From positions 16,843,001-16,907,000 of the forward strand of contig CM073325.1 of the NCBI GenBank assembly GCA_037043015.1: a stretch of DNA of 64,000 bases, read 5' to 3'. The notes under the pieces are model-generated. The model was not told the DNA's origin and did no database searches. It was given only the letters and a program-made list of their open reading frames with translations. The first letter of the stretch is position 1, and each line of letters begins with the position of its first letter. The translations under genes were made by a program, and so were the position numbers. Source of the DNA: Bryum argenteum. Taxonomy: Eukaryota > Streptophyta > Bryopsida > Bryales > Bryaceae. This document shows, piece after piece, positions 1 to 64,000 of this stretch.

Positions 1-942
1 TGAACCTATTGGGAGGATTATGAGTTCTCATAAGAATCTCGTGAAGGGTGACTGTCATTCCTTCATCAATGTTTGAAGTGTTTGAAATCTAAAGTTAAAT
101 TTTAGATTCTCCTCATTGAGATGCATTAAAAAAAAGTTAGAAATTCTTTGTTGTTGAGTTTTTAAGCATGTACAATTTCATTTTGAAGTTGGTGTTGGGA
201 TCTTACAAGACCCCGAGGCCTCGCCAATCACTTCATATGTAAAACAAAATCAAGAGGGAAAAGACCCACTCGTTTCAAAAACAACAATAATCTATACTCT
301 CATTCACAATTTGTGAAAAATGTTACAAATGTTTTAGGCAATCTACTTACGCAAACCTCTATGTACCACGCCTGGTCCTCCTTCTGTACCTTGAGAATAT
401 TGTATATAAAAATAACCTAACCCAGGGGTGCGCATATAGAATTCTCCTACCCTTAGATCATTCCACAACCACTAGCTTCATACAGATCATGCATTAGAAT
501 GATCTACAATATCTAAAGAACAAACTTGCAAGCTCATTTCAAATTTGCAAGCTAGAATGAACATTCAAATTGAAGCAAAGAATGGTAACACTTGTTTGTC
601 GATAGTGTATGAAGTATTTCTAATCGTTTATATTCCTTTCATTGTCGAATGTGTGCAATCATGTCAAAGATGTAGTAGTCTTCATTGTGGTTGCAACGCA
701 CTTCACGGTTTTGAAATCGGATCATTTTTGAGTGCACAAGCAATGTTCAAAGTTGATAGGAAAATTGTTCTGGAATGCTGAATTCGTAAATCATGTGGAG
801 GGGACTGTACAGTACAGTGAGTGCACCGTGATTTTTCATCAACTTTCATCGATGAAATCTGTAAGTTAGTCTGTGCAGACGCACGCACTGTTCAATGCAT
901 GGTCGGGCGACGACTGACCGCGTTACCTGAGTGGCTGCTCCC
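1..942. other. No confident gene; LTR-like sequence near 193-440
   Basis: I see no supported gene in this AT-rich stretch. From 193 the sequence starts TGTTGGGATC and continues with a GC-richer tract and a TATA-like tract near 404, which is the look of a plant retrotransposon LTR. No second copy, primer-binding site or target duplication is visible, so a solo LTR is only a possibility. Confidence 0.3.
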
Positions 943-1575
943 TCAGAATCTCGGTCCACATTCCAAGAGCTCGATCATCGCTCCCACTTTCTCACCCGCG
1001 TATTTGTTGGAGGCAGTAGAGTAGAAGATGTTGACGGTGGTTGGGGAATTTCCATCTTTCCGATGCAATGCCTCCTCAAGCATGTGCTCGACTTTTGAGA
1101 AAACATTTTGGTTCTTGTTCCTGCTTTCCTTACAGTCTAGGTACTGGATTGTTACCACTTAGTAAAAGAAGTGGATTGCCGAGAATGGATCAGCAGAGAC
1201 GGAGAGCTCGATTCTTGTAGCATGCTCTCAGGATCACTTTCTTCCACTCTTGGTAGTGTTTCCATTCTCTTCCGGCTTTCTTTGGAATATTCTGGCCCAT
1301 TTTTGCACTGTCGGTAATTTTTGCATTAAGAGAATTCTTCGTTGATTACGAATTATTGTTTCTATAAATTCCTTTTCGAACGTTGAGAATTCCTCAGGAA
1401 TTTCAAGAGTTGAGCTTTGTTGCTTAGAGGCTGAGAACGCGCTTTTTGGATCGGTAAAAGTATCTCGATTGTGTGGTCTGATATACTTGGATTGCTGCCG
1501 AGATATGTCTTGAGTAAGCTCGAACACGATCGGTGCAACGTAGTTAGTTGAATTGTCTTGAGTTTGGAGATACAT
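943..1575 (-). other. Possible hypothetical gene divergent from the kinase
   Basis: Two minus-strand reading frames (1234-1575, 113 codons, and 943-1158, 71 codons) lie back to back and could be exons of one gene transcribed away from the kinase at 1782. The first has a hydrophilic, Ser/Lys-rich composition with an amphipathic stretch rich in Phe, Glu and Ile. The second has no recognisable domain. I could not find a clean splice pair that joins them. No family is recognised and the coding status is uncertain. Confidence 0.25.
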
Positions 1576-1781
1576 GTCTCTCCCTTCGTGCTAGGGAGGG
1601 GTTACAGAGATGGATTTACTGTTGCCAGGACGCCAAACCCTAAGCTGGCGGGTGTTTGGAGTTGATAGTTATCGCGTTCTAGTTTGTGGCCACGCGATAG
1701 CTATGTTGTGGAATACAGACATACATGGAGTCAATGAATCTCGGTAATGCTCCGAGGTGAACCATTGTATGTATAATCATC

Positions 1782-3368
1782 ATGGTTTGCCGGGCAACTT
1801 CAAGCGGGAGGCCATTGTTTCGAAGTTGGCTGTGCGGCTGTTACGAGCCTAACATTGACGGACGCTGTGCAATTTCGAGCCTGGTTCAAAGCATCAAGAA
1901 AAAGGTTACGCCATCCAGGTTCTTGAACAGCTTTCAGTGCAAACTTCTGTTGGACCTACTTTTATGGATTGTGCAAGAGGTTCAACGGGTGAATCCAGTA
2001 GAAGACAATCAACTACTTGTCGATTGGCAATCGAATCTCGTAGAACGTGCCGAACACCTTGTAGACAATTGTGCTCAAGCTAGTTGGGAAAGGCAGGAAA
2101 CTTATCCCAGGCTCATTTTGCAGTCTAGTAGTATATTTCAGTTTGAACCGCTGATTCACGAATTGCTGCTATGTGCAACAATCATATCTGCTAGGCGGCA
2201 ACTAAAATCCGGTTTCGAGGCCATTGAGGTGTTTGAGAAATTTGTGGACGATGAGAAGGAGGCTACCTGGTTGCCCAAGTTGATTGACGCAAGAGAGAAG
2301 GACGAGAAAATTTTGCAACGTAAGGTTGCCGAGAAGGTTGCGGAGAAGAGGGATCAAAGCCCCGTTCCGCAGTATCTACTACGACGGTTGAGCAAAGAAT
2401 TTTGTCCCTTTGAAGCAGTACCAAGCAATGAAGGAGATGTCAATGGTGATTCTTCTAGGTCCACAATGTACCTAGATGAAGCAGATGTTCCTCTGGAGCC
2501 ATTAGTCCGTATCGGGCAGGGCTCTTTCGGGAAAATCTACAAAGTATTGTGGAGGGGAATATTTTGTGCTCGCAAGGTTTTTATTGGCGTGGACAACGCA
2601 AGCTTTGAGACAGAAGTTCAAGCTCTTTCAACCTTGTGCCATCCTAACATTGTCCAGTTCATTGGTTGCTTAACGAGCGCAGGGGAGTCGTCGCTTGTCA
2701 TGGAGTTGATGGAAGCCGACCTAACAGACCTCCTACGATTGATCAAAAGGAAGCTAGATATTAGTGAGGTTGTAGACGTAACCCTGCAAATTGCAGAAGG
2801 GATGAGATACTTGCATGATAAACGTATCGTGCACCGCGACCTCAAGGCTTCTAACGTTTTGGTGAGTTCTTTGAAAAAGAATGGGGATCTGAAGACAGGT
2901 GGATGGATAGTGAAGCTGACAGATTTTGGGCTGGCAAGAACAAAGTTCGCAAGCAAAGAATCCATGAACTCGCGAAAACATGTTGGTACAACTTTGTGGA
3001 TGGCACCAGAGCTTTTCAAAATATCATCGAAAGGTGGGCGGGAGGAAGAGCCTGGTCACTTTCCTAAAAAGACGGATGTTTTCAGTTTCGGGATTACCTG
3101 TTTCGAAATTCTGACAAGTGAACTGCCTTACGCGGGCTGCAAAAGTATGAAAATCCTCTGTCAAGAAATCTTGAGTGGAAAACGGCCTTTACTTCCCGAA
3201 GGTTGTCCCCAAATCCTGCGAGATCTTATTTGCCGTTGCTGGGACAGCCGCCCAGATGTTCGACCTGAATTTTCTGAAATTTGTGGCACATTGAAGAGAT
3301 TGAAGGCAACCTTGTTTGCAGGTACTTCTTCTACAGTATCTCACTTTAGGGCACACAATTTTTTCTGA
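1782..3368 (+). CDS. Plant Ser/Thr protein kinase with N-terminal helical region
   Basis: An uninterrupted reading frame of 528 aa. Residues 1 to about 225 are a mostly helical region without a family I recognise. The kinase domain starts near residue 240: the Gly-rich loop GQGSFG is near 244, the ATP-binding Lys (ARKVF) near 264, the catalytic loop HRDLKASN near 350, DFG near 381 (DFGLAR) and APE near 408. All catalytic residues are present, so it should be active. The HRDLKxSN loop fits a Ser/Thr kinase of the plant Raf/RLCK-like type. No signal peptide or membrane segment is visible, so it is probably cytosolic. A GT donor-like site inside the last codons (near 3320) leaves open that the true C-terminus is spliced differently. 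An Exo70-like gene follows on the same strand. Substrate and pathway cannot be told from sequence. Confidence 0.85.
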   Translation: MVCRATSSGRPLFRSWLCGCYEPNIDGRCAISSLVQSIKKKVTPSRFLNSFQCKLLLDLLLWIVQEVQRVNPVEDNQLLVDWQSNLVERAEHLVDNCAQASWERQETYPRLILQSSSIFQFEPLIHELLLCATIISARRQLKSGFEAIEVFEKFVDDEKEATWLPKLIDAREKDEKILQRKVAEKVAEKRDQSPVPQYLLRRLSKEFCPFEAVPSNEGDVNGDSSRSTMYLDEADVPLEPLVRIGQGSFGKIYKVLWRGIFCARKVFIGVDNASFETEVQALSTLCHPNIVQFIGCLTSAGESSLVMELMEADLTDLLRLIKRKLDISEVVDVTLQIAEGMRYLHDKRIVHRDLKASNVLVSSLKKNGDLKTGGWIVKLTDFGLARTKFASKESMNSRKHVGTTLWMAPELFKISSKGGREEEPGHFPKKTDVFSFGITCFEILTSELPYAGCKSMKILCQEILSGKRPLLPEGCPQILRDLICRCWDSRPDVRPEFSEICGTLKRLKATLFAGTSSTVSHFRAHNFF

Positions 3369-3537
3369 AAAACGTACTGTCATACTACAGTAGCCTGACA
3401 TTTTTGAAATGCATCATGTTCATACATAACACTTCTTCCTGGTACATGCGTGGCAGATTCTATTCCAGGTTTATCGTATATCTAGTGGGGATAGGTTTTC
3501 TATTCTTTAGCATGCCTCATAGTCTACCCCATACTGA

Positions 3538-5446
3538 GTGCATCGGTTGTGTTGTGAAGGGCCCTGCACGACCGAGGATAGTTCGCGTCTGACATGCGGT
3601 TTGTTACCAAGAGATCCACAGAGGAAGATCTTGAAAGAAAAATTGGATGCGACATCTGCTGTTGTAAGAAAATCCCAATGCGATGATCCATCGTCTCGAA
3701 GATCCTCTCGTTCATTGTCGAAAACAATGAGCAGGTACTTTTTAGATCACATAGTGGTCGAGTATGTAGAAATTGTGAGTGAATGAGGTCACCCAATCAA
3801 GTCTCTGGGACGTTCTACCAGGCCTTTAAGCATTTCAATTTTGAGTATAGAGTCTACCCTGATACATGGGGTGGCTGCACCACGGTTCTTCTTCAGTTGA
3901 CTGTTGAAGGAATCTTTCTCAAGCTTTTAATTCTTAATTCTGCAGGGAGAATTCTAGGGATGTCACTTTCTGGCCAAAACTTCGCCAACTTGTTACATAC
4001 GAAAGTTCTCTCAGAGAATTCAGGCGTCTTCTCAATGTCTTCAGCCAGTACGTTCACGAAAGTCCAGAATTTCTGTGGAAATTTCGAGACCTGATTGACG
4101 AGCTGGCAGGCACCGAGTATTGTCAAAGATGCATTGCAATGTATAAAGAGGCTCGAATTGCATACTGTAAGAGAGAGTGGCAAGTAAGTTGGTACATGTC
4201 AATATTCATGTTCTTAATTTTTCTTGTCTACTTATATGCTATTGTGATTTATGAACCGTAGTGTTGTATTTATTTTGTAGAGCGAATGGAATGAGTCATG
4301 TTTGTTTGTCAGGTTGACAGTGTGAAGGGAAAGTAAATAATCGCAAGAATTGGAAACCTTGATCATGCTTACTACGGTAGTACACTGTAATGCTTAAACG
4401 TTTATTCTAACTCTTCCACCCTGTAATGTTATGGCAGAGGAAGTCTCATCTAAAGAAACAGTATGGAAACTACTTGCAAGTTTCCACTGTAGATTCCATG
4501 AAGGAGATTCCATGGGAGGAACTCCAGAGTATGATAGATTCATGGGCCCGTGACCTTGATGATGTTGTGAAAGTGTTGTACGGCAACGAAAGACGCTATG
4601 CTATGGAGATATTTGGAGAACCAGTATCGATAGCATATTTCGTTGACATCGCTAAGCCTGAGTTTCAGAAATTTATGCGATTTGGAAGCAACTTTCTAAA
4701 GATCGAGCCATCTTTTGAGAGAATTTTTCCGTTGCTTGACATGTTCGCAAGTTTGGAAAAGAGTGGTCCTATGATATGCCATCTTTTCGCGGGGCCACCT
4801 TGTGAAGAGATCCTGTCACAGTACTTGGACCTTTTGAGCAAGGTAATAAACTTTGTCTTTTTGCCAGCTTTCTGTATTGCTTGTTTTAGAAATATTGCAG
4901 TACTTTGGCTTTCTGATCTCTACTTTTCTTGCTTTTCTCCATATGGGAGAAGTGTATGTAAGTCTGAGGTGTAAGATATTCACTCCCTGCACTTGGTTGC
5001 AACTCTAGGTTGCTCATGCGGCTGCGAATGATTTCTGGGAACTGGAAGTCAGGATGGAGTCCGAGCAAAAAAAATGTCCGTTGTATGGTGGCGAAATATG
5101 GAAGGTTTGCAGCTATGTCGTCAACTTTCTCAAATACTTGTTTGAGGTACACCAGAAAACCCTGGAGAAGGTACTTCGATTTGTGCAAGGCTTGAGGGAC
5201 GAGGAAGAAATGCCCGAGGAGAAGAACCTTATTCAGGGCTTAACGCAGATTCTGCAAAATCTTCAACGGCTCGTAAAGGCACATGCCGAAGAGCTTCAGA
5301 ATAAAAATTCGCTCCTTGGTGATACCTTTCTGGAGAACAATCTGCACTATATCTACAGTCGTGTAAGAGATTGCGTGCTTTGGGAATTTGTAGATTTGGA
5401 GCAGTTCTTTGACCCATCCGTAGTGGGAATGGTCATCGTCCTCTAG
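3538..5446 (+). CDS. Exo70-like exocyst subunit, truncated (4 exons)
   Basis: Proposed exons are 3538-3734, 3946-4183, 4438-4842 and 5009-5446, with GT-AG introns of 211, 254 and 166 bp. Spliced length is 1,278 nt (425 aa plus stop) and every junction keeps frame, which supports the model. Exons 2-4 read as an Exo70 core: the ELAGT-containing helix, WARDLDDVVKVLYGNERR, the FPLLDMFASLE helix, LFAGPPCEEI, and the NLHYI segment in exon 4. Exo70 tethers secretory vesicles at the plasma membrane as part of exocyst. Plant Exo70 proteins are usually about 600-700 aa, so this one lacks the N-terminal rod and the last C-terminal helices, where the membrane-binding patch lies. It may be a divergent short paralogue, a decaying copy, or have further exons. 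The first exon is the least certain: its start Met and its Ser/Lys-rich sequence are not family-specific. Confidence 0.7.
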
Positions 5447-6914
5447 GTCCCACTTAGGGCCGTCGCTTTACAAGGTTACATCTAGTACCACAAGAATTAC
5501 GAGTTGAATATACAGCTGCTTCTTCCCTTATCGGGAATTAGGCCCTTCTGCGCTGTACATCTGCATGTAGCCATTTACGTGGAATTCTCATGTCAGGCTG
5601 GAAATGAGCACATCCAACGCGGTAAATCATCCAATGCCTATGCGTTTCTTTCCGAGGTGCTCTTTGTCACGTAAATGCACTAGGACCATCTTGACCTCAA
5701 AATGTTCATGAAATCTATCTACTTCTTTATTTTTTGTTGCTATTGATAACAGTTCTATGGCCGCAGTCTTGAAATTAAAACTTTGTGAACATGTTCTTAA
5801 CAATGACATGATTTGTAGTGACTGGAAGCACCACTGTATCATTGACATTCTGGTATTTGGTATGCAGGAAACTGGTTATGAAGTTCCAATTGTTGCAACT
5901 GATTCAGCTTCTCTAATTGCAGTTATCATCGCATGTTCTGTGGATTTACTCGTGGAGGAAGATTTCAGAGAGGAAGTGACATTGTTCTCAAGGTACAAAT
6001 TCATCTCGGCAATTCAGTTGTCCAGCAATTTTAAACATTTGATCTGAAGTCGACTTTAGTCAGCCATGATTATAGTGGCAGGAAGTGCATCGATCTTCAA
6101 CAAGCCCTTTATGCTGCCGGACTAGGATCGATCATCTAAGATACATGGTGGTCACTCGGCCTTGTAAGAGTCCTCCCTTGTGTTGGTTATGAATGTTTCA
6201 ATTGGAAGAAAAATCGCCACAAAGCTTCTAACTATCCATTGTCAATGCTCCATCTCGATAGCTCCGTATTGGAATTAAACTTGTGCATACTCATAGATTT
6301 GAAGTCGAGAATTCCAAATCAAATTCCTCGCCTTGTCTCATGATGTTCTTTAGGAAGCAAATACAAACAACCACAATATGAACTCGATCAGTTGCGATCG
6401 AATGACTAAGAGTTGACTTGTAAGTCAGGGTCACTGAGGTGTATTAGCAGTTTACAAGTGGTACATGGTCAGTATCATCAGCCTCCTTCACAAGCATGTT
6501 ATAAGTAAGTATACACGAGTAGGGATGCTAATTGAAGAAAGTTCGATCTGAGCACTTTCAGCTACAGTATTAAGGTTCTCAAAACATGTTATGTATAGTA
6601 TACATATGAAAATTAGATAATGTCGTACATATTGAAATGAACTTATGATATATCATGAAGACCATATTTGTTAAAATGTAGTAAACACATTTCGGCTACA
6701 TCGACAATCTATTGCTGTAAAATGGAGTGGCTGAAATTCCAAATTGGCATGACTGTGAAAAAAGAGAAATGGTGGATTTCAGAGTAGAATATTTTTTCAA
6801 GGGAAGAAGACACTTCCAGGGAAATTACTCTACATTGAGCTACACTAGGAAAAAAAGACTAGCTCAATGATTGAGGATTGACATGCTCAACATGTTTCCA
6901 TACAAAATAGCACG
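5447..6914. other. No confident gene; possible orphan exon at 5757-6047
   Basis: AT-rich DNA. A plus-strand frame at 5757-6047 (96 aa) has a hydrophobic middle and an acidic end, but no recognisable domain and no clear splice partners. I see nothing else supportable here. Confidence 0.4.
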
Positions 6915-7151
6915 TCATAATGAATCGGCACTGATGGTGTTGCCGGGCTTCATCAAACCATCGATCTTGAAGTCGTTGACGGAGACTTTGTTAGCAGGCT
7001 TGCAGGCCAGTCCGTTGAAGGTGAGGCCGCTGGGAGGGTCGGCGACGCAGAAGTCCTGGAGAGGATCCTCGTCAGCTGCCAAAGCCAGCATGGGCACGAG
7101 ACTCAAGGTGGCTACGGGGGCCAATGTCACCCACAAGCTTCGGAGGTTCAT
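6915..7151 (-). pseudogene. Germin-like protein, N-terminal part only
   Basis: A 78-codon frame. The Met at 7151 starts a typical secretory signal peptide (about residues 1-25, hydrophobic, ending ALAA), followed by the germin N-terminus: DEDPLQDFC, then GLACKP with the second conserved Cys, then a VNDF-K-GL segment. In germin-like proteins the two cysteines form a disulfide, and a cupin barrel with the Mn-binding His/Glu motifs follows in about 130 more residues. Here the frame stops soon after KPGNT and no cupin box is visible on this strand down to about 6500. It is therefore a truncated gene or an orphan first exon. Germin-like proteins are secreted apoplastic cupins, often with superoxide dismutase or oxalate oxidase activity. 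None of that is possible from this fragment. Confidence 0.7.
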
Positions 7152-7295
7152 GGCAACTACCCATTTCAATCGGGTGGTCGGGTCGGCGGTGTTGGTGGAA
7201 GTTAAAGGATCAATAGCAAGTCGAGCTGTAAGGGAGTGCCGAATTAGGTGAAGGTGGGGACGACGAAGTATTGAAATGGTAGGTGCTGTTAGCAT

Positions 7296-9628
7296 TGGGT
7301 GGGTTGTGAGGGATCATATATGCGGGGAGTGGCAGCGGCACAGTTAACGGTGGCTTTTCCGGAGACGCGACGTGACCAGATTGAAGAACATTGTACACTG
7401 GGCTCGCAGGAAAAGCATGGTGAACTTTCTGGTTCCTGAAGACCGAAATGGGCGAAATGGAAACTGATTTGGTACAGTAGAAGTCATGTTCAGACGAGTG
7501 AGCCACAAGGCCGGTCATCCGACGAAAGGCTTGGAGAAATGAAGGTGCTTCATTTGTAGATGATGCAGTGCCGGCTTTAAAGTCTCAGATTATTTTTCGT
7601 AAGTGGTGAGGTTGGACTACTTCCAGTGTGGAGTCTTGATTGGCTTGTGTTGTATTGTCTTCAAAACGATTGCCCCACCAAGTTAAGCATAAAAGTACAA
7701 TGACAAACCTAATTCTACACTCATGTTTGCACTTTAATTGTGCATGATTTACCAAATGAATCTAGAAGAAATAAATTCAACTTTTGGTTATGAAATTAGA
7801 GGTTTTCTCATCTTTCATTCACTAATTTGGAATAAAAGTCCAACATTCATGTTCTTTTGTTTCACAAATTGTGAGTTATTCAAGTTAGCATGCTTTATGG
7901 TTGCTACATAGTTAGAATTACAACAGAGTCAAGGTTTGTAGTGCCTAATATAATGGGTTGAGATTGCAACCATAAAATCAAATATATTGTTCCAATCGAA
8001 TTAAAACAAGCATGAATGTGGACTATTTCTACTATGAAAGTAACATGATTTAACGCCACACTCATGCAAGATTGTTGGTCACCCACCATTATTATTTTTT
8101 AAATGTGACTAAGTTAGGACATTGAGGAGGTAAGTTTTAAAGGTCTTCCTTGTTACTTGCCATAGTATTTATCTTATAGGGTGATGCTTGACATCTCAAA
8201 TTCACACTTTTACATTATTTAAAATTTAGACTAGGTTGATGAAGATTGCTTTGTATCTAATGTCAAGTAAAGAAATGGAAAATTTTGGAATCTCCACCAA
8301 ATGAATTAATTGTTGACTTTGAAGTTATAATTAGTAAATATATCGTGTAGTTGGTCATAACAAAGTGAAAACTTTGAACTCCCACCAAGTTCCAATATAT
8401 TAAATAGCAAAAATTGTTCTAAAGCCTCAATTTAACAAACAATATTTGAGTCAAAGAGTTTGGTTTATACCTTTTGTGATGAAACTTCTAAAGATAAGTG
8501 AAGTCGGCTTTTGTAAATTGTATTAAACTCAAACACCAATTCAAGAATTTGAATAACTCTATTAGAGCCTTAGATGTAGAGGCTCAAAGTTGATGACGCA
8601 AGAGAGGTGCGCATGCCTTTTTGTAGGACTATTTGGCGCGAGAATTCAATTTTAGTGTTGAATAGTCATTTGTAAATGTATGATTCTAACATAGAAAAGA
8701 TGCAACACAAAATTGGAACACAACATGCAAACAAGTGCATGTTTATTTCAAACACATAAACACATTCAAAGAGAAGATGCTCTTGTATAACAAAGTAAAG
8801 CCTTGGGAGGCACCCCTAGAAAAACACAACAACAATGCACTTCAACTAGTGTGCATCAAGGCGAGGATAAGTTTACACTCTACAATAAGCCTAACTTAAT
8901 ACAAAAGTAAATGCATGAACACTTATGTGAAAAGGCATTCTTATTGTTGTGTTTTAAGTCATTTCAAGACACAAATAAATCATACTAACACATGACCAAG
9001 TTGTGCTTTGGGTGACTAGAAGGCATGGACAAACTACCTCTCAATAGGTGTATCTCGCAAATCCTTGACCCAAATCACCCAATTAAAGGTCTGTAAGCTG
9101 CTACCATTCTCCTACATACCCTATTTGATAATCTCAAAGCCTTGTCCTCATATTTACATGGAATATTGGATCCACTTGGTCCAGAATTGTTCATCATACT
9201 TCAACTCCTTGATTGAAATATTGGTTGTTAATATTATTTCAATATAACATGATAGAATATAGTTTCAAGTGAGATAATCACAAAACTATGGAATTTATAT
9301 ACAATGTCTTCTGATAACATCATGGTTTCAAGACTTGAAGTTTGTCTTAGAAATAGATAACAAGTATTAAAATTGTGTATTCTGATTTCATAGAGTCTGC
9401 CTCAATCTTTTGGAGGTTGAATTTTCACATTAAGGTTTAAGACCCTAACACACATGTGGGCTAGAACCACTTTTAAGCGGGCACCTCCTACTATTGTACA
9501 CTCTAGATTCTTGCTTATAAATTATAATTTAGACTGTAATATCTAGATTCTTGCCTAAAATCTAGAACTCACAGATCAAAATAAACCTCAAGATTACTTT
9601 ATTAAGTAGAGTGCCTCACTATACTTAA
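7296..9628. other. Gene-free AT-rich stretch
   Basis: No coding region, RNA gene or clear element boundary was found. A TATA-like sequence at about 7313-7322 lies upstream of the germin-like exon on the minus strand. The sequence from about 8700 to 9600 is A-rich and looks like old transposon-derived DNA, but I cannot assign it. Confidence 0.5.
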
Positions 9629-10315
9629 CCCTTAAGTGCCCAGAGTGTCGTTTTTCGACATTCTGGATATAAGGCTCCGTCTTTGGTGTACAACCCTGCT
9701 TTCATCCCATCGATTTTTCATCCGTCGTTTTTTTTGCCCAACTCTTCGGCGGGTTTACTCTACTCCCTCTTTGGGTAAATAGTAAAAACCTTGATTTTTA
9801 AGTTGTGAGAGTGGGCGAAAGAAATTTTGCATGAAAGTTTTGGTGGTGTGAGGCAAAAATTTTGATGCAAAAGAGGTAGGCAAGGTAGAGAGCTTGCAAA
9901 AAAATGGGATGAAGAATTTTACTGCTGGAGTTGCTGCAAGGTGGATTGCTGCTATTTAATTTATTTTTTTTACATTTTGTTTTCGGATTCTTCTTCTATG
10001 TTTTCTTATCTCTTTTTCTTTAGAAAGAATCATTTCTATTCAAGGCTCTCAAAAAAAGTATTACACCCCTAAGGTGGGGTGATGCTTGCTGCCCCTCCTT
10101 TTTTAGGGGCATTTTTCACCCTTTTTTTGCATGGATCTTGAAATCCATAGCTCCAAATGCCATGTAACTTGGAGGTCATACTAATTTCAGTGCTCCAAAG
10201 AAGATCCTACGGTTGGATTTTCCATTTTCATCTTTTATTTGTTTTTACGCAGTTTTGAGAAAATCAGCGTTATTACCAACTTTTTGGAGCTTTACCCCCC
10301 TTGGGCGTTTAGGGG
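9629..10315. mobile_element. TTAA-type (piggyBac-like) non-autonomous element
   Basis: The left end reads TTAA then CCCTTAAGTGCCCA. The right end, read inward on the other strand, is CCCCTAAACGCCCA beside TTGA, a one-base variant of the TTAA target. That is 11 of 14 matching terminal bases. Just inside the left end is an imperfect hairpin (CCAGAGTGTCG and its near complement at 9639-9665). TTAA targets with CCC...GGG ends and subterminal palindromes are the mark of the piggyBac superfamily. There is no transposase inside, so it is non-autonomous. A second element with similar ends sits at 22880-23104. Confidence 0.55.
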
Positions 10316-11276
10316 TTGACACCTAAAAGATCCTTGTTTGTTTTTGGAACCTTGAAACTTTAAAAGTGCAATTCTCTACTTCTATGCACTCCTAAGGTGT
10401 GAAGCAATTTTTTGGTTTTTAAACTTCCAACCATAACTTTGGAAGTTCACCATTTGAGAGATCTCAACATCCAAAGTTTGCCTCCTAAGTTTTTTTGGGC
10501 ATTGTCAAGATTGCTTTTGACACTTTTGGAGGCTGCCTTTGTAAAATAGGTACTCTTTTTGATTTGGGGCCCTTTGGAGAATCAATACTTGGGGCCCTTT
10601 GGAACCTAAGTAGTGATCCGGTTATGAAATATTTTCCAGTTAAAAAAAATAAAATGAAACTAAATTTAAATTGCAATAGTTCTGCCTGCAAACCAAGAAT
10701 TGTCGTAGAAAATTCAAAAATTGGAATTTGGCTTTGTGAATTTTACCACATACACTTTGCAATATAGGAAGCACTCAATGTTACCACATACACTTTGCAA
10801 CATCGGCAGCACTTAGTAACAATTGTACGCAAAAACAGTACTTTTAACCTACTCATCTAGGCTGCCTGAAATAGCAAAATTCCCATTTGGTCCTCTTGGA
10901 TTATTAGGAGTTAAGACTATGTGACCATTTCTATAATTTGTATGTTTGTTTATGAATGCATAAAAATATCATAAAAATATGAAAACTTTGTCTTTTTTTT
11001 CTTACTGACCAACTGAATAAAGTAAGTCCCATATTTCATCATTTCAACTAAAGTGAGTGCCAGCAATAGGTGGTTTGACCCTACCGCTACCGCCACTCCT
11101 TGTACTCAGAAGGCTCATCCTCCAATTGCTGCTCCGACCCAGTACTTCCGCTGCTACTTGCAACGTCCTTGTTCCACCCCCACAAGCTTATTGCTTCAAA
11201 CTGTAAATTCTGGACTTGAAGCGGGCGTAGCGTTCGTGCCGCAATCCATGCAAGATTGCTCACCAACGGCAGTGGA
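10316..11276. repeat. Gene-free stretch with a short tandem duplication
   Basis: A 20-base word at 10743-10762 recurs at 10781-10800 as part of a 38-bp tandem duplication. A smaller GC-containing duplication (GGGGCCCTTTGG) lies near 10565-10600. No gene is supported in this interval. Confidence 0.5.
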
Positions 11277-11998
11277 TCACGAGCTAGCCGTTGATATCAG
11301 ATCCTCATTGTCATCGAACTCAGCCGTTTCACCCGAAATCGCTTGAGGGTTCCGATCGTTGTCCACTGCAACCGATTCTTGTCGTCCACTGGTCCGGCTG
11401 CATGCATCCCCTGCATTTACGCATTCTCTCGGGTTGGGGACAAGGACTGCTGGGGGCGGCAAACTGGCCCGGTGGTGCCGAGAGCTGCGGCGCCGACACC
11501 GTTTGGCTGGAAATTGGCCAGCCCTTTGCTCTGCACTATCGGTGACAGTGAATCGAAGACCGCATCCACTACAGTAATATTCCCGAAAGAGGCGATTGAA
11601 ATGAGTGGGAGCACGGCAGTGCGGGCAAATCACCCCACTGGGTCGTCCGAACGTCATAGTTGGAGGGGGAGTGTCTCGCACTGTTGAAGCAACGCAAACA
11701 GGAAACAGAAGTGTTGGTGCTTCTCTAGAGCGATTGGAGAGGGATGCGAGGATAGCAAATTGATGCGAGCATTGAGGTGGGCGTTCGCCATTTGTTCTAC
11801 TTGAGATAGCCTTGTTCCGGCAGCCGAGGCAGCTTGGGTCTCGAGGGGTGCGGTCTCCTGCCCGATGAGGCGTGATCGAGATTGATGGTTGTGAGGAGCC
11901 ACTAGCTGAATCAGACTTGGTGTCTCGGCGGTTGTGGAATTGTTCAAGCCGGAATAAAGCAGGTTGTCCACGCGGTGCCAAAGTAGAGGTCCGAGCAT
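11277..11998 (-). CDS. Hypothetical zinc-ribbon protein, start and splicing unclear
   Basis: Two overlapping minus-strand frames cover this GC-rich stretch. One (11998 down to about 11654) starts with a Met-rich amphipathic sequence. The other (to 11277) contains CPHC and CSGC pairs 18 residues apart near codon 130, which would form a small zinc ribbon, followed by an Arg/Ser-rich and then an acidic tail. A splice or frameshift is needed to use the first N-terminus with the second C-terminus. I do not recognise the family. The zinc-binding pairs and the GC-rich composition are the only support. Confidence 0.35.
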
Positions 11999-14659
11999 GA
12001 TATGTCTCCCTTGGACTGCATGCGGTTTAAAGTGCTACGGCAAAATGAATACTTACGGTACTAATCCTGTTCTCATTTTGTACGAATATATGCTCTGTTC
12101 ATACGGTGAACCCTGAGTATATATGAGCACCGACCTGATCGGGGCTCGAGAATCAAGTTAACACGATAGACTTACACATGGAGGCACTTCCGTTGTTCAT
12201 TGTGCGGGGTATGGATACCAGTTTTGTACCGGCGTCGCATATGATACGATTACACACATGCAGCCATTCTCAGACCGCACCACTAGCAATCGCCGTTGTT
12301 CTGGCTTGCATGAACGAAACTGCCGACACACCATGTCTGATCTTGACACAACGAATGATCAGTCTGCGAGAGCGGCCACACCCCTGGCTCGAGATAACAG
12401 CAGCAGCAAGAAGGCATCGGTCGATTCGACACCTTACATGTGGGGCCAATGCCAAGCTCTGTTACCGCAGTTTCTACTGTTACCGCACCTCCTCTGCGAT
12501 CCCACCCCAAGAGCACCGTGCTCGTTTGTTCACTTTCACTTTCGTTTGTCCGAGCGTGTTGCAGTATTAGGGCAAGCATGGTTTCAGGAAGACCCAACGG
12601 GATTGCAGGCAAGGTCTGGAGGACTCTCAACGCAACCAGAGTCTCTAAAGGGCCCATCGGAAGATCCATAGTTACCACTGAGAATTCTACATGTTACACA
12701 GGCAAGCCGCAGGTTCGGAGAGAGTGGCGATCTACCTATGTGGGAGGCACGGTGTTGAGGTTCAAGCGGGTGAGATTGAGTGTGAGTGCTGCGGTGGCAT
12801 GGGTGTACGTGTTGTGGAAGCACTGGAAGCAGATCTCGTCCATCAAGAGGGAAACACAGCCTTGAAGAGAAAATTTGGCAAACTGGGGCACCTCAACCAG
12901 AAAATGACTTCTCAACTGTGTAGTACAAATTCAAAGAAGGAAAAGAAAATGCAATGAATCATAGTGTCCACACACACTTAGGGAGTGAGGGTCTGTCGGC
13001 AACTCTTATTCTCACTTAGATAATTAGTACTTTATGTAAGTATATGATATTTTTAATAAAGTGGAGCTTTATGGAGCTTTGGAATATTCATATTGAAGCA
13101 ATGGTAACTTTGGTGAATGTAGCTACTGAGTAGATAGGTCATCATTATCAATTTGTTGAAGAACATGTTCAAAATATAGTGCTTGTATAACCTCAAAGTT
13201 CCTTGTAACAAATTTGTCAAAAATTTGTTGAAACTAAATATTTGGCACTATGTACTTAGGCCTCATAAACCTGAAATAAGCATTATTTTATTAATTCAGT
13301 GATAAGATCTTTTGTTCTAATTCGGTTTCTTATTGGTATAATAAAAGCATTGATTTTTCTTTGATATTAACAAGAGCATAATGTTCAAAGTCAGGTCTAT
13401 CCACTTCTATTGAAACCTACTCTTTTAAAACTTAGAAAATTATCAACTTAAAAAATAATCATCGTTAGCTAGTCATATGATTCAAGTGATGAGTTGAAAT
13501 TTGGATAAAAAATGTTACATAGAATACTTCAATGTAACATGGTTATGATGGCAAAATACCCAGAAATGGATTATTGGTCCCCTGAGAGAGCTCAAAGAAG
13601 TAACAAGACGGTGAGGCGCCTGAGAAGCGGAAGTCTTATTTGAAACACTTTCATTGTCAAGTATAGGATTGAGATTGTGACTTTCGTAACCCTTCAGTGC
13701 TGGGAATACCTTGATAAGTGTATGAATGTCCAATTCATGAACGTCCAATGCATGAACATTTGTACGCGCCTATTAGAGACTCCTACGAAAAAATGTTAAA
13801 GCCACGAATTTGCGTTGATGTGGGGATCACCTCATAGATAACAATTTCATGTGGAGATCACAGTTACAAAACGTTCTGTGGCAGGAAGAGAATCTTTCAA
13901 AATTTCAGGTGACCCACAGATAGATAAAAGGACAAACAAGGAACAAACAAAGCTCGTAGGCTACCTGAGCAGGGCATTCCCTTTGAATGCAAACGTTGAA
14001 CGCAGGACATTCCCTTTGAATGCAAACGTTGAACGCTGGACATCATAAAAATTCTTTCAAACTTTAGACAGTGAACAGCATGCTAGAAGACGAGGAATCG
14101 TTATCGACAATATTGTGGTAACAGAATGGAGTGTATGTCGAAGCCATTGATAATTTCTTCGGTATCATTCTACATTTGAGTGTTGCACTCTGAAGTGCCC
14201 CAACGCACTACTTTCTAGCGATGTCTTTGTCTACTCAAAATCCATTTCCACTGAATCTTCCTACAGACTGTACACATACAGTCCCTAATTTTTCTCTTCA
14301 CTTTTCTTGTAACATGTTGAAACCAAATACGACTCTATCGTACCAAACCTCGTCTTGGACAACAATGAATCTTCAGGTCGCGAGGTCGTTCTCTGTAAGA
14401 GACCTGTGCACATACTCGTCACCCTCTCTGTTTCCAGATCCCCGAGCTTTTCGACTTAGGATCATTTCCTGACACGAGCCCAAGTAATCATGTAGACTAT
14501 TTGTAAGGGCAATAAGATGACTCCGCAACTTGACTAGCTAGCCTCAGTTAATTGCTGAAATCCTCGTGAGGGGGAAGGACAAGTTGTCCAAATCTGCTAT
14601 TGAGGAAGAATACTTTGCCTGCATGTTACTTCGTCTTTTCTGGGCTTCGATCGCCTGCG
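11999..14659. other. No confident gene; 33-bp tandem duplication at 13969-14034
   Basis: Several overlapping frames at 12178-12957 on both strands show no domain and look like GC-driven shadow frames. At 13969-14001 and 14002-14034 a 33-bp unit is repeated with one mismatch. The remainder is AT-rich and I see nothing else supportable. Confidence 0.4.
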
Positions 14660-16459
14660 TTAGTAGTCGATGCCTTTAACTTGGATCATGGCGTCGGGAT
14701 CACCACCGGCCTTGAGGTGGGCTCGCCCTGCGCTCAGAAAGCGAGAGACGGACAACTTGATGAAGAAGTCGGCTTCTCCGACCGTCATCTTCGCTCCTGC
14801 GGTCTTCATAGCCCGCCCGCCATTCAAAGATGCTGCTAACAACACAAGCTCCGATTGAAACTCCGTCACACTAGCGGTTTCATTCACCGCTGCGTGGCGC
14901 AATGAGTAGGGCGGACTTGCGACAGTTTCTGCACTTCCACAAACACCGATCTTAGTAAGGACCGCATCTAGAATTTCCCGAGTGGATGCCGGAGAGACGT
15001 GGATCGCCAACTAACCTGGGGTATCAGTCCGAGGCGTGCCCTGCTGGGCAATCAAATGCTCAAAAGTTCCAGCCCATGCCTCCCGAGCCGTCAAGTGCGG
15101 CGACGGCAAGTTAAAAAGCTTCCTCACCGTGGCAGGTATTGAGGAGTGCTCGTACTGCGAGAATGGCGCCATAGGCCCTTTGGCTTTGTGCTCCACTGCA
15201 CCACCCCGCCCAACTTAGTCAGAGTGGCGAATATTGGAAAGCTCTCCACTGAAGTGGGATAATCAAATTTAGTGTGGAGTTCTGATAGAGATGGCGATGG
15301 TGTTTGTGGAGCATACCGAAGCCTTTGGGGAGCCAGGGCGAGACGGCGATGGTGGGGACGCGGACGCCCAAGCGGTCAAATTTGAAAGTAATATCTCCAG
15401 CGACGCCGTCAATACCATCAGGACTTGGAACGCCGGTGACAGGCGTTGGGACATGGTCATAGAATCCGCCATGCTCGTCATACGTGATCAAGAGAAGCAT
15501 GGACTCCCACTGCGGGCTGGCGCGCAGCGTCTCGTAGACCTCCTTGAGAAGCACCTGCCCCTGGGAGATGTCGTGCGACGGGTGGTCGTCGTTAGCGGGG
15601 CTGCTGCCCATGTCGAAGTAACGCTGCTCTATCACCACGTAGTTGGGCAGCGTCCCTGCGGCTGCGTCAGCCTTAAACTGTGGATCATACTCTATGAAAT
15701 TGTTGGAGTATTTCGCAAACCGCATGTTCGAATAGAACAAGAGCGTGGGCAAGTTCTGGTAGTACACCCCAAACGTCAGCCCCGCGTCCGCGATATCCTC
15801 CATGATTGTGCGCTGCGGCAACCCTGCAGCAAGCTTGTCTTCCTGATTCGCCATCAAGCCATGCGACGTCCCCGAGTGAACAAACAATCGGTTTGGCTGC
15901 GTCGAGGACGGCACAGACGCAAACCTGCGATCAATACAACGATCAGCGTCACGTTAAGCAGAACTATATTACTCGATCGATCGGAGTCGGGTATGGGGAC
16001 GCACCAGCGATCGAAGACGGTGTACTCCATGGCAAGCGCGGTGGTGACAGGCACTACTTCGGGGCGAAAGGCGCGCATGACGTTCGTGGACATGCCGGGG
16101 CGGATTCTCTCAGCGTTCGTGGCGAATCCGCTCATGGGAGGCGGGTCCTGGAACTTGAGGTCAGGGCCAAAGACTTGCTCCCGGATGGCTTGAAAAGAGT
16201 GGCCGGGATCGGGGTCGACGAACTCCGCGGTGTCGGACACGTGCAGCGTCCGCTCGTCGATCACATTGAACTCGGCGCCGCTCAGTCCGTCGATACTCGG
16301 ATTCCGCCGGTTCAGGTAGCCGAGCATGTGATCGAAGGAGCGGTTCTCCATCACCAGCACCACGACCGTCTTGATCGGCCCCGTGATGGCTGGCCGCGCC
16401 GGATGCACCCATAGCAGCAACAGCCCCAGGACCCATGATACCCGAAATGCCATCGCCAT
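14660..16459 (-). CDS. NPC: Non-specific phospholipase C (NPC), 4 exons, 503 aa
   Basis: Exons on the minus strand are 16459-16005, 15924-15317, 15195-15016 and 14928-14660, with GT-AG introns of 80, 121 and 87 bp. The spliced CDS is 1,512 nt with frame kept at each junction. Skipping the third intron would leave an in-frame TAG. The protein starts with a signal peptide (about residues 1-24) and carries the phosphoesterase hallmarks: ENRSFD at 38-43, TQPNR at 160-164, [10 protein letters not shown] at 301-310 and GVRVP at 338-342, then the EHSSIPATV helix and the usual C-terminal TEFQ-ELV and MTVGEA segments. Plant NPCs hydrolyse phosphatidylcholine or phosphatidylethanolamine to diacylglycerol, in membrane lipid remodelling during phosphate limitation and stress. 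Length (family about 510-540 aa) and motifs are complete, so this is the best-supported functional gene in the window. It stands alone, with no related neighbours. Confidence 0.93.
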
Positions 16460-16477
16460 CGCTCGATCAATCGTTCA

Positions 16478-16492
16478 CAACATGCAGACTAT
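16478..16492 (-). promoter_or_regulatory. TATA-like box upstream of NPC
   Basis: The sequence TATATAGT on the minus strand lies about 25-30 bp before the NPC start codon. That would leave a very short 5' leader, so the box may not be the one used. This is position and sequence only. Confidence 0.3.
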
Positions 16493-18282
16493 ATATCGAA
16501 ACGTCAACGCGGAGTCGAAGTCAGAGCATGGTCCCACACAATCTAGCGTTCTCGAACACCAGCCTCTGTCAGATCGGTTGATCCATTTATGAGACGCTGT
16601 GCCACCGAAGACTTGCGAGCGCTTCACATGGCCTGTCGACCTACCTCCAACCTACTCAACCCTACTCAACTTCAAAATCCCATTATCCCAACATTCCACA
16701 ACCTAGAACCGAACTTAAGTTACACCATCTTGTTAAGCAGCCAGCAGGCAATGAGGTTGAAAATTTGGGTCTTTGAGAGTAATGGTTGAGGAGAGTGAGG
16801 GGGAAATGGAGGGCATTAAATGCTGACTGGCGGTTAATGTGCAGACTCACATCACGGCTCCTGTAACTGTCGGCCTTTGATATTTGAGCAAGATTGCCGT
16901 GAGAGATAAGTTATGTTAAGTTATGATCAGGTGTGTCAGTTAACAGGAAACAGTTTTTGAGACGCTCTTTAACGTAATCAATTGCAAATTTTCACGTACT
17001 GCTTGAGAATTTGGCTGTTCGTCTGTTCACGTATGATTAGACATGTTCACCTAACTTACTATACGACTCGTACATGTCCTCCACTTCATCTTCTGTGAAG
17101 TTATGAGGAGATCGCTGTGACTGAGGTTACTATCCTTTCGTTTAAGGGTCTCTCTTCTTCCAGAAAAACGAACAAAGTTCAGCTCGCCAAGGAAGAATCT
17201 GCTTCGGTTCTTTGAAGTATCGTTCCAGTGACTAATACATATCGTTTGATTCAACCAAAGACCATACTTCCACATCAAAATAAATGAGAACACTTGCCAG
17301 AAGTCAATATATGACGATAAACATATCATTTGTAAATGCGCATATGTCCTTACTAACTCCGTGAGCATCTTTCAGTGCATGTGAAATTGACATGTACATA
17401 CACTGAGGACAGTGAAGTTTGTACCCCTCACAGCAAGAAAACTGTTTCGAGAGATGGCGAAATATGGTATTCATGAGTCACGCTATATGGGCTGTCTGGG
17501 CCCAGACAAAAAAATCTGCAGTTCCTTGTCAAAGAGGTTCCAATCAATCACGAAACCATTCTTGTCACTGTCCTGCCAATTGTTGGCTCTTGAACATGGA
17601 TAAGATCCAATGGGGAGACCTTTCACAAAATTTAAAAATATCTGGAGTGAAGGAAGTTGGAGTAAGACCCTCCTCGTAAGGTAGCATGTTTAATAATGCC
17701 TTAAATATTAATATAATGGCTTAATCCGTGAAGAAGTTAGCCATGACAATAAATTGTGTTGGGTAAAGTAAGTAGAAGATTGCACATGTTGGAATCATGA
17801 ATTTAGGATTTTCTTGTAATTTACTTTGTCATTTTTGAAGTTGGACTTGGAGGTGTTTCTTAGATGACGTAGTCTAAAAAATCCATAATTAGTGTACATA
17901 TTGAGTATCAAGTTAGTATGCATATGAGAAGAGTGTTTTTATGTGGTACCAAAAACATAAGATTATTAAATATAAACTCAAAAAGCTTGCAATTTATAAA
18001 GCACTCCGGAATTAAAATTTACAATTTATTTTGGATGTCAAGGAGTAGGACTTCCACCTATTTTATTTAGACCACCATTATAAAGTCAATCTCATTGTAC
18101 TAGTTTGTGATTATCCAAATACTCAAGTTAGGTTTGCATTTGCTTATCGTTTATATGTAAGCATTTCAAGTCACACTTTAGATTATACAATGGTGTTTCA
18201 ATGCCTAAATTTGCCCTAAAGTGCTACTATAACATTTTCACTCTATATATATCATTACATTGGGAGTATCTATCACGAGTAA
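16493..18282. other. Gene-free stretch
   Basis: No coding region with a recognisable domain was found, only short frames in AT-rich DNA. Confidence 0.5.
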
Positions 18283-19562
18283 ATGCGACTTAGAATTGCA
18301 TTGGGGAGTCAAAAGAAAAATATGGACTACATTCTAAGCATAACACAACTTTTCCGATTCAACATTCTCATCTTCGGCAAAACTCTCTATGATGCCCTTG
18401 CTTTGTCTTCTAGAAACCCCATCTCCGGCACAACTCTCTATGATGCCCTTGCTTTGTCTTCTAAAAACCTCATCTCCACAAGCTTTGCTATCTTCTTTTT
18501 ATTTTTGTAAGAGCCATCATTGGCGTATGTCTTAATCCTCAATTCAGAAAAATGATGAGTGAAATTATGGGACACATATTGCCTTTTATTGGACACGGCC
18601 ACCCTACTTCCGAGTTGAAGATTGTTTTACAAGCCTCAAAAAGAAGGTCTTAGGCCTTGAAATACTCTAAAAGACAACCACCCTACTATGGAGTCTACAA
18701 TTGTGGTGAGGCCTTTCAGGAATTTCTCAAACTTCTAAATTCTTAATCCATCAAAATTCTAAGAAGGCAACCATCCCACTACCAAGTCCAAAATATGATG
18801 AAGTTTTAAAGATATTTCTCAGCTGTAGATGTGCCTCATGTTGTAATCTGAGATTTTGGATAACTAGGTAATGATATTTTCTTTATCTTGGTTCTGTTTT
18901 TGACAAAATTATCACTTTGGATTTGAAAGAGCGAGTTGTTAGAAATCATAGACTTAGTTGAGATGATATAGAACTATCTCATGAATCTTTTTGCACAAAG
19001 CTTTTGTTTTTTGTTCATGTTATAAACTTCAAAGTTTAAAGTTGTCTTAAAGCTGTGACAGATGTCTTGAAATTTTGCAAATTTTCAAGTAGTTCTAAAA
19101 AAATCATTGAAAGATATAAAGCGCCTCAAATTGGTGTGGCATCCATATGTGACTAATGTGAGTAGCCAAATTGGCGCTATTCGTTCACACATTCTAAAAG
19201 ATGAGTGGACTCAAAGTTTGACACTTAAGAGTGTACTTCTCTTGCTAAAACTGCTTTTGGCCGACCCGGAGTCAAATAGCCCTCAAGATGGAGTTGTTCA
19301 CAAGACTATATCTTAGCTACAAGACTATGCAAGCTTTGAAAAAAAATTCTCGCTCTTGGACTAACACATATACCAATGAAAGCTCTAATAAAAATAAAAA
19401 GAAGATAGCAAAGCTTGTGGAGATGGGATTTTTGAGGACAAAGCAAGTGCGACAATAGAGAGCTCTAGCGGAGATCAGAGTGCTCCATTGGAGAAGTTCT
19501 GTAATGTTTAGATAGTGGTCCATATTTTTCTTTTGGCTCCCCAATGCAATTTCAAGTCGCAT
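18283..19562. mobile_element. Inverted-repeat (foldback-type) element
   Basis: The arm at 18283-18537 is repeated in reverse complement at 19362-19562, with about 80-85 percent match judged by eye. The left arm is longer because it carries a 51-bp tandem duplication (18376-18426 and 18427-18477). Translations of the two arms on opposite strands are near-identical (both contain ALGSQKKNMD), which is a mirror effect and not evidence of genes. The 0.8-kb centre holds no transposase. This is probably a non-autonomous DNA transposon. I could not define its exact ends or a target duplication. Confidence 0.55.
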
Positions 19563-20141
19563 GCATTCATGGCATGGAGGACATTAAAGCATTGTACTCT
19601 TCTTGTTCAAGTTTTAAGGATTTGATATATGTGAAGTTGTTTGATGTTTATTAGACATGTGAAATATTAAATGAAGACAAGTTTCAACACCTGAATTATA
19701 AATTATAATGGTTATCTTCGTCGTATATTCAATGACACATAGTTATCATTGGAGTAAAGACGACTATGCTTCTTGAAGTTTAAGATGATTCGATATACAA
19801 TGTCACACTCATTGACTTCGAAGAATTCCATATGATTCCTTAAGCATGAACAATGACATGTACAGGTGGTATCCCGCAACATCAACAGTGCCCTACACGG
19901 TCTTCTTGCTCGATCCGCTAGTCCAGTTGCAAACTGGCTAAAAATAAAAGAGAGCGTTCTACTCATATGAGCTAACCCTATACGTGCTACAAATGTATGC
20001 TACAGTTACATGATTATAAGCATTCTGACTTGAGAGATGTCATCTAGGCTTGCAGTTGAGGGCAATAAACTAAGACACCGAGCTTCCGTTTAGGAGTTGA
20101 GGACAATGATGTCAAGCTCCTGTCCAACATTGCGCTTGTGA
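19563..20141. other. Gene-free stretch
   Basis: No supported feature between the inverted-repeat element and the chromovirus LTR. Confidence 0.5.
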
Positions 20142-20393
20142 TGTTGGGGATATGAACAAGGACAATGAACAAGAAGTAACAAAGATGGATTGGATTAAAG
20201 AACAATGACAACTTGTGTTGCTAATACAAATTGATGGATTGGATTAAAGAACAATGACAACTTGTGTTGCTAATACAAATTGGACTTGTCATGACATTGT
20301 TTATTTATATTATCATAACCTAACTTCCATAACTTCCAACTTATATAAGTATGTATGTTTGTTTATATGTATACATGTATCATGTTTATGACA
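20142..20393 (-). repeat. 3' LTR of the chromovirus
   Basis: It matches the other LTR at 25354-25552 except for an internal tandem duplication of about 55 bp (about 20176-20280) that repeats the GATGGATTGG-containing segment. Confidence 0.8.
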
Positions 20394-20524
20394 TCATCCC
20401 CTCCCTAAGCGGCGACGAGTTCTTCGAGGAGCGGAAAATGCTTTTGTTGGAAATTTTCTATGAAAATCATATAGTGCATCTTGAGCATTAGTTGAATTCA
20501 CCATTGGCTCTCAAGTTCTTTCAT

Positions 20525-20620
20525 TGATATCATAGCCTTGCCAGTGGACCGAAAAATGAAGTTTATCATGTTTTATTTTTGAGTCTAATATTTCTTCAAC
20601 TTCATATTCTTCTTGTCCAT
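20525..20620 (-). pseudogene. Chromodomain at the integrase C-terminus
   Basis: Read on the minus strand, the sequence after the integrase gives EEYEVEEILDSK and, about 10 residues on, FSVHWQGYD. This is the chromodomain pattern (aromatic residues of the methyl-lysine cage region and the W-GY-D motif). In chromoviruses it directs integration to modified histones. Its presence places the element in the chromovirus clade. Confidence 0.65.
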
Positions 20621-20690
20621 TGATTTGAATAGGGGGTGGAGGCACTTGAGTTCGACGTGAAATCATTGATTCATGATAAGGTTAGAACAA

Positions 20691-22014
20691 CTACACATGG
20701 AAAACATGATGTATTTTCATAGAATGAGGAAGTTGCAATTTAAATGCAACTGGATTGATTTTTTTAATAATAGTAAATGGCCCAATTTTTTTATAGACTA
20801 ATTTGTTCGAAAGTTGTTGAGATTGAATGTGGCGTCGAATGAGCCATACTTGGTCTCCAACTTTAAAAGGTGGTGGTTCCTTTCTTTGTTCATCTGCACT
20901 AGTCTTATAGGTTTGTTGTGCTTCATGAAGATGAAGTTTGATTTCTTGATGAATTTTGAATAATCGGGTTGCAAAATCTTTAGCTGCAGAACTTGAAGTA
21001 GAATTTTGTATATGAAAAGTATGATTTTGGATGTCGTCCATAGTTTGCAAAGAATGGTGTATACTTGGTAGAAGTATGAGTTGTATTGTTATAAGTAAAT
21101 TCTGCCAATGGCAATAGTTCTACCCAATCATCTTGATGGTAATTGACAATACATCGTAAATATTGTTCTAAAACTTGGTTTACTCTTTCAGTTTGACCAT
21201 TGGTATGTGGATGAAAAGTTGAGGATAAGTTTATTTTTACACCTAAAATTTTAAATAATTCTTGCCAGAATTTTGAAATAAACTGAGGCCCCCGATCAAA
21301 AGTAATATTATCAGGGCTACCTTGATAACGGTATATATTATTTAAAATAAGTTTGCAATTTCTTTTCCTATGATAGTCTTAGAGCATGGAGTGAAATGTG
21401 CCATTTTTGTAAAGCTATCAACAATAACAAGAATTGAATCATAAGACATAGACATTGGTAAATCCGTAATAAAATCTAATGATGCAGAAGTCCACAGTCC
21501 TGAAGGGATAGGTAAAGGTTGAAGCAAACCATGGGGTTGGTGTCGAGGACCCTTAAATCGACTACATATTTCACATGATTTAATGAATTCTTTAACTAAT
21601 TTCCACATCTGAGGCCACCAAAAATCACCGGAAATTAGCTCCATAATCTTATTAAAACCAAAAGGACCAGCTCGTGGTAAATCATGTCTTGCTTGAATTA
21701 CTTGAAGAGGAGAGACAGCGGCTGGGACATATAATATTTAGGTCTTTGAAGTATAATAGTCCATCTTTAAAGTGAAAATTATTTAGATGATCATCAGAAT
21801 CAAGTGATTTGTGATTATTAAGTTGTTGTTGAATGTCACAACCAAATGTATCTCGTGGCATAGCATCATGAATTTGTTGAATAAGTGGAGAGGTTTCTTT
21901 TTGTACAGTTGTCAACATACAAAGTTGAAGAACTTCAGGCTTGAATGTTGTTGTATTTTGTTGATCATATGACTCTTTGTCACGTTTAGGTGCAAGATAT
22001 GATCGTCTAAACAA
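20691..22014 (-). pseudogene. Chromovirus integrase
   Basis: Minus-strand fragments 22014-21682, 21644-21342 and 21050-20691 carry the integrase zinc-binding region (WWPQM, then CEICSRFKG), the start of the catalytic core (SLDFITDLP, DSFTKMAHF) and the C-terminal GDQVWL segment. Stops and frame changes separate them. The integrase would insert the cDNA copy into chromatin. Confidence 0.75.
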
Positions 22015-22106
22015 TGCATCTGGTTTTCCTTGAAGTTTCCTTGGACGATATACAATAACAAAATCAAAACGGGAAAGTGATAAACTCCAACGAGCTTGAC
22101 GACAAT

Positions 22107-23504
22107 TTAAAATCCGTCGCCCATAAAATATTCTAAATTTTTATGATCATAGTAAACTATCACACGATGTTGAGCCCCTTCAAGGAAATGACGCCATTCT
22201 TCAAAAGCAGCAACAATGGCTAGTAATTCTTTATCATAAATATTATAATTTATCTCAGCAGCAGAAAATTTACGTGAAAAATAATTTACCGGATAAAGTT
22301 TACCATCCTCTCCAATTTGCGATAAAATAGCTCCCAAGGCAAAGTCTGAAGCGTATACTTTCAAAATAAATGGTTCTGATAAGTCTGCATGTATAAGAAT
22401 TGGTGCAGTAGAAAAGGCTGTTTTTAAAGCATTGAATGCCATTTCGGCTTTAGCATTCCATACTAATTTATCTTTTTTAAGCAATTGTGTTAATGGGGCT
22501 GCAATGTCTGAAAAAGATTCAATAAATAATCGATAAAAGTTAGAAAATCCAATGAAACATTGAAGGTCATGAATTGTCTTAGGAACTTCCCATTTCAAAA
22601 TAGTTTCAACTTTGCGAGGGTCATAGTAATACCAGTCTCAAATATAATGTAACCCAAAAAATTCTATTTGATATTGATTAAACATACATTTTTCAAGTTT
22701 TGCATAAAGACCAATTTCACGAAGTTTTTGTAAAACAAGACAAACATGTTCCTTATGTTCTTTTCCATTTTTTGGAAATATTAAAATATCATCTATATAT
22801 ATATGATTACAAATTGATCCAAAAATTCTTGAAATACATTATTCATCATGTGTTGGAATACAACTGGAGCATTAGTTAACCCCTAAAGGTCTGAGCGTGC
22901 CGTGGCGACCAGTAGAATACCGTGTATTTTGACTGTATTTGGAGTGAGTGCACATCTTTAATGGGTTTGAGTTCAAAGAAGAAGTTGACATTTGAATTAA
23001 TGCGGTTCTAGTGAGCTATTACGATTCCAGTTTAGAGTGTCTTGTTGGTAGCAAATCCTAATTATACGACAACGTACATACTATCCCCAAGGGACTTTTA
23101 AGGGTTAAACCAAACGGCATAACATTACATTCAAAGTGTCCATAACGTGTTCTAAATGCAGTTTTCCATTCATCTTCTTTTTTTATTCGTACCAAATTAT
23201 AAGCACCACGAAGATCAATTTTTGTACATATCCTTGCTTTCCTCAATTGATCAATGAGACGTGAAATTAGTGGTAAAGGGTGGCGATTCTTTATAGTTAT
23301 TTTATTCAATCCACAATAATCAATACACATTCTAAGTGAACCGTCCTTCTTTTTGACGAATAAGATTGGGGCATTGGTGGGTGACTTTGAATGTTGGATA
23401 AAGTTCTTGGCTAAATTTTCATCAGTGTATTCTCGAAGCGCGGTGAGTTCAGTTTGTGATAAATTATAAATAGGCCCAAAAGGTGGTTTAGTTCCTGGTT
23501 CCAA
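22107..23504 (-). pseudogene. pol: Chromovirus reverse transcriptase and RNase H
   Basis: Read on the minus strand, 23504-23109 has the RT fingers and palm ([31 protein letters not shown]). A foreign 225-bp insertion interrupts right after VMPFGLT, and the frame resumes below 22876 (NAP-VFQ, then the region of the YxDD loop with frame breaks). The connection and RNase H-like part is at 22598-22107 (GFSNFYR, YASDFALGAILSQ, YNIYDKELLAIV, then a DHKNLEYF variant of the usual tether motif). It would copy the element's RNA to DNA, but it is broken. Confidence 0.8.
22880..23104. mobile_element. 225-bp TTAA-type (piggyBac-like) insertion in the chromovirus RT
   Basis: The RT frame is interrupted between VMPFGLT and NAP. 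The insert starts CCCCTAAAGGTC and ends GACTTTTAAGGG, so the termini match as inverted repeats at 10 of 12 bases. TTAA is present on both sides (22876-22879 and 23105-23108). Removing the insert with one TTAA restores the RT reading frame. There is no coding capacity. TTAA duplication with CCC...GGG ends fits the piggyBac superfamily. It post-dates the chromovirus. Confidence 0.7.
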
Positions 23505-23852
23505 ATCAATTGTGCAATCGTATAGACGATGCTCTGGTAATGTATCTGTTTTTTCTTTTCAGAAACATCCAAAAAAATCTTTATATTGTTCTGGAAGTTC
23601 ATTTGAAACATGACTTACTTCTTTTACTGAAGTTGTATAAATAATAAATGGTGTACTTTCTTTTGCAGCTCTTATAAATGCACTTGCTCATACAAGTAAC
23701 GGTAATTTTTTTATACTTAAAATATCTTCTATGTAGTTTTTTACATGAGTGGTTGTATCTTTGTTTCTTTTGATTTTGTGGAATAACTTGAGATTCAATC
23801 AAAGTATCATTTTCCGTTAAAAGTTAATTTTGTTGATATGAAGTGGTTCTTT

Positions 23853-24305
23853 TCAAGAAAGGTTTCTAATTTTCCAATCTATTGACGGGTTGAAGTTAGT
23901 AAGCCATGACAAACCTAAAATTATTGGACTAGGAGAGGAAGTTCCTATGACATTGAATGACACAACACATAATTTTCCTTCAACTAAAATAGAAATAGGT
24001 ATAGTTTCATGTGTTACTACTCTTGAAGCAATTAATCTGCCATCTATGACTTCTACATTTACAGTTTTTTTCTTTTTTTTCTTTTTTTTCTTTTTTTTTT
24101 CTTTTTTTTTTCTTTTTTTTAATATTAAAGGTATGGAATGTAATTTCGCAAATGTTTTATTTATAAAACTAGCAGAGGCTCCTGAATCTAACAAGGCATT
24201 CGCATGTATAACATGGTCGTTGTAATAGATGTAAGTATGTAAATTGTAAGAAGGTACCGGTGCTGAAGACAATATAGGACCAATTGTGGGTGTTGAAATA
24301 TCCAA
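23853..24305 (-). pseudogene. Chromovirus aspartic protease with poly-Lys insert
   Basis: The retropepsin active site LLDSGASASFIN is near codon 40, and the downstream flap and LGLSWL segments follow. Between them, a T/C microsatellite at 24064-24120 reads as a run of lysines on this strand. Retroviral-type proteases have no such insert, so the tract is most likely a slippage expansion after the element died. Confidence 0.7.
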
Positions 24306-24371
24306 CCGTATAGTCCCAACGAGGGTTGGAAGAGCTAGTTTTCCGAATTACGTCTTTGTTTCTTTTTACAA

Positions 24372-25288
24372 TCACGTGCCAGGTGCCCCTCTTCTCCACA
24401 ATATAAACATAGAGTGACCTTCACGTTGGCGATGATCCTTTTCATCTTGAGTTAATGTTCTATATCGTATGGAGTCAATTTGCATTAGATCATAATTATT
24501 ATTGATAGGATTTGAAGATAATGTTGATGTTATTGGAGGAGGAGAAGAGAGTGGTACTCTAATTTTTGGTCCAAGTCTTTTGTTTTGGCGTCTTTCAAAA
24601 AGTCTATTATCACATTTAATTGCTTGAGAAACTGCTTTAGCTAATGTTGAAACATCTGGCATTGTCAACAAAAGATGTTTTACATAATCGCATAAGCCCC
24701 AATAGAATTGTCGCACCAAAGTCATATCTGATTTCCAATCGACGTCGCATGACAATTGCCTAAACTCAGAGGCATATATTGAAACAGGGCGGCTGCCTCG
24801 TTGTAATTCCCTGATTTTCATGTCTGCCATCCTTGCTTTATTGTCGACATCTCCAAATGTGGTAGAAAATTCTTCCATAAATGCTTCAAAATTTTCAAGT
24901 AGAGGTGAATTTTGTTCATTAAGAGGGCCAAACCATGCAAGAGCAGTGCCTGTCAACAAAGTACCAATAAGACCAACTTTAGATATTTCAGTTGAGTACC
25001 TTTGAAGTTGCATCCTTATAAACAATTTTATTTGATTAGAGAATCCTCGAAACTTGGATCGTGTTCCATCAAATTTCTCCGGCACGCTCAATTTAGAATC
25101 CTTGATGACATGTTCTCAACTTTGGGCAATACTTGACATGTGAGGAAAGTTATGTTCTCTTGAGTCATTTGATCCATTCTTGATTTATTTGTTGCTAATG
25201 CCTCTTGCATTTCTTCAACATTTTTTTGTTGCAAGACATTGATGTGAGCAATTAGATCATTAAGACGTGCCTCATTTGAAGATTCCAT
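24372..25288 (-). pseudogene. gag: Chromovirus gag (capsid and zinc knuckle)
   Basis: The first frame (25288-25088) and the second (25091-24372) are in different frames, so gag is broken near 25090. The second contains the retrotransposon gag core (FRGFSNQIKLF, LTGTALAWFGPL, a YASEFRQL stretch). A zinc knuckle of CxxC-x4-H-x4-C form (CLYCGEEGHLARDC) can be read at about 24370-24412, but one base out of the main frame. Gag would package element RNA in cytoplasmic particles. This copy cannot make an intact protein. Confidence 0.75.
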
Positions 25289-25353
25289 ATCAAAACCAAT
25301 ATAGTTTCAAGAAGAAAATTAACAAATTAAAATAAATTATGGTATTAGCAAAC

Positions 25354-25552
25354 TGTTGGGGACATGAACAAGGACATGAACAGGAAGTAACAAAGATGGA
25401 TTGGATTGAAGAACAATGACAACTTGTGTTGCTAATACAAATTGGACTTGTCATAACAATGTTTATTTATATCATGATAACCTAACTTCCATAACTTCCA
25501 ACTTATATAAATATGTATGTATGTTTATGTGTATACATGTATGTCTATGACA
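25354..25552 (-). repeat. 5' LTR of the chromovirus
   Basis: A 199-bp copy starting TGTTGGGGACATG and ending TATGACA on the plus strand. It lacks the duplication seen in its partner. Confidence 0.8.
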
Positions 25553-25789
25553 AAGACCATCAGAGGAGCTACAACTAGAGCCGGAAGTGCATGGATTTAC
25601 GATCGATGTGGCATCATCACCGCCACAGCAAGGGCTGAGATAACATCGACTACCTCAACGACATGGGGAGTGAATATCTCCCAATGATAGCAATCATTAT
25701 GCTTGTGCGGCGTTTAGCACGTTTGATATTCGAGACAAGCCGAAGTCTTTTGAGGAAGCGAAGAAATCTCCATAGCGGGAGTCTTGGAA

Positions 25790-26886
25790 ACAATGAAAGA
25801 AGAGTTTGATTCGCTAATGGAGAATCACGATTGGAAGAACTTGAATCTAGCAGAGGATAGGATAATAGTTTAGAACAAGAGGGTGCATAAAATCAAGCTG
25901 ACAGCGGACGAAACCGTGGAACGCTACAAGGCCCGGCCGGTCGCTAAGGGATTCACAAAGAAGGAAGCCGTGGACTTCACAGAAACATACAGCTCGGTGA
26001 TCAAGTTTGACTCAATTTCCACAATGAGTGTTGTGAATCGCAGCAGTGGAGGATATGAATATCATGCAATTCAACCTTCAAACTGCTTTTCTTTATGGTG
26101 AAATCGACGAGGAGATCTATATGATGCAATCAATGGGTTTCGAAGGTTCGGATGAAGTTGGAATGGTATGGAGACTGCGAAAACCATTATATGAGCTACA
26201 ACAGTCTTCCAGAGTCTGGAACCATCGACTCGACTCGTTTTTTAACGCGGACAACCTTGTCTGAGCCTCGGCTCATGGATGTGTGTAATGGAACACCACC
26301 ATTCCTCGGCTGATCATAATCATGATGTAATAGGTATATGCGTTAAGGACAACTGTGTTGTTGAGCTACTCTCTTACATTGGAAAGACTTTTAAGATCAT
26401 GAGAGGTTATCCAAAGTATATGTGGAACTGCAAATTGTAAGGAACTGGGAGAAGCGTGCCATCCACATTGAGCAAACCCGGTATATATTGTCCAAGCTAA
26501 AGAAGTATGGTTTTGGCACTTGCAACTCAGTCTCTCTCCTTGCTGATCCGAATAGCGTGACTGATCTTAGCATTCACATGACATATGAAAGTGAGGTCGA
26601 AATTCATTTTTTTTATGTTGAAGTAATCGCAAGTCACCAATTTGCCCAGCTCGGCACAAAGTTTGACATTACTTATGCCATAGTACATGTTGCCGAATTC
26701 ACGTCACGACCCATGACTTTGCATGTCAATGTTGTCAAACGCATATTGAAGTATCTACGAGGCACAAGCACTATGCGCATCACCTACAGTGGGCAGAAGC
26801 AACAACCATGTACTGGAGGGATTTTACGATTCAGATTATGCCATCGACTTGGACGATTTAAAATTGAGGTTTGGCTTTGTTCTTAG
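25790..26886 (+). pseudogene. Ty1/Copia reverse transcriptase-RNase H fragment
   Basis: The fragment contains the Copia RT landmarks in order: a DSLMENHDW start, VERYKARPVAKGFT, FTETYSSV, NLQTAFLYGEIDEEIYM, WRLRKPLYELQQS, then the RNase H-linked region ending YLRGTSTM and ITYSG near 26757-26800. Stops and frame changes occur (for example before the second segment at 26046), and no gag, protease, integrase or LTR is seen on this strand. It is a dead remnant. Confidence 0.75.
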
Positions 26887-27149
26887 GTTGAATGGAGGTC
26901 CAATATCCTAGGGTTTACTCAAGCAAGGCCAATAGTTGATGTAGATGTTGCTAGAATGTAGTATCCTCCAAGCTGATGTAGATGTTGCTTCTACGATGGT
27001 TGGATCCTCTCTCTCTGATGCAACATTTTGCTTAGGCGTATAGTTGATCGTTAACTCGTGCTTTACATCGATCTGCGTAAGATAGCCTATGATCGCATTG
27101 CCAAGATATATATTTGCTTCCTCTATTGCTTCTTAGTATATTGAGCACC

Positions 27150-28761
27150 TACTCACTATTCGTCAAAGTTTTCCAACAAGTCTCTCCATACATCTATAAA
27201 CCTCTTGCTTGGTTTTTGTCTTCATGCATTCAATAACTCTAAAGCTGTTGCATTGTCCTTGAACATGATGAAATACTTAGCTCCTCCAACACTAATTTGG
27301 CTCATGGGTCCGCATAGGACCGTATGGACTAGATTTCGAGGTAGCAACAATCTTGATTGTGGATCAATTCATGGGAATGGATTCCTGTGGATCTTTCCAT
27401 ATGCACAAACGATGCAAAACACGTCTCTTTTCCTTGCAAGATATGTCCATCGACCATTCCACTAGCCTCCATCTACTTGTTCATCTTCTTGATGCTGTGA
27501 TTTACGTGGGCCAGTCGCCGATGCGAAGCGGCTTGAGTATGAGTACTATCTTTCTTTGTTTCTATTCAGCAGGACTTTGCAACATTCGCTTGCGCAGGTG
27601 GCGGCAACAATACCTTTATCTGAAGTCGGTTTAGTTTGTTCTTTATTACTCCCGTTATAATGACGTTTCTGTATTGAATAGGATTACATCCATGTTTTAT
27701 GTAGAGAGTCTAGATGCGTCTCTAAGCCGCCCTCTAGCGAGAAAAGAGGTTGCGCCGAAGATCCGGCACAAAAAGTACCTGTGAGAGAGAACGCTAATCT
27801 TATAGCCCGAAAGTGTCTTCACTGTGACGAGGATATCACCCTCACTTCAACTCGGCCGCGTCTCGAACCCTCAAATGCCTTCTACTGAGGAGTTTGTGAG
27901 TGATTCGAAGGACACAAACGGTCAATCATGCTTTTTGGTCCGTCATGTGTTGAGTGCATCCGCTGTCTCCATATCAATCATCGCTTATAGGTTGCAATAA
28001 GCTTGCCACAAATGCGTTTTGTGATTTGATCTTCTTTCCTCCGCTGGTCTTCTCCTTTTGCGTAGTGAGGGCATTCTCGAGCCCAGTGTTCCATCTGTCT
28101 ACAGTTATGACACTCTATAGTCTTCTTTTTCACTTCTATCTCCTTGCGCCTAGCTTGACGTTGCTCGTATGTAAGGATTGGTCTTTGATCACTCCTCCCT
28201 CCTCACTTCTTTCCGCTTGCAGCCTTGCTGGATGCAACATAAGCAGTTACTTTCTATGACTACTCTACTCAATTCTTCAGCCTGGCTTCCTGCTCGAACA
28301 ATCTTAGCGTAAGGTTTCCGATTATCTGATATGCAACGGGTGTCCATTCTCATGCTGCTAGAACTTTACTTGAGAGATTGCTCATAAATCTTGGCAATAA
28401 TTACATTTGAGGGGAAAATAGTATCCCCTCTTCTAGCCAGTTCCCTGATTACCATGTCAATCTTTCCAAGAAAAGCTGCAATGTTTTTTGCCTCTTCGGT
28501 CGAGTATTTTAAGAACTTTTGCTGTAAAGTATGGACACTTTTTCCCAAGTCCTGCTCCTGAATAACTCCAATCTTGTCCCAAATGGTATGGAAGGATGTA
28601 CAGGCTACAACATAGTCTATATACTTCTTGTCTACTCTCGGACACACAAGGCTAATAGCCTTGCTATCACGCTTGATCCAAGCCACCTGGTCGACTCCAG
28701 TGTTGGCTAGTTTGGGTTCAGTGCCATCTACTATCTTCACCATGTCTTTACCCATAAACAT
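27150..28761 (-). pseudogene. Ty1/Copia gag, zinc knuckle and integrase fragment
   Basis: Read on the minus strand, a Copia-type gag (UBN2-like) runs from 28761 to 28366 (VDQVAWIKRDSKA, SLVCPRVDKKY, TIWDKIGVIQEQ). A zinc knuckle CHNCRQMEHWAREC follows at about 28119-28077. Integrase start signals (a GK-HR-PFP segment, then LVHTVLCGPM and KYFIMFKDN) are at about 27420-27260. Frames change repeatedly. It lies opposite in orientation to the RT fragment at 25790-26886, so the two come from separate insertions or an inversion. Confidence 0.7.
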
Positions 28762-29029
28762 TCAAGTTTTAAAAATTAAACATACAATCACATAGTTACA
28801 ACAAACATGTAATATAATATTCATAATAAAAAATGTCAACCAAAAAATAAATCAAAAATAAAACACATGATGTAGGTATCTAGTTTGTTATGCAAAAAGT
28901 GAAGTGGTTACCTATTTACATTGAAAACAAAGCCATGAGCTACAAAATCAAACTAAAAACTAGAATGTAGACTTATAAACTTATAATAACTACTTAAAAA
29001 CTTGAATGTAAAGTCATAATGACTACCAT

Positions 29030-30906
29030 TGTGTATAGCCACCTTTTGTTTGATAAACATTTGTAGCTCGCTTAGGTATAGACATGATCAATTTTCTAAC
29101 TGTATCAACCACAACGCTTGTGAAGCGTTTTCCAAGAGGTTAAAGAAAACCTGAGGAAGGTAGATAGGGGAGTTTTTTGTTGGAAGAGATTAATCCGATT
29201 GAAGTCGTGCAATTATAATCACAAATAGAAAGTAAGTTAATAATTGTGTAGAATTAGGGATCTTCATTCAACTTGCAATTTCTTCCAGATGATTCCAGAT
29301 GTATCTTTTCAATGTGAGATAGTCATTTTCTGATTCAACAATTCAAGGTTTACTCTGACTATACTACTATAGTCATGTCTTCTCCAAACAATCCCAAGGA
29401 TATATCCATACGCTATTCCTTTAATTCTAATGCAAGCAATAAGATTCGCAATTATATATGACTTCCAACTCAATCTCACAAGGTTTGCATACAACTCACT
29501 TGTTATAATGAAAGGCTATAGTCTTCACAAGCATTTTTAAACCAACATTCACATATAAGGTTTATACTTCCAATTTTAATATAAGTAATGTTTGAATTCT
29601 CTTATACTCTCAAACAATGTTCACAACTTCCATAAACGTTATCCAACTCATTTAATATTTATAAGTTCCAATTTATATTTTATTATATACTTGATTTAAT
29701 TTCAAGTATTATTTATATATTTTATATTTTGTTGTTTAAACAACAATTACTACAAACTTCTTCAAACACAAAACTCAACTCAGTAGTTACACTTATCTTG
29801 AGTGTGTTCCTAGATACACATTTCTCTCCTATGTGTTCAAATAAAAAAATAACCTTCTCTCCCTTCTTGTATTCTCAATTTTGCTATTTGCGTCTTTTCA
29901 CTTGACATATGCCTTTCATTCTCTACCTTTTTAGATAGTTTCTATTTTGATCTTATTTATCTTACATTCACACTCAAAACTGATAATGAAGAGTAATATG
30001 TACTTTCACTCAGATGAAAAGCCAGAAAGTGTACTGAAAATGCAAAAGAAGTGTATGACAACGTTATACCAAATTTCATGCAATTTCTCTCACAAATGCT
30101 TCTTGAATCATCATAGTGGGTTTCTTCTCCGACATTCTCATATGACGATCTACTTCATTCCAAAGGTGTTCCATAGGATTCAAGTCACGAGATTGAAGCG
30201 ATGCCAAATTAGTTGAAACTTTTGTGCTAACAATCAATCTGTAGCATACTTTAAAGTATTTTTGACATTGTTGTTGTGTCAAAAAGTAACAGTCTCCTCT
30301 CCTTAATCATTCTTGTGTATAGTATTCATGAGTTCCATATCCAAAATTTTACAATATGTACACAAACTTATCCAAGCTTCTTTTATAAGACAAAAGATGC
30401 CAACTCCCTCTCTAGTCATACATGTCTAAACCATAATATTTCCACCTCCAACTTTGACAATAGGTTGCACATGCTGATGACCCTCTCATCTCTTCCTCCA
30501 AAATTACTGCCTCCCATCTTAACTATAAATTGAAATTTGACTCACCTCAAAAAACCACATAACTCCACTCTATCCAGCTTGCATGCTACACTTATTTGCC
30601 CATGCATATCAACGTGCTTTGTGCTTCTTTGACGAGAATAGCTACTTAGTTTTGACATGTTGTCAATCTAACTTTGCCCCTAAAACATCTTCTAATTATA
30701 TCATTGCTTAAATCCAATCATTGATATTGCATTTTTCTACCCACTAATGCAACCATACCATTAGCTGGTGCATTCAACAACCATACAACCATCCAATCAC
30801 CAATCACCACGTTCATCACAAATTTTGAGGTCTCTCTTGTGAAAGAGCATCTCTCAAAGAACCTCTCATTGTAAACCTTTGACCAATAGCATGGCAAGTG
30901 CTTCAA
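29030..30906 (-). pseudogene. Tc1/mariner-type transposase remnant, interrupted
   Basis: Minus-strand pieces fit a Tc1/mariner transposase: DLNPMEHLWNEVDRHMR (the third catalytic acidic region) at about 30200-30130, and the family's C-terminal end SIPKRATNVYQTKGGYT at about 29085-29035. A more divergent upstream piece with a KVYNERFFERCSF segment is near 30860. About 0.9 kb of AT-rich DNA (about 29150-30060) separates parts that should be only some 100 bp apart, so an insertion has split the gene. I could not define terminal repeats. Confidence 0.65.
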
Positions 30907-31613
30907 GGAATGCCTAAAAGCACTGAAATTACAGAGTATATAGTATCTCCGCCATGCATCTAAATTCTAAAGAACCAACTTACGTTCACAAAGTGACCTT
31001 CTAGGAGTTATAGCTAATCAATAACACTGTTACTCAATCACAATGAATTTTGAATTGCAAGAGGTCTCCATAATACATGTTGATTGTTAAGATTTTTTAG
31101 ATGCACAACTTGCGTACATAATGAATTGAACACCCATGATTGACATACCATGAATTGCTGCCCTTGCACATATTAACTCAATGTCAATTTTAATACTCTC
31201 TCTAATTTACAAATGGCTATTTAGTTATAAATAGCTGAAAGAATTAGCACATACACACCAAAGTGAACAAGTGTTACTACTAAATCAAGATTGTCATTCC
31301 TATCCGAACACTTTTACTAACTACTGTACATTCCATTGATTATATTACTGACGAGTTCCTAATTATTACATTATTTGTTTGAAGGCGTTAATCAATAAAC
31401 CAATTGATGAGGTTGACAGATCATTTAAGGTCGCCAAAACGCTCAAAGTCCAAATCATATCAGAAGAATCCAGAGGAAATAAATCTACTACTATTTTACT
31501 CACTTGATTTCAGCGGTATCGAGTACCCACCTCAGGTACATGTGTTTTTAAGAATACGGATGAGTGGTTGCAGACACCGGTGCCTGTTCCCTAGAGTACA
31601 CTTCATTAACTTA
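30907..31613. other. Gene-free left flank of element E2
   Basis: AT-rich DNA without a supported gene. The last ten bases before E2 are CATTAACTTA, which do not recur at the right end of E2. Confidence 0.5.
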
Positions 31614-31680
31614 GGGGAACGTAGAGGCGTGAGCGTAGAGCGTAGAGCGGTGAGCGGTGAGCGTAGAGCGGTGACGGGAC
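31614..31680 (+). repeat. E2 left terminal inverted repeat
   Basis: GGGGAACGTAGAGGC, then tandem 7-8-base units of GAGCGTA and GAGCGGT type up to about 31675. Partner of 58733-58793. Confidence 0.8.
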
Positions 31681-32245
31681 AATTTTGACTATTTTATAAC
31701 ATTTTTAAAAAAAAGTAAAGTACCCTATTACCACTCAAATGTGTACTGTACTATTTTAAAATGTCTATTTTTAGGGTTTAGGGTCCCTAATTCCGTGGTT
31801 TAGGGTCTTCTTTTAATGTGGGTCCCACCTCGCAAGAATATTTCATTAGTATTGTCTTGAAGATTTTATGTTAATATATTGAAAGTAGGGTTGATGTCGT
31901 CATATTGATGAACGTGTGAATTGGAGGCATGACTATTTAAAGGTTAAATTGAACATATGTATTAGGTAATTCTAAAATTCGTTGTTGGGTTTATGGTTTA
32001 GGGATAAATTAGGGCTGACGTCATCATTAAAATACAACAAAAATTCAACGAAAGCAAAGAACCCTAGAGATCTATACTACATCCTTGGATAGTTGCCTCT
32101 TATGTAACGTGCTGCTCACACGAGCCCCGCAAGGAATACTGCGCATGTTCAAAACTGTACTGATAAAGGAAAAAATATAAATGGCAAAGGATTATATAAT
32201 TCAAATTTCAGTAATAGAAACTATCTCATTGTTTAATCTAATGTA

Positions 32246-32352
32246 GTGGATGGTTTAGACATAACGATGGCATAGCGGAGGTCCGGGTTCGATCCCCATC
32301 GGGCTCGTTTGAGCATCGCGATGCGCACAAGGCAGCTATTCTGAGCTAATAG
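32246..32352 (+). repeat. tRNA-derived (SINE-like) segment in E2
   Basis: It contains a box-B-like core GGTTCGATCC at about 32286-32295 and an upstream GGATGGTTTAGA stretch in the place of box A. A homologous segment is at 47842-47925 in E1, at the same place (between the methyltransferase stop and the element end) and in the same orientation relative to the element. A full tRNA cloverleaf does not fold by eye, so it is a tRNA-like or SINE-derived piece, not a tRNA gene. Confidence 0.5.
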
Positions 32353-32648
32353 GGACAAAATAGAAGCTCCTATAGACATTGACAAATATAGGGAAGCATT
32401 GACCTATAAGACCTTGTATACATTTTAGAATTTTAAATGTCATTTGAAATAGTGGGGTATGACAAGTGAATCCAACATTTAGATTGAGTACAGAATGAGA
32501 CATTGAAATTGTTCAATACGGTTTAAGGCAAAGACACATATATGTAAAATAATGTAAAACATATGAAAGTAATGACTTGTAGGGTAAGGCAACTCATGGG
32601 AGTTGGCCCTACATAGTCATCTCTGGAATAGTAAAAAAAATAAACACA

Positions 32649-35600
32649 CTACGATGAAGGTGAAGCACCATTAAAATGATGGTCACACTGATCTGTCTCT
32701 AGGTCAATGTACCTAAGCACACCAGCTCTAAAGCGTCGGCGTGAAAAATTCGGTACAGGAGGAGTTGGAGCCGCGACGAAAGCCCGAGCCACATGCTCCC
32801 CATAAGAGGGTAGAAGAAGTGTGGGCGGTGGGCTATTGATGAGATCAGCGTTTCGGGTCAAGTGTCTTGAGATGCCTGCATATCTAAATAATCATAACTA
32901 GTCAATGCTCTGAATGTAGTACGGACTTTGAAATCACAAAAAGTCATTGAATTGAATTGAGTACACACCAATATAAGTGCAAGGCTTCTTCAGATACGGT
33001 TCATCGGAGTCGTAATCGTCACCAGAGGCTGATTCCCTACTTTCTTCTTCCAACGGTTTAGGGTGTTTGAAGGTGGCCAAGAGCCCATCAAAAATCTCGT
33101 CATCTGCCTCAAAAGCAATGAGGTGACGATTGGAGCGTGCACATGCGATGATTGAAGCATCTGCACATTTTGAAATCCACATGAGTAATGAGAATATGAA
33201 TTTGCAATCTGCTTGTAAATGGAAACTTAAATTTTTACCTGTACTAGCGCTAAAGTCAAACACGATTCCCCCATCGTCCGTGAGGCAATCCACGAAGCAC
33301 TACAAAAACGACGGATCCTTCTCACGTGCGCCGGGCCACGGCTTCCCGTTAGTGCGGTAGGTAATGGAACTCGCGTCAGCAAAGTTACTGACCATATCAT
33401 CCTCGTCAGGTATGATCGCGACTCCTGCGTATGCTTGCGCCACTTGTCGTATATTCAACATCTTCATGAAGTCCTTACGAGCATAGACCTTGATGATAAA
33501 GTTATGGGTCTGCAATAAGCAATTCGAAATAAGAAAACGTAATGTTGAAATGAGAGATTAAATCAAGTGCAATATTTGAAGTTTACCTCTCTTGCGTTAG
33601 CGCCAGGTCTAACCAAAGGAAGGGGGTTATATGCCCACGACTCTCGCACAAGCCGGAAATTGTAAGTACTAGCACGATCGTGTAGGATGCGGTCAATTTT
33701 GACGTCCTTGGGGTGCATAATAAGGATAGTCCCAAGGTCCGTCAAATGGTATGAGGCAAAGACAAACACGGACTCGAAGTAATACGAAGCACGCTTGTTC
33801 CGAGAGAAACGCATCCGCGAGACATTAAGCACGGGCAAGTTCTCGGGAACATCTGCAAAGATAAGGTCAATCCCGGGATGTTTGGGCATGTACTCCATCT
33901 TTTCGCAAGGGTAGTCCCTACCCTTTCCAATCTGTGAATTAGACACAAAGTAATCAGAAACCAATAAACAGGATAGAGTAACTTCAGTACAAAAACGATT
34001 CATAGTTAGAGAGGGATTTACCTTCTTGATGTGTTGAACCATAGCCAGAATAGCATCAACCCAGCCAGCACCCTTTGTAGACTGCTCAACCAAGGCCGCT
34101 GTGTCTCCTTTCTCAAGGAACATAGGGAGCGTCACCGTTATAGGAGAAGAGGAACTACTACCCACATTTTTGGGAAAAACTATGGGACGCATGGGTCCAT
34201 TAGATTGCGTCGGTCCATGTGACAGAGGAGACTCACGAGGGGCTGACGACGAAGGAGGAGTAGATCTCACATTCGAAACCCCACCTCGTAGGCTTGTATC
34301 CACCCTCGACCATGCCTTTCAGGCAGAACTGCCTGCCTATCCGAGGCAACAGGACCTCTTACACCACACCCAGCGTTGTTGACAACCGTCCCCTGCGAAG
34401 CTTGTGTCATTTCAACCTCCCTTTGAACTGCAATGCATACAAAAGCGCACATGTTACATAAATAACAAAGTACAACTAGAGTAACATACATACATTTCAA
34501 TCTACAACACCTGCAAGCTCATCGAGAATGGGAACATCTCCATGCCCTCCCTCGTCGTCTTCGTCATTGTCTTCGTGCTCTTCCACCTCCTCTTCTTGTT
34601 CTTCCTCTTCTGGCTCAGGGGTAGGCTCATTTCTGCGACGTTTCCGGCTGCCACCTGCAGATACCTCTATCTTTTGGTGCAATGAGGGGGTGGTGGTGGA
34701 GCGCTGGAAGCATATAGAAGTCGTCGTCATCATCATCAACTTGTAGTGCTACAGGAGCAGCGTCGACCGATTCCGCTATCTGTACAAGATGCTTCTCTTC
34801 GTTGTGAACATGGTGGGTTTGAGACTCTAGAAACCAACCACCAGTCAACAGTAAAGCCATCTTGAACCGTTGCCTCTGATCATTCGAAAAAATCGACCTC
34901 GGTTTCTTCTTCAAGCAAGGGATTTGGAATTCAGACGGAATGCCCACTGGAGCGAGACCACCCTTAGCAACGAGCTCGTGTTTGAGATACCTACAAAGAG
35001 TAAAAACAATTAGAAACACTTTTCTGAATATAATATTCAGAAAATTGACAATACAGAACGGCGTGGTCAAACCTGAACATCAATCGCTTCTTAGTTTGAG
35101 CACCTCCGCCAATCTTGTCGATGTGGAAGCCTTTAATGAACTTAGGGCTGGCTTTGGGCCCCAAATAAGCATCGAATGCCTTATCCCATAAAAAGAAGAC
35201 GCCATTTTTCGACGTACTCTTCTTCGCATCAAAATGGCGTCAATGTTCGGGATGTGGGGATTCTCTTGTTTGAAGAACTTGTCCACCTCTTCCTTCAGAT
35301 ACGTCGCTAACTGTGGACAACAAGTGAAGTTAGTAAAAATCAGGAAAAATGGGTATGGTCATATCGGTGTAACGAATGTGATTGAGTGCATATGTAGTAC
35401 CTGAGACCACAAGGCAGCACGGGCAAGCCATGCCTCCAACACCCTGTCTTTCATCTCGACCGGGTCCGGAAAGCGAACACTCCGTCGGAATGCCGGAGTG
35501 TTGTTCCACCAACGAAGCCACATGGTTTTCACTTCCTTCGAAACGTTGGTGGTGGCGACCTTCTGGAGGCGCTCCAGAGACATCTCGGGATCCTTTTGAC

Positions 35601-37460
35601 GACTATAATGAAGATTGATCTACATCAAATTACAAGAAAGAGATTAAGAAATATAACAGAGGGATGTGGAGAACGAAATTGAGAGATAGAAGTAAGATAG
35701 GTCGAGTGAATTCATACCTCTTGCTCAAAAGCTTTTCCTAACTCAGGATTAGCAATGGCAAGCATTTTGTCGAAATCTTTCTGTCGGATTCGTTTAACCT
35801 CAGCTTTGAGAGCATCGTCCATGGCCGTCCAAACTCCTTGCGCAGTCCTCTCGTCGACGGGAGTGTCCTCGTAGTATTGGGCTTGGGCTTCGTCGGCGAC
35901 TTTAGCACATTGCCTCTGGACAATCAAAGAACTCATGTTGGATAAAGTAAAAAACTCAATTTAAAACGAATTCATACAAAAGATATGCAAAATGACCCAC
36001 CGCATAGAGGAACTTTATGAAGACGTCTTTAGTAACGAAGTACCAAGTCTGCCTCAGCTTATCTTTTGCGGTGTAACAGTACTTCCAGTCCTCAGCAGAG
36101 ATGAGGGGTTTCCATTCTTCTAGTGGCATCTTGCCAAACTTGCGCATGCGTTGCAACCTCGATGGCAGGCTATCTTCAACATGATCATGCTCTGTGGACC
36201 TGTTGATGAGGTTAGTACAAAATATATGTAAATTGTGTAAAAAATACTACAGCCAAGGAAAAATAATACAAAATCGAACTCACCAGTTGATATCATTCAT
36301 CGCGTCGATAAGTACTTTGTATTCTGCACGTCCGTCAAGGAAAATGCAGTCGACAAAGAAATACCAATCAGGGTCATCTCTGCGCATTTGCTCAACCGCA
36401 TCCAAGCAGTAACGCGATGATTCCCCTCGTAGACGTAGAAGTATTTGCCACTGAATTGGCAAAGGTCCGGTCCAACTTGCAAACATCTGTTTCAATGATA
36501 GGACGTACCTTGGGGTAACACGAGAGGCGACAGAGGGGAATTCGAAGTCGAGATTTTTCAACTGGTTTGATACGCAATCTGGATATAGTGTTGATTGAGT
36601 TTCCCTTTTGTTGAGCGCGTAAATCTCGTCGGCGCTCCACATAGGATCCATCTCCGCCAAAATGACTTGGCATTTCAACAACCCCAACCTCCAAAGTATC
36701 CGGGAGAGAAGGAGATTCCCTCGCAGATCTTGCGATTGGAGACGCACTACTACAGTAAATGTGTTCATCTCGTCAATCGCATCAATGTCGTGCAAACATC
36801 TGTGTACCCGAACAATCTCTTGAATGTCATCGTCATCGTCTTCGGCAATTGGAGATTGAGATGTGAGTTGGCGGCTTGGGGAGATAGTCAGTGGCAAACA
36901 TGACTGCTGTTCCGCGTCACAACCGTCAGTTGTTGCCATGTTGGTGGGATCGGTCTCAGATGACAGCGGGGCAATCGAGAGAGGGGTCTGCGCAAGAGTA
37001 CCAAAGATACTTAGTAATCAATTATGAAAACTCAAATAGAAATAGAGAAGCGGATAAATTATAAATGAAGACAACATGAACTTTGGTCTTTACGTCTCAT
37101 GGTAATGTAAGATGTCGAGCTAAAATTAAAGTAGACTGTTCAAATTTAGCTAGACTAGGTCGCAATCCTCTTAGAACGTCGTGGGCAAAGTCTGGCTTGA
37201 GCTTGAGCTTCCAAGCGCAGTTGCCTACGACGCGCCCTCCAGCACTTCATGTAAGTAGCTCGTTGATCTTCAACAACAGTCACAGGAGCAGTCAATGTTG
37301 ATTGAACGTAGTCGGTGTTAGTATCTATAGTAGCAGCTGGAAGTGCTCGAACCACCGTGCGTTTAACCTCTACATCTAAGACTCTAGTTCGCGTGCAAGA
37401 CGTAGCACTATCGCTCTCGATTCCACGAAAGAGAACTCCGGCTCGATGTCAATCGACTCC
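32649..37460 (-). pseudogene. E2 ParB-like/methyltransferase gene, multi-exon, damaged
   Basis: About a dozen exons, by comparison with the E1 and E3 copies. In order: a basic exon ending PRRSKRIAT (37355-37155); a ParB-like domain (36700-36280) with IPLCRLSCYPKVRPI and YVYEGNHRVTAWM; helical and acidic linkers (36156-34497, with a KRRRNE basic patch); then a methyltransferase-like domain (34200-33000). The latter has DLIFADVPENLPV where beta-class amino-methyltransferases have DPPY (33853-33839), then a strand-like HLTDLGTILIMHP. After an intron comes VFDFSASTDASIIACARS and RHLIAFEAD, matching the S-adenosylmethionine motif FxGSG-T and the GIE-D acidic end. The motif order is beta-class. Damage: a deletion of about 190 bp in the ParB-like part and an in-frame TAG at about 33301. 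The role would be DNA binding or modification for the element, which is inferred. Confidence 0.65.
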
Positions 37461-37741
37461 TACAAAAGCAAACACAACAAAAATTCAGAGCGTTAGTATA
37501 TTCACAAGGAGATGAGAGAAAAGAGATTAATGTTAATATTGAAATGATAAGAGGTGTAGATATGAATCACCTAATATTCTCCTACTTTCGGATACAAACG
37601 CTATACGTGCATATATATTTATCTTCCACATATTAACCAGAGAGAGGATAAGGTAGTTAGGGTCAATGTCCCTGCGAATTCTGACTACACATTCGAACAA
37701 GGATCCACGAGCAGAATCCATGCCTGCAGATCACTTTCATT

Positions 37742-38570
37742 TCAATCAGATGGCAAGGAAGTTTCGTTGACGAAACTGCTCCAGGTGACCTGCTTCACGA
37801 GCCCGCTACTACACAGCGCTCCCTAAAAGTCTACAAAGCTGCGAATTGCGACATGCATTCATACCGTCCATCCCAGCCACCTTCTTGAGGGCTCCGAGCA
37901 AGGTACATTCGTTGACGAAGGTGCTCGAGGTGAGATGGTTCAAGAGGCCGTTACAACATGCAGACAGCGCTCGCTGAGAGTACGAGAATGCGAATTCGGC
38001 AAAGGAAATACAACACTCTCCCAGCCAGCTTCTAATAGGTTCCGAGCCAGGGAGTTTCGTTGACGAAAGTGCTCATCATGAGCCGGTTCACTAAGCAGGA
38101 AGCTCACGAGACAGCGCCCGCTCAGAGTCTACGAATTCGGCATGCATTCAAACGAGAGAATCCAACCAACATCTACAAGTCTCCAAGCAGATCTTGCACA
38201 CCCTACTCACAATTACCGAACGTGGTTTCCTCGAACATATTCTAAGCACACCGATCACAAGGATTAGGATTGCAGAGCAAGGTAGTTTCGTTGACGAAAC
38301 TGCTCCAGGTGACCTGCTTCGCGAGGCCGCTACTACACAACGCTCCCAAAAAGTCTACGAGGCTGCGAATTGCGTCATACATTCATACCGTCCATCCCAG
38401 CCACCTTCTTGAGGGCACCGAGCAAGGTACATTCGTTGACGAAGGTGCTCGAGGTGAGATGGTTCAAGAGGCCGTTACAACATGCAGACAGCGCTCGCTG
38501 AGAGTATGAAAATGCAAATTCAGCGGAGGAAAAACAAAACTCTCCCAGCCAGTTTCTAATAGGCTCCGAG
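37742..38570 (+). repeat. Satellite array with TTCGTTGACGAA palindromes, left part
   Basis: Units of about 144, 150 and 230 bp alternate, each with the quasi-palindrome TTCGTTGACGAA (extended form GTTTCGTTGACGAAAC at 37761-37776 and 38285-38300). The array is cut by E1 at 38570 and continues at 48472. The spacing between the last palindrome here and the first after E1 is normal once E1 is removed. Confidence 0.9.
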
Positions 38571-38619
38571 GGACGTTGCTACCGTGTGAGCGTTGAGCGG
38601 TGAGCGGTGAGCGGTAAGG
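38571..38619 (+). repeat. E1 left terminal inverted repeat (transposase end)
   Basis: GGACGTTGCTACCGT, then GTGAGCGTTGAGCGG and tandem TGAGCGG units. It pairs with 48395-48461. Confidence 0.9.
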
Positions 38620-39037
38620 TTTTGAATTTTTAGTGGGGAGTTTGTATTTTAGCAAAAATATTTCTAAAAATAGTTTTTTCAAAAAAATTTGAGAATAATT
38701 TTCGAATATTCTCAAGAATATTTGAATATTCTAGACTTATAACCGTGGATTTAGTGACCCAAACCCGTGGAAATAAGGCTGAAATTCCCTGAATTTTGTG
38801 AGACTTGAGCGGCAAAACTCGACAGCAAATCACAAATTTTTAAATGTTAAGAGGTTTCTAAGGTAATATTTCTAAGTGAGTAGTACTTTGAGTTAGACAA
38901 ATTGGCAAGGTTTGCTGTACATGTATGTAATGGTATAATAAGTTTTAGTAAGATTTGAAAAAATATCACATGTAGTGTGGAGCACCCAATCGTAATAGTA
39001 ACATATAGCGTACGTAGATGAGGAGATATAAGGCATT

Positions 39038-40366
39038 CTAATCTGTAGCATGGTCTAGGATTCCTCCCTCCAGAATCTTCTTCACCTCATTGAAACTAAG
39101 AGTGGCCGCGTGGATGAAGAGGTCTGCATCCGGATCAAATTTGCAAACCAATACCGTGATGTAGTATAGGTGCTTGCAAGGTCGGTATGGATCTCTCCGT
39201 CCTAACGAAGAGATTGTTTTCTTGAACACTGGGCATGAGCAATCCGGGAATTTACTAATTGATAGTCTATAAACTGCATCCGAATCCGACTCCAAGTCTA
39301 CGATACACCCAAAACCTGGCTGCGGGATCATGGTTACCTTCAAAATTTTGGCCCGCATTGAGGTGGCAGACTCAATATTCTTCATGTGCTTTGAAGTCAT
39401 CGCTGCAATGCGTTTCATGTTCTTCGATCTTCTTGACCTCGGGAACACGTCCGGCTTCTCCGGGACAAGAATATGGGACAAGTTTCTTGGTGGGGCAGCA
39501 TTATTGAAAGTACGGTTCGTAGGAAGCTGTTCTTTTTGTGGTAGTCGAAAGCCCGCATTCTCCAACGCCTCCATTTCATCTCGTGTGAGGTTAGTCCCTA
39601 TCTTAACAGGCCATATTGAAGGAATAGGGGGTCTATCCTCGCTTTGAGAGAATGGCTCAATCCACTTGCGACGATGACCCTTCACACACCTGTCAACATC
39701 ATCCGGAAAGAGACGTTGTGAGTACGAATGGAATGGAAATCTATTTTTTTGAGGATAGTTTTGTTGCGAGACATACTACCAAGTCTACGAAGAGAGGAAA
39801 GAATGTTTTTGGTTTTTACGACTTTGGACGCGGGAAGAGGAACGGGGGTGGTTCTGCGACTGCGTTCAGAACCAGACGAGGGTGGATGCAGATTCGATGA
39901 TAGTCGACGGGACTGCATGGACGCTTTTCTTTCATCGTCGGATGAATCAGAAATATCGATTCGGACTTCGAGTCCGGGTTCGACCTTGACACGAGCAAGA
40001 ACTGGAACAACTGTGGAGATGGTAGAAGAACTACGAGGAGTGAGGAGGACGGTGGAGGCGTTCATGACAGATTCTGTCATGCCGAACAGTCGATACTGTC
40101 CGGGCTGTAGCTTATATATTCTACAATTACTGTCTAGGTCGACTGGTTCGACAAGCACAGAGTACTGGACAAGATTAGTGTTTGGATCCATGACATGTTT
40201 CTCTAACCAAAGAGATGACTCATCAAAACCGAAACGAATTGCTAGCCAAGACGGAGTGACTTCAGCCACTCCGTCCACCCCCGGAGGAATGCAGATGGGA
40301 GGACTTAAGTCTTCGACCTAATGGCAATGACGTCCGCGCGGGAGGTAAGGGAGTAGAGGATGCCAT
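39038..40366 (-). pseudogene. E1 transposase, internally deleted (N-terminus plus SWIM end)
   Basis: The start at 40366 is chosen because MASS is shared with the E2 copy at 54503. The N-terminal part (40278-39682) has DGVAEVTPSWLAIRFGFD and a Ser/Asp-rich DISDSSDDERK stretch. It then jumps, with a frame change near 39710, straight to the segment PDDVDRCVKG and on to the C-terminal frame 39685-39038. That frame ends in a SWIM zinc finger: C-S-C, 18 residues, then CKH. The zinc-binding and DDE catalytic regions present in the E2 copy are missing, so this protein could not cut DNA. SWIM fingers occur at the C-terminus of many MULE transposases and bind DNA. E1 therefore probably moved with transposase supplied in trans. 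Confidence 0.8.
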
Positions 40367-40912
40367 GATAGACGTAGGGGAAGAAGACAACATCAACAAG
40401 TGTGCGGAGAAAGAGAGTCTCAAAGCGTTTCGGATGTTCAAATATGAGACATTGGTGTACGGTGTTTGCGTACGTATTGAATACATATCAAACGTTATTT
40501 CTTATAATAAAAAGTCCAGATATCGGATACTCTTAATCGTGAGCATGATGATTTTAAAGCACTTTACTTAAAATACTTAAATAATATGAATCGAAAAACG
40601 CATTAAGTACAAACGATTAAAAATATTGGATTCCACGATTAAAAAGTATGGGTAGACGGTAAAGTGGCGGCGCGATCATTGTCGAGGGTTTAGTTGGATA
40701 ATAGATGCGGTCGGAAGTTAGCTTATTTTGAATTGTCGACACCATGATGATGGGGGAATTAGGGAATACGCGTTGGCTGATTAGGGTATCGTAGCCGCAT
40801 GGAGCAACTTATATAATGGAGTTGAGAATTAGGGTTCGACAACTTCATATGCATAGAGAAGTTTTGGACTCGGTATGTGAGACGAGTGATAAGTTATCTC
40901 ATTGCAGGCAAC
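40367..40912. promoter_or_regulatory. E1 bidirectional intergenic region
   Basis: The transposase start (40366, minus) and the small-gene start (40913, plus) are divergent across about 550 bp. The E2 copy has the same layout (53889 and 54503), so one shared promoter region is plausible. No specific binding site is identified. Confidence 0.45.
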
Positions 40913-41648
40913 ATGGATGAAATCGCTAGCGGTAGTGATAGAGGAAAGGAAATAGGTCGAGAAAAGAAGAAGCGGAGGGGTGGTACGAAGTTCACTAACT
41001 CTAAAGCACAGAGGCGTAGTGCTATGCGGAAGCGTGATGAAAGAAGCTCAAGCGGCGATGATCGGGAGCCAGACGGGTACGATTTACTGATCGACGATGA
41101 TGTGCTACCGCCATTCAGGCGGACTATCAAGATGCGCTCGCTCAACCTCGACAGTGTTCCAGAGAGTGTGGGGACGGACGAAGGTGAAGAAGAGGAGGAC
41201 GATGGGCGTAGCGTGCGATTCAAGACGCCTCATCGATACTCTTTGCGTGGATGGGCATGACGATGGAGGTGTGGAATCTACGCATGAGGTACTAAAGTTT
41301 TCTATGATACAATTATGTAAATATTTGTAAAGGTCAACATATTCCTAAATACATATATGGATTAATTACAAAATGGGTTGTCTTCAGGATCGTGTAGGAT
41401 TGGAAGAGGTAGACGATGGATCAGGAGATGAAGTAGCATCTTTTGAAGAGAAGAGAGTCACTCAAATCGGTGAGGGAGCTGAAGCCACTTGTCAGCAGGG
41501 GACACAGTATGAGGTAGCGGATGGTTTTGAGACAAGCGTCGAAGAAGTAGAGGAGGTACATGATAAACCTTACTTCTTGGTTTACTGGGAGGACGTAGGG
41601 CTGGTTAAGTATACAGTCAACGAGAGTTCTTTCTTCAGTATGACGTAG
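40913..41648 (+). CDS. E1 small protein gene, basic start and acidic middle (2 exons?)
   Basis: The Met at 40913 opens a 115-codon frame with the nuclear-localisation-like cluster KKKRRGGTKF, then RSAMRKRDERSSSGDD and an acidic EEEEDD run. A GT donor at 41287 and an AG acceptor just before 41391 would join it to a second exon (to 41648) with PYFLVYWEDVGLVKYTVNES. That junction needs a frame change near 41200, so the gene may be damaged. The E2 homologue (53082-53889) keeps the KKKRRGG-KF motif and a PEFMIYEHPNGFIQCWL counterpart, which argues for real coding sequence. No family is recognised. It might instead be the first exons of the methyltransferase gene downstream. Confidence 0.55.
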
Positions 41649-41974
41649 TTCCGAATTTTGACATGATATAGATACTTGATATATAAGGACATAGGACTGA
41701 GTAATATATGTCGTAGACTGCAAATAATACGTAACAAGCGTAATTCAAATTCACATAACTTGCGTATTCAAATGTATGAGAGATGGATGCAAATATTAGG
41801 ACTTTCTGGAAAAATATTAACGAGTGTCATGATCTCTTGGTGTCATACATTTTATTCATATTTATATTAAGTGTACAACCTAAGTGCGGTAATAAAAAAT
41901 ACAGTACATTGTGTTTATGAATTCATTGGAGACATAGTGTTGTACTAGAAAATTTAACAGTAGGTATTGTCCCA

Positions 41975-42072
41975 AGGTTATCCGCCCCATGTCCGTCCCC
42001 ATCGTATCCGCCCGATGTCCGTCTTGATGGTATACGCCCGATGTCCGTCTTGGTGGTATCCGCCCATTGACC
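41975..42072 (+). repeat. 26-bp minisatellite in E1
   Basis: About three and a half copies of a 26-bp unit containing ATGTCCGTC and GTATCCGCCC. Confidence 0.7.
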
Positions 42073-42580
42073 ATCCACGCAAGGCTGGGGGAGGCTAGCT
42101 CGTTTGTGATTTTCGTTATTGTTTTTTGGCACTTTTGTGAAGTTTGTGCAGCACCTTTGACGGGGGGGGGTTGGTCGTTTTGGCTGAAGAGCCCCCGTGT
42201 TGTTCTTCTCGGGCAAAGTCAAGCCCTGTTGTTGAGATTGGTTGATGGAATTCGAGCCCCCGGGGCAGCAGCTGTTGGCACGATGGCACGCCCAGTACCA
42301 CGTCTCAGTAGAGCTGGCTTGACTTCGAGCCTCTCGGGATGCAGCATGTGGAACCAAGGCTGAGCCCTTGAATCCTCTCAGTTATGCTTGCTCGGACTTG
42401 AGCCCCCGGGGGAAGCAGATGTTGGCACGAAGGGGCCCTGCTGTGAGCTTGCTTGGTCCTGGTGATGGCTTTTGCGGGGAAGTGGAGCCCTGCCTGCCAG
42501 CCTCTCGTCCACGCAAGGCTGGGGGAGGCTACCTCGTTTGTGATTTTCAATCTTTCAACATTTTCTTTTACTTGATTGAA
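42073..42580 (+). repeat. GC-rich repeated block inside E1
   Basis: The word CCACGCAAGGCTGGGGGAGG at about 42076 recurs at about 42510, with similar flanks (CTCGTTTGTGATTTTC). Between them are two related segments with GAGCCCCCGGGG and TGTTGGCACGA. The base composition is unlike the rest of E1. It lies where E2 has its satellite, between the small gene and the first methyltransferase exon. Confidence 0.6.
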
Positions 42581-42837
42581 AGTTAGTGAATTTCGGCTAA
42601 GTTGAGGCCTGATCTTGGTTTTCTTTGTGGAAGTAGTGCTTTGTTTTTTGTTTTTGGGGTTGAAGTGGAGCGTTGTTCTTGGTTTGCTTGGGTCAAGTGT
42701 AGCCATCATTTAATTTTTCTAGTTTGAAATTTCATACTCATTGTTCCATTACATATGACTATTTGGTATATGAAAGTTAATGTTCAATATTGGTGTTCGC
42801 TTACTGGGAAATTACTTACCTTTGATTTTTTGAGGTT

Positions 42838-45800
42838 TTGCAGGATCCGTTGAAGCGACAGAAAGTTCATCGTGAGGAGGATTCTGATGCTGAGAGCGAT
42901 TTGTCAACTTTGAGAGATCATGTCATGGCTGTAGTAGAGTCTCGTCGTTTAATGATACCTTTGTCTTCTGTACCCGAAACTCCTCCTCCGGCCTCCCCTG
43001 TCCGTCTCACTTCACGTGTTGACGTTGATCGGGTTGCACGAGCGGTTAACATGCAAATTAACCAAAATGAGGCCAAAGCTAGATGTACTCACGCAAATGC
43101 ATTAGCAAGAGTTACCCCAAGACGCTCTCCCCGTCTTGCCGCAAAATTGCGCTCAACTCAATTGTATTGTCTGATGATTTGATGACTTTATCATGAACTT
43201 AATTATAAAGTCGTTGTGTTTCTTATATCTTATCGCTTTGTTAACTTCACACATTCTTATTTTTTTGCGTGTTGTGTTGTACTTGGTTTCTATAATGCCA
43301 GATGAACATAGCTCAAGTCCATACCGATGAAGATGACAATACCACCCCGCCTCTTCTTCCTTCCTCACGACCTCTCTCTCGTGCGTTAGAGATGAACACG
43401 ATCGTGAATCTCTCCCAAATGATGGTAACCTTTGCAGTGGAGTCCCGGAAGATTGTCCTTCCGAAATTCACCGTCATCCTCAAGCGTTGCAAGAACATGA
43501 TGGACTGGACACTATTTCCGAAGATGAAGACACTCCGTTGCCTGGGAGTGTCAATGTTGGAATCGTCCATATGCCAACTCATCTTCAAGACAAAGATCCC
43601 GATTGGAGTGCAAATGAAATGAGAATGATTCACAAAAGTGACTCCATTGCGATCATTAACAGGTTTCGATTCAAACCTGTTAAAAAGTCTCGCATGCTAA
43701 TTCCTTTGTGTCGTCTCGTATGCTATCCTAAGGTTCGTCCTATTTCGAACAAGACGTGAGGAAGTTGGAGAATGAGTTCAACAAAGGCTATCGGGAGGGC
43801 GATCGGGTGATGTACGTTTCTCCCTTCGATAGGAAAGGGAGAGAGAAGGCTGATTCTTGTGAAGATGCAAAGTGTGGACAAATCCTCCGTGAAAGCTACA
43901 AATGAAGAGTTCGAGACGACGATCTTTGAGTCCTCGATCCGATCTTCAACACCAGAGTGGCAAGTATTATTATGTGTACGAAGGTAACCACCGTGTTACC
44001 GCTTGGATGCGTCATATTGAAAGGTACCACAAGATGGATCCTTCTTGGTACATCTCAGTTGACTGCATCGTTCTCGATGCTCGTGGAGAGAGCAATCTCC
44101 TCCTAGACGCCATGAACGACATAAATTGGTAAGTACTTGTCACATTCATTCTAATTATGTTCTTGTATATTCAACTATGATATATCTGATATCTGATATC
44201 GATGTGTAGGTCTACGGAACATGACCATGTTGAAGACGGTCTACGTGCAAAATTGCAACGCATGAGAAAATTTGGAAAATTGAAACTTGAGGACTTCAAG
44301 GACCTTATCTCCCCGGAGGATTACAGAATTTGCAAGAACGCCAAAGCAAAAAAAGAAACTTGGTATCCGGTTACACTTGACGTTTTCGTCAAATTCTTGT
44401 ATCGGTAGGTTTATGTTTATGTGCTATATCGTTATAATTTGCTTTCGATTTTTGCACCTTTTAACTACGTTATAAATTATTTACGAGGAGGTTAGCGAAA
44501 GCATCCGACGAGGTCAAGCATCTTACTACGCCACTGTTCGAAGGATAAACAAACAGGGCCGGGAGTTTGGAGTGCCATGGACAACGCCATCAAATCGTAA
44601 ATTAAGTCCATTCGTGGCAAAATTTCGACAAAATGGTCATTGCCGCCAACAACAAACTTGGGAAAGTATTCCCAAAAGAGGTATTTTTCGCATTCTACTC
44701 AAATTCAATATAAGCCTAATCGTCTTTTTGACCTTTATCACATTCAAACTTTGTCAATCTCCTTCATGCGCAGATATACTCTCATTACAAAGAATAACCA
44801 CAAACCGGATATGACAATTGATCGTTTGCAAATGGTAGCCACCACGAACGCACACTTCGATTATAAGGAAAGTGGCTGCAATGGTGGAACTCATCCTCCG
44901 AAGCTCGTCGATCTGTTCACTTTCCAGAGGACCGCCAATGAAAGATAAATCATTGCTTGCTTTCCTCCATCGCGCATCACTTTGGGCACGGTAACTTAAA
45001 TGTATTTTCCGTGTTTTCTATTTTATCGGCTTTACAATATTTTAATTTCTAACGAAAATTCTTCTTTTCCACTAGAGCAATCCCTTTCAACCGAATTACG
45101 AAACTAGCGGAAGATGACAATCTCAACATTCAATGGAATGATTCCGTCTTAAAACCATCCGAGTACGTTGAGAAGTGGAGGTTGCTTTTATGGGAGAAGG
45201 CATTTGGGAACTACCTTTCTCTTAATGCTAGCCCAAGGTTCATTAAAGGCTCCGATCTTCAAAGGATTGGTGGTGGCAAAGTTACAATAAAACGTCTTTT
45301 ATTCCGGTATGTATATCTATTATGTTTTCAATGTAACATAATTTTTGTTTATCATTCAATTACATCATTCTAATTTCTTCCTTGAATGTAGGTACTTGAA
45401 ACAAGAGCTTCTTGCGAAAGGAGCACTAGCTTCTTGGTCCATTCCCGTCGAGTTCGATGACGTCTCAGTCGCCAACGATCCCTCCACCTTCTTCTCCAGT
45501 GACCAACAGAGGCGGTTTACCACAACACAATTACTGACTGATGGTTGGTTCCTTGAGTGCCAGGATAACTTCGTTCATAAGGAGGAGAAGCATCTTATTC
45601 GAAACCTCGGTACAAGCGCTGCTGGCACCGCACCTATGGAGATAGACAACGATGACGACGACGAGGACCTCTCCATTTTGCCAGCCGCACCTGCCCTTCT
45701 CTCTTCACCTCCTTCTGCTCAACCGCTCAAACGTCGGGCCAACAAAAAACGACGCAACGTCGTAGCGGAGCTGTAGTAGATCTTCAAGAAGAATCCGAGA

Positions 45801-47563
45801 AATTCCTCCCTACAAATACATCCAAGGTCCGAAGAAGCTAATTTGACTCGGGCATCGATGGTGCGACCAACAATGCACGTAGACGCGGTCGACAATTGAC
45901 TCGACTTTTCGCATGCGCTCTTACAAATGCAGGTCTCCTCCTCAATCTGTCGCGGCCCGATCACAACTCCGGAAAGAAGTTCGCTTCACTCCCATTTCTT
46001 GAACCGAAGCATGTTCTTTGAGTGTTTGTCGTCTGAGATTACAATTTCTCTTCCAATGTACTTGGAAAAAGGGGACATCGGAGCTTCGCTCAAAAGGCGC
46101 TCTCATGAAACCAAGGATTGGGACACACAAGTCATGGACATCATCAACCACATCGAAAGGTATTGTGTCTTAATTCTTTTCTTACATTTTTTATTTCTTA
46201 AATTTTGATGGGAACAGATCGCTTACAACATGTGTCATTTTCTCGATTTCCAAAGATTGGAAAAGACAGAAGTACCCATGCAAGGAGATGGGTACGAAAC
46301 ACCCCCATCCCGGCATTGATCTCCTCTACGCAGACGTTCCCGAGAACTTACCCGTACCTGACGTGTCGCCCGCCGAAATCCCGTCATGGAACAAGCGTGA
46401 GAAAAGCTACTTCGAGAGTGTGTTCTTTTTTGCTTTCTACAACTTGACAGACGAGGGTGCGATACTTGTTATGCATCCCAACTACCGTCCGAGTCGAAAA
46501 GCTCGATGCCGAGTCGAAGGCTTTCGATTTCGAATGGTGCGAGATTGGTGGGGATATAATCCCATGCCAATGGCCTCAACAAACCCACACGTGAAAAACG
46601 GTATGGTCTTTATTATTCTCGCATTAAAATCATCGTCTATGATTATTTACAACGTTTCTTTAAATCTCTCATCTATTGAATTTTGCGTACACACAACTTC
46701 CACATTAAAGTTTTTGTTCGGAAGTCATTTGCCACGAGATTCTCCATAAGACAAGTTGCGAAAGAGTACGCAGGTGTGCCTATTCTTCCCGACGAGGAAG
46801 ACCATGTTTTCAATTTTGCGAGCAATGACTCCATTTCGTAAGAAGGAAGATGGTACTCCGTGGCGTGGCTCGCGAGAGAAGGATCCCTCCTTCATCCAAA
46901 GTGTTTTATAGATTCTCTCACATTTGAGAGGGAATCGTCTTTGACTGAGCCCTAGTATCAAGTTAGTTGTTGCTAATACCAACTCTCATTCAATTTATTC
47001 ATTACTGTAGTTCTGATGTTGGTTGCTGGTATGTAGGTGCTTCCGTGATTGCCTGCGCGCGATCAAACCGTCATCTCATTGCTGTTGAAGCTGATGAAGA
47101 GATATTTGACGGACTTTTATCGGCATACGTCGATGGTACCGCTTTTGAGGAAGAAAGCGGTGATTCCGGTCCAGTATATGACTACGACAGTGACACATCC
47201 GAACCGCTTTTGAAGAAGCAACGCCCAACATTTTGTGCGTACTTATCTCTTTACTTTCCTCCCCTTCTATTGTCACCTTCAATTGGTTGAAATTTATTGG
47301 TATTGACTTTTCTGTACTTTTAGGATCGCAGGTTCGAACCGACGTTTGATTGGCAACGGAAGTCTCTACAGCAGTCCTCCGCAAACTTTCACCCTTCCAT
47401 CTTATGCGGAGCGGATAGCTCAAGAATTTGTGGTCGCCTTTCTCCCGCCTTATCGGACAAGAGTAGACGCCAACGCTTTAGCTCAAGAGTGCTTGCGTTT
47501 ATAGACGATGAGGCCGATCGGTGTGACCAACACTTTAGTGGTCGCTCACCATCGCCTTCCTAG
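42838..47563 (+). pseudogene. E1 ParB-like/methyltransferase gene, multi-exon, damaged
   Basis: The first recognisable exon follows an AG acceptor at 42843 and ends with PRRSPRLAAK. The ParB-like region is at 43560-44130 (IPLCRLVCYPKVRPI and YVYEGNHRVTAWM, in different frames). The linker exons cover about 44200-45775, with DDDDEDL acid runs and a KRRANKKRR basic patch. The methyltransferase part has YADVPENLPV at about 46330-46350, LTDEGAILVMHP, and after an intron ASVIACARS with RHLIAVEAD at about 47040-47095. The stop is at 47561. Damage: frame breaks in the ParB-like part near 43760-43940, and near 46890-46950 frameshifts plus a TGA destroy the S-adenosylmethionine-motif exon. The unusual DVPE in place of DPPY is shared with E2, so it predates the decay and is a family trait. 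Confidence 0.65.
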
Positions 47564-47841
47564 GTGATTTTATTTTCTTAGTTTTGGTTTGGACCATGTA
47601 GGGTCATATATTTATAGTTGACCTACGGCATTGGTCATACGTGTGGTTTTGCTATACCTTTTTTTATATATATATATGACGTTTACCTATTACTTATCAA
47701 CGTTTTACAGTTTCTTAATTCATGTAAATGTTAAACTTTTAAACTCGATGCCAACTAAAAGTTTCTAAACATTTCTTTATTTCCAGTTTGAATTTTTTGA
47801 AACTTGCCAATGATGGTAGGGGTTCTAGTCTAGTATTTGTA

Positions 47842-47925
47842 TAGCTCAGGATAGCTGCAGCACGACGCAATGCAACGCTCAAACGAGGCCGAGGAGAATC
47901 GAACTCGGACCACTACAATGCCACG
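47842..47925 (-). repeat. tRNA-derived (SINE-like) segment in E1
   Basis: Read on the minus strand, it has the box-B-like GAGTTCGATTC and the downstream CTCGTTTGAGC that also follow in the E2 copy at 32246-32352. It has the same position and relative orientation in both elements. Confidence 0.5.
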
Positions 47926-48394
47926 TGAAATCATGAATGTCTTTCTGTTCACCTTTCAAGGAGACATGGAAGGACGACCCGTAATTATAATTTTCAGATT
48001 ATATAAACTGAATCATCTACATATAATTCTAACATGTGAAAGAGGAAATTGATGACGTCAGCCCTAATTAGTCTCTAAATCCTAAAACAATAAATAAAAC
48101 TTATTGATTACCGAAATGGCTATCTCAACTTTTGGTTTATATTTTGTATTTGATTTAAATTGAATTGGTTACACATGATGATGCGAGCCCATAATTTAAT
48201 TGACTTTCATTTAAATTTGCAAATGTGGATTAATTACGTAATATTGTAGGACCCCATTACCATATATCGAAATGGATACAGTACCCTATGTCCACGGTTT
48301 TGGGTACTTTTATGCCTAAAAATAACCATTTCAAAATTTTAAAACCACCTATTCCATGGTAATAGGGCCATTAACTTTTAAAATTTTTATTTCT

Positions 48395-48461
48395 TACCGC
48401 TCGAACTTTACCGCTCACCGCTCACCGCTCACCGCTCAACGCTCACACCCGTGGTTTCCCC
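48395..48461 (-). repeat. E1 right terminal inverted repeat (methyltransferase end)
   Basis: Read inward: GGGGAAACCACGGGT, GTGAGCGTTGAGCGG, then four tandem TGAGCGG-type units. Confidence 0.9.
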
Positions 48462-48471
48462 AGGCTCCGAG

Positions 48472-50180
48472 CCAGGGAGTTTCGTTGACGAAAGTGCTCA
48501 TCCTGAGCCGGTTCACAAGGCAGGAAGCTCAGAGACAGCGCCCGCCCAGAGTCTACGAATTCGGCATGCATTCATACGAGAGGGTCCAGCCAACATCTAC
48601 AAGTCTCCAAGCAGATCTTGCACACCCTAGTCACAATTACAGAACGTGGTTTCCACGAACATATTCTAAGCACACCGATCACAAGGATTAGGATTGCAGA
48701 GCAAGGTAGTTTCGTTGACGAAACTGCTCGAGGTGACCTGCTTCGCGAGGCCGCTACTACACGCGCTCCCTAAAAGTCTACGAGGTCAAGAATTGCGACG
48801 TACATTCATACCGTCCATCCCACCACCTTCTTGAGGGCTCCGAGGCAAGGTACATTCGTTGACGAAGGTGCTCGAGGTGAGATGGTTCAAGAGGCCGTTA
48901 CAACATGCGAGACAAATCACGAGAGTATGAAAATGCAAATTCAGCGGAGGAAAAACAAAACTCTCCCAGCCAGTTTCTAATAGGCTCCGAGCCAGGGAGT
49001 TTCGTTGACGAAAGTGCTCATCATGAGCCGGTTCACAAGGCAGGAAGCTCAGAGACAGCGCCCGCCCAGAGTCTACGAATTCGGCATGCATTCATACGAG
49101 AGGGTCCAGCCAACATCTACAAGTCTCCAAGCAGATCTTGCACACCCTAGTCACAATTACAGAACGTGGTTTCCACGAACATATTCTAAGCACACCGATC
49201 ACAAGGATTAGGATTGCAGAGCAAGGTAGTTTCGTTGACGAAACTGCTCGAGGTGACCTGCTTCGCGAGGCCGCTACTACACAGCGCTCCCTAAAAGTCT
49301 ACGAGGCTGCGAATTGCGACGTACATTCATACCGTCCATCCCAGCCACCTTCTTGAGGGCTCCGAGCAAGGTACATTCGTTGACGAAGGTGCTCGAGGTG
49401 AGATGGTTCAAGAGGCCGTTACAACATGCAGACAGCGCTCGCTGAGAGTATGAAAATGCAAATTCAGCGGAGGAAAAACAAAACTCTCCCAGCCAGTTTC
49501 TAATAGGCTCCGAGCCAGGGAGTTTCGTTGACGAAAGTGCTCATCATGAGCCGGTTCACAAGGCAGGAAGCTCAGAGACAGCGCCCGCCCAGAGTCTACG
49601 AATTCGGCATGCATTCATACGAGAGGGTCCAGCCAACATCTACAAGTCTCCAAGCAGATCTTGCACACCCTAGTCACAATTACAGAACGTGGTTTCCACG
49701 AACATATTCTAAGCACACCGATCACAAGGATTAGAATTGCGGAGCAAGGTAGTTTCGTTGACGAAATCGCTCCAGTGACTGCCATGAGGCCGCTACTACA
49801 CAGCGCTCCCTAAAAGTCTACGAGGCTGCGAATTGCGACGTACATTCATACCGTCCATCTCAGCCACTTTAATAAGGGCACCGAGCAAGGTACATTCGTT
49901 GACGAAGGTGCTCGAGGTGAGATGGTTCAAGAGGCCGTTACAACATGCAGAGAGCGCTCGCTGAGAGTACGAGAATGCGAATTCGGCAATGGAAATACAA
50001 AACTCTCCCAGCCTGCTTCTAATAGGTTCCGAGCCAGAGAGTTTCGTTGACGAGAGTGCTCATCATGAGCCGGTTCACAAGGCAAGAAGCTCACTAGAAA
50101 AAGCCCGCTCAAAGTCTACGAATTCGGCATGCATTCGAACGAGAGGATCCAGCCAACATCTACAGGGTTCAGACTAGATG
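48472..50180 (+). repeat. Satellite array with TTCGTTGACGAA palindromes, main part
   Basis: A higher-order unit of about 520 bp is repeated more than three times. Each unit has three subunits (about 230, 150 and 144 bp) marked by variants of the palindrome: AGTTTCGTTGACGAAACT, CATTCGTTGACGAAGG and GTTTCGTTGACGAAAG. The first form is at 48709, 49229 and 49752, so the period is 520-523 bp. Copies are nearly identical, which indicates recent homogenisation. Long reading frames here (with a repeated FVDE) are by-products of the repeat. Confidence 0.92.
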
Positions 50181-51700
50181 TAGCACACTCTCATCACAAT
50201 TACGAAGAGAGGATACTGCGAGCAGATCTTTCACATTCTATGATGAGAATATCCTAAAGCGAGCAAAGGAGTTTCAGTGTCAGGCAGGGCAACGATGCTT
50301 CGAATGCCGGCATGAATTTAAACGAGGCTCCAGCGAGCTTCTACAGTGCGCAAGGGTCATGCTCGAGGTCTTAGTCACTATGAATTCGGGCTTCGCAATC
50401 AAACGAGGATCCACGAGCATATTACGGGCAAGGTAGTTTCAGTTCCAAGCAAGGCAACCAGGCTGCAACTTCTGGCACGCATTCAATCGAGATTGATCGT
50501 CTTCCACATGGCTCAACGGTCAAGCTCGTGAGTCAATGACGCCGCAAATTCGTAGTACACAACTCGGCCAAGCCTCGATCTTTCAATCATCCAAATCACA
50601 GCGGGCAAGGCAATTTCGTTGACGAAAGTCTCGACGTGAGCAGCTTCACGAGTCCGCTACTACCCGGACAACAGCTCTCGCTGATAGTCCACGAGGCTGT
50701 GAATTCGGCAAAGCATTCAATCGTCCCTCTCATGCAGGTTCTACTAGGCTCGGAGCCATGTACTTTCGCTGTAGATAGTGCTCGAGGTAAGCAGGTTCCC
50801 AGAAAGCAAGCCCACGCTCCATTCTCATGCTGAAAGTAAAGAGGTTGCGAATGGGGCTAATATTCAAACGAGGATCTAAGCCGGCTTCTATACGGCTCCG
50901 AGCATATCTTTCACATTCAAATGACAACACATCTTTCGCATTCAAACGAGGTTCCAGCCGGCGTTGACAGGGCTTCGAGCAGATCTTGCACACTCTACTC
51001 ACATGAACAAAACAAGGATTCGGGGAGCATAATTCAAGCACACCGATCTGAAGTATTAAAATTCTTGAGCAAGGATGTTTCGTTGACGAATGTGCCGAGG
51101 TGAAGTGGTCCACCGATCTCCAACGACTGTCAACGAGGATGGGAATTTCGCCCGGCTCGATGCTCATCTTTGAAGTGCACGAGGTCATGAGTTCGGCCAT
51201 GCTTTCCATCGTCCCCACGAACCTACTACGTGGCTTCAAGCAAGGTAGTTTCGCGGACGAAACAACTCAAACAGAGCACATTCACGAGGCACTGGTTCAT
51301 TCACGAGGCACCGGTTCACGCCGAAAAAAGATGTCGCGAATTCGGTCATGCCTTCAAACTACCTTCCCACCAAACTTGTACATGGCTACAAGCGAGTAGA
51401 TTCGCATTCTAAGCACAAAATGCAACGAGGATTCCGCGAGCATGTTCTAACCACACCAATCTCGCGAGCAAATCCGTCAATGTCAATGCTCATGCAAAAA
51501 GTCTACGAGGTCATGAGGCTACGAGGCTCGAGGTCGCGATGTCGCGAGGGTCAGCGAGGTCATGAGGTCATGAGTCTACGAGGTCCGCGAGGTCATGCGA
51601 GTCTACGAGGCTGCATTCAAACGAGGATACCAGCCGGCTTCTACTGGGCGCAATTGTCGAGCTCAAATTCATTGACGCTTCAAATTCGGCCATGCACTGA
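50181..51700 (+). repeat. Decayed edge of the same satellite
   Basis: Degenerate units continue with recognisable words (GCTCGAGGT, CATTCAAACGAGG, CTACGAGG) and palindrome variants near 50609, 51075 and 51250. Around 51490-51615 there is a short region dense in GAGGTCATGAG-like words. Divergence rises to the right, the usual look of a satellite edge. Confidence 0.7.
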
Positions 51701-53081
51701 CATTCTGAGAAGAAAAATCATCACATACCTGCTCAGGAAAGCATATGCCCTTCGACGCGATTGTCTAAACTTTGGTGACCTCGAACTTCCCAGTGGTTTT
51801 CCGGTACATCCTTCGCCACCCAGAGATCAAAAACGTGGAGGGGGCGCTTACATCAACGACTTTGCTTGGGTCCTGCATTGCCGTTATCTCCCCTCCGCAG
51901 CCTCGCCATCTTCGATTCACACAGAAATCGAAAGAAAGAAAGCTTAATTCCTCTCTCTCGCGATAGTACTTCGTTCTAGCAATGTATCTCTCCCACCCGC
52001 ACCAAACCCGATCTCCTTCAGCAGCTTCTCGGTTTTCAACATGACCTCCGATCATGAGCCTCACACAAACACCGAGGATATCCGGGAACCTTATCACGGA
52101 AGTCACGCTCATCTCTCTCGCTACAGCCCACCCGATATTACACCATCGGCACTTTCGAGATAAGGCACCTCGGTGGAGTCACCCGCTTATGCGGCATCAC
52201 CGTTATGCGCGATGATACCACATCATCTGCAACAAGGCCGGCATTTAAGATCTCAAAACATCCGATCCTACGCGGGGGGTCTACTATCTGCGGTCAACGA
52301 TCTGATCGGGAGGGTGATGTAACTTTGGTGCCCGTCTCCGATGACTCTGCATGAAATCCGGCCTCTGCTGGCAGTTCAGTCCAGATCCTCCACCGAATTG
52401 CTAGAATGCCGTGTGCTAAAGGTATAAGCTTCTAGCTACTAAGTCAAACAATTCTGGCTTCTACGCAAAAACCGATATCCCGTAGACGGCTTCGTGCGCC
52501 AACACTCTACATAGAAGCTACTATCAGTTCACTTCTACTTTATTCGTCCAAAACATACGCAGCTTTATAATACCAGCGCGAATAATAATGATAAACAGCC
52601 TTACTCGATAGCTCACGATGGAAGCTTTTTTGTTCGCACTTATATCCTTTAATTCTACATGACTTCATGACTTTGATGATGAGAGAGTTTGGTACGTGAA
52701 TGTCGCTTCAATGCGACTATCTGCCAATGCCGCCGTCTTATGCTACCCGGGCGTCCGCAGACGCAGATGGACGATAGTGCTAGATGGGGAGTTTGCCGTA
52801 TAACATAATAAAATGATGATTTACTGCGACATGAGTGGTTTCGTAACGTATATAACAATATATAGATAAGATATCACTATTTTTATTTTTCTTCTTATAT
52901 AGCACCGAATATGAGTTTAGAATGTTCTCTACTAAAAATGTCATCTAAGAATTGTTGGGCTATGGTCTTTATTCATGGGCGACCGTCTCACATAAATTGG
53001 ACTTTTTCCACAATATATCCAATTTCTGTTCTAATACATGTAGAATAAAAGGCTTCAATGGGTCTATATCCTAGTCGCACG
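51701..53081. other. Gene-free part of E2
   Basis: A moderately GC-rich stretch to about 52560, then AT-rich. I see no supported gene and no repeat with a clear period. Confidence 0.45.
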
Positions 53082-53889
53082 TTAACTATCAGCATCTGCT
53101 TCGTCCACGTCCTCACGGTCGGCCCAGGGGAACTCATTATTGTCTATCAACCAACATTGAATGAAGCCATTAGGGTGTTCATAAATCATAAACTCAGGTC
53201 GACATCCTAGATCTACCTCCTCTCTAAGGTTTGGGAATTGTACCGGTAAACGTTCCGGGTCTAATTCCATTTCGTCTTTTTCTTCATGGCCATCCACTGC
53301 ATTCCGTTCTTCCACTTGACATTTCTGGCTTGCTCCATGTGTTTCGGCTTCAAATTGTGCGAGGATGAACACCAAAGATGTCATCAACGAATGTCTCCAT
53401 ATCATCCCACCGAACAAACCCATTAAAACATTTAAGATCAGACATCACATCAACTTTAACACATTGTGCAAAACCTGGACTCCCATTTATACTTACTACT
53501 TTTTCGAACTCTTTATCCACGCCATCACGTTCAATTTCTTGAGATCCACTCCCCGCTGCGATTTCTTACTAGCATCTACCTCCTTCACTCCTTCGTTCCA
53601 ATCAAGCCGTTCTTCTTCGTCTTCACCCGTCAGATTCTCGCAACATCGTCCAAGTACAATGTTCGAATCTTTACATTCCTTCTAAACCTCCCGGAAGGAA
53701 CTCATCAATCGTTTCATCTATGTCTTGCATATGATCGTCATCGACACATCCGCGCATCTTTCTTCCGCATGGCACTCCGCCGCAATGCTTTCGATCCGAA
53801 AACTTTATGCCACCTCTTCTCTTCTTCTTCCCGCGTACTCCATCCTTCCCTCTCTCGACTTGACTACTATCACCCTCCATTGCAAACAA
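53082..53889 (-). pseudogene. E2 small protein gene, homologue of the E1 small gene
   Basis: Read on the minus strand from a Met at 53877 or 53889, it has GKKKRRGGIKF near codon 22, then an acidic DDDHMQDIDE stretch. After frame breaks and a likely intron (GTAAGT near 53495), the last exon (to 53082) ends with PEFMIYEHPNGFIQCWLIDN. The E1 copy keeps the same order and both motifs. It is divergent from the transposase at 54503. The function is unknown: a basic patch followed by acidic runs suggests a nuclear accessory protein of the element, which is inference only. Confidence 0.55.
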
Positions 53890-54502
53890 TCACAAACTCC
53901 TCGCTCTTAAGACACGATATTCTCAAAAGTGACTGGAGAATACAACTATATCATACAACAGAAACAAAGAGGAATATCTCTTGTAACCCGATGACTTTAT
54001 ACTCTTTGGATGCGCCGTTCTTCCTAAACCCTAACTACTCTAAACGCGTAACCCATTAACACTCATAGCCACTTTCGCACACCGATGCAGTACAAAATCT
54101 TTTACCCAGATTCCGTGTCTGACACTATATACTAATCTATTTTCAAGTAGCCTTTCTGGCGCACTTATTCTCTGACACTGGCGGCCGCCGTCTCGAATTC
54201 AAATCTCAATTCCTTAATTAGTTTTACCATCTTAATACTTGTGCTTAATTAATGCGCGTGTTCAATATTTAAACAAAGTGGTTGTAAGATACGTTTTAAA
54301 TACGTATACGTTGTGGAGTTCGTACGTCCAATATTAGCCTCACATCCAACCTCTTCGAATATCTTTCACTAGATAATTTTGCAACTCTTTTTACATTTAC
54401 TACTTACAAGAGTACATTATTTTAGTACATAAACATCGCCGCAGGTACTCATTATCTCTTTTGTACCACTCGTTCGTCCATTCTCTTGTACTAGCTTCAA
54501 TC

Positions 54503-57500
54503 ATGGCTTCCTCCTCTCAGAAACCTTGCCCGGATTTGATCGAGATTAAGTCGCTTGCCTCGATGTCCCCGCTTGTCCTCCTCCTCCTCGCCCTCATGGC
54601 GTGGCTCAAGTCATGGCTTCCACCACGGAGCCTCCTTCTCTGGATTTGATCGAAATTAAGTCGATCCGCCTCGATGTCCCTCTCTGTCTTCCTCCTCCGC
54701 CCCGATGGTGTGGCTGAAGTAACCTCTTCTTGGCTTGCAATTCGCTTTGGCTATGATGTATCCACATTGTGGTTAGAAACCGACGTTCTTGATCCTCAAA
54801 CTTATCATGTCCTGTACTCCACGGTTGTAGAACCAGTCGTCTTAGATAATAACGCTACCATGTGGAAGCTCAAGTCGAAAAAGTATCGCCCATACGGTTT
54901 GACAGAGTCGGCTATGAACGCATCCACTCAACTTCTAACACCTCGTAGCTCCTCCACGATCTCTAACGTTGGTCCCCTCTTTGCTCGTGTCAAGATCGAA
55001 CCAGGCAAGCGTGTTAGTATCGATATATCAAATTCATCCGATGACGAACGAAAGCCATCGGTTCCACCCCGTCGTCCTTCAAATGCAAGCTTCCATCCAT
55101 CTCCTCTATTTCTCGTAACTCTTTTCAATCAACGCCCTCTTCGTTAGCCTCTCCCACACCATCCTCTCAAACAGAAAACCCAAAAACATTCTTCCATGTC
55201 TCACGCAAACTTGGTAGCATGCCCGTAGCAAGAATATACTCAAGAAACTAGATTTCAATTCCATCCCTACTCACATTGTATCCTTTCTGCCTCCATCTTT
55301 TAATGGAGATGCCCTATATGTCCTCCCCCCGGCACTTCCTTCCGCTGTACTCAAGAATGCAAGATCAATGGAAGGGATGGACAAACGGTATGACGGACAT
55401 GTCCGGACTAGGACGATGACAACTAACATCAAGAAACACCCTGGGCTTGTCATTTCGATATTCAAATTGCGTAGGTCATCTCCAATGCCACAATGACAAG
55501 TGTCCTTTCTTGAACGGCCGGATCGTGCGGCGGAGTCAATGAGGTGGAGTTTGAAGGTATCACCAAAGAACCTTTTTCAATAAGTGAACCGCCTCCCTCA
55601 TCGTCCACCCTAGTCTCAGTAAGATTTGCGAGAGAACCTCCATCTGCGTTGCTTTGTGTCCCCGCCAAAATCTTCTACGTCTTTGGAGATGATATTCAAG
55701 AGCGTGCATGTGTGCATATCGGTACCCACGAGCACCTGTCAAAGTCGGAGACTATAGATGCGCACGTCAAATGATAGATGAGTTAATCGAACAAAGATGT
55801 TGACCGCAACCCCCAAGCAACAATTTCGAAAATTGTCTTGGAGACGAGCAAGGACGTAGTAGGTAACATTCTTCTCTACGCGACGAAGATGACCCCAAAT
55901 CCGGACACCTAACTCTTGAAGAACTTGAGCCGATTTTTGATCGATGTAAACTCTTGAACTCTCCAAGCTTGCGGAATCGTATCTATTCTTTCAAGTACAT
56001 GCGCAGATTTGGCATCCTTGATGGCATCACGAAGCTAAGAGGACTCAAAGAATCGGGCGTACGTGCAACGCAACAACATGTTCCCGGCCAAGGGGACGAT
56101 TCTCGATAAAGTCTTCATTTTTAAGATGTCAGAAGTTGGACCCGGTAGTGGTGTCGACCTTGTCCGCCGGATGCAACCTGGAGGCGACCTCTCCAATGCA
56201 TGGATGATGTTTGACCATGTCAAACGAGTGAAGCCATGGACTACCATGGCGTGCCATGTGTACGACCCTAATTACCCAAGATTCTAACCATTGCATGTTC
56301 AGATTTTCAATCTGAAGATACTCAAGCTCAACTTGTCTTTTGGAGGAATCTCAACCACGTCATGGCTAGGCACGGAGTACACAAACCTAAGTTTCAAGGA
56401 TTTATGGCTGACAGTGCTCAAGCCAACTGGAACGCAGTGCGGATCGTTTACGGCTCTGGAGATCCTTCAATTCCCATGGAAGACCAAGAACGTACTTGTT
56501 ACTTTCATTGGACGCAATCATTAGAAACTCATACCAAGAAGTACATCGTCCACGAATTGCAAGATCAACATCGGGTCCTCTGTAAGCAATACAAGGATGC
56601 TCGTTCATCCGATGAAGCTGAGACCCGGTATTTGGCAATCAGAGCGTGGTGGTCATCCTCAAACGCCACCTCCGAAAATGGCCTCTACCACCTTGGCCTA
56701 TGGCTTTCGTATTGGCATCACCGCTATAGACAGTGGGGTGGATTCATGGAACTGGTAAGTAAATGCTTACTACGGTAATTTTCAAGTTATAGCAATTTCG
56801 ATTTTACAATTAAGTTGGGATAAATGTAAATTATTATTTCTTTCCAATAAAAGTTAAAATAAAAAAATATCTATTTTTAGGAGGCAATTTCGTCAACGAA
56901 ATAGCCTCTTCCTACACTTTGAGCTTGACATCACTATTTATGTACTGTCAGGAACAAAAATTATCTCCGAAGAGAGCTAGGTGAGATGCCATCCCGCAAC
57001 CTTGCGGAATCCATTCATAACAAATGGTTGCAAGCTTCGGGAAATAAGGGTGGTGATCTCTATATGGCAGCTGTTGATGATTACGTTCGTGCTTTCCTTC
57101 AAGTTGTGGGTTACTATCAATACACCAAAGGTGGAGCGGGTGGACATGGTCCGTCTAGGAGGAACTCCGACTTCGCAGCCGCACAACGCAAGGCTCATAG
57201 AACCGCGATCCATCGCCTCTCAATAAGGCCGTAATAGAGTTCCCGGAGGTCGATATATTTTGTACTCGCGATGCTCACTTGGAGGGTGCCGAGATTTTTG
57301 GTTCGAAGAAACGTAAGCGTGATGTTCCAATCGGAGCGGAAGAGGAAACCCATAGGCCTGACACTGTGAATTTCTCGCGTCCCGAATCGGGAGAAGGGTT
57401 ACGAGGGGTTGTGCTGAGAGTTTGACAACTATTCACGAGGACGACGAAGACGAAGCACGCCCAATCGAATCTTCCCCATCCGCTGGTGCCTCTATTAATC

Positions 57501-58394
57501 GGGTGACAAACAGTGACAAGAGACAAAAGTGAACGAAAACTTATGGCATATTGCTCGATTGAAGGAGCCCTCACCTAAGTCCTGTTAAGACAAAGATGCA
57601 GATGACGAAGAAGAAATGCGAGTCTCGTATAGTGCAAAACGGGAAGTCCACACCTGCACCAACTTATACCGGAATATGGATGCCTCCAAAAAATGGTCAC
57701 CGCAAGAAGGTGGAGAAGTTTTATTTCTGCCCCGACGATATTGAGAGGTGTGTGAAGGGCACTCGTCGGAAGTGGGTGGAGCCGTTCTCTCGAATCAAGA
57801 TCAACCCCAATCCCAACAATCTGCCCGTGAAGATAGGGACAAATCGACACGTTCGGAGATGGAGGCGTTAGAGAATGCCGGTTTCCGACTCCCTCGTAAG
57901 GAGACTACCACTCAACCGCACTTTCAACAATGCATCTGCGCCACGGGACTGTCTACATATTCCCGTGCCGGGAGAATGCGGATGTCTTCCCAAAATCAAG
58001 GAAGTCAAGGAACCTCCGACGATCCGCAACGTAACTTTCTAAGCACACACGGAATATTGATTCCGCCCGTGCGATGCGGCGAAAGATACTAAAGGTCACT
58101 ATGGTCCCATCGCCGGGAATTGGATGCATTATTTCCATGGAGTCGATTCGCAATCGATTTATCAACTATCAATAGGTGCATTACCGTTGCACTTGTCCGG
58201 TGTTTAAAAGCACAATTGCAAAATTAGGGCGGAGAGGAGAACCGTATAGACCTTGTAAGCACCTATACTATGTCTTTGTGTTGATATGCAAGTTTGAACC
58301 AGATGTAGACCTCTTCATCCATGCGCCTACCCTAAGTTTCAACGAGGTGAAGATGATCATGGAGAGAGGCATCCTTGAGCTCGCCATAGTTTAG
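54503..58394 (+). pseudogene. E2 MULE-type transposase with DDE core and SWIM finger, damaged
   Basis: MASS at 54503 is shared with E1. Next comes a tandem duplication of about 110 bp (54502-54611 and 54612-54720), then DGVAEVTSSWLAIRFGYD (about 54708). Cys/His zinc-binding segments follow at about 55470-55760 (CVGHLQCHNDKCPF; then CVHIGTHEH). The catalytic region covers 56060-56760: MACHVYDPNY carries the first acidic residue (about 56250), FMADSAQANWNAVR the second (about 56400), and CYFHWTQSLETHTKK the usual C-x2-H-type strand. After an intron comes LGEMPSRNLAESIHNKW (about 56970). The SWIM finger is near the C-terminus (CTCP, 18 residues, CKH at about 58190-58260). The frame changes several times (for example near 55230, 55480 and 55640), so it is inactive. 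It would be the autonomous transposase of this family. Confidence 0.78.
56760..56965 (+). other. Transposase intron carrying a long palindrome at 56881-56908
   Basis: After a GTAAGT donor at about 56755, the AT-rich intron contains GAGGCAA-TTTCGT-CA-ACGAAA-TAGCCTC, a 28-bp inverted repeat with one mismatched pair. Its core is the same TTCGTCAACGAA found in both satellites. Confidence 0.7.
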
Positions 58395-58732
58395 ATGTCA
58401 TAGTTTTCCACACTTTATTCCCTATTCGCCCTTAACCCTATACCGTGTTGTGAACACGTCGTGTGACTCAATCATGCAATATAGCATTAAAAAAAATATA
58501 TTAGTATCTATGTCCACAAAATTGTTTAAGTAATGTCACACCATAAGTGTCTCCATGTCTTTTGAATGTTGTTGAAGTTTGCCAAATTTCAGAACTTTTT
58601 CCCTCATTTCCACGGGTTTGGGTTCCAAATCCACAGTAATAAGTCAGGAATATTCGAATATTCTCTAGAATATTCTGTATAAATTTAGAATTTTTATATT
58701 TTTAGTAAAATTTACCAAAAAAAGGTTCTCAC

Positions 58733-58793
58733 CACCGCTCTCCAATCTGAAATTCTCCGCTCTACGCTCTACGCTCACGCCCAAGTAACGTCC
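58733..58793 (-). repeat. E2 right terminal inverted repeat
   Basis: Read inward: GGACGTTACTTGGGC, GTGAGCG, then GTAGAGCG units identical to those of the left end of E2. Confidence 0.8.
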
Positions 58794-60420
58794 GTGTCCT
58801 CGTAATACTGGGCTTGGGCTTCGTCGACGACCTTAGCACTTTGCCTCTGGACGATCAAAGAACGCATGTTAGCGAACGTAAAAAGCCTAGTTGAAAATGC
58901 ATTCATAGAGAAGATATGATTAATGACGCACTCCGTAGACGAACTTGATAAAGACGTCTTTAGTCACAAAGTACCAAGATTGCCTCAGCTTGTCTTTTGC
59001 AGTATTACAGTACTTCCAATCCTCAGTAGAGATCAGGGGTTTCCATTCTTCAAGTGGCATCTTGCCAAACTTGCGCATACGTTGCAATCTCGATGGCAGG
59101 CTATCTTCTACATGATCATGCTTTGTGGACCTGTTCATGAGGTGAGTTTATATATATATATATATATATAGGGTGTGCATAATATAATACAGTCAAAGAA
59201 TATTATACGAAATCAAACTCACCAGTTGATGTCATTCATCGCGTCGATTAGTACTTTGTATTGCGCACGTCCGTCAAGGACAATGCAGTCGACAAAGAAA
59301 TACCAATCCGGATCATCTCTACGCATTTGCTCAATGTACCGCATCCAAGCAGTGACGCGATGATTCCCTTCATAGACGTAGAAGTATTTGTCACTGAATT
59401 AACAAAGGTCCGGATCGGCTTGCAATGTGATTTCGAACCGATCACTTGCCGCTTTCCAATGAGGGTTATTCCAAACCGCATCATCGTCCTTCACCAACCG
59501 CTGCTTCCCGTTCTTGCTGAAGGGAGAAACATACAATACGCGATCGCCCTCTCGGTAACCTTGGACAAACTCGTTTGCCAACTTGCAAACATCTGTTTCT
59601 ATAATGGGACGGACCTTGGGGTAACAAGAGAGGCGACAAAGGGGAATACGAAGTCGAGATTTCTCAACAGGTTTTATTCGCAAGTTAGATATGGTGTTGA
59701 TGGAGTTTCCCTTCTGTTGTGCTCGTAACTCATCGGCACTCCACATGGGATCCATCTCAGCCAAATGACTTGGCATTTGAATAGCCCCAATCTCCACAAT
59801 ATCTGGCGGTGAAGAAGGTTCCCCGGCAGATCCAAGAATTGGAGCCGCTGCATCCAAAAATGTATTCCCTTCGTCGACATCATCAATATCGCGCGAAGGC
59901 TGTGTATCCGGAATGATTTCTTGAGGTGGGGTCTGCTTAAGAGAACCGATGAGATTTAGTACACAACAATGACACATCATATATAAATAAGGTTGTACAA
60001 AAAAATGTAAATGAAAACCACATGAAGTGTGTCATGAGCCCTTCGTATTGTATCAAGTCAGGACATTGTCATGAAGATGAACAATATAATTCTAGTTAGA
60101 TTTCGCAGCAATCCTATTAGAACGTCGCGGGCCAAGTCTGGCTCGTGCTAGACCTTCCAAGCGCATTTGCTTATTACGTGCCCTCCAACCCTGCATATAA
60201 GTAGGTTGTTGTTCATCAACAATGGTCCCTGGCGCCGTCAATCGTGTTTGAATACAATCAGTGTTAGTATCTGAGGTAGCAGCTGGAAGTGCCCGAACCA
60301 AAGTGCGATGGTACTCTACGTCTATGACTATAGCTCGCATGCTAGATAAATTGCTATCGTTGTCAGACTCCAAGTCCTCCGGATCGAAGTCAATCGATTC
60401 CTACATCATAAAACAAAACA
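58794..60420 (-). pseudogene. E3: 5' part of a third ParB-like/methyltransferase gene
   Basis: Read on the minus strand from about 60410, it runs: an exon after an AG acceptor (ESIDFDPEDLESD), a basic end with GPRRSNRIAAK, then the best-preserved ParB-like region (59980-59245) with IPLCRLSCYPKVRPI, NEFVQGYREGDRVLYVSPF (missing in E2) and YVYEGNHRVTAWM, then a helical exon (KFGKMPLEEWKPL). The gene is cut at 58794, in the codons for a QAQYYEDT segment, exactly where E2 begins. One in-frame TAA (about 59400) replaces the CAA seen in E2. The methyltransferase half is absent from the window. It is a dead fragment of another copy of the same element family. Confidence 0.7.
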
Positions 60421-60899
60421 AACATAGTGGGAGTCAGAAAAATATTATTAATAAGATAAGAGAAGAAATATTGGTATTAAAATTTTATTGATGAATCGTA
60501 TAGATCTAGAACAACTCAGTGCTTCCTACATATTGTGCTTGATATCATTATCCCACTCAATCTATGAGCTCCCCATAACAGCAATCAACAAATTCACATA
60601 CAAGTTAACAATTCAATTTCAGAAGTCTTGGGGTAGCACTTTCGTCAACGACTGTATCAAGGACTTAAAGAAAGTTTAACTCTTCCCTATCACACTTCAT
60701 TCCACAAAGTACACAAAGAATAAATAAGAGTCATCACTTTAGTGGTTCAGTTGCAAACCAAAATACCAACTCTACTCCTAGTGTGAAACCAAAATTAAAA
60801 ACAACTCGACCCCTCATCGTCCTACTGTGAGCAAACAAAGCATTGCATTGGAAATGACAACAAGTGAAGTCCAAGTCAAGGCTTGGAATGAGCAGTATC
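60421..60899. other. Gene-free spacer with one palindrome-like site
   Basis: AT-rich DNA. At about 60640 a single CTTTCGTCAACGAC resembles the satellite palindrome. No gene is supported. Confidence 0.4.
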
Positions 60900-63100
60900 A
60901 TCTGGCCTTTTCGGCACTTCCACAGATGATGAGCACACGGGTTCGAGCATGATGAGCACACGGGTTCGAGCATGATGAGCACACGGGATTGGAGCATTTC
61001 GGAGGCCAAGATGGTGGCTTCGTCAACGAAGCTGGCCATTTCGGCACTTCCACGAATGATTGAAATTCCACACAGACTCTTTAGCACAATCAGATAGAAG
61101 GCGGCACGAGCTGATGAGCAAGCGGAGGGCCACTACTACTCCAAACTCATTCTTAGGGTGATCAAAAATATCCAGTTTCGTTGACAAAAGTATGGAAGAA
61201 GCAACTCATGATCCAGGGCCACTACAAAATTCGAGCACTTCGAAGGCCAAAACGGAGGCTTCGTCAACGAGGCTGGCCTTGTCGGCACTTACACAGATGA
61301 TGAGCATTGGTTCGAGCATGATGAGCACTCGCGATAGGAGCACTTCGGAGGCCAAAACAGTGGCTTCGTCATCTAGCTGGCCTTGTGAGCACTTCCACAG
61401 TTGATGAGCACACAGGATTTGAGCATTATGAGCACACGGGATTCAAGCAGTTAGGATGCCAAAACGATGGCTTCGTCAACGAAGCTGGCCTTGTCGGCAC
61501 TTCTACAGATGATTCCTAACGGGACAAGATCGAGCACCACAACCCAGAGAGGGAGCACCCTACGAAATCCTCACAAAATGACAAACGCAAGAACTCCATC
61601 GAGCATGAACAAGGAATAAAAATGGGGATGGTCATCATCATTATCAGAACTAGGAACAAAAAAGGGCTGATGAGCACACGGGATTCGAGCACTTCCGAGG
61701 CCAAAACAGAGGCTTCGAGAACGAGGCTGACTTTGTCGGCACATCCACAAATGATGAGCACACGGGTTCGAGCATGATGAGCACACATGATAGGAGCATT
61801 TCAGAGGCCAAGATGGTCGCTTCGTCAACGAAGCTGGCTATTTCGGCACTTCCACAGATGATAGCACACGGGATTCGAGCATGATGTGCACATGGGATTC
61901 GAGCATGATGTGCACACATGATGAGCACTTCAGAGGCCGAAACGGTGGCTTCGTCAACGAGGCTGGCCTTGTCGGCACTTCCACAGATGATGAGCACACA
62001 CGGACAAGGTCGAGCACCACAATCCAGAGAGGGAGGAGCCTACGAAATCCTCATGAAATGACAAACGCAAGAACTCCATCGAGCATGAACAAGGAATAAA
62101 AATGGGGACGGTCATCATCATTATCAGAACTAGGAAAAAAAAAGGGCTGATGAGCACACGGGATTCGAGCACTTCGGAGGCCAAAATGCAGGCTTCGTCA
62201 ACGAGGCTGGCCTTGTCGGCACATCCACAGATGATTAGCATACAAGTTTGAGCATGATGAGCACACAAGATAGGAGCATTTCGGAGGCCAAGATGGTGGC
62301 TTCGTCAACAAAGCTGGCCATTTCGGCACTTTCAGAGATGAAAGCACACGGGAATCGAGCATTATGTGCACACGGGTTTCCAACACTTCAGAGGCCGAAA
62401 CGGTGGCTTCGTCAACGAGGCTGGCCTTGTCAGCACTTCCAAAATGATGAGTAGTGGTTCGAGCATGATGAGCACACGAGATAGGAGTATTTCGATGGCG
62501 AAGATGGTGGCTTCGTCATCGAAGCTCGCCACTTCGGCACTTCCACAGATGATAGCACATGGGATTCGAGCATGATGTCCACACATGATGAGCACTTCAG
62601 AGGCCGAAACGGTGGCTTCGTCAACGAGGTTGGCCTTGTCAGCACTTCCACAGATGATGAGCACACACGGACAAGGTCGAGCACCACAATCCAGAGAGGG
62701 AGCAGCCTACGAAATCCTCACAAAATAACAAACGCAAGAACTCTATCGAGCATGAACAAGGAATAAAAATGGGGACGGTCATCATCATTATCAGAACTAG
62801 GAACAAAAAAGGGCTGATGAGCACACGGGATTCGAGCACTTCGGAGGCCAAAATGCAGGCTTCGTCAACGAGGCTGGCCTTGTCGGCACATCCACAGATG
62901 ATTAGCACACGGGTTCGAGCATGATGAGCACACAAGATAGAAGAATTTCGGAGGCCAAGATGGTGGCTTCGTCAACGAAGCTAGCCATTTCGGCACTTCC
63001 ACAGATGAAAGCACACGGGACTCCACCATGATGAGCACACGGGATTCTGGCAATTCAGAGGCCAAAATGGTGGCTTCGTCAATGTAGACTAGTTGTAATT
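60900..63100 (+). repeat. Second satellite, with TTCGTCAACGAA palindromes
   Basis: Units of about 105-110 bp contain GATGAGCACACGGG, GAGGCCAAGATGG and GGCTTCGTCAACGAAGCTGG. Every few units a longer block appears (starting near 61560, 62041 and 62707) with CATCGAGCATGAACAAGG and GGTCATCATCATTATCAG. The palindrome occurs about 14 times (for example 61018, 61821, 62968), some copies mutated. Apart from the 12-mer this array does not resemble the satellite at 48472. Reading frames with a repeated FVNEA come from the repeat. Confidence 0.9.
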
Positions 63101-64000
63101 ACTGAAAACTGGCTTTAGCAATTCTAATTGGTTAAACTTCAATTTTGGAAAGCAATTAGTAAATCAGTTGAACAAACAAGGAGAAAATCCGAGTAGTTGA
63201 TTACTAATTGGAACTTAGATTAATATAAGTAAAAGGCCAGTTGTAAAAGGATACGAATAGGCTAGGGGAAAAGGGGTACGAGTAGGTGCAACGGTTACTA
63301 CTGGAGGAAACAGCACAAGTAGGAGGAAGAAGAAAAACTATGGGCCCATTTGCATGTAGTCGAGTGTGGTCCCAGTCGTATGGAAGACTGTGTAATCGAG
63401 TAGTGTGTTTTGATCAATGTGTGTTTGTTTTATTGATGTACAAATCGGACTTATAAACGTAATTTGAATAGTATTTTGTACAGAAGTGTGTGGAGTGAAT
63501 GAAATGCAAGTTGTCTGATTGTGATGGAGTATGTATGAACGAGTCGTGAAATCTGAATTGCCTGTAGAGAGCTAAGTTGTGAGAAAGTTATCGAATGTTA
63601 ACGAATTGTAAGAACACAATAAATTCGAGTCGTTGAGAGGGAAATGAGTTGAAACAAGTATTGATAGAAACGAATTACCTTGTGTATGAATTGAGGGAAT
63701 AAAGTACAAATTGAAGGATCTGATTGAGTGATGGAATTCCGAGTAATATGAATGTCAAACAAATAAAATATCGAGTTGGTTTATGAGAAGCTACTGGTCG
63801 ATGTCATTGTAGTATAATTGATTGTTAACAATTATGTTTGAGAGTACAATTGAGAAATGAAGAAAACTTGTAAATTTTGTACAAATAGATGTCATAACAA
63901 TCTAATCTGTGAGACTGAAATTCGAATTGTGAACAAAGAGAAGTCGGAGAAGAAAGCCGAGTTGGAGCTTGATTCGAATAGAGTGAACAAAGCTAAAAGT
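63101..64000. other. Gene-free right edge
   Basis: AT-rich, purine-skewed DNA with many short GAGT/GAAT words. No gene, satellite unit or element end is recognisable up to the window edge. Confidence 0.5.

Follow-up and report, generated by a model that had tools for sequence, protein, structure and literature searches.

A transposon-borne gene of Bryum argenteum encoding a putative ParB-like domain and a methyltransferase fold with a replaced catalytic motif, and its adjoining palindrome arrays

The closest described counterpart of the gene analyzed here is an accessory protein of the Ectocarpus transposon Sola1-1_Ec32, which has 1104 aa and, according to its description, contains a ParB-like and an N4/N6 methyltransferase domain (PMC12477816). 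The Bryum gene resembles it in being a transposon accessory gene of similar size that encodes the same domain pair and is transcribed opposite to the transposase, but as far as that description allows a comparison, it differs from the Sola1 protein, for which methylation was predicted, in other features of its transposon, in a DxPE motif, and in the presence of palindrome arrays (PMC12477816). On algal transposons, the same source cites Iyer (2011) and the Bostrychia genome (2025). In Bce_0392, too, an adenine methylase is described as being joined to a ParB-like domain (PMC5512222); this protein is bacterial, and our gene had no close relative in searches of viral and prokaryote contigs, or of phages with its ParB part. 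Another point of reference is VANC of the Arabidopsis VANDAL elements, an anti-silencing protein described as targeting short motifs in non-coding tandem arrays, which differ between related elements (PMC5735166). The likeness, an accessory protein of a DNA transposon with candidate targets in tandem arrays, is one of analogy only, and the motif given for VANC21, YAGTATTAY, is not the palindrome found here (PMC5735166). The literature searches returned no paper joining "Mutator-like" with "ParB", the results for Bostrychia with ParB did not include the Bostrychia genome paper, and six plant and motif terms were absent from PMC12695648.

The window, a stretch of 64,000 nucleotides without any Rfam match, contains three copies of the gene (E1, E2, and E3), and the claim of the preliminary description that it resides on a transposon was borne out. 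E2 lies within an element of subfamily C that has both ends (38571–48461, + strand, 9,891 bp) and is flanked by a perfect 10-bp target duplication, AGGCTCCGAG; a 15.1-kb relative (C4:6539684-6554831) has a perfect 10-bp duplication as well. The transposase gene of the E2 element lacks its middle, and its SWIM-like and N-terminal parts remain without the core (39041–40278, − strand). A small second ORF follows (40913–41257, + strand), a relative of which is located at 53639–53880 (− strand). The E1 element is probably a subfamily-A element interrupted by E2 (31614–58793, − strand), with its 5′ terminus at 58793 and its 3′ terminus at 31614; once E2 is subtracted, it measures about 17.3 kb. Its pieces were taken as one element because their order and orientation agree, and its two termini showed no target duplication. 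That E1 might be a copy cut off on its 5′ side was considered and rejected, as the array resumes beyond E2 and is succeeded, in the expected order, by half of a transposase gene. At the 3′ end (31614–31681, + strand), GGGGAACGTAGAGG is followed by 7-bp GTGAGCG/GTAGAGCG repeats. The subfamily-A transposase pieces (54704–58385) are encoded on the + strand, opposite to E1, and appear DDE-like by eye, with a D, a D accompanied by CxxHW, and an E, and with a SWIM-like C-terminus; Pfam yielded no MULE match for them, and its SWIM matches to the transposase pieces of the window stayed below the cut-off (E 0.91 and 0.65). Target duplications of MULEs measure 8–11 bp, a range into which the 10-bp duplications fall. 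The host elements are large DNA transposons whose ends are inverted and which, by some features, form a Mutator-like family; they carry arrays of 7-bp repeats at these ends and palindrome arrays internally.

The encoded protein is predicted to comprise about 1,150 residues, in which a putative ParB-like domain at the N-terminus is linked through a long middle region to an amino-methyltransferase fold of the beta class. E1 (32652–36745, − strand) has 11 exons with several frameshifts and one stop in exon 9; its ParB-like stretch (36396–36482, −) contains the motif EGNHRVTAW, which recurs in all three copies just as the preliminary description had stated (36428, −; 43980, +; 59371, −). Exon 8 of E1 (33587–33931, −) carries motif IV as ADVPENLPV, with DVPE from 33853, followed in the order of the beta class by exon 9 (33240–33509, −) with motif X and the first half of motif I (FDFSAST), and by exon 10 (32970–33158, −; ASIIACARSNRHLIAFEAD) with ASIIACARS and RHLIAFEAD. 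The same succession had been claimed for E2 and held there in part. In this degraded copy (43541–47554, + strand; exons 1–6 and 8–11 matched), which like E1 has frameshifts in several exons, ADVPENLPV is present in exon 8 (46261–46566, +; DVPE at 46333), and ASVIACARS and RHLIAVEAD are found downstream, but FSAST is missing since exon 9 is broken at that point; other copies of the same subfamily have FDWSPST at this position. E3 (58794–59899, −) comprises exons 1 and 2 and the start of exon 3, with one stop in exon 1, and lacks the methyltransferase part because another element sets in within exon 3 and cuts it short.

When the host genome was searched with E1 exon 8, 150 of 888 candidates were scored, and all 150 reached E <= 1.8e-38, so that the observation goes beyond chance. 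With the whole gene as query, none of 7,999 scored candidates from the protein collection reached E <= 1, while alignments of the exons retrieved 23 and 121 relatives, one of them a named Ceratodon protein. Copies chosen for good preservation showed strong purifying selection on the gene (dN/dS).

Tandem palindrome arrays with a common core are located upstream of the gene. The subfamily-A array consists of two parts on the − strand, at 37704–38570 (core palindromes at 37762, 38055, and 38286) and at 48462–51300 (core palindromes from 48480 to 50614). Upstream of E3, an array at 60900–63106 (−) contains CTTCGTCAACGAAG at 61018, 61471, 61820, and 62967, and the array of E2 includes the imperfect palindrome CAGCCTCTCGTCCACGCAAGGCTG (42498–42521, +). 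These arrays look like candidate landing sites for the product of the adjoining gene. The main competitor of this reading, that they are ordinary internal repeats without a protein partner, appears unlikely to us but fares better than the other alternatives discussed below. Tandem arrays are common in transposons, other portions of the array units are repeated too, and perfect palindromes are not in excess over shuffles in the C arrays (1 vs. 2.3 and 0 vs. 0.6). Against ordinary repeats, a CGTnnACG core with symmetric arms is common to three subfamilies despite near-saturated synonymous sites between them, and in six of the seven A and B arrays the number of palindromes with a 2-base spacer is above the maximum obtained with 20 shuffles (15 vs. 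a shuffle mean of 1.9 in the array of locus L031), whereas those in gene and transposase control sequences do not exceed their shuffles; in the array of E3 the count equals its largest shuffle. Counts of the core pattern itself do not represent an independent test because the pattern was derived from the same arrays. The B sites considered were the first 100 among 149, and 49 of them, drawn from 6 of 26 clusters, had a listed gene of their own subfamily nearby; so had 33 A sites, drawn from 13 of 22 clusters. The site-to-gene reach of 16 kb was set after the positions had been seen, and because each genome search lists at most 150 genes, further sites may have a gene nearby that is missing from the lists. 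The growth of an array alone multiplies the palindromes within its tandem repeats.

Assignment of the C-terminal part to the beta-class amino-methyltransferases with a Rossmann-type fold, as originally proposed, is supported by the fold itself and by the order of its motifs, with IV (exon 8) preceding X and the start of I (exon 9) and the remainder of I (exon 10). The structure model of this part, in which exon 10 is poorly modelled, gave TM-scores of 0.23–0.58 among the Foldseek matches listed, and matches to phage methyltransferases were weak (E 0.01–0.04 among the 20 listed). Sequence searches of the PDB found nothing apart from a spurious glycoside hydrolase (E 0.19). The catalytic motif (D/N/S)PP(Y/F/W) is absent from all 98 exon-8 copies fetched from the host genome, a subset of the genomic total, and from 15 relatives; seven loci had been excluded from this count (the duplicates L001, L035, L033, and L034, and L041–L043). 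A decay of DPPY confined to the copies in the window can consequently be rejected. Across subfamilies the motif mostly reads DxPE. The preliminary description had suggested that a captured enzyme was later changed at this motif, but no relative with DPPY was found, and the change may have run in either direction. CcrM, M.RsrI, M.PvuII, and the bdelloid N4CMT share the beta-class fold and keep an active motif IV, unlike the Bryum protein with its DxPE and altered motif I. METTL14, whose motif IV is EPPL, and other inactive partners of catalytic proteins have likewise maintained the fold of a methyltransferase while their motif IV is altered; the likeness of the Bryum protein to them extends to fold and motif IV only. 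It is improbable, in our view, that the gene product is a functional DNA methyltransferase despite its unusual motifs and marks or protects its own element, for example by 6mA or 4mC at the arrays. Two residues of motif IV, the D and the P at its third position, are retained in preserved copies, as are a single glycine of motif I and the acidic residue that follows RHLIA; selection is strong. However, nearly all copies have another residue, mostly E, in place of the aromatic one of motif IV and V, A, I, L, or T at its second position, and the first G of the motif I GxG is altered in the alignment to a phage enzyme; these residues are required for methylation. An active enzyme would nevertheless agree with the suggestion that the Ectocarpus protein binds and modifies its own transposon (PMC12477816).

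The proposed ParB/Srx identity of the N-terminal domain fared less well. GNHR, the conserved arginine box of this superfamily, is present; the pattern E[GA]N[HR][RKC]..AW matched 80 of the 120 relatives fetched and not the other 40, and in an 85-row alignment H180 is invariant while G178, N179, and R181 are conserved in at least 90%. Together with matches of 18 of the 85 members to the ParB-like phrog_1033 at E <= 1 (best 0.0021), spanning GNHR in the five members with a listed range, this weakly suggests a ParB-like domain, and the predicted strand/helix order of exon 1, itself a low-confidence prediction, presumably fits ParB. We give little credence to the alternative that exon 1 encodes a DNA-binding domain that contains GNHR but is not related to ParB; these observations and the annotation of a similar-sized brown-algal transposon protein as ParB-like plus methyltransferase (PMC12477816) speak against it. 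This alternative would be in line with the absence of Pfam ParB_N matches in the host genome and the 85 members, of hhalign matches to the single sequences of P1 ParB and YbdM, and of a ParB model among the NCBIfam matches of this part. The structure model of exon 1 (pLDDT 38) is too poor to use, so that the lack of a ParB or sulfiredoxin chain among its listed matches excludes nothing. A pure transposition helper, bending DNA or holding element ends or arrays in synapsis without an epigenetic role, is a similarly slim prospect, to which the 7-bp repeat arrays at the ends, the internal palindrome arrays, and the retention of the gene in E2 despite the missing transposase core would be congenial.

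We therefore tentatively prefer, at a little less than even confidence, to regard the gene as a transposon accessory gene whose product would bind the palindromes of its own element and has a methyltransferase fold with a changed motif IV. The ParB-like protein would recognize these palindromes and, once bound, might spread over or mark the element and so influence its chromatin or counter its silencing in cis. The methyltransferase domain could then serve as a DNA-binding or SAM-binding module instead of a standard N6-adenine or N4-cytosine methylase, so that the protein may bind but not methylate, as initially surmised. A more far-reaching version, which we hold to be rather unlikely, sees a eukaryotic ParB-parS counterpart on a transposon, with a rebuilt methyltransferase, that loads at arrays co-evolving with it in each subfamily, spreads, and prevents silencing. 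Transposon-borne epigenetic tools illuminate the conflict between host and parasite over silencing, and a methyltransferase fold that is under selection despite its replaced catalytic motif, adjoining arrays of candidate binding sites, would give the VANC strategy a second, testable example assembled from bacterial-type parts, for which the palindromes could be used directly as targets in binding assays.

Measured against the better-preserved copy L034 (C1:7949801-7957800), which served as the reference for the exon layout and has ten introns of 77-97 bases with GT-AG ends (the frameshift in its exon 2 was left as is), the copies of the ParB-methyltransferase gene in the window are preserved to different degrees. 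According to tblastn, E1 on the minus strand matches all eleven exons and E2 on the plus strand ten, both with frameshifts; exon 7 was not found in E2, and E3 consists of exons 1 and 2 and the start of exon 3. In the assembly searched (258.8 Mb in 25 contigs, the window being C5:16843001-16907000), exon 8 of E1 had 888 candidate matches, 150 of which were scored, all at E <= 1.8e-38; for exon 8 of E2, 150 of 928 candidates were scored. Three subfamilies were set by identity: A (E1, E3), B, and C (E2). Among the matches listed, contig C1 (44.1 of 258.8 Mb) carries far more than its share of exon-8 copies (31 of 55 A, 47 of 95 B); possibly this contig is a sex chromosome or is silenced for some other reason. 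Numerous small indels separate the subfamily-C copies L035-L040 from one another (10-73 gap openings vs 29-90 mismatches in the 15 pairwise alignments of at least 1.5 kb), and some of their broken frames may be assembly errors.

The preliminary description had read motif IV, encoded by exon 8, as changed from DPPY, and the absence of DPPY extends beyond the window: none of the 98 exon-8 copies fetched from the genome has DPPY, and 81 have D[VAIL]PE (A 37/50, B 22/22, C 22/26), the other 17 departing from this in at least one of the four positions. DPPY is likewise absent from all 15 relatives covering motif IV among the 23 found in an environmental protein collection, which read DVPE (4), DAPE (2), DLPE (2), DIPE (1), and NVPE, YAPE, DALE, DAPD, DAPS and DTPS (one each). 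These relatives look eukaryotic, since several of them have read-through introns at the same places. Motif I, in the four rows of alignment A4, is D(F/W), then two variable places, then STG. A comparison of two A copies, covering 269 codons, gave a dN/dS of 0.15, and between subfamilies synonymous differences of 0.70-0.83 per site stand against replacement differences of 0.19-0.27, all in copies selected for good preservation. Such low replacement relative to synonymous change shows that the protein was maintained while carrying the changed motif IV.

The E2 element, of subfamily C, occupies 38571-48461 (9,891 bp), with both ends present and the direct repeat AGGCTCCGAG on both flanks. In a longer relative at C4:6539684-6554831 (15,148 bp), flanked on both sides by ACAACGCTGT, transposase pieces come first on one strand, and a small ORF is then followed on the opposite strand by a tandem array and finally by the ParB-methyltransferase gene. 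Repeats of 7 bp, of the GTGAGCG or GTAGAGCG kind, were found at the ends of A, B and C copies. In the window, minus-strand E1, the array flanking E2 on either side, one small ORF and transposase pieces (54704-58385) follow in the same order as in the longer relative, and for this reason we read them as one probable subfamily-A element, extending from 58793 to 31614 and split by E2. No target duplication common to the two ends was seen, which leaves the single-element reading unproved. E3 stops at the start of the presumed element. Elsewhere in the window, features recognized by eye are protein-kinase motifs in an open frame of 535 residues (1761-3368), a pair of overlapping minus-strand open frames (15219-16474), one of them phospholipase C-like, and pieces of a Ty3-type retrotransposon (21682-25115).

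Each subfamily has a tandem array upstream of the ParB-methyltransferase gene. The repeat units contain AGTTTCGTTGACGAAACT in A, GCTTCGTCAACGAAGC in the array of E3 and CAGCCTTGCGTCCACGCAAGGCTG in B; in C the forms are imperfect (CAGCCTCTCGTCCACGCAAGGCTG and CCTTTCGTCCACGCAAGG are examples), and perfect palindromes are in no excess there. Within the window, the core YTKCGTNNACGMAR is matched exactly 15 times (shuffle mean 0.06): 14 of these matches fall within arrays and one in a single palindrome, TTTCGTCAACGAAA (56888-56901), between transposase coding pieces. The core recurs at the loci L031 (7), L032 (3), L033 (6), L034 (1), L036 (1) and L041 (3). The remaining 101 loci, which include many short exon pieces, lack it. 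Exact palindromes number 59 (A) and 149 (B) genome-wide and the reversed patterns zero, counts that are no independent test because the pattern was drawn from these same arrays. Of the 59 A sites, 33 (in 13 of 22 clusters) lie upstream of a listed A gene at a distance of at most 16 kb, and 3 lie within 16 kb downstream; 49 of the first 100 B sites have a listed B gene downstream of them, but these come from just 6 of 26 clusters. Chance would place 0.3-0.6% of sites so; the closeness observed is expected because the arrays belong to the elements. No A site is near any listed B gene, and likewise no listed A gene is near any of the first 100 B sites. The telling point is that the same symmetric core is kept in subfamilies this far apart. 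The core resembles bacterial parS (GTTTC....GAAAC), which may be chance.

For exon 1, the ParB assignment made in the preliminary description is likely, but not proved. Four residues (P86, C88, F111 and H180) do not vary among 85 aligned rows, and G178, N179 and R181 are almost invariant; 18 of these 85 members match phrog_1033, a ParB-like partition protein profile (best E 0.0021), and the match spans GNHR in the five members whose range was displayed. Against this, Pfam ParB_N matched neither the genome nor any of the 85 members, the NCBIfam matches of this part included no ParB model, hhalign found no match to P1 ParB or YbdM (each a single sequence), and a structure model (pLDDT 38) had no informative match. 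In the protein collection, 121 relatives of exon 1 were found at E <= 1; among the 120 listed, one carries an organism name, the hypothetical protein KC19_VG030900 of Ceratodon purpureus (P0044). It is encoded on a 110.5-Mb contig, which we take to be the V sex chromosome.

This kind of system is already known; as far as our literature and database searches reach, three features are new: a DxPE motif under selection, a host that resembles a moss, and the arrays of palindromes. VANC proteins of Arabidopsis VANDAL transposons are described as binding short motifs in tandem arrays within non-coding parts of their own element and causing DNA methylation to be lost there, and motif and protein change together (PMC5735166). 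The Bryum elements have the same kind of layout, with an accessory protein and, within the element that encodes it, arrayed short sites that vary by subfamily. By analogy, the ParB-methyltransferase protein may bind its palindromes in cis, and the altered methyltransferase domain would then serve as a binding or SAM-sensing part.
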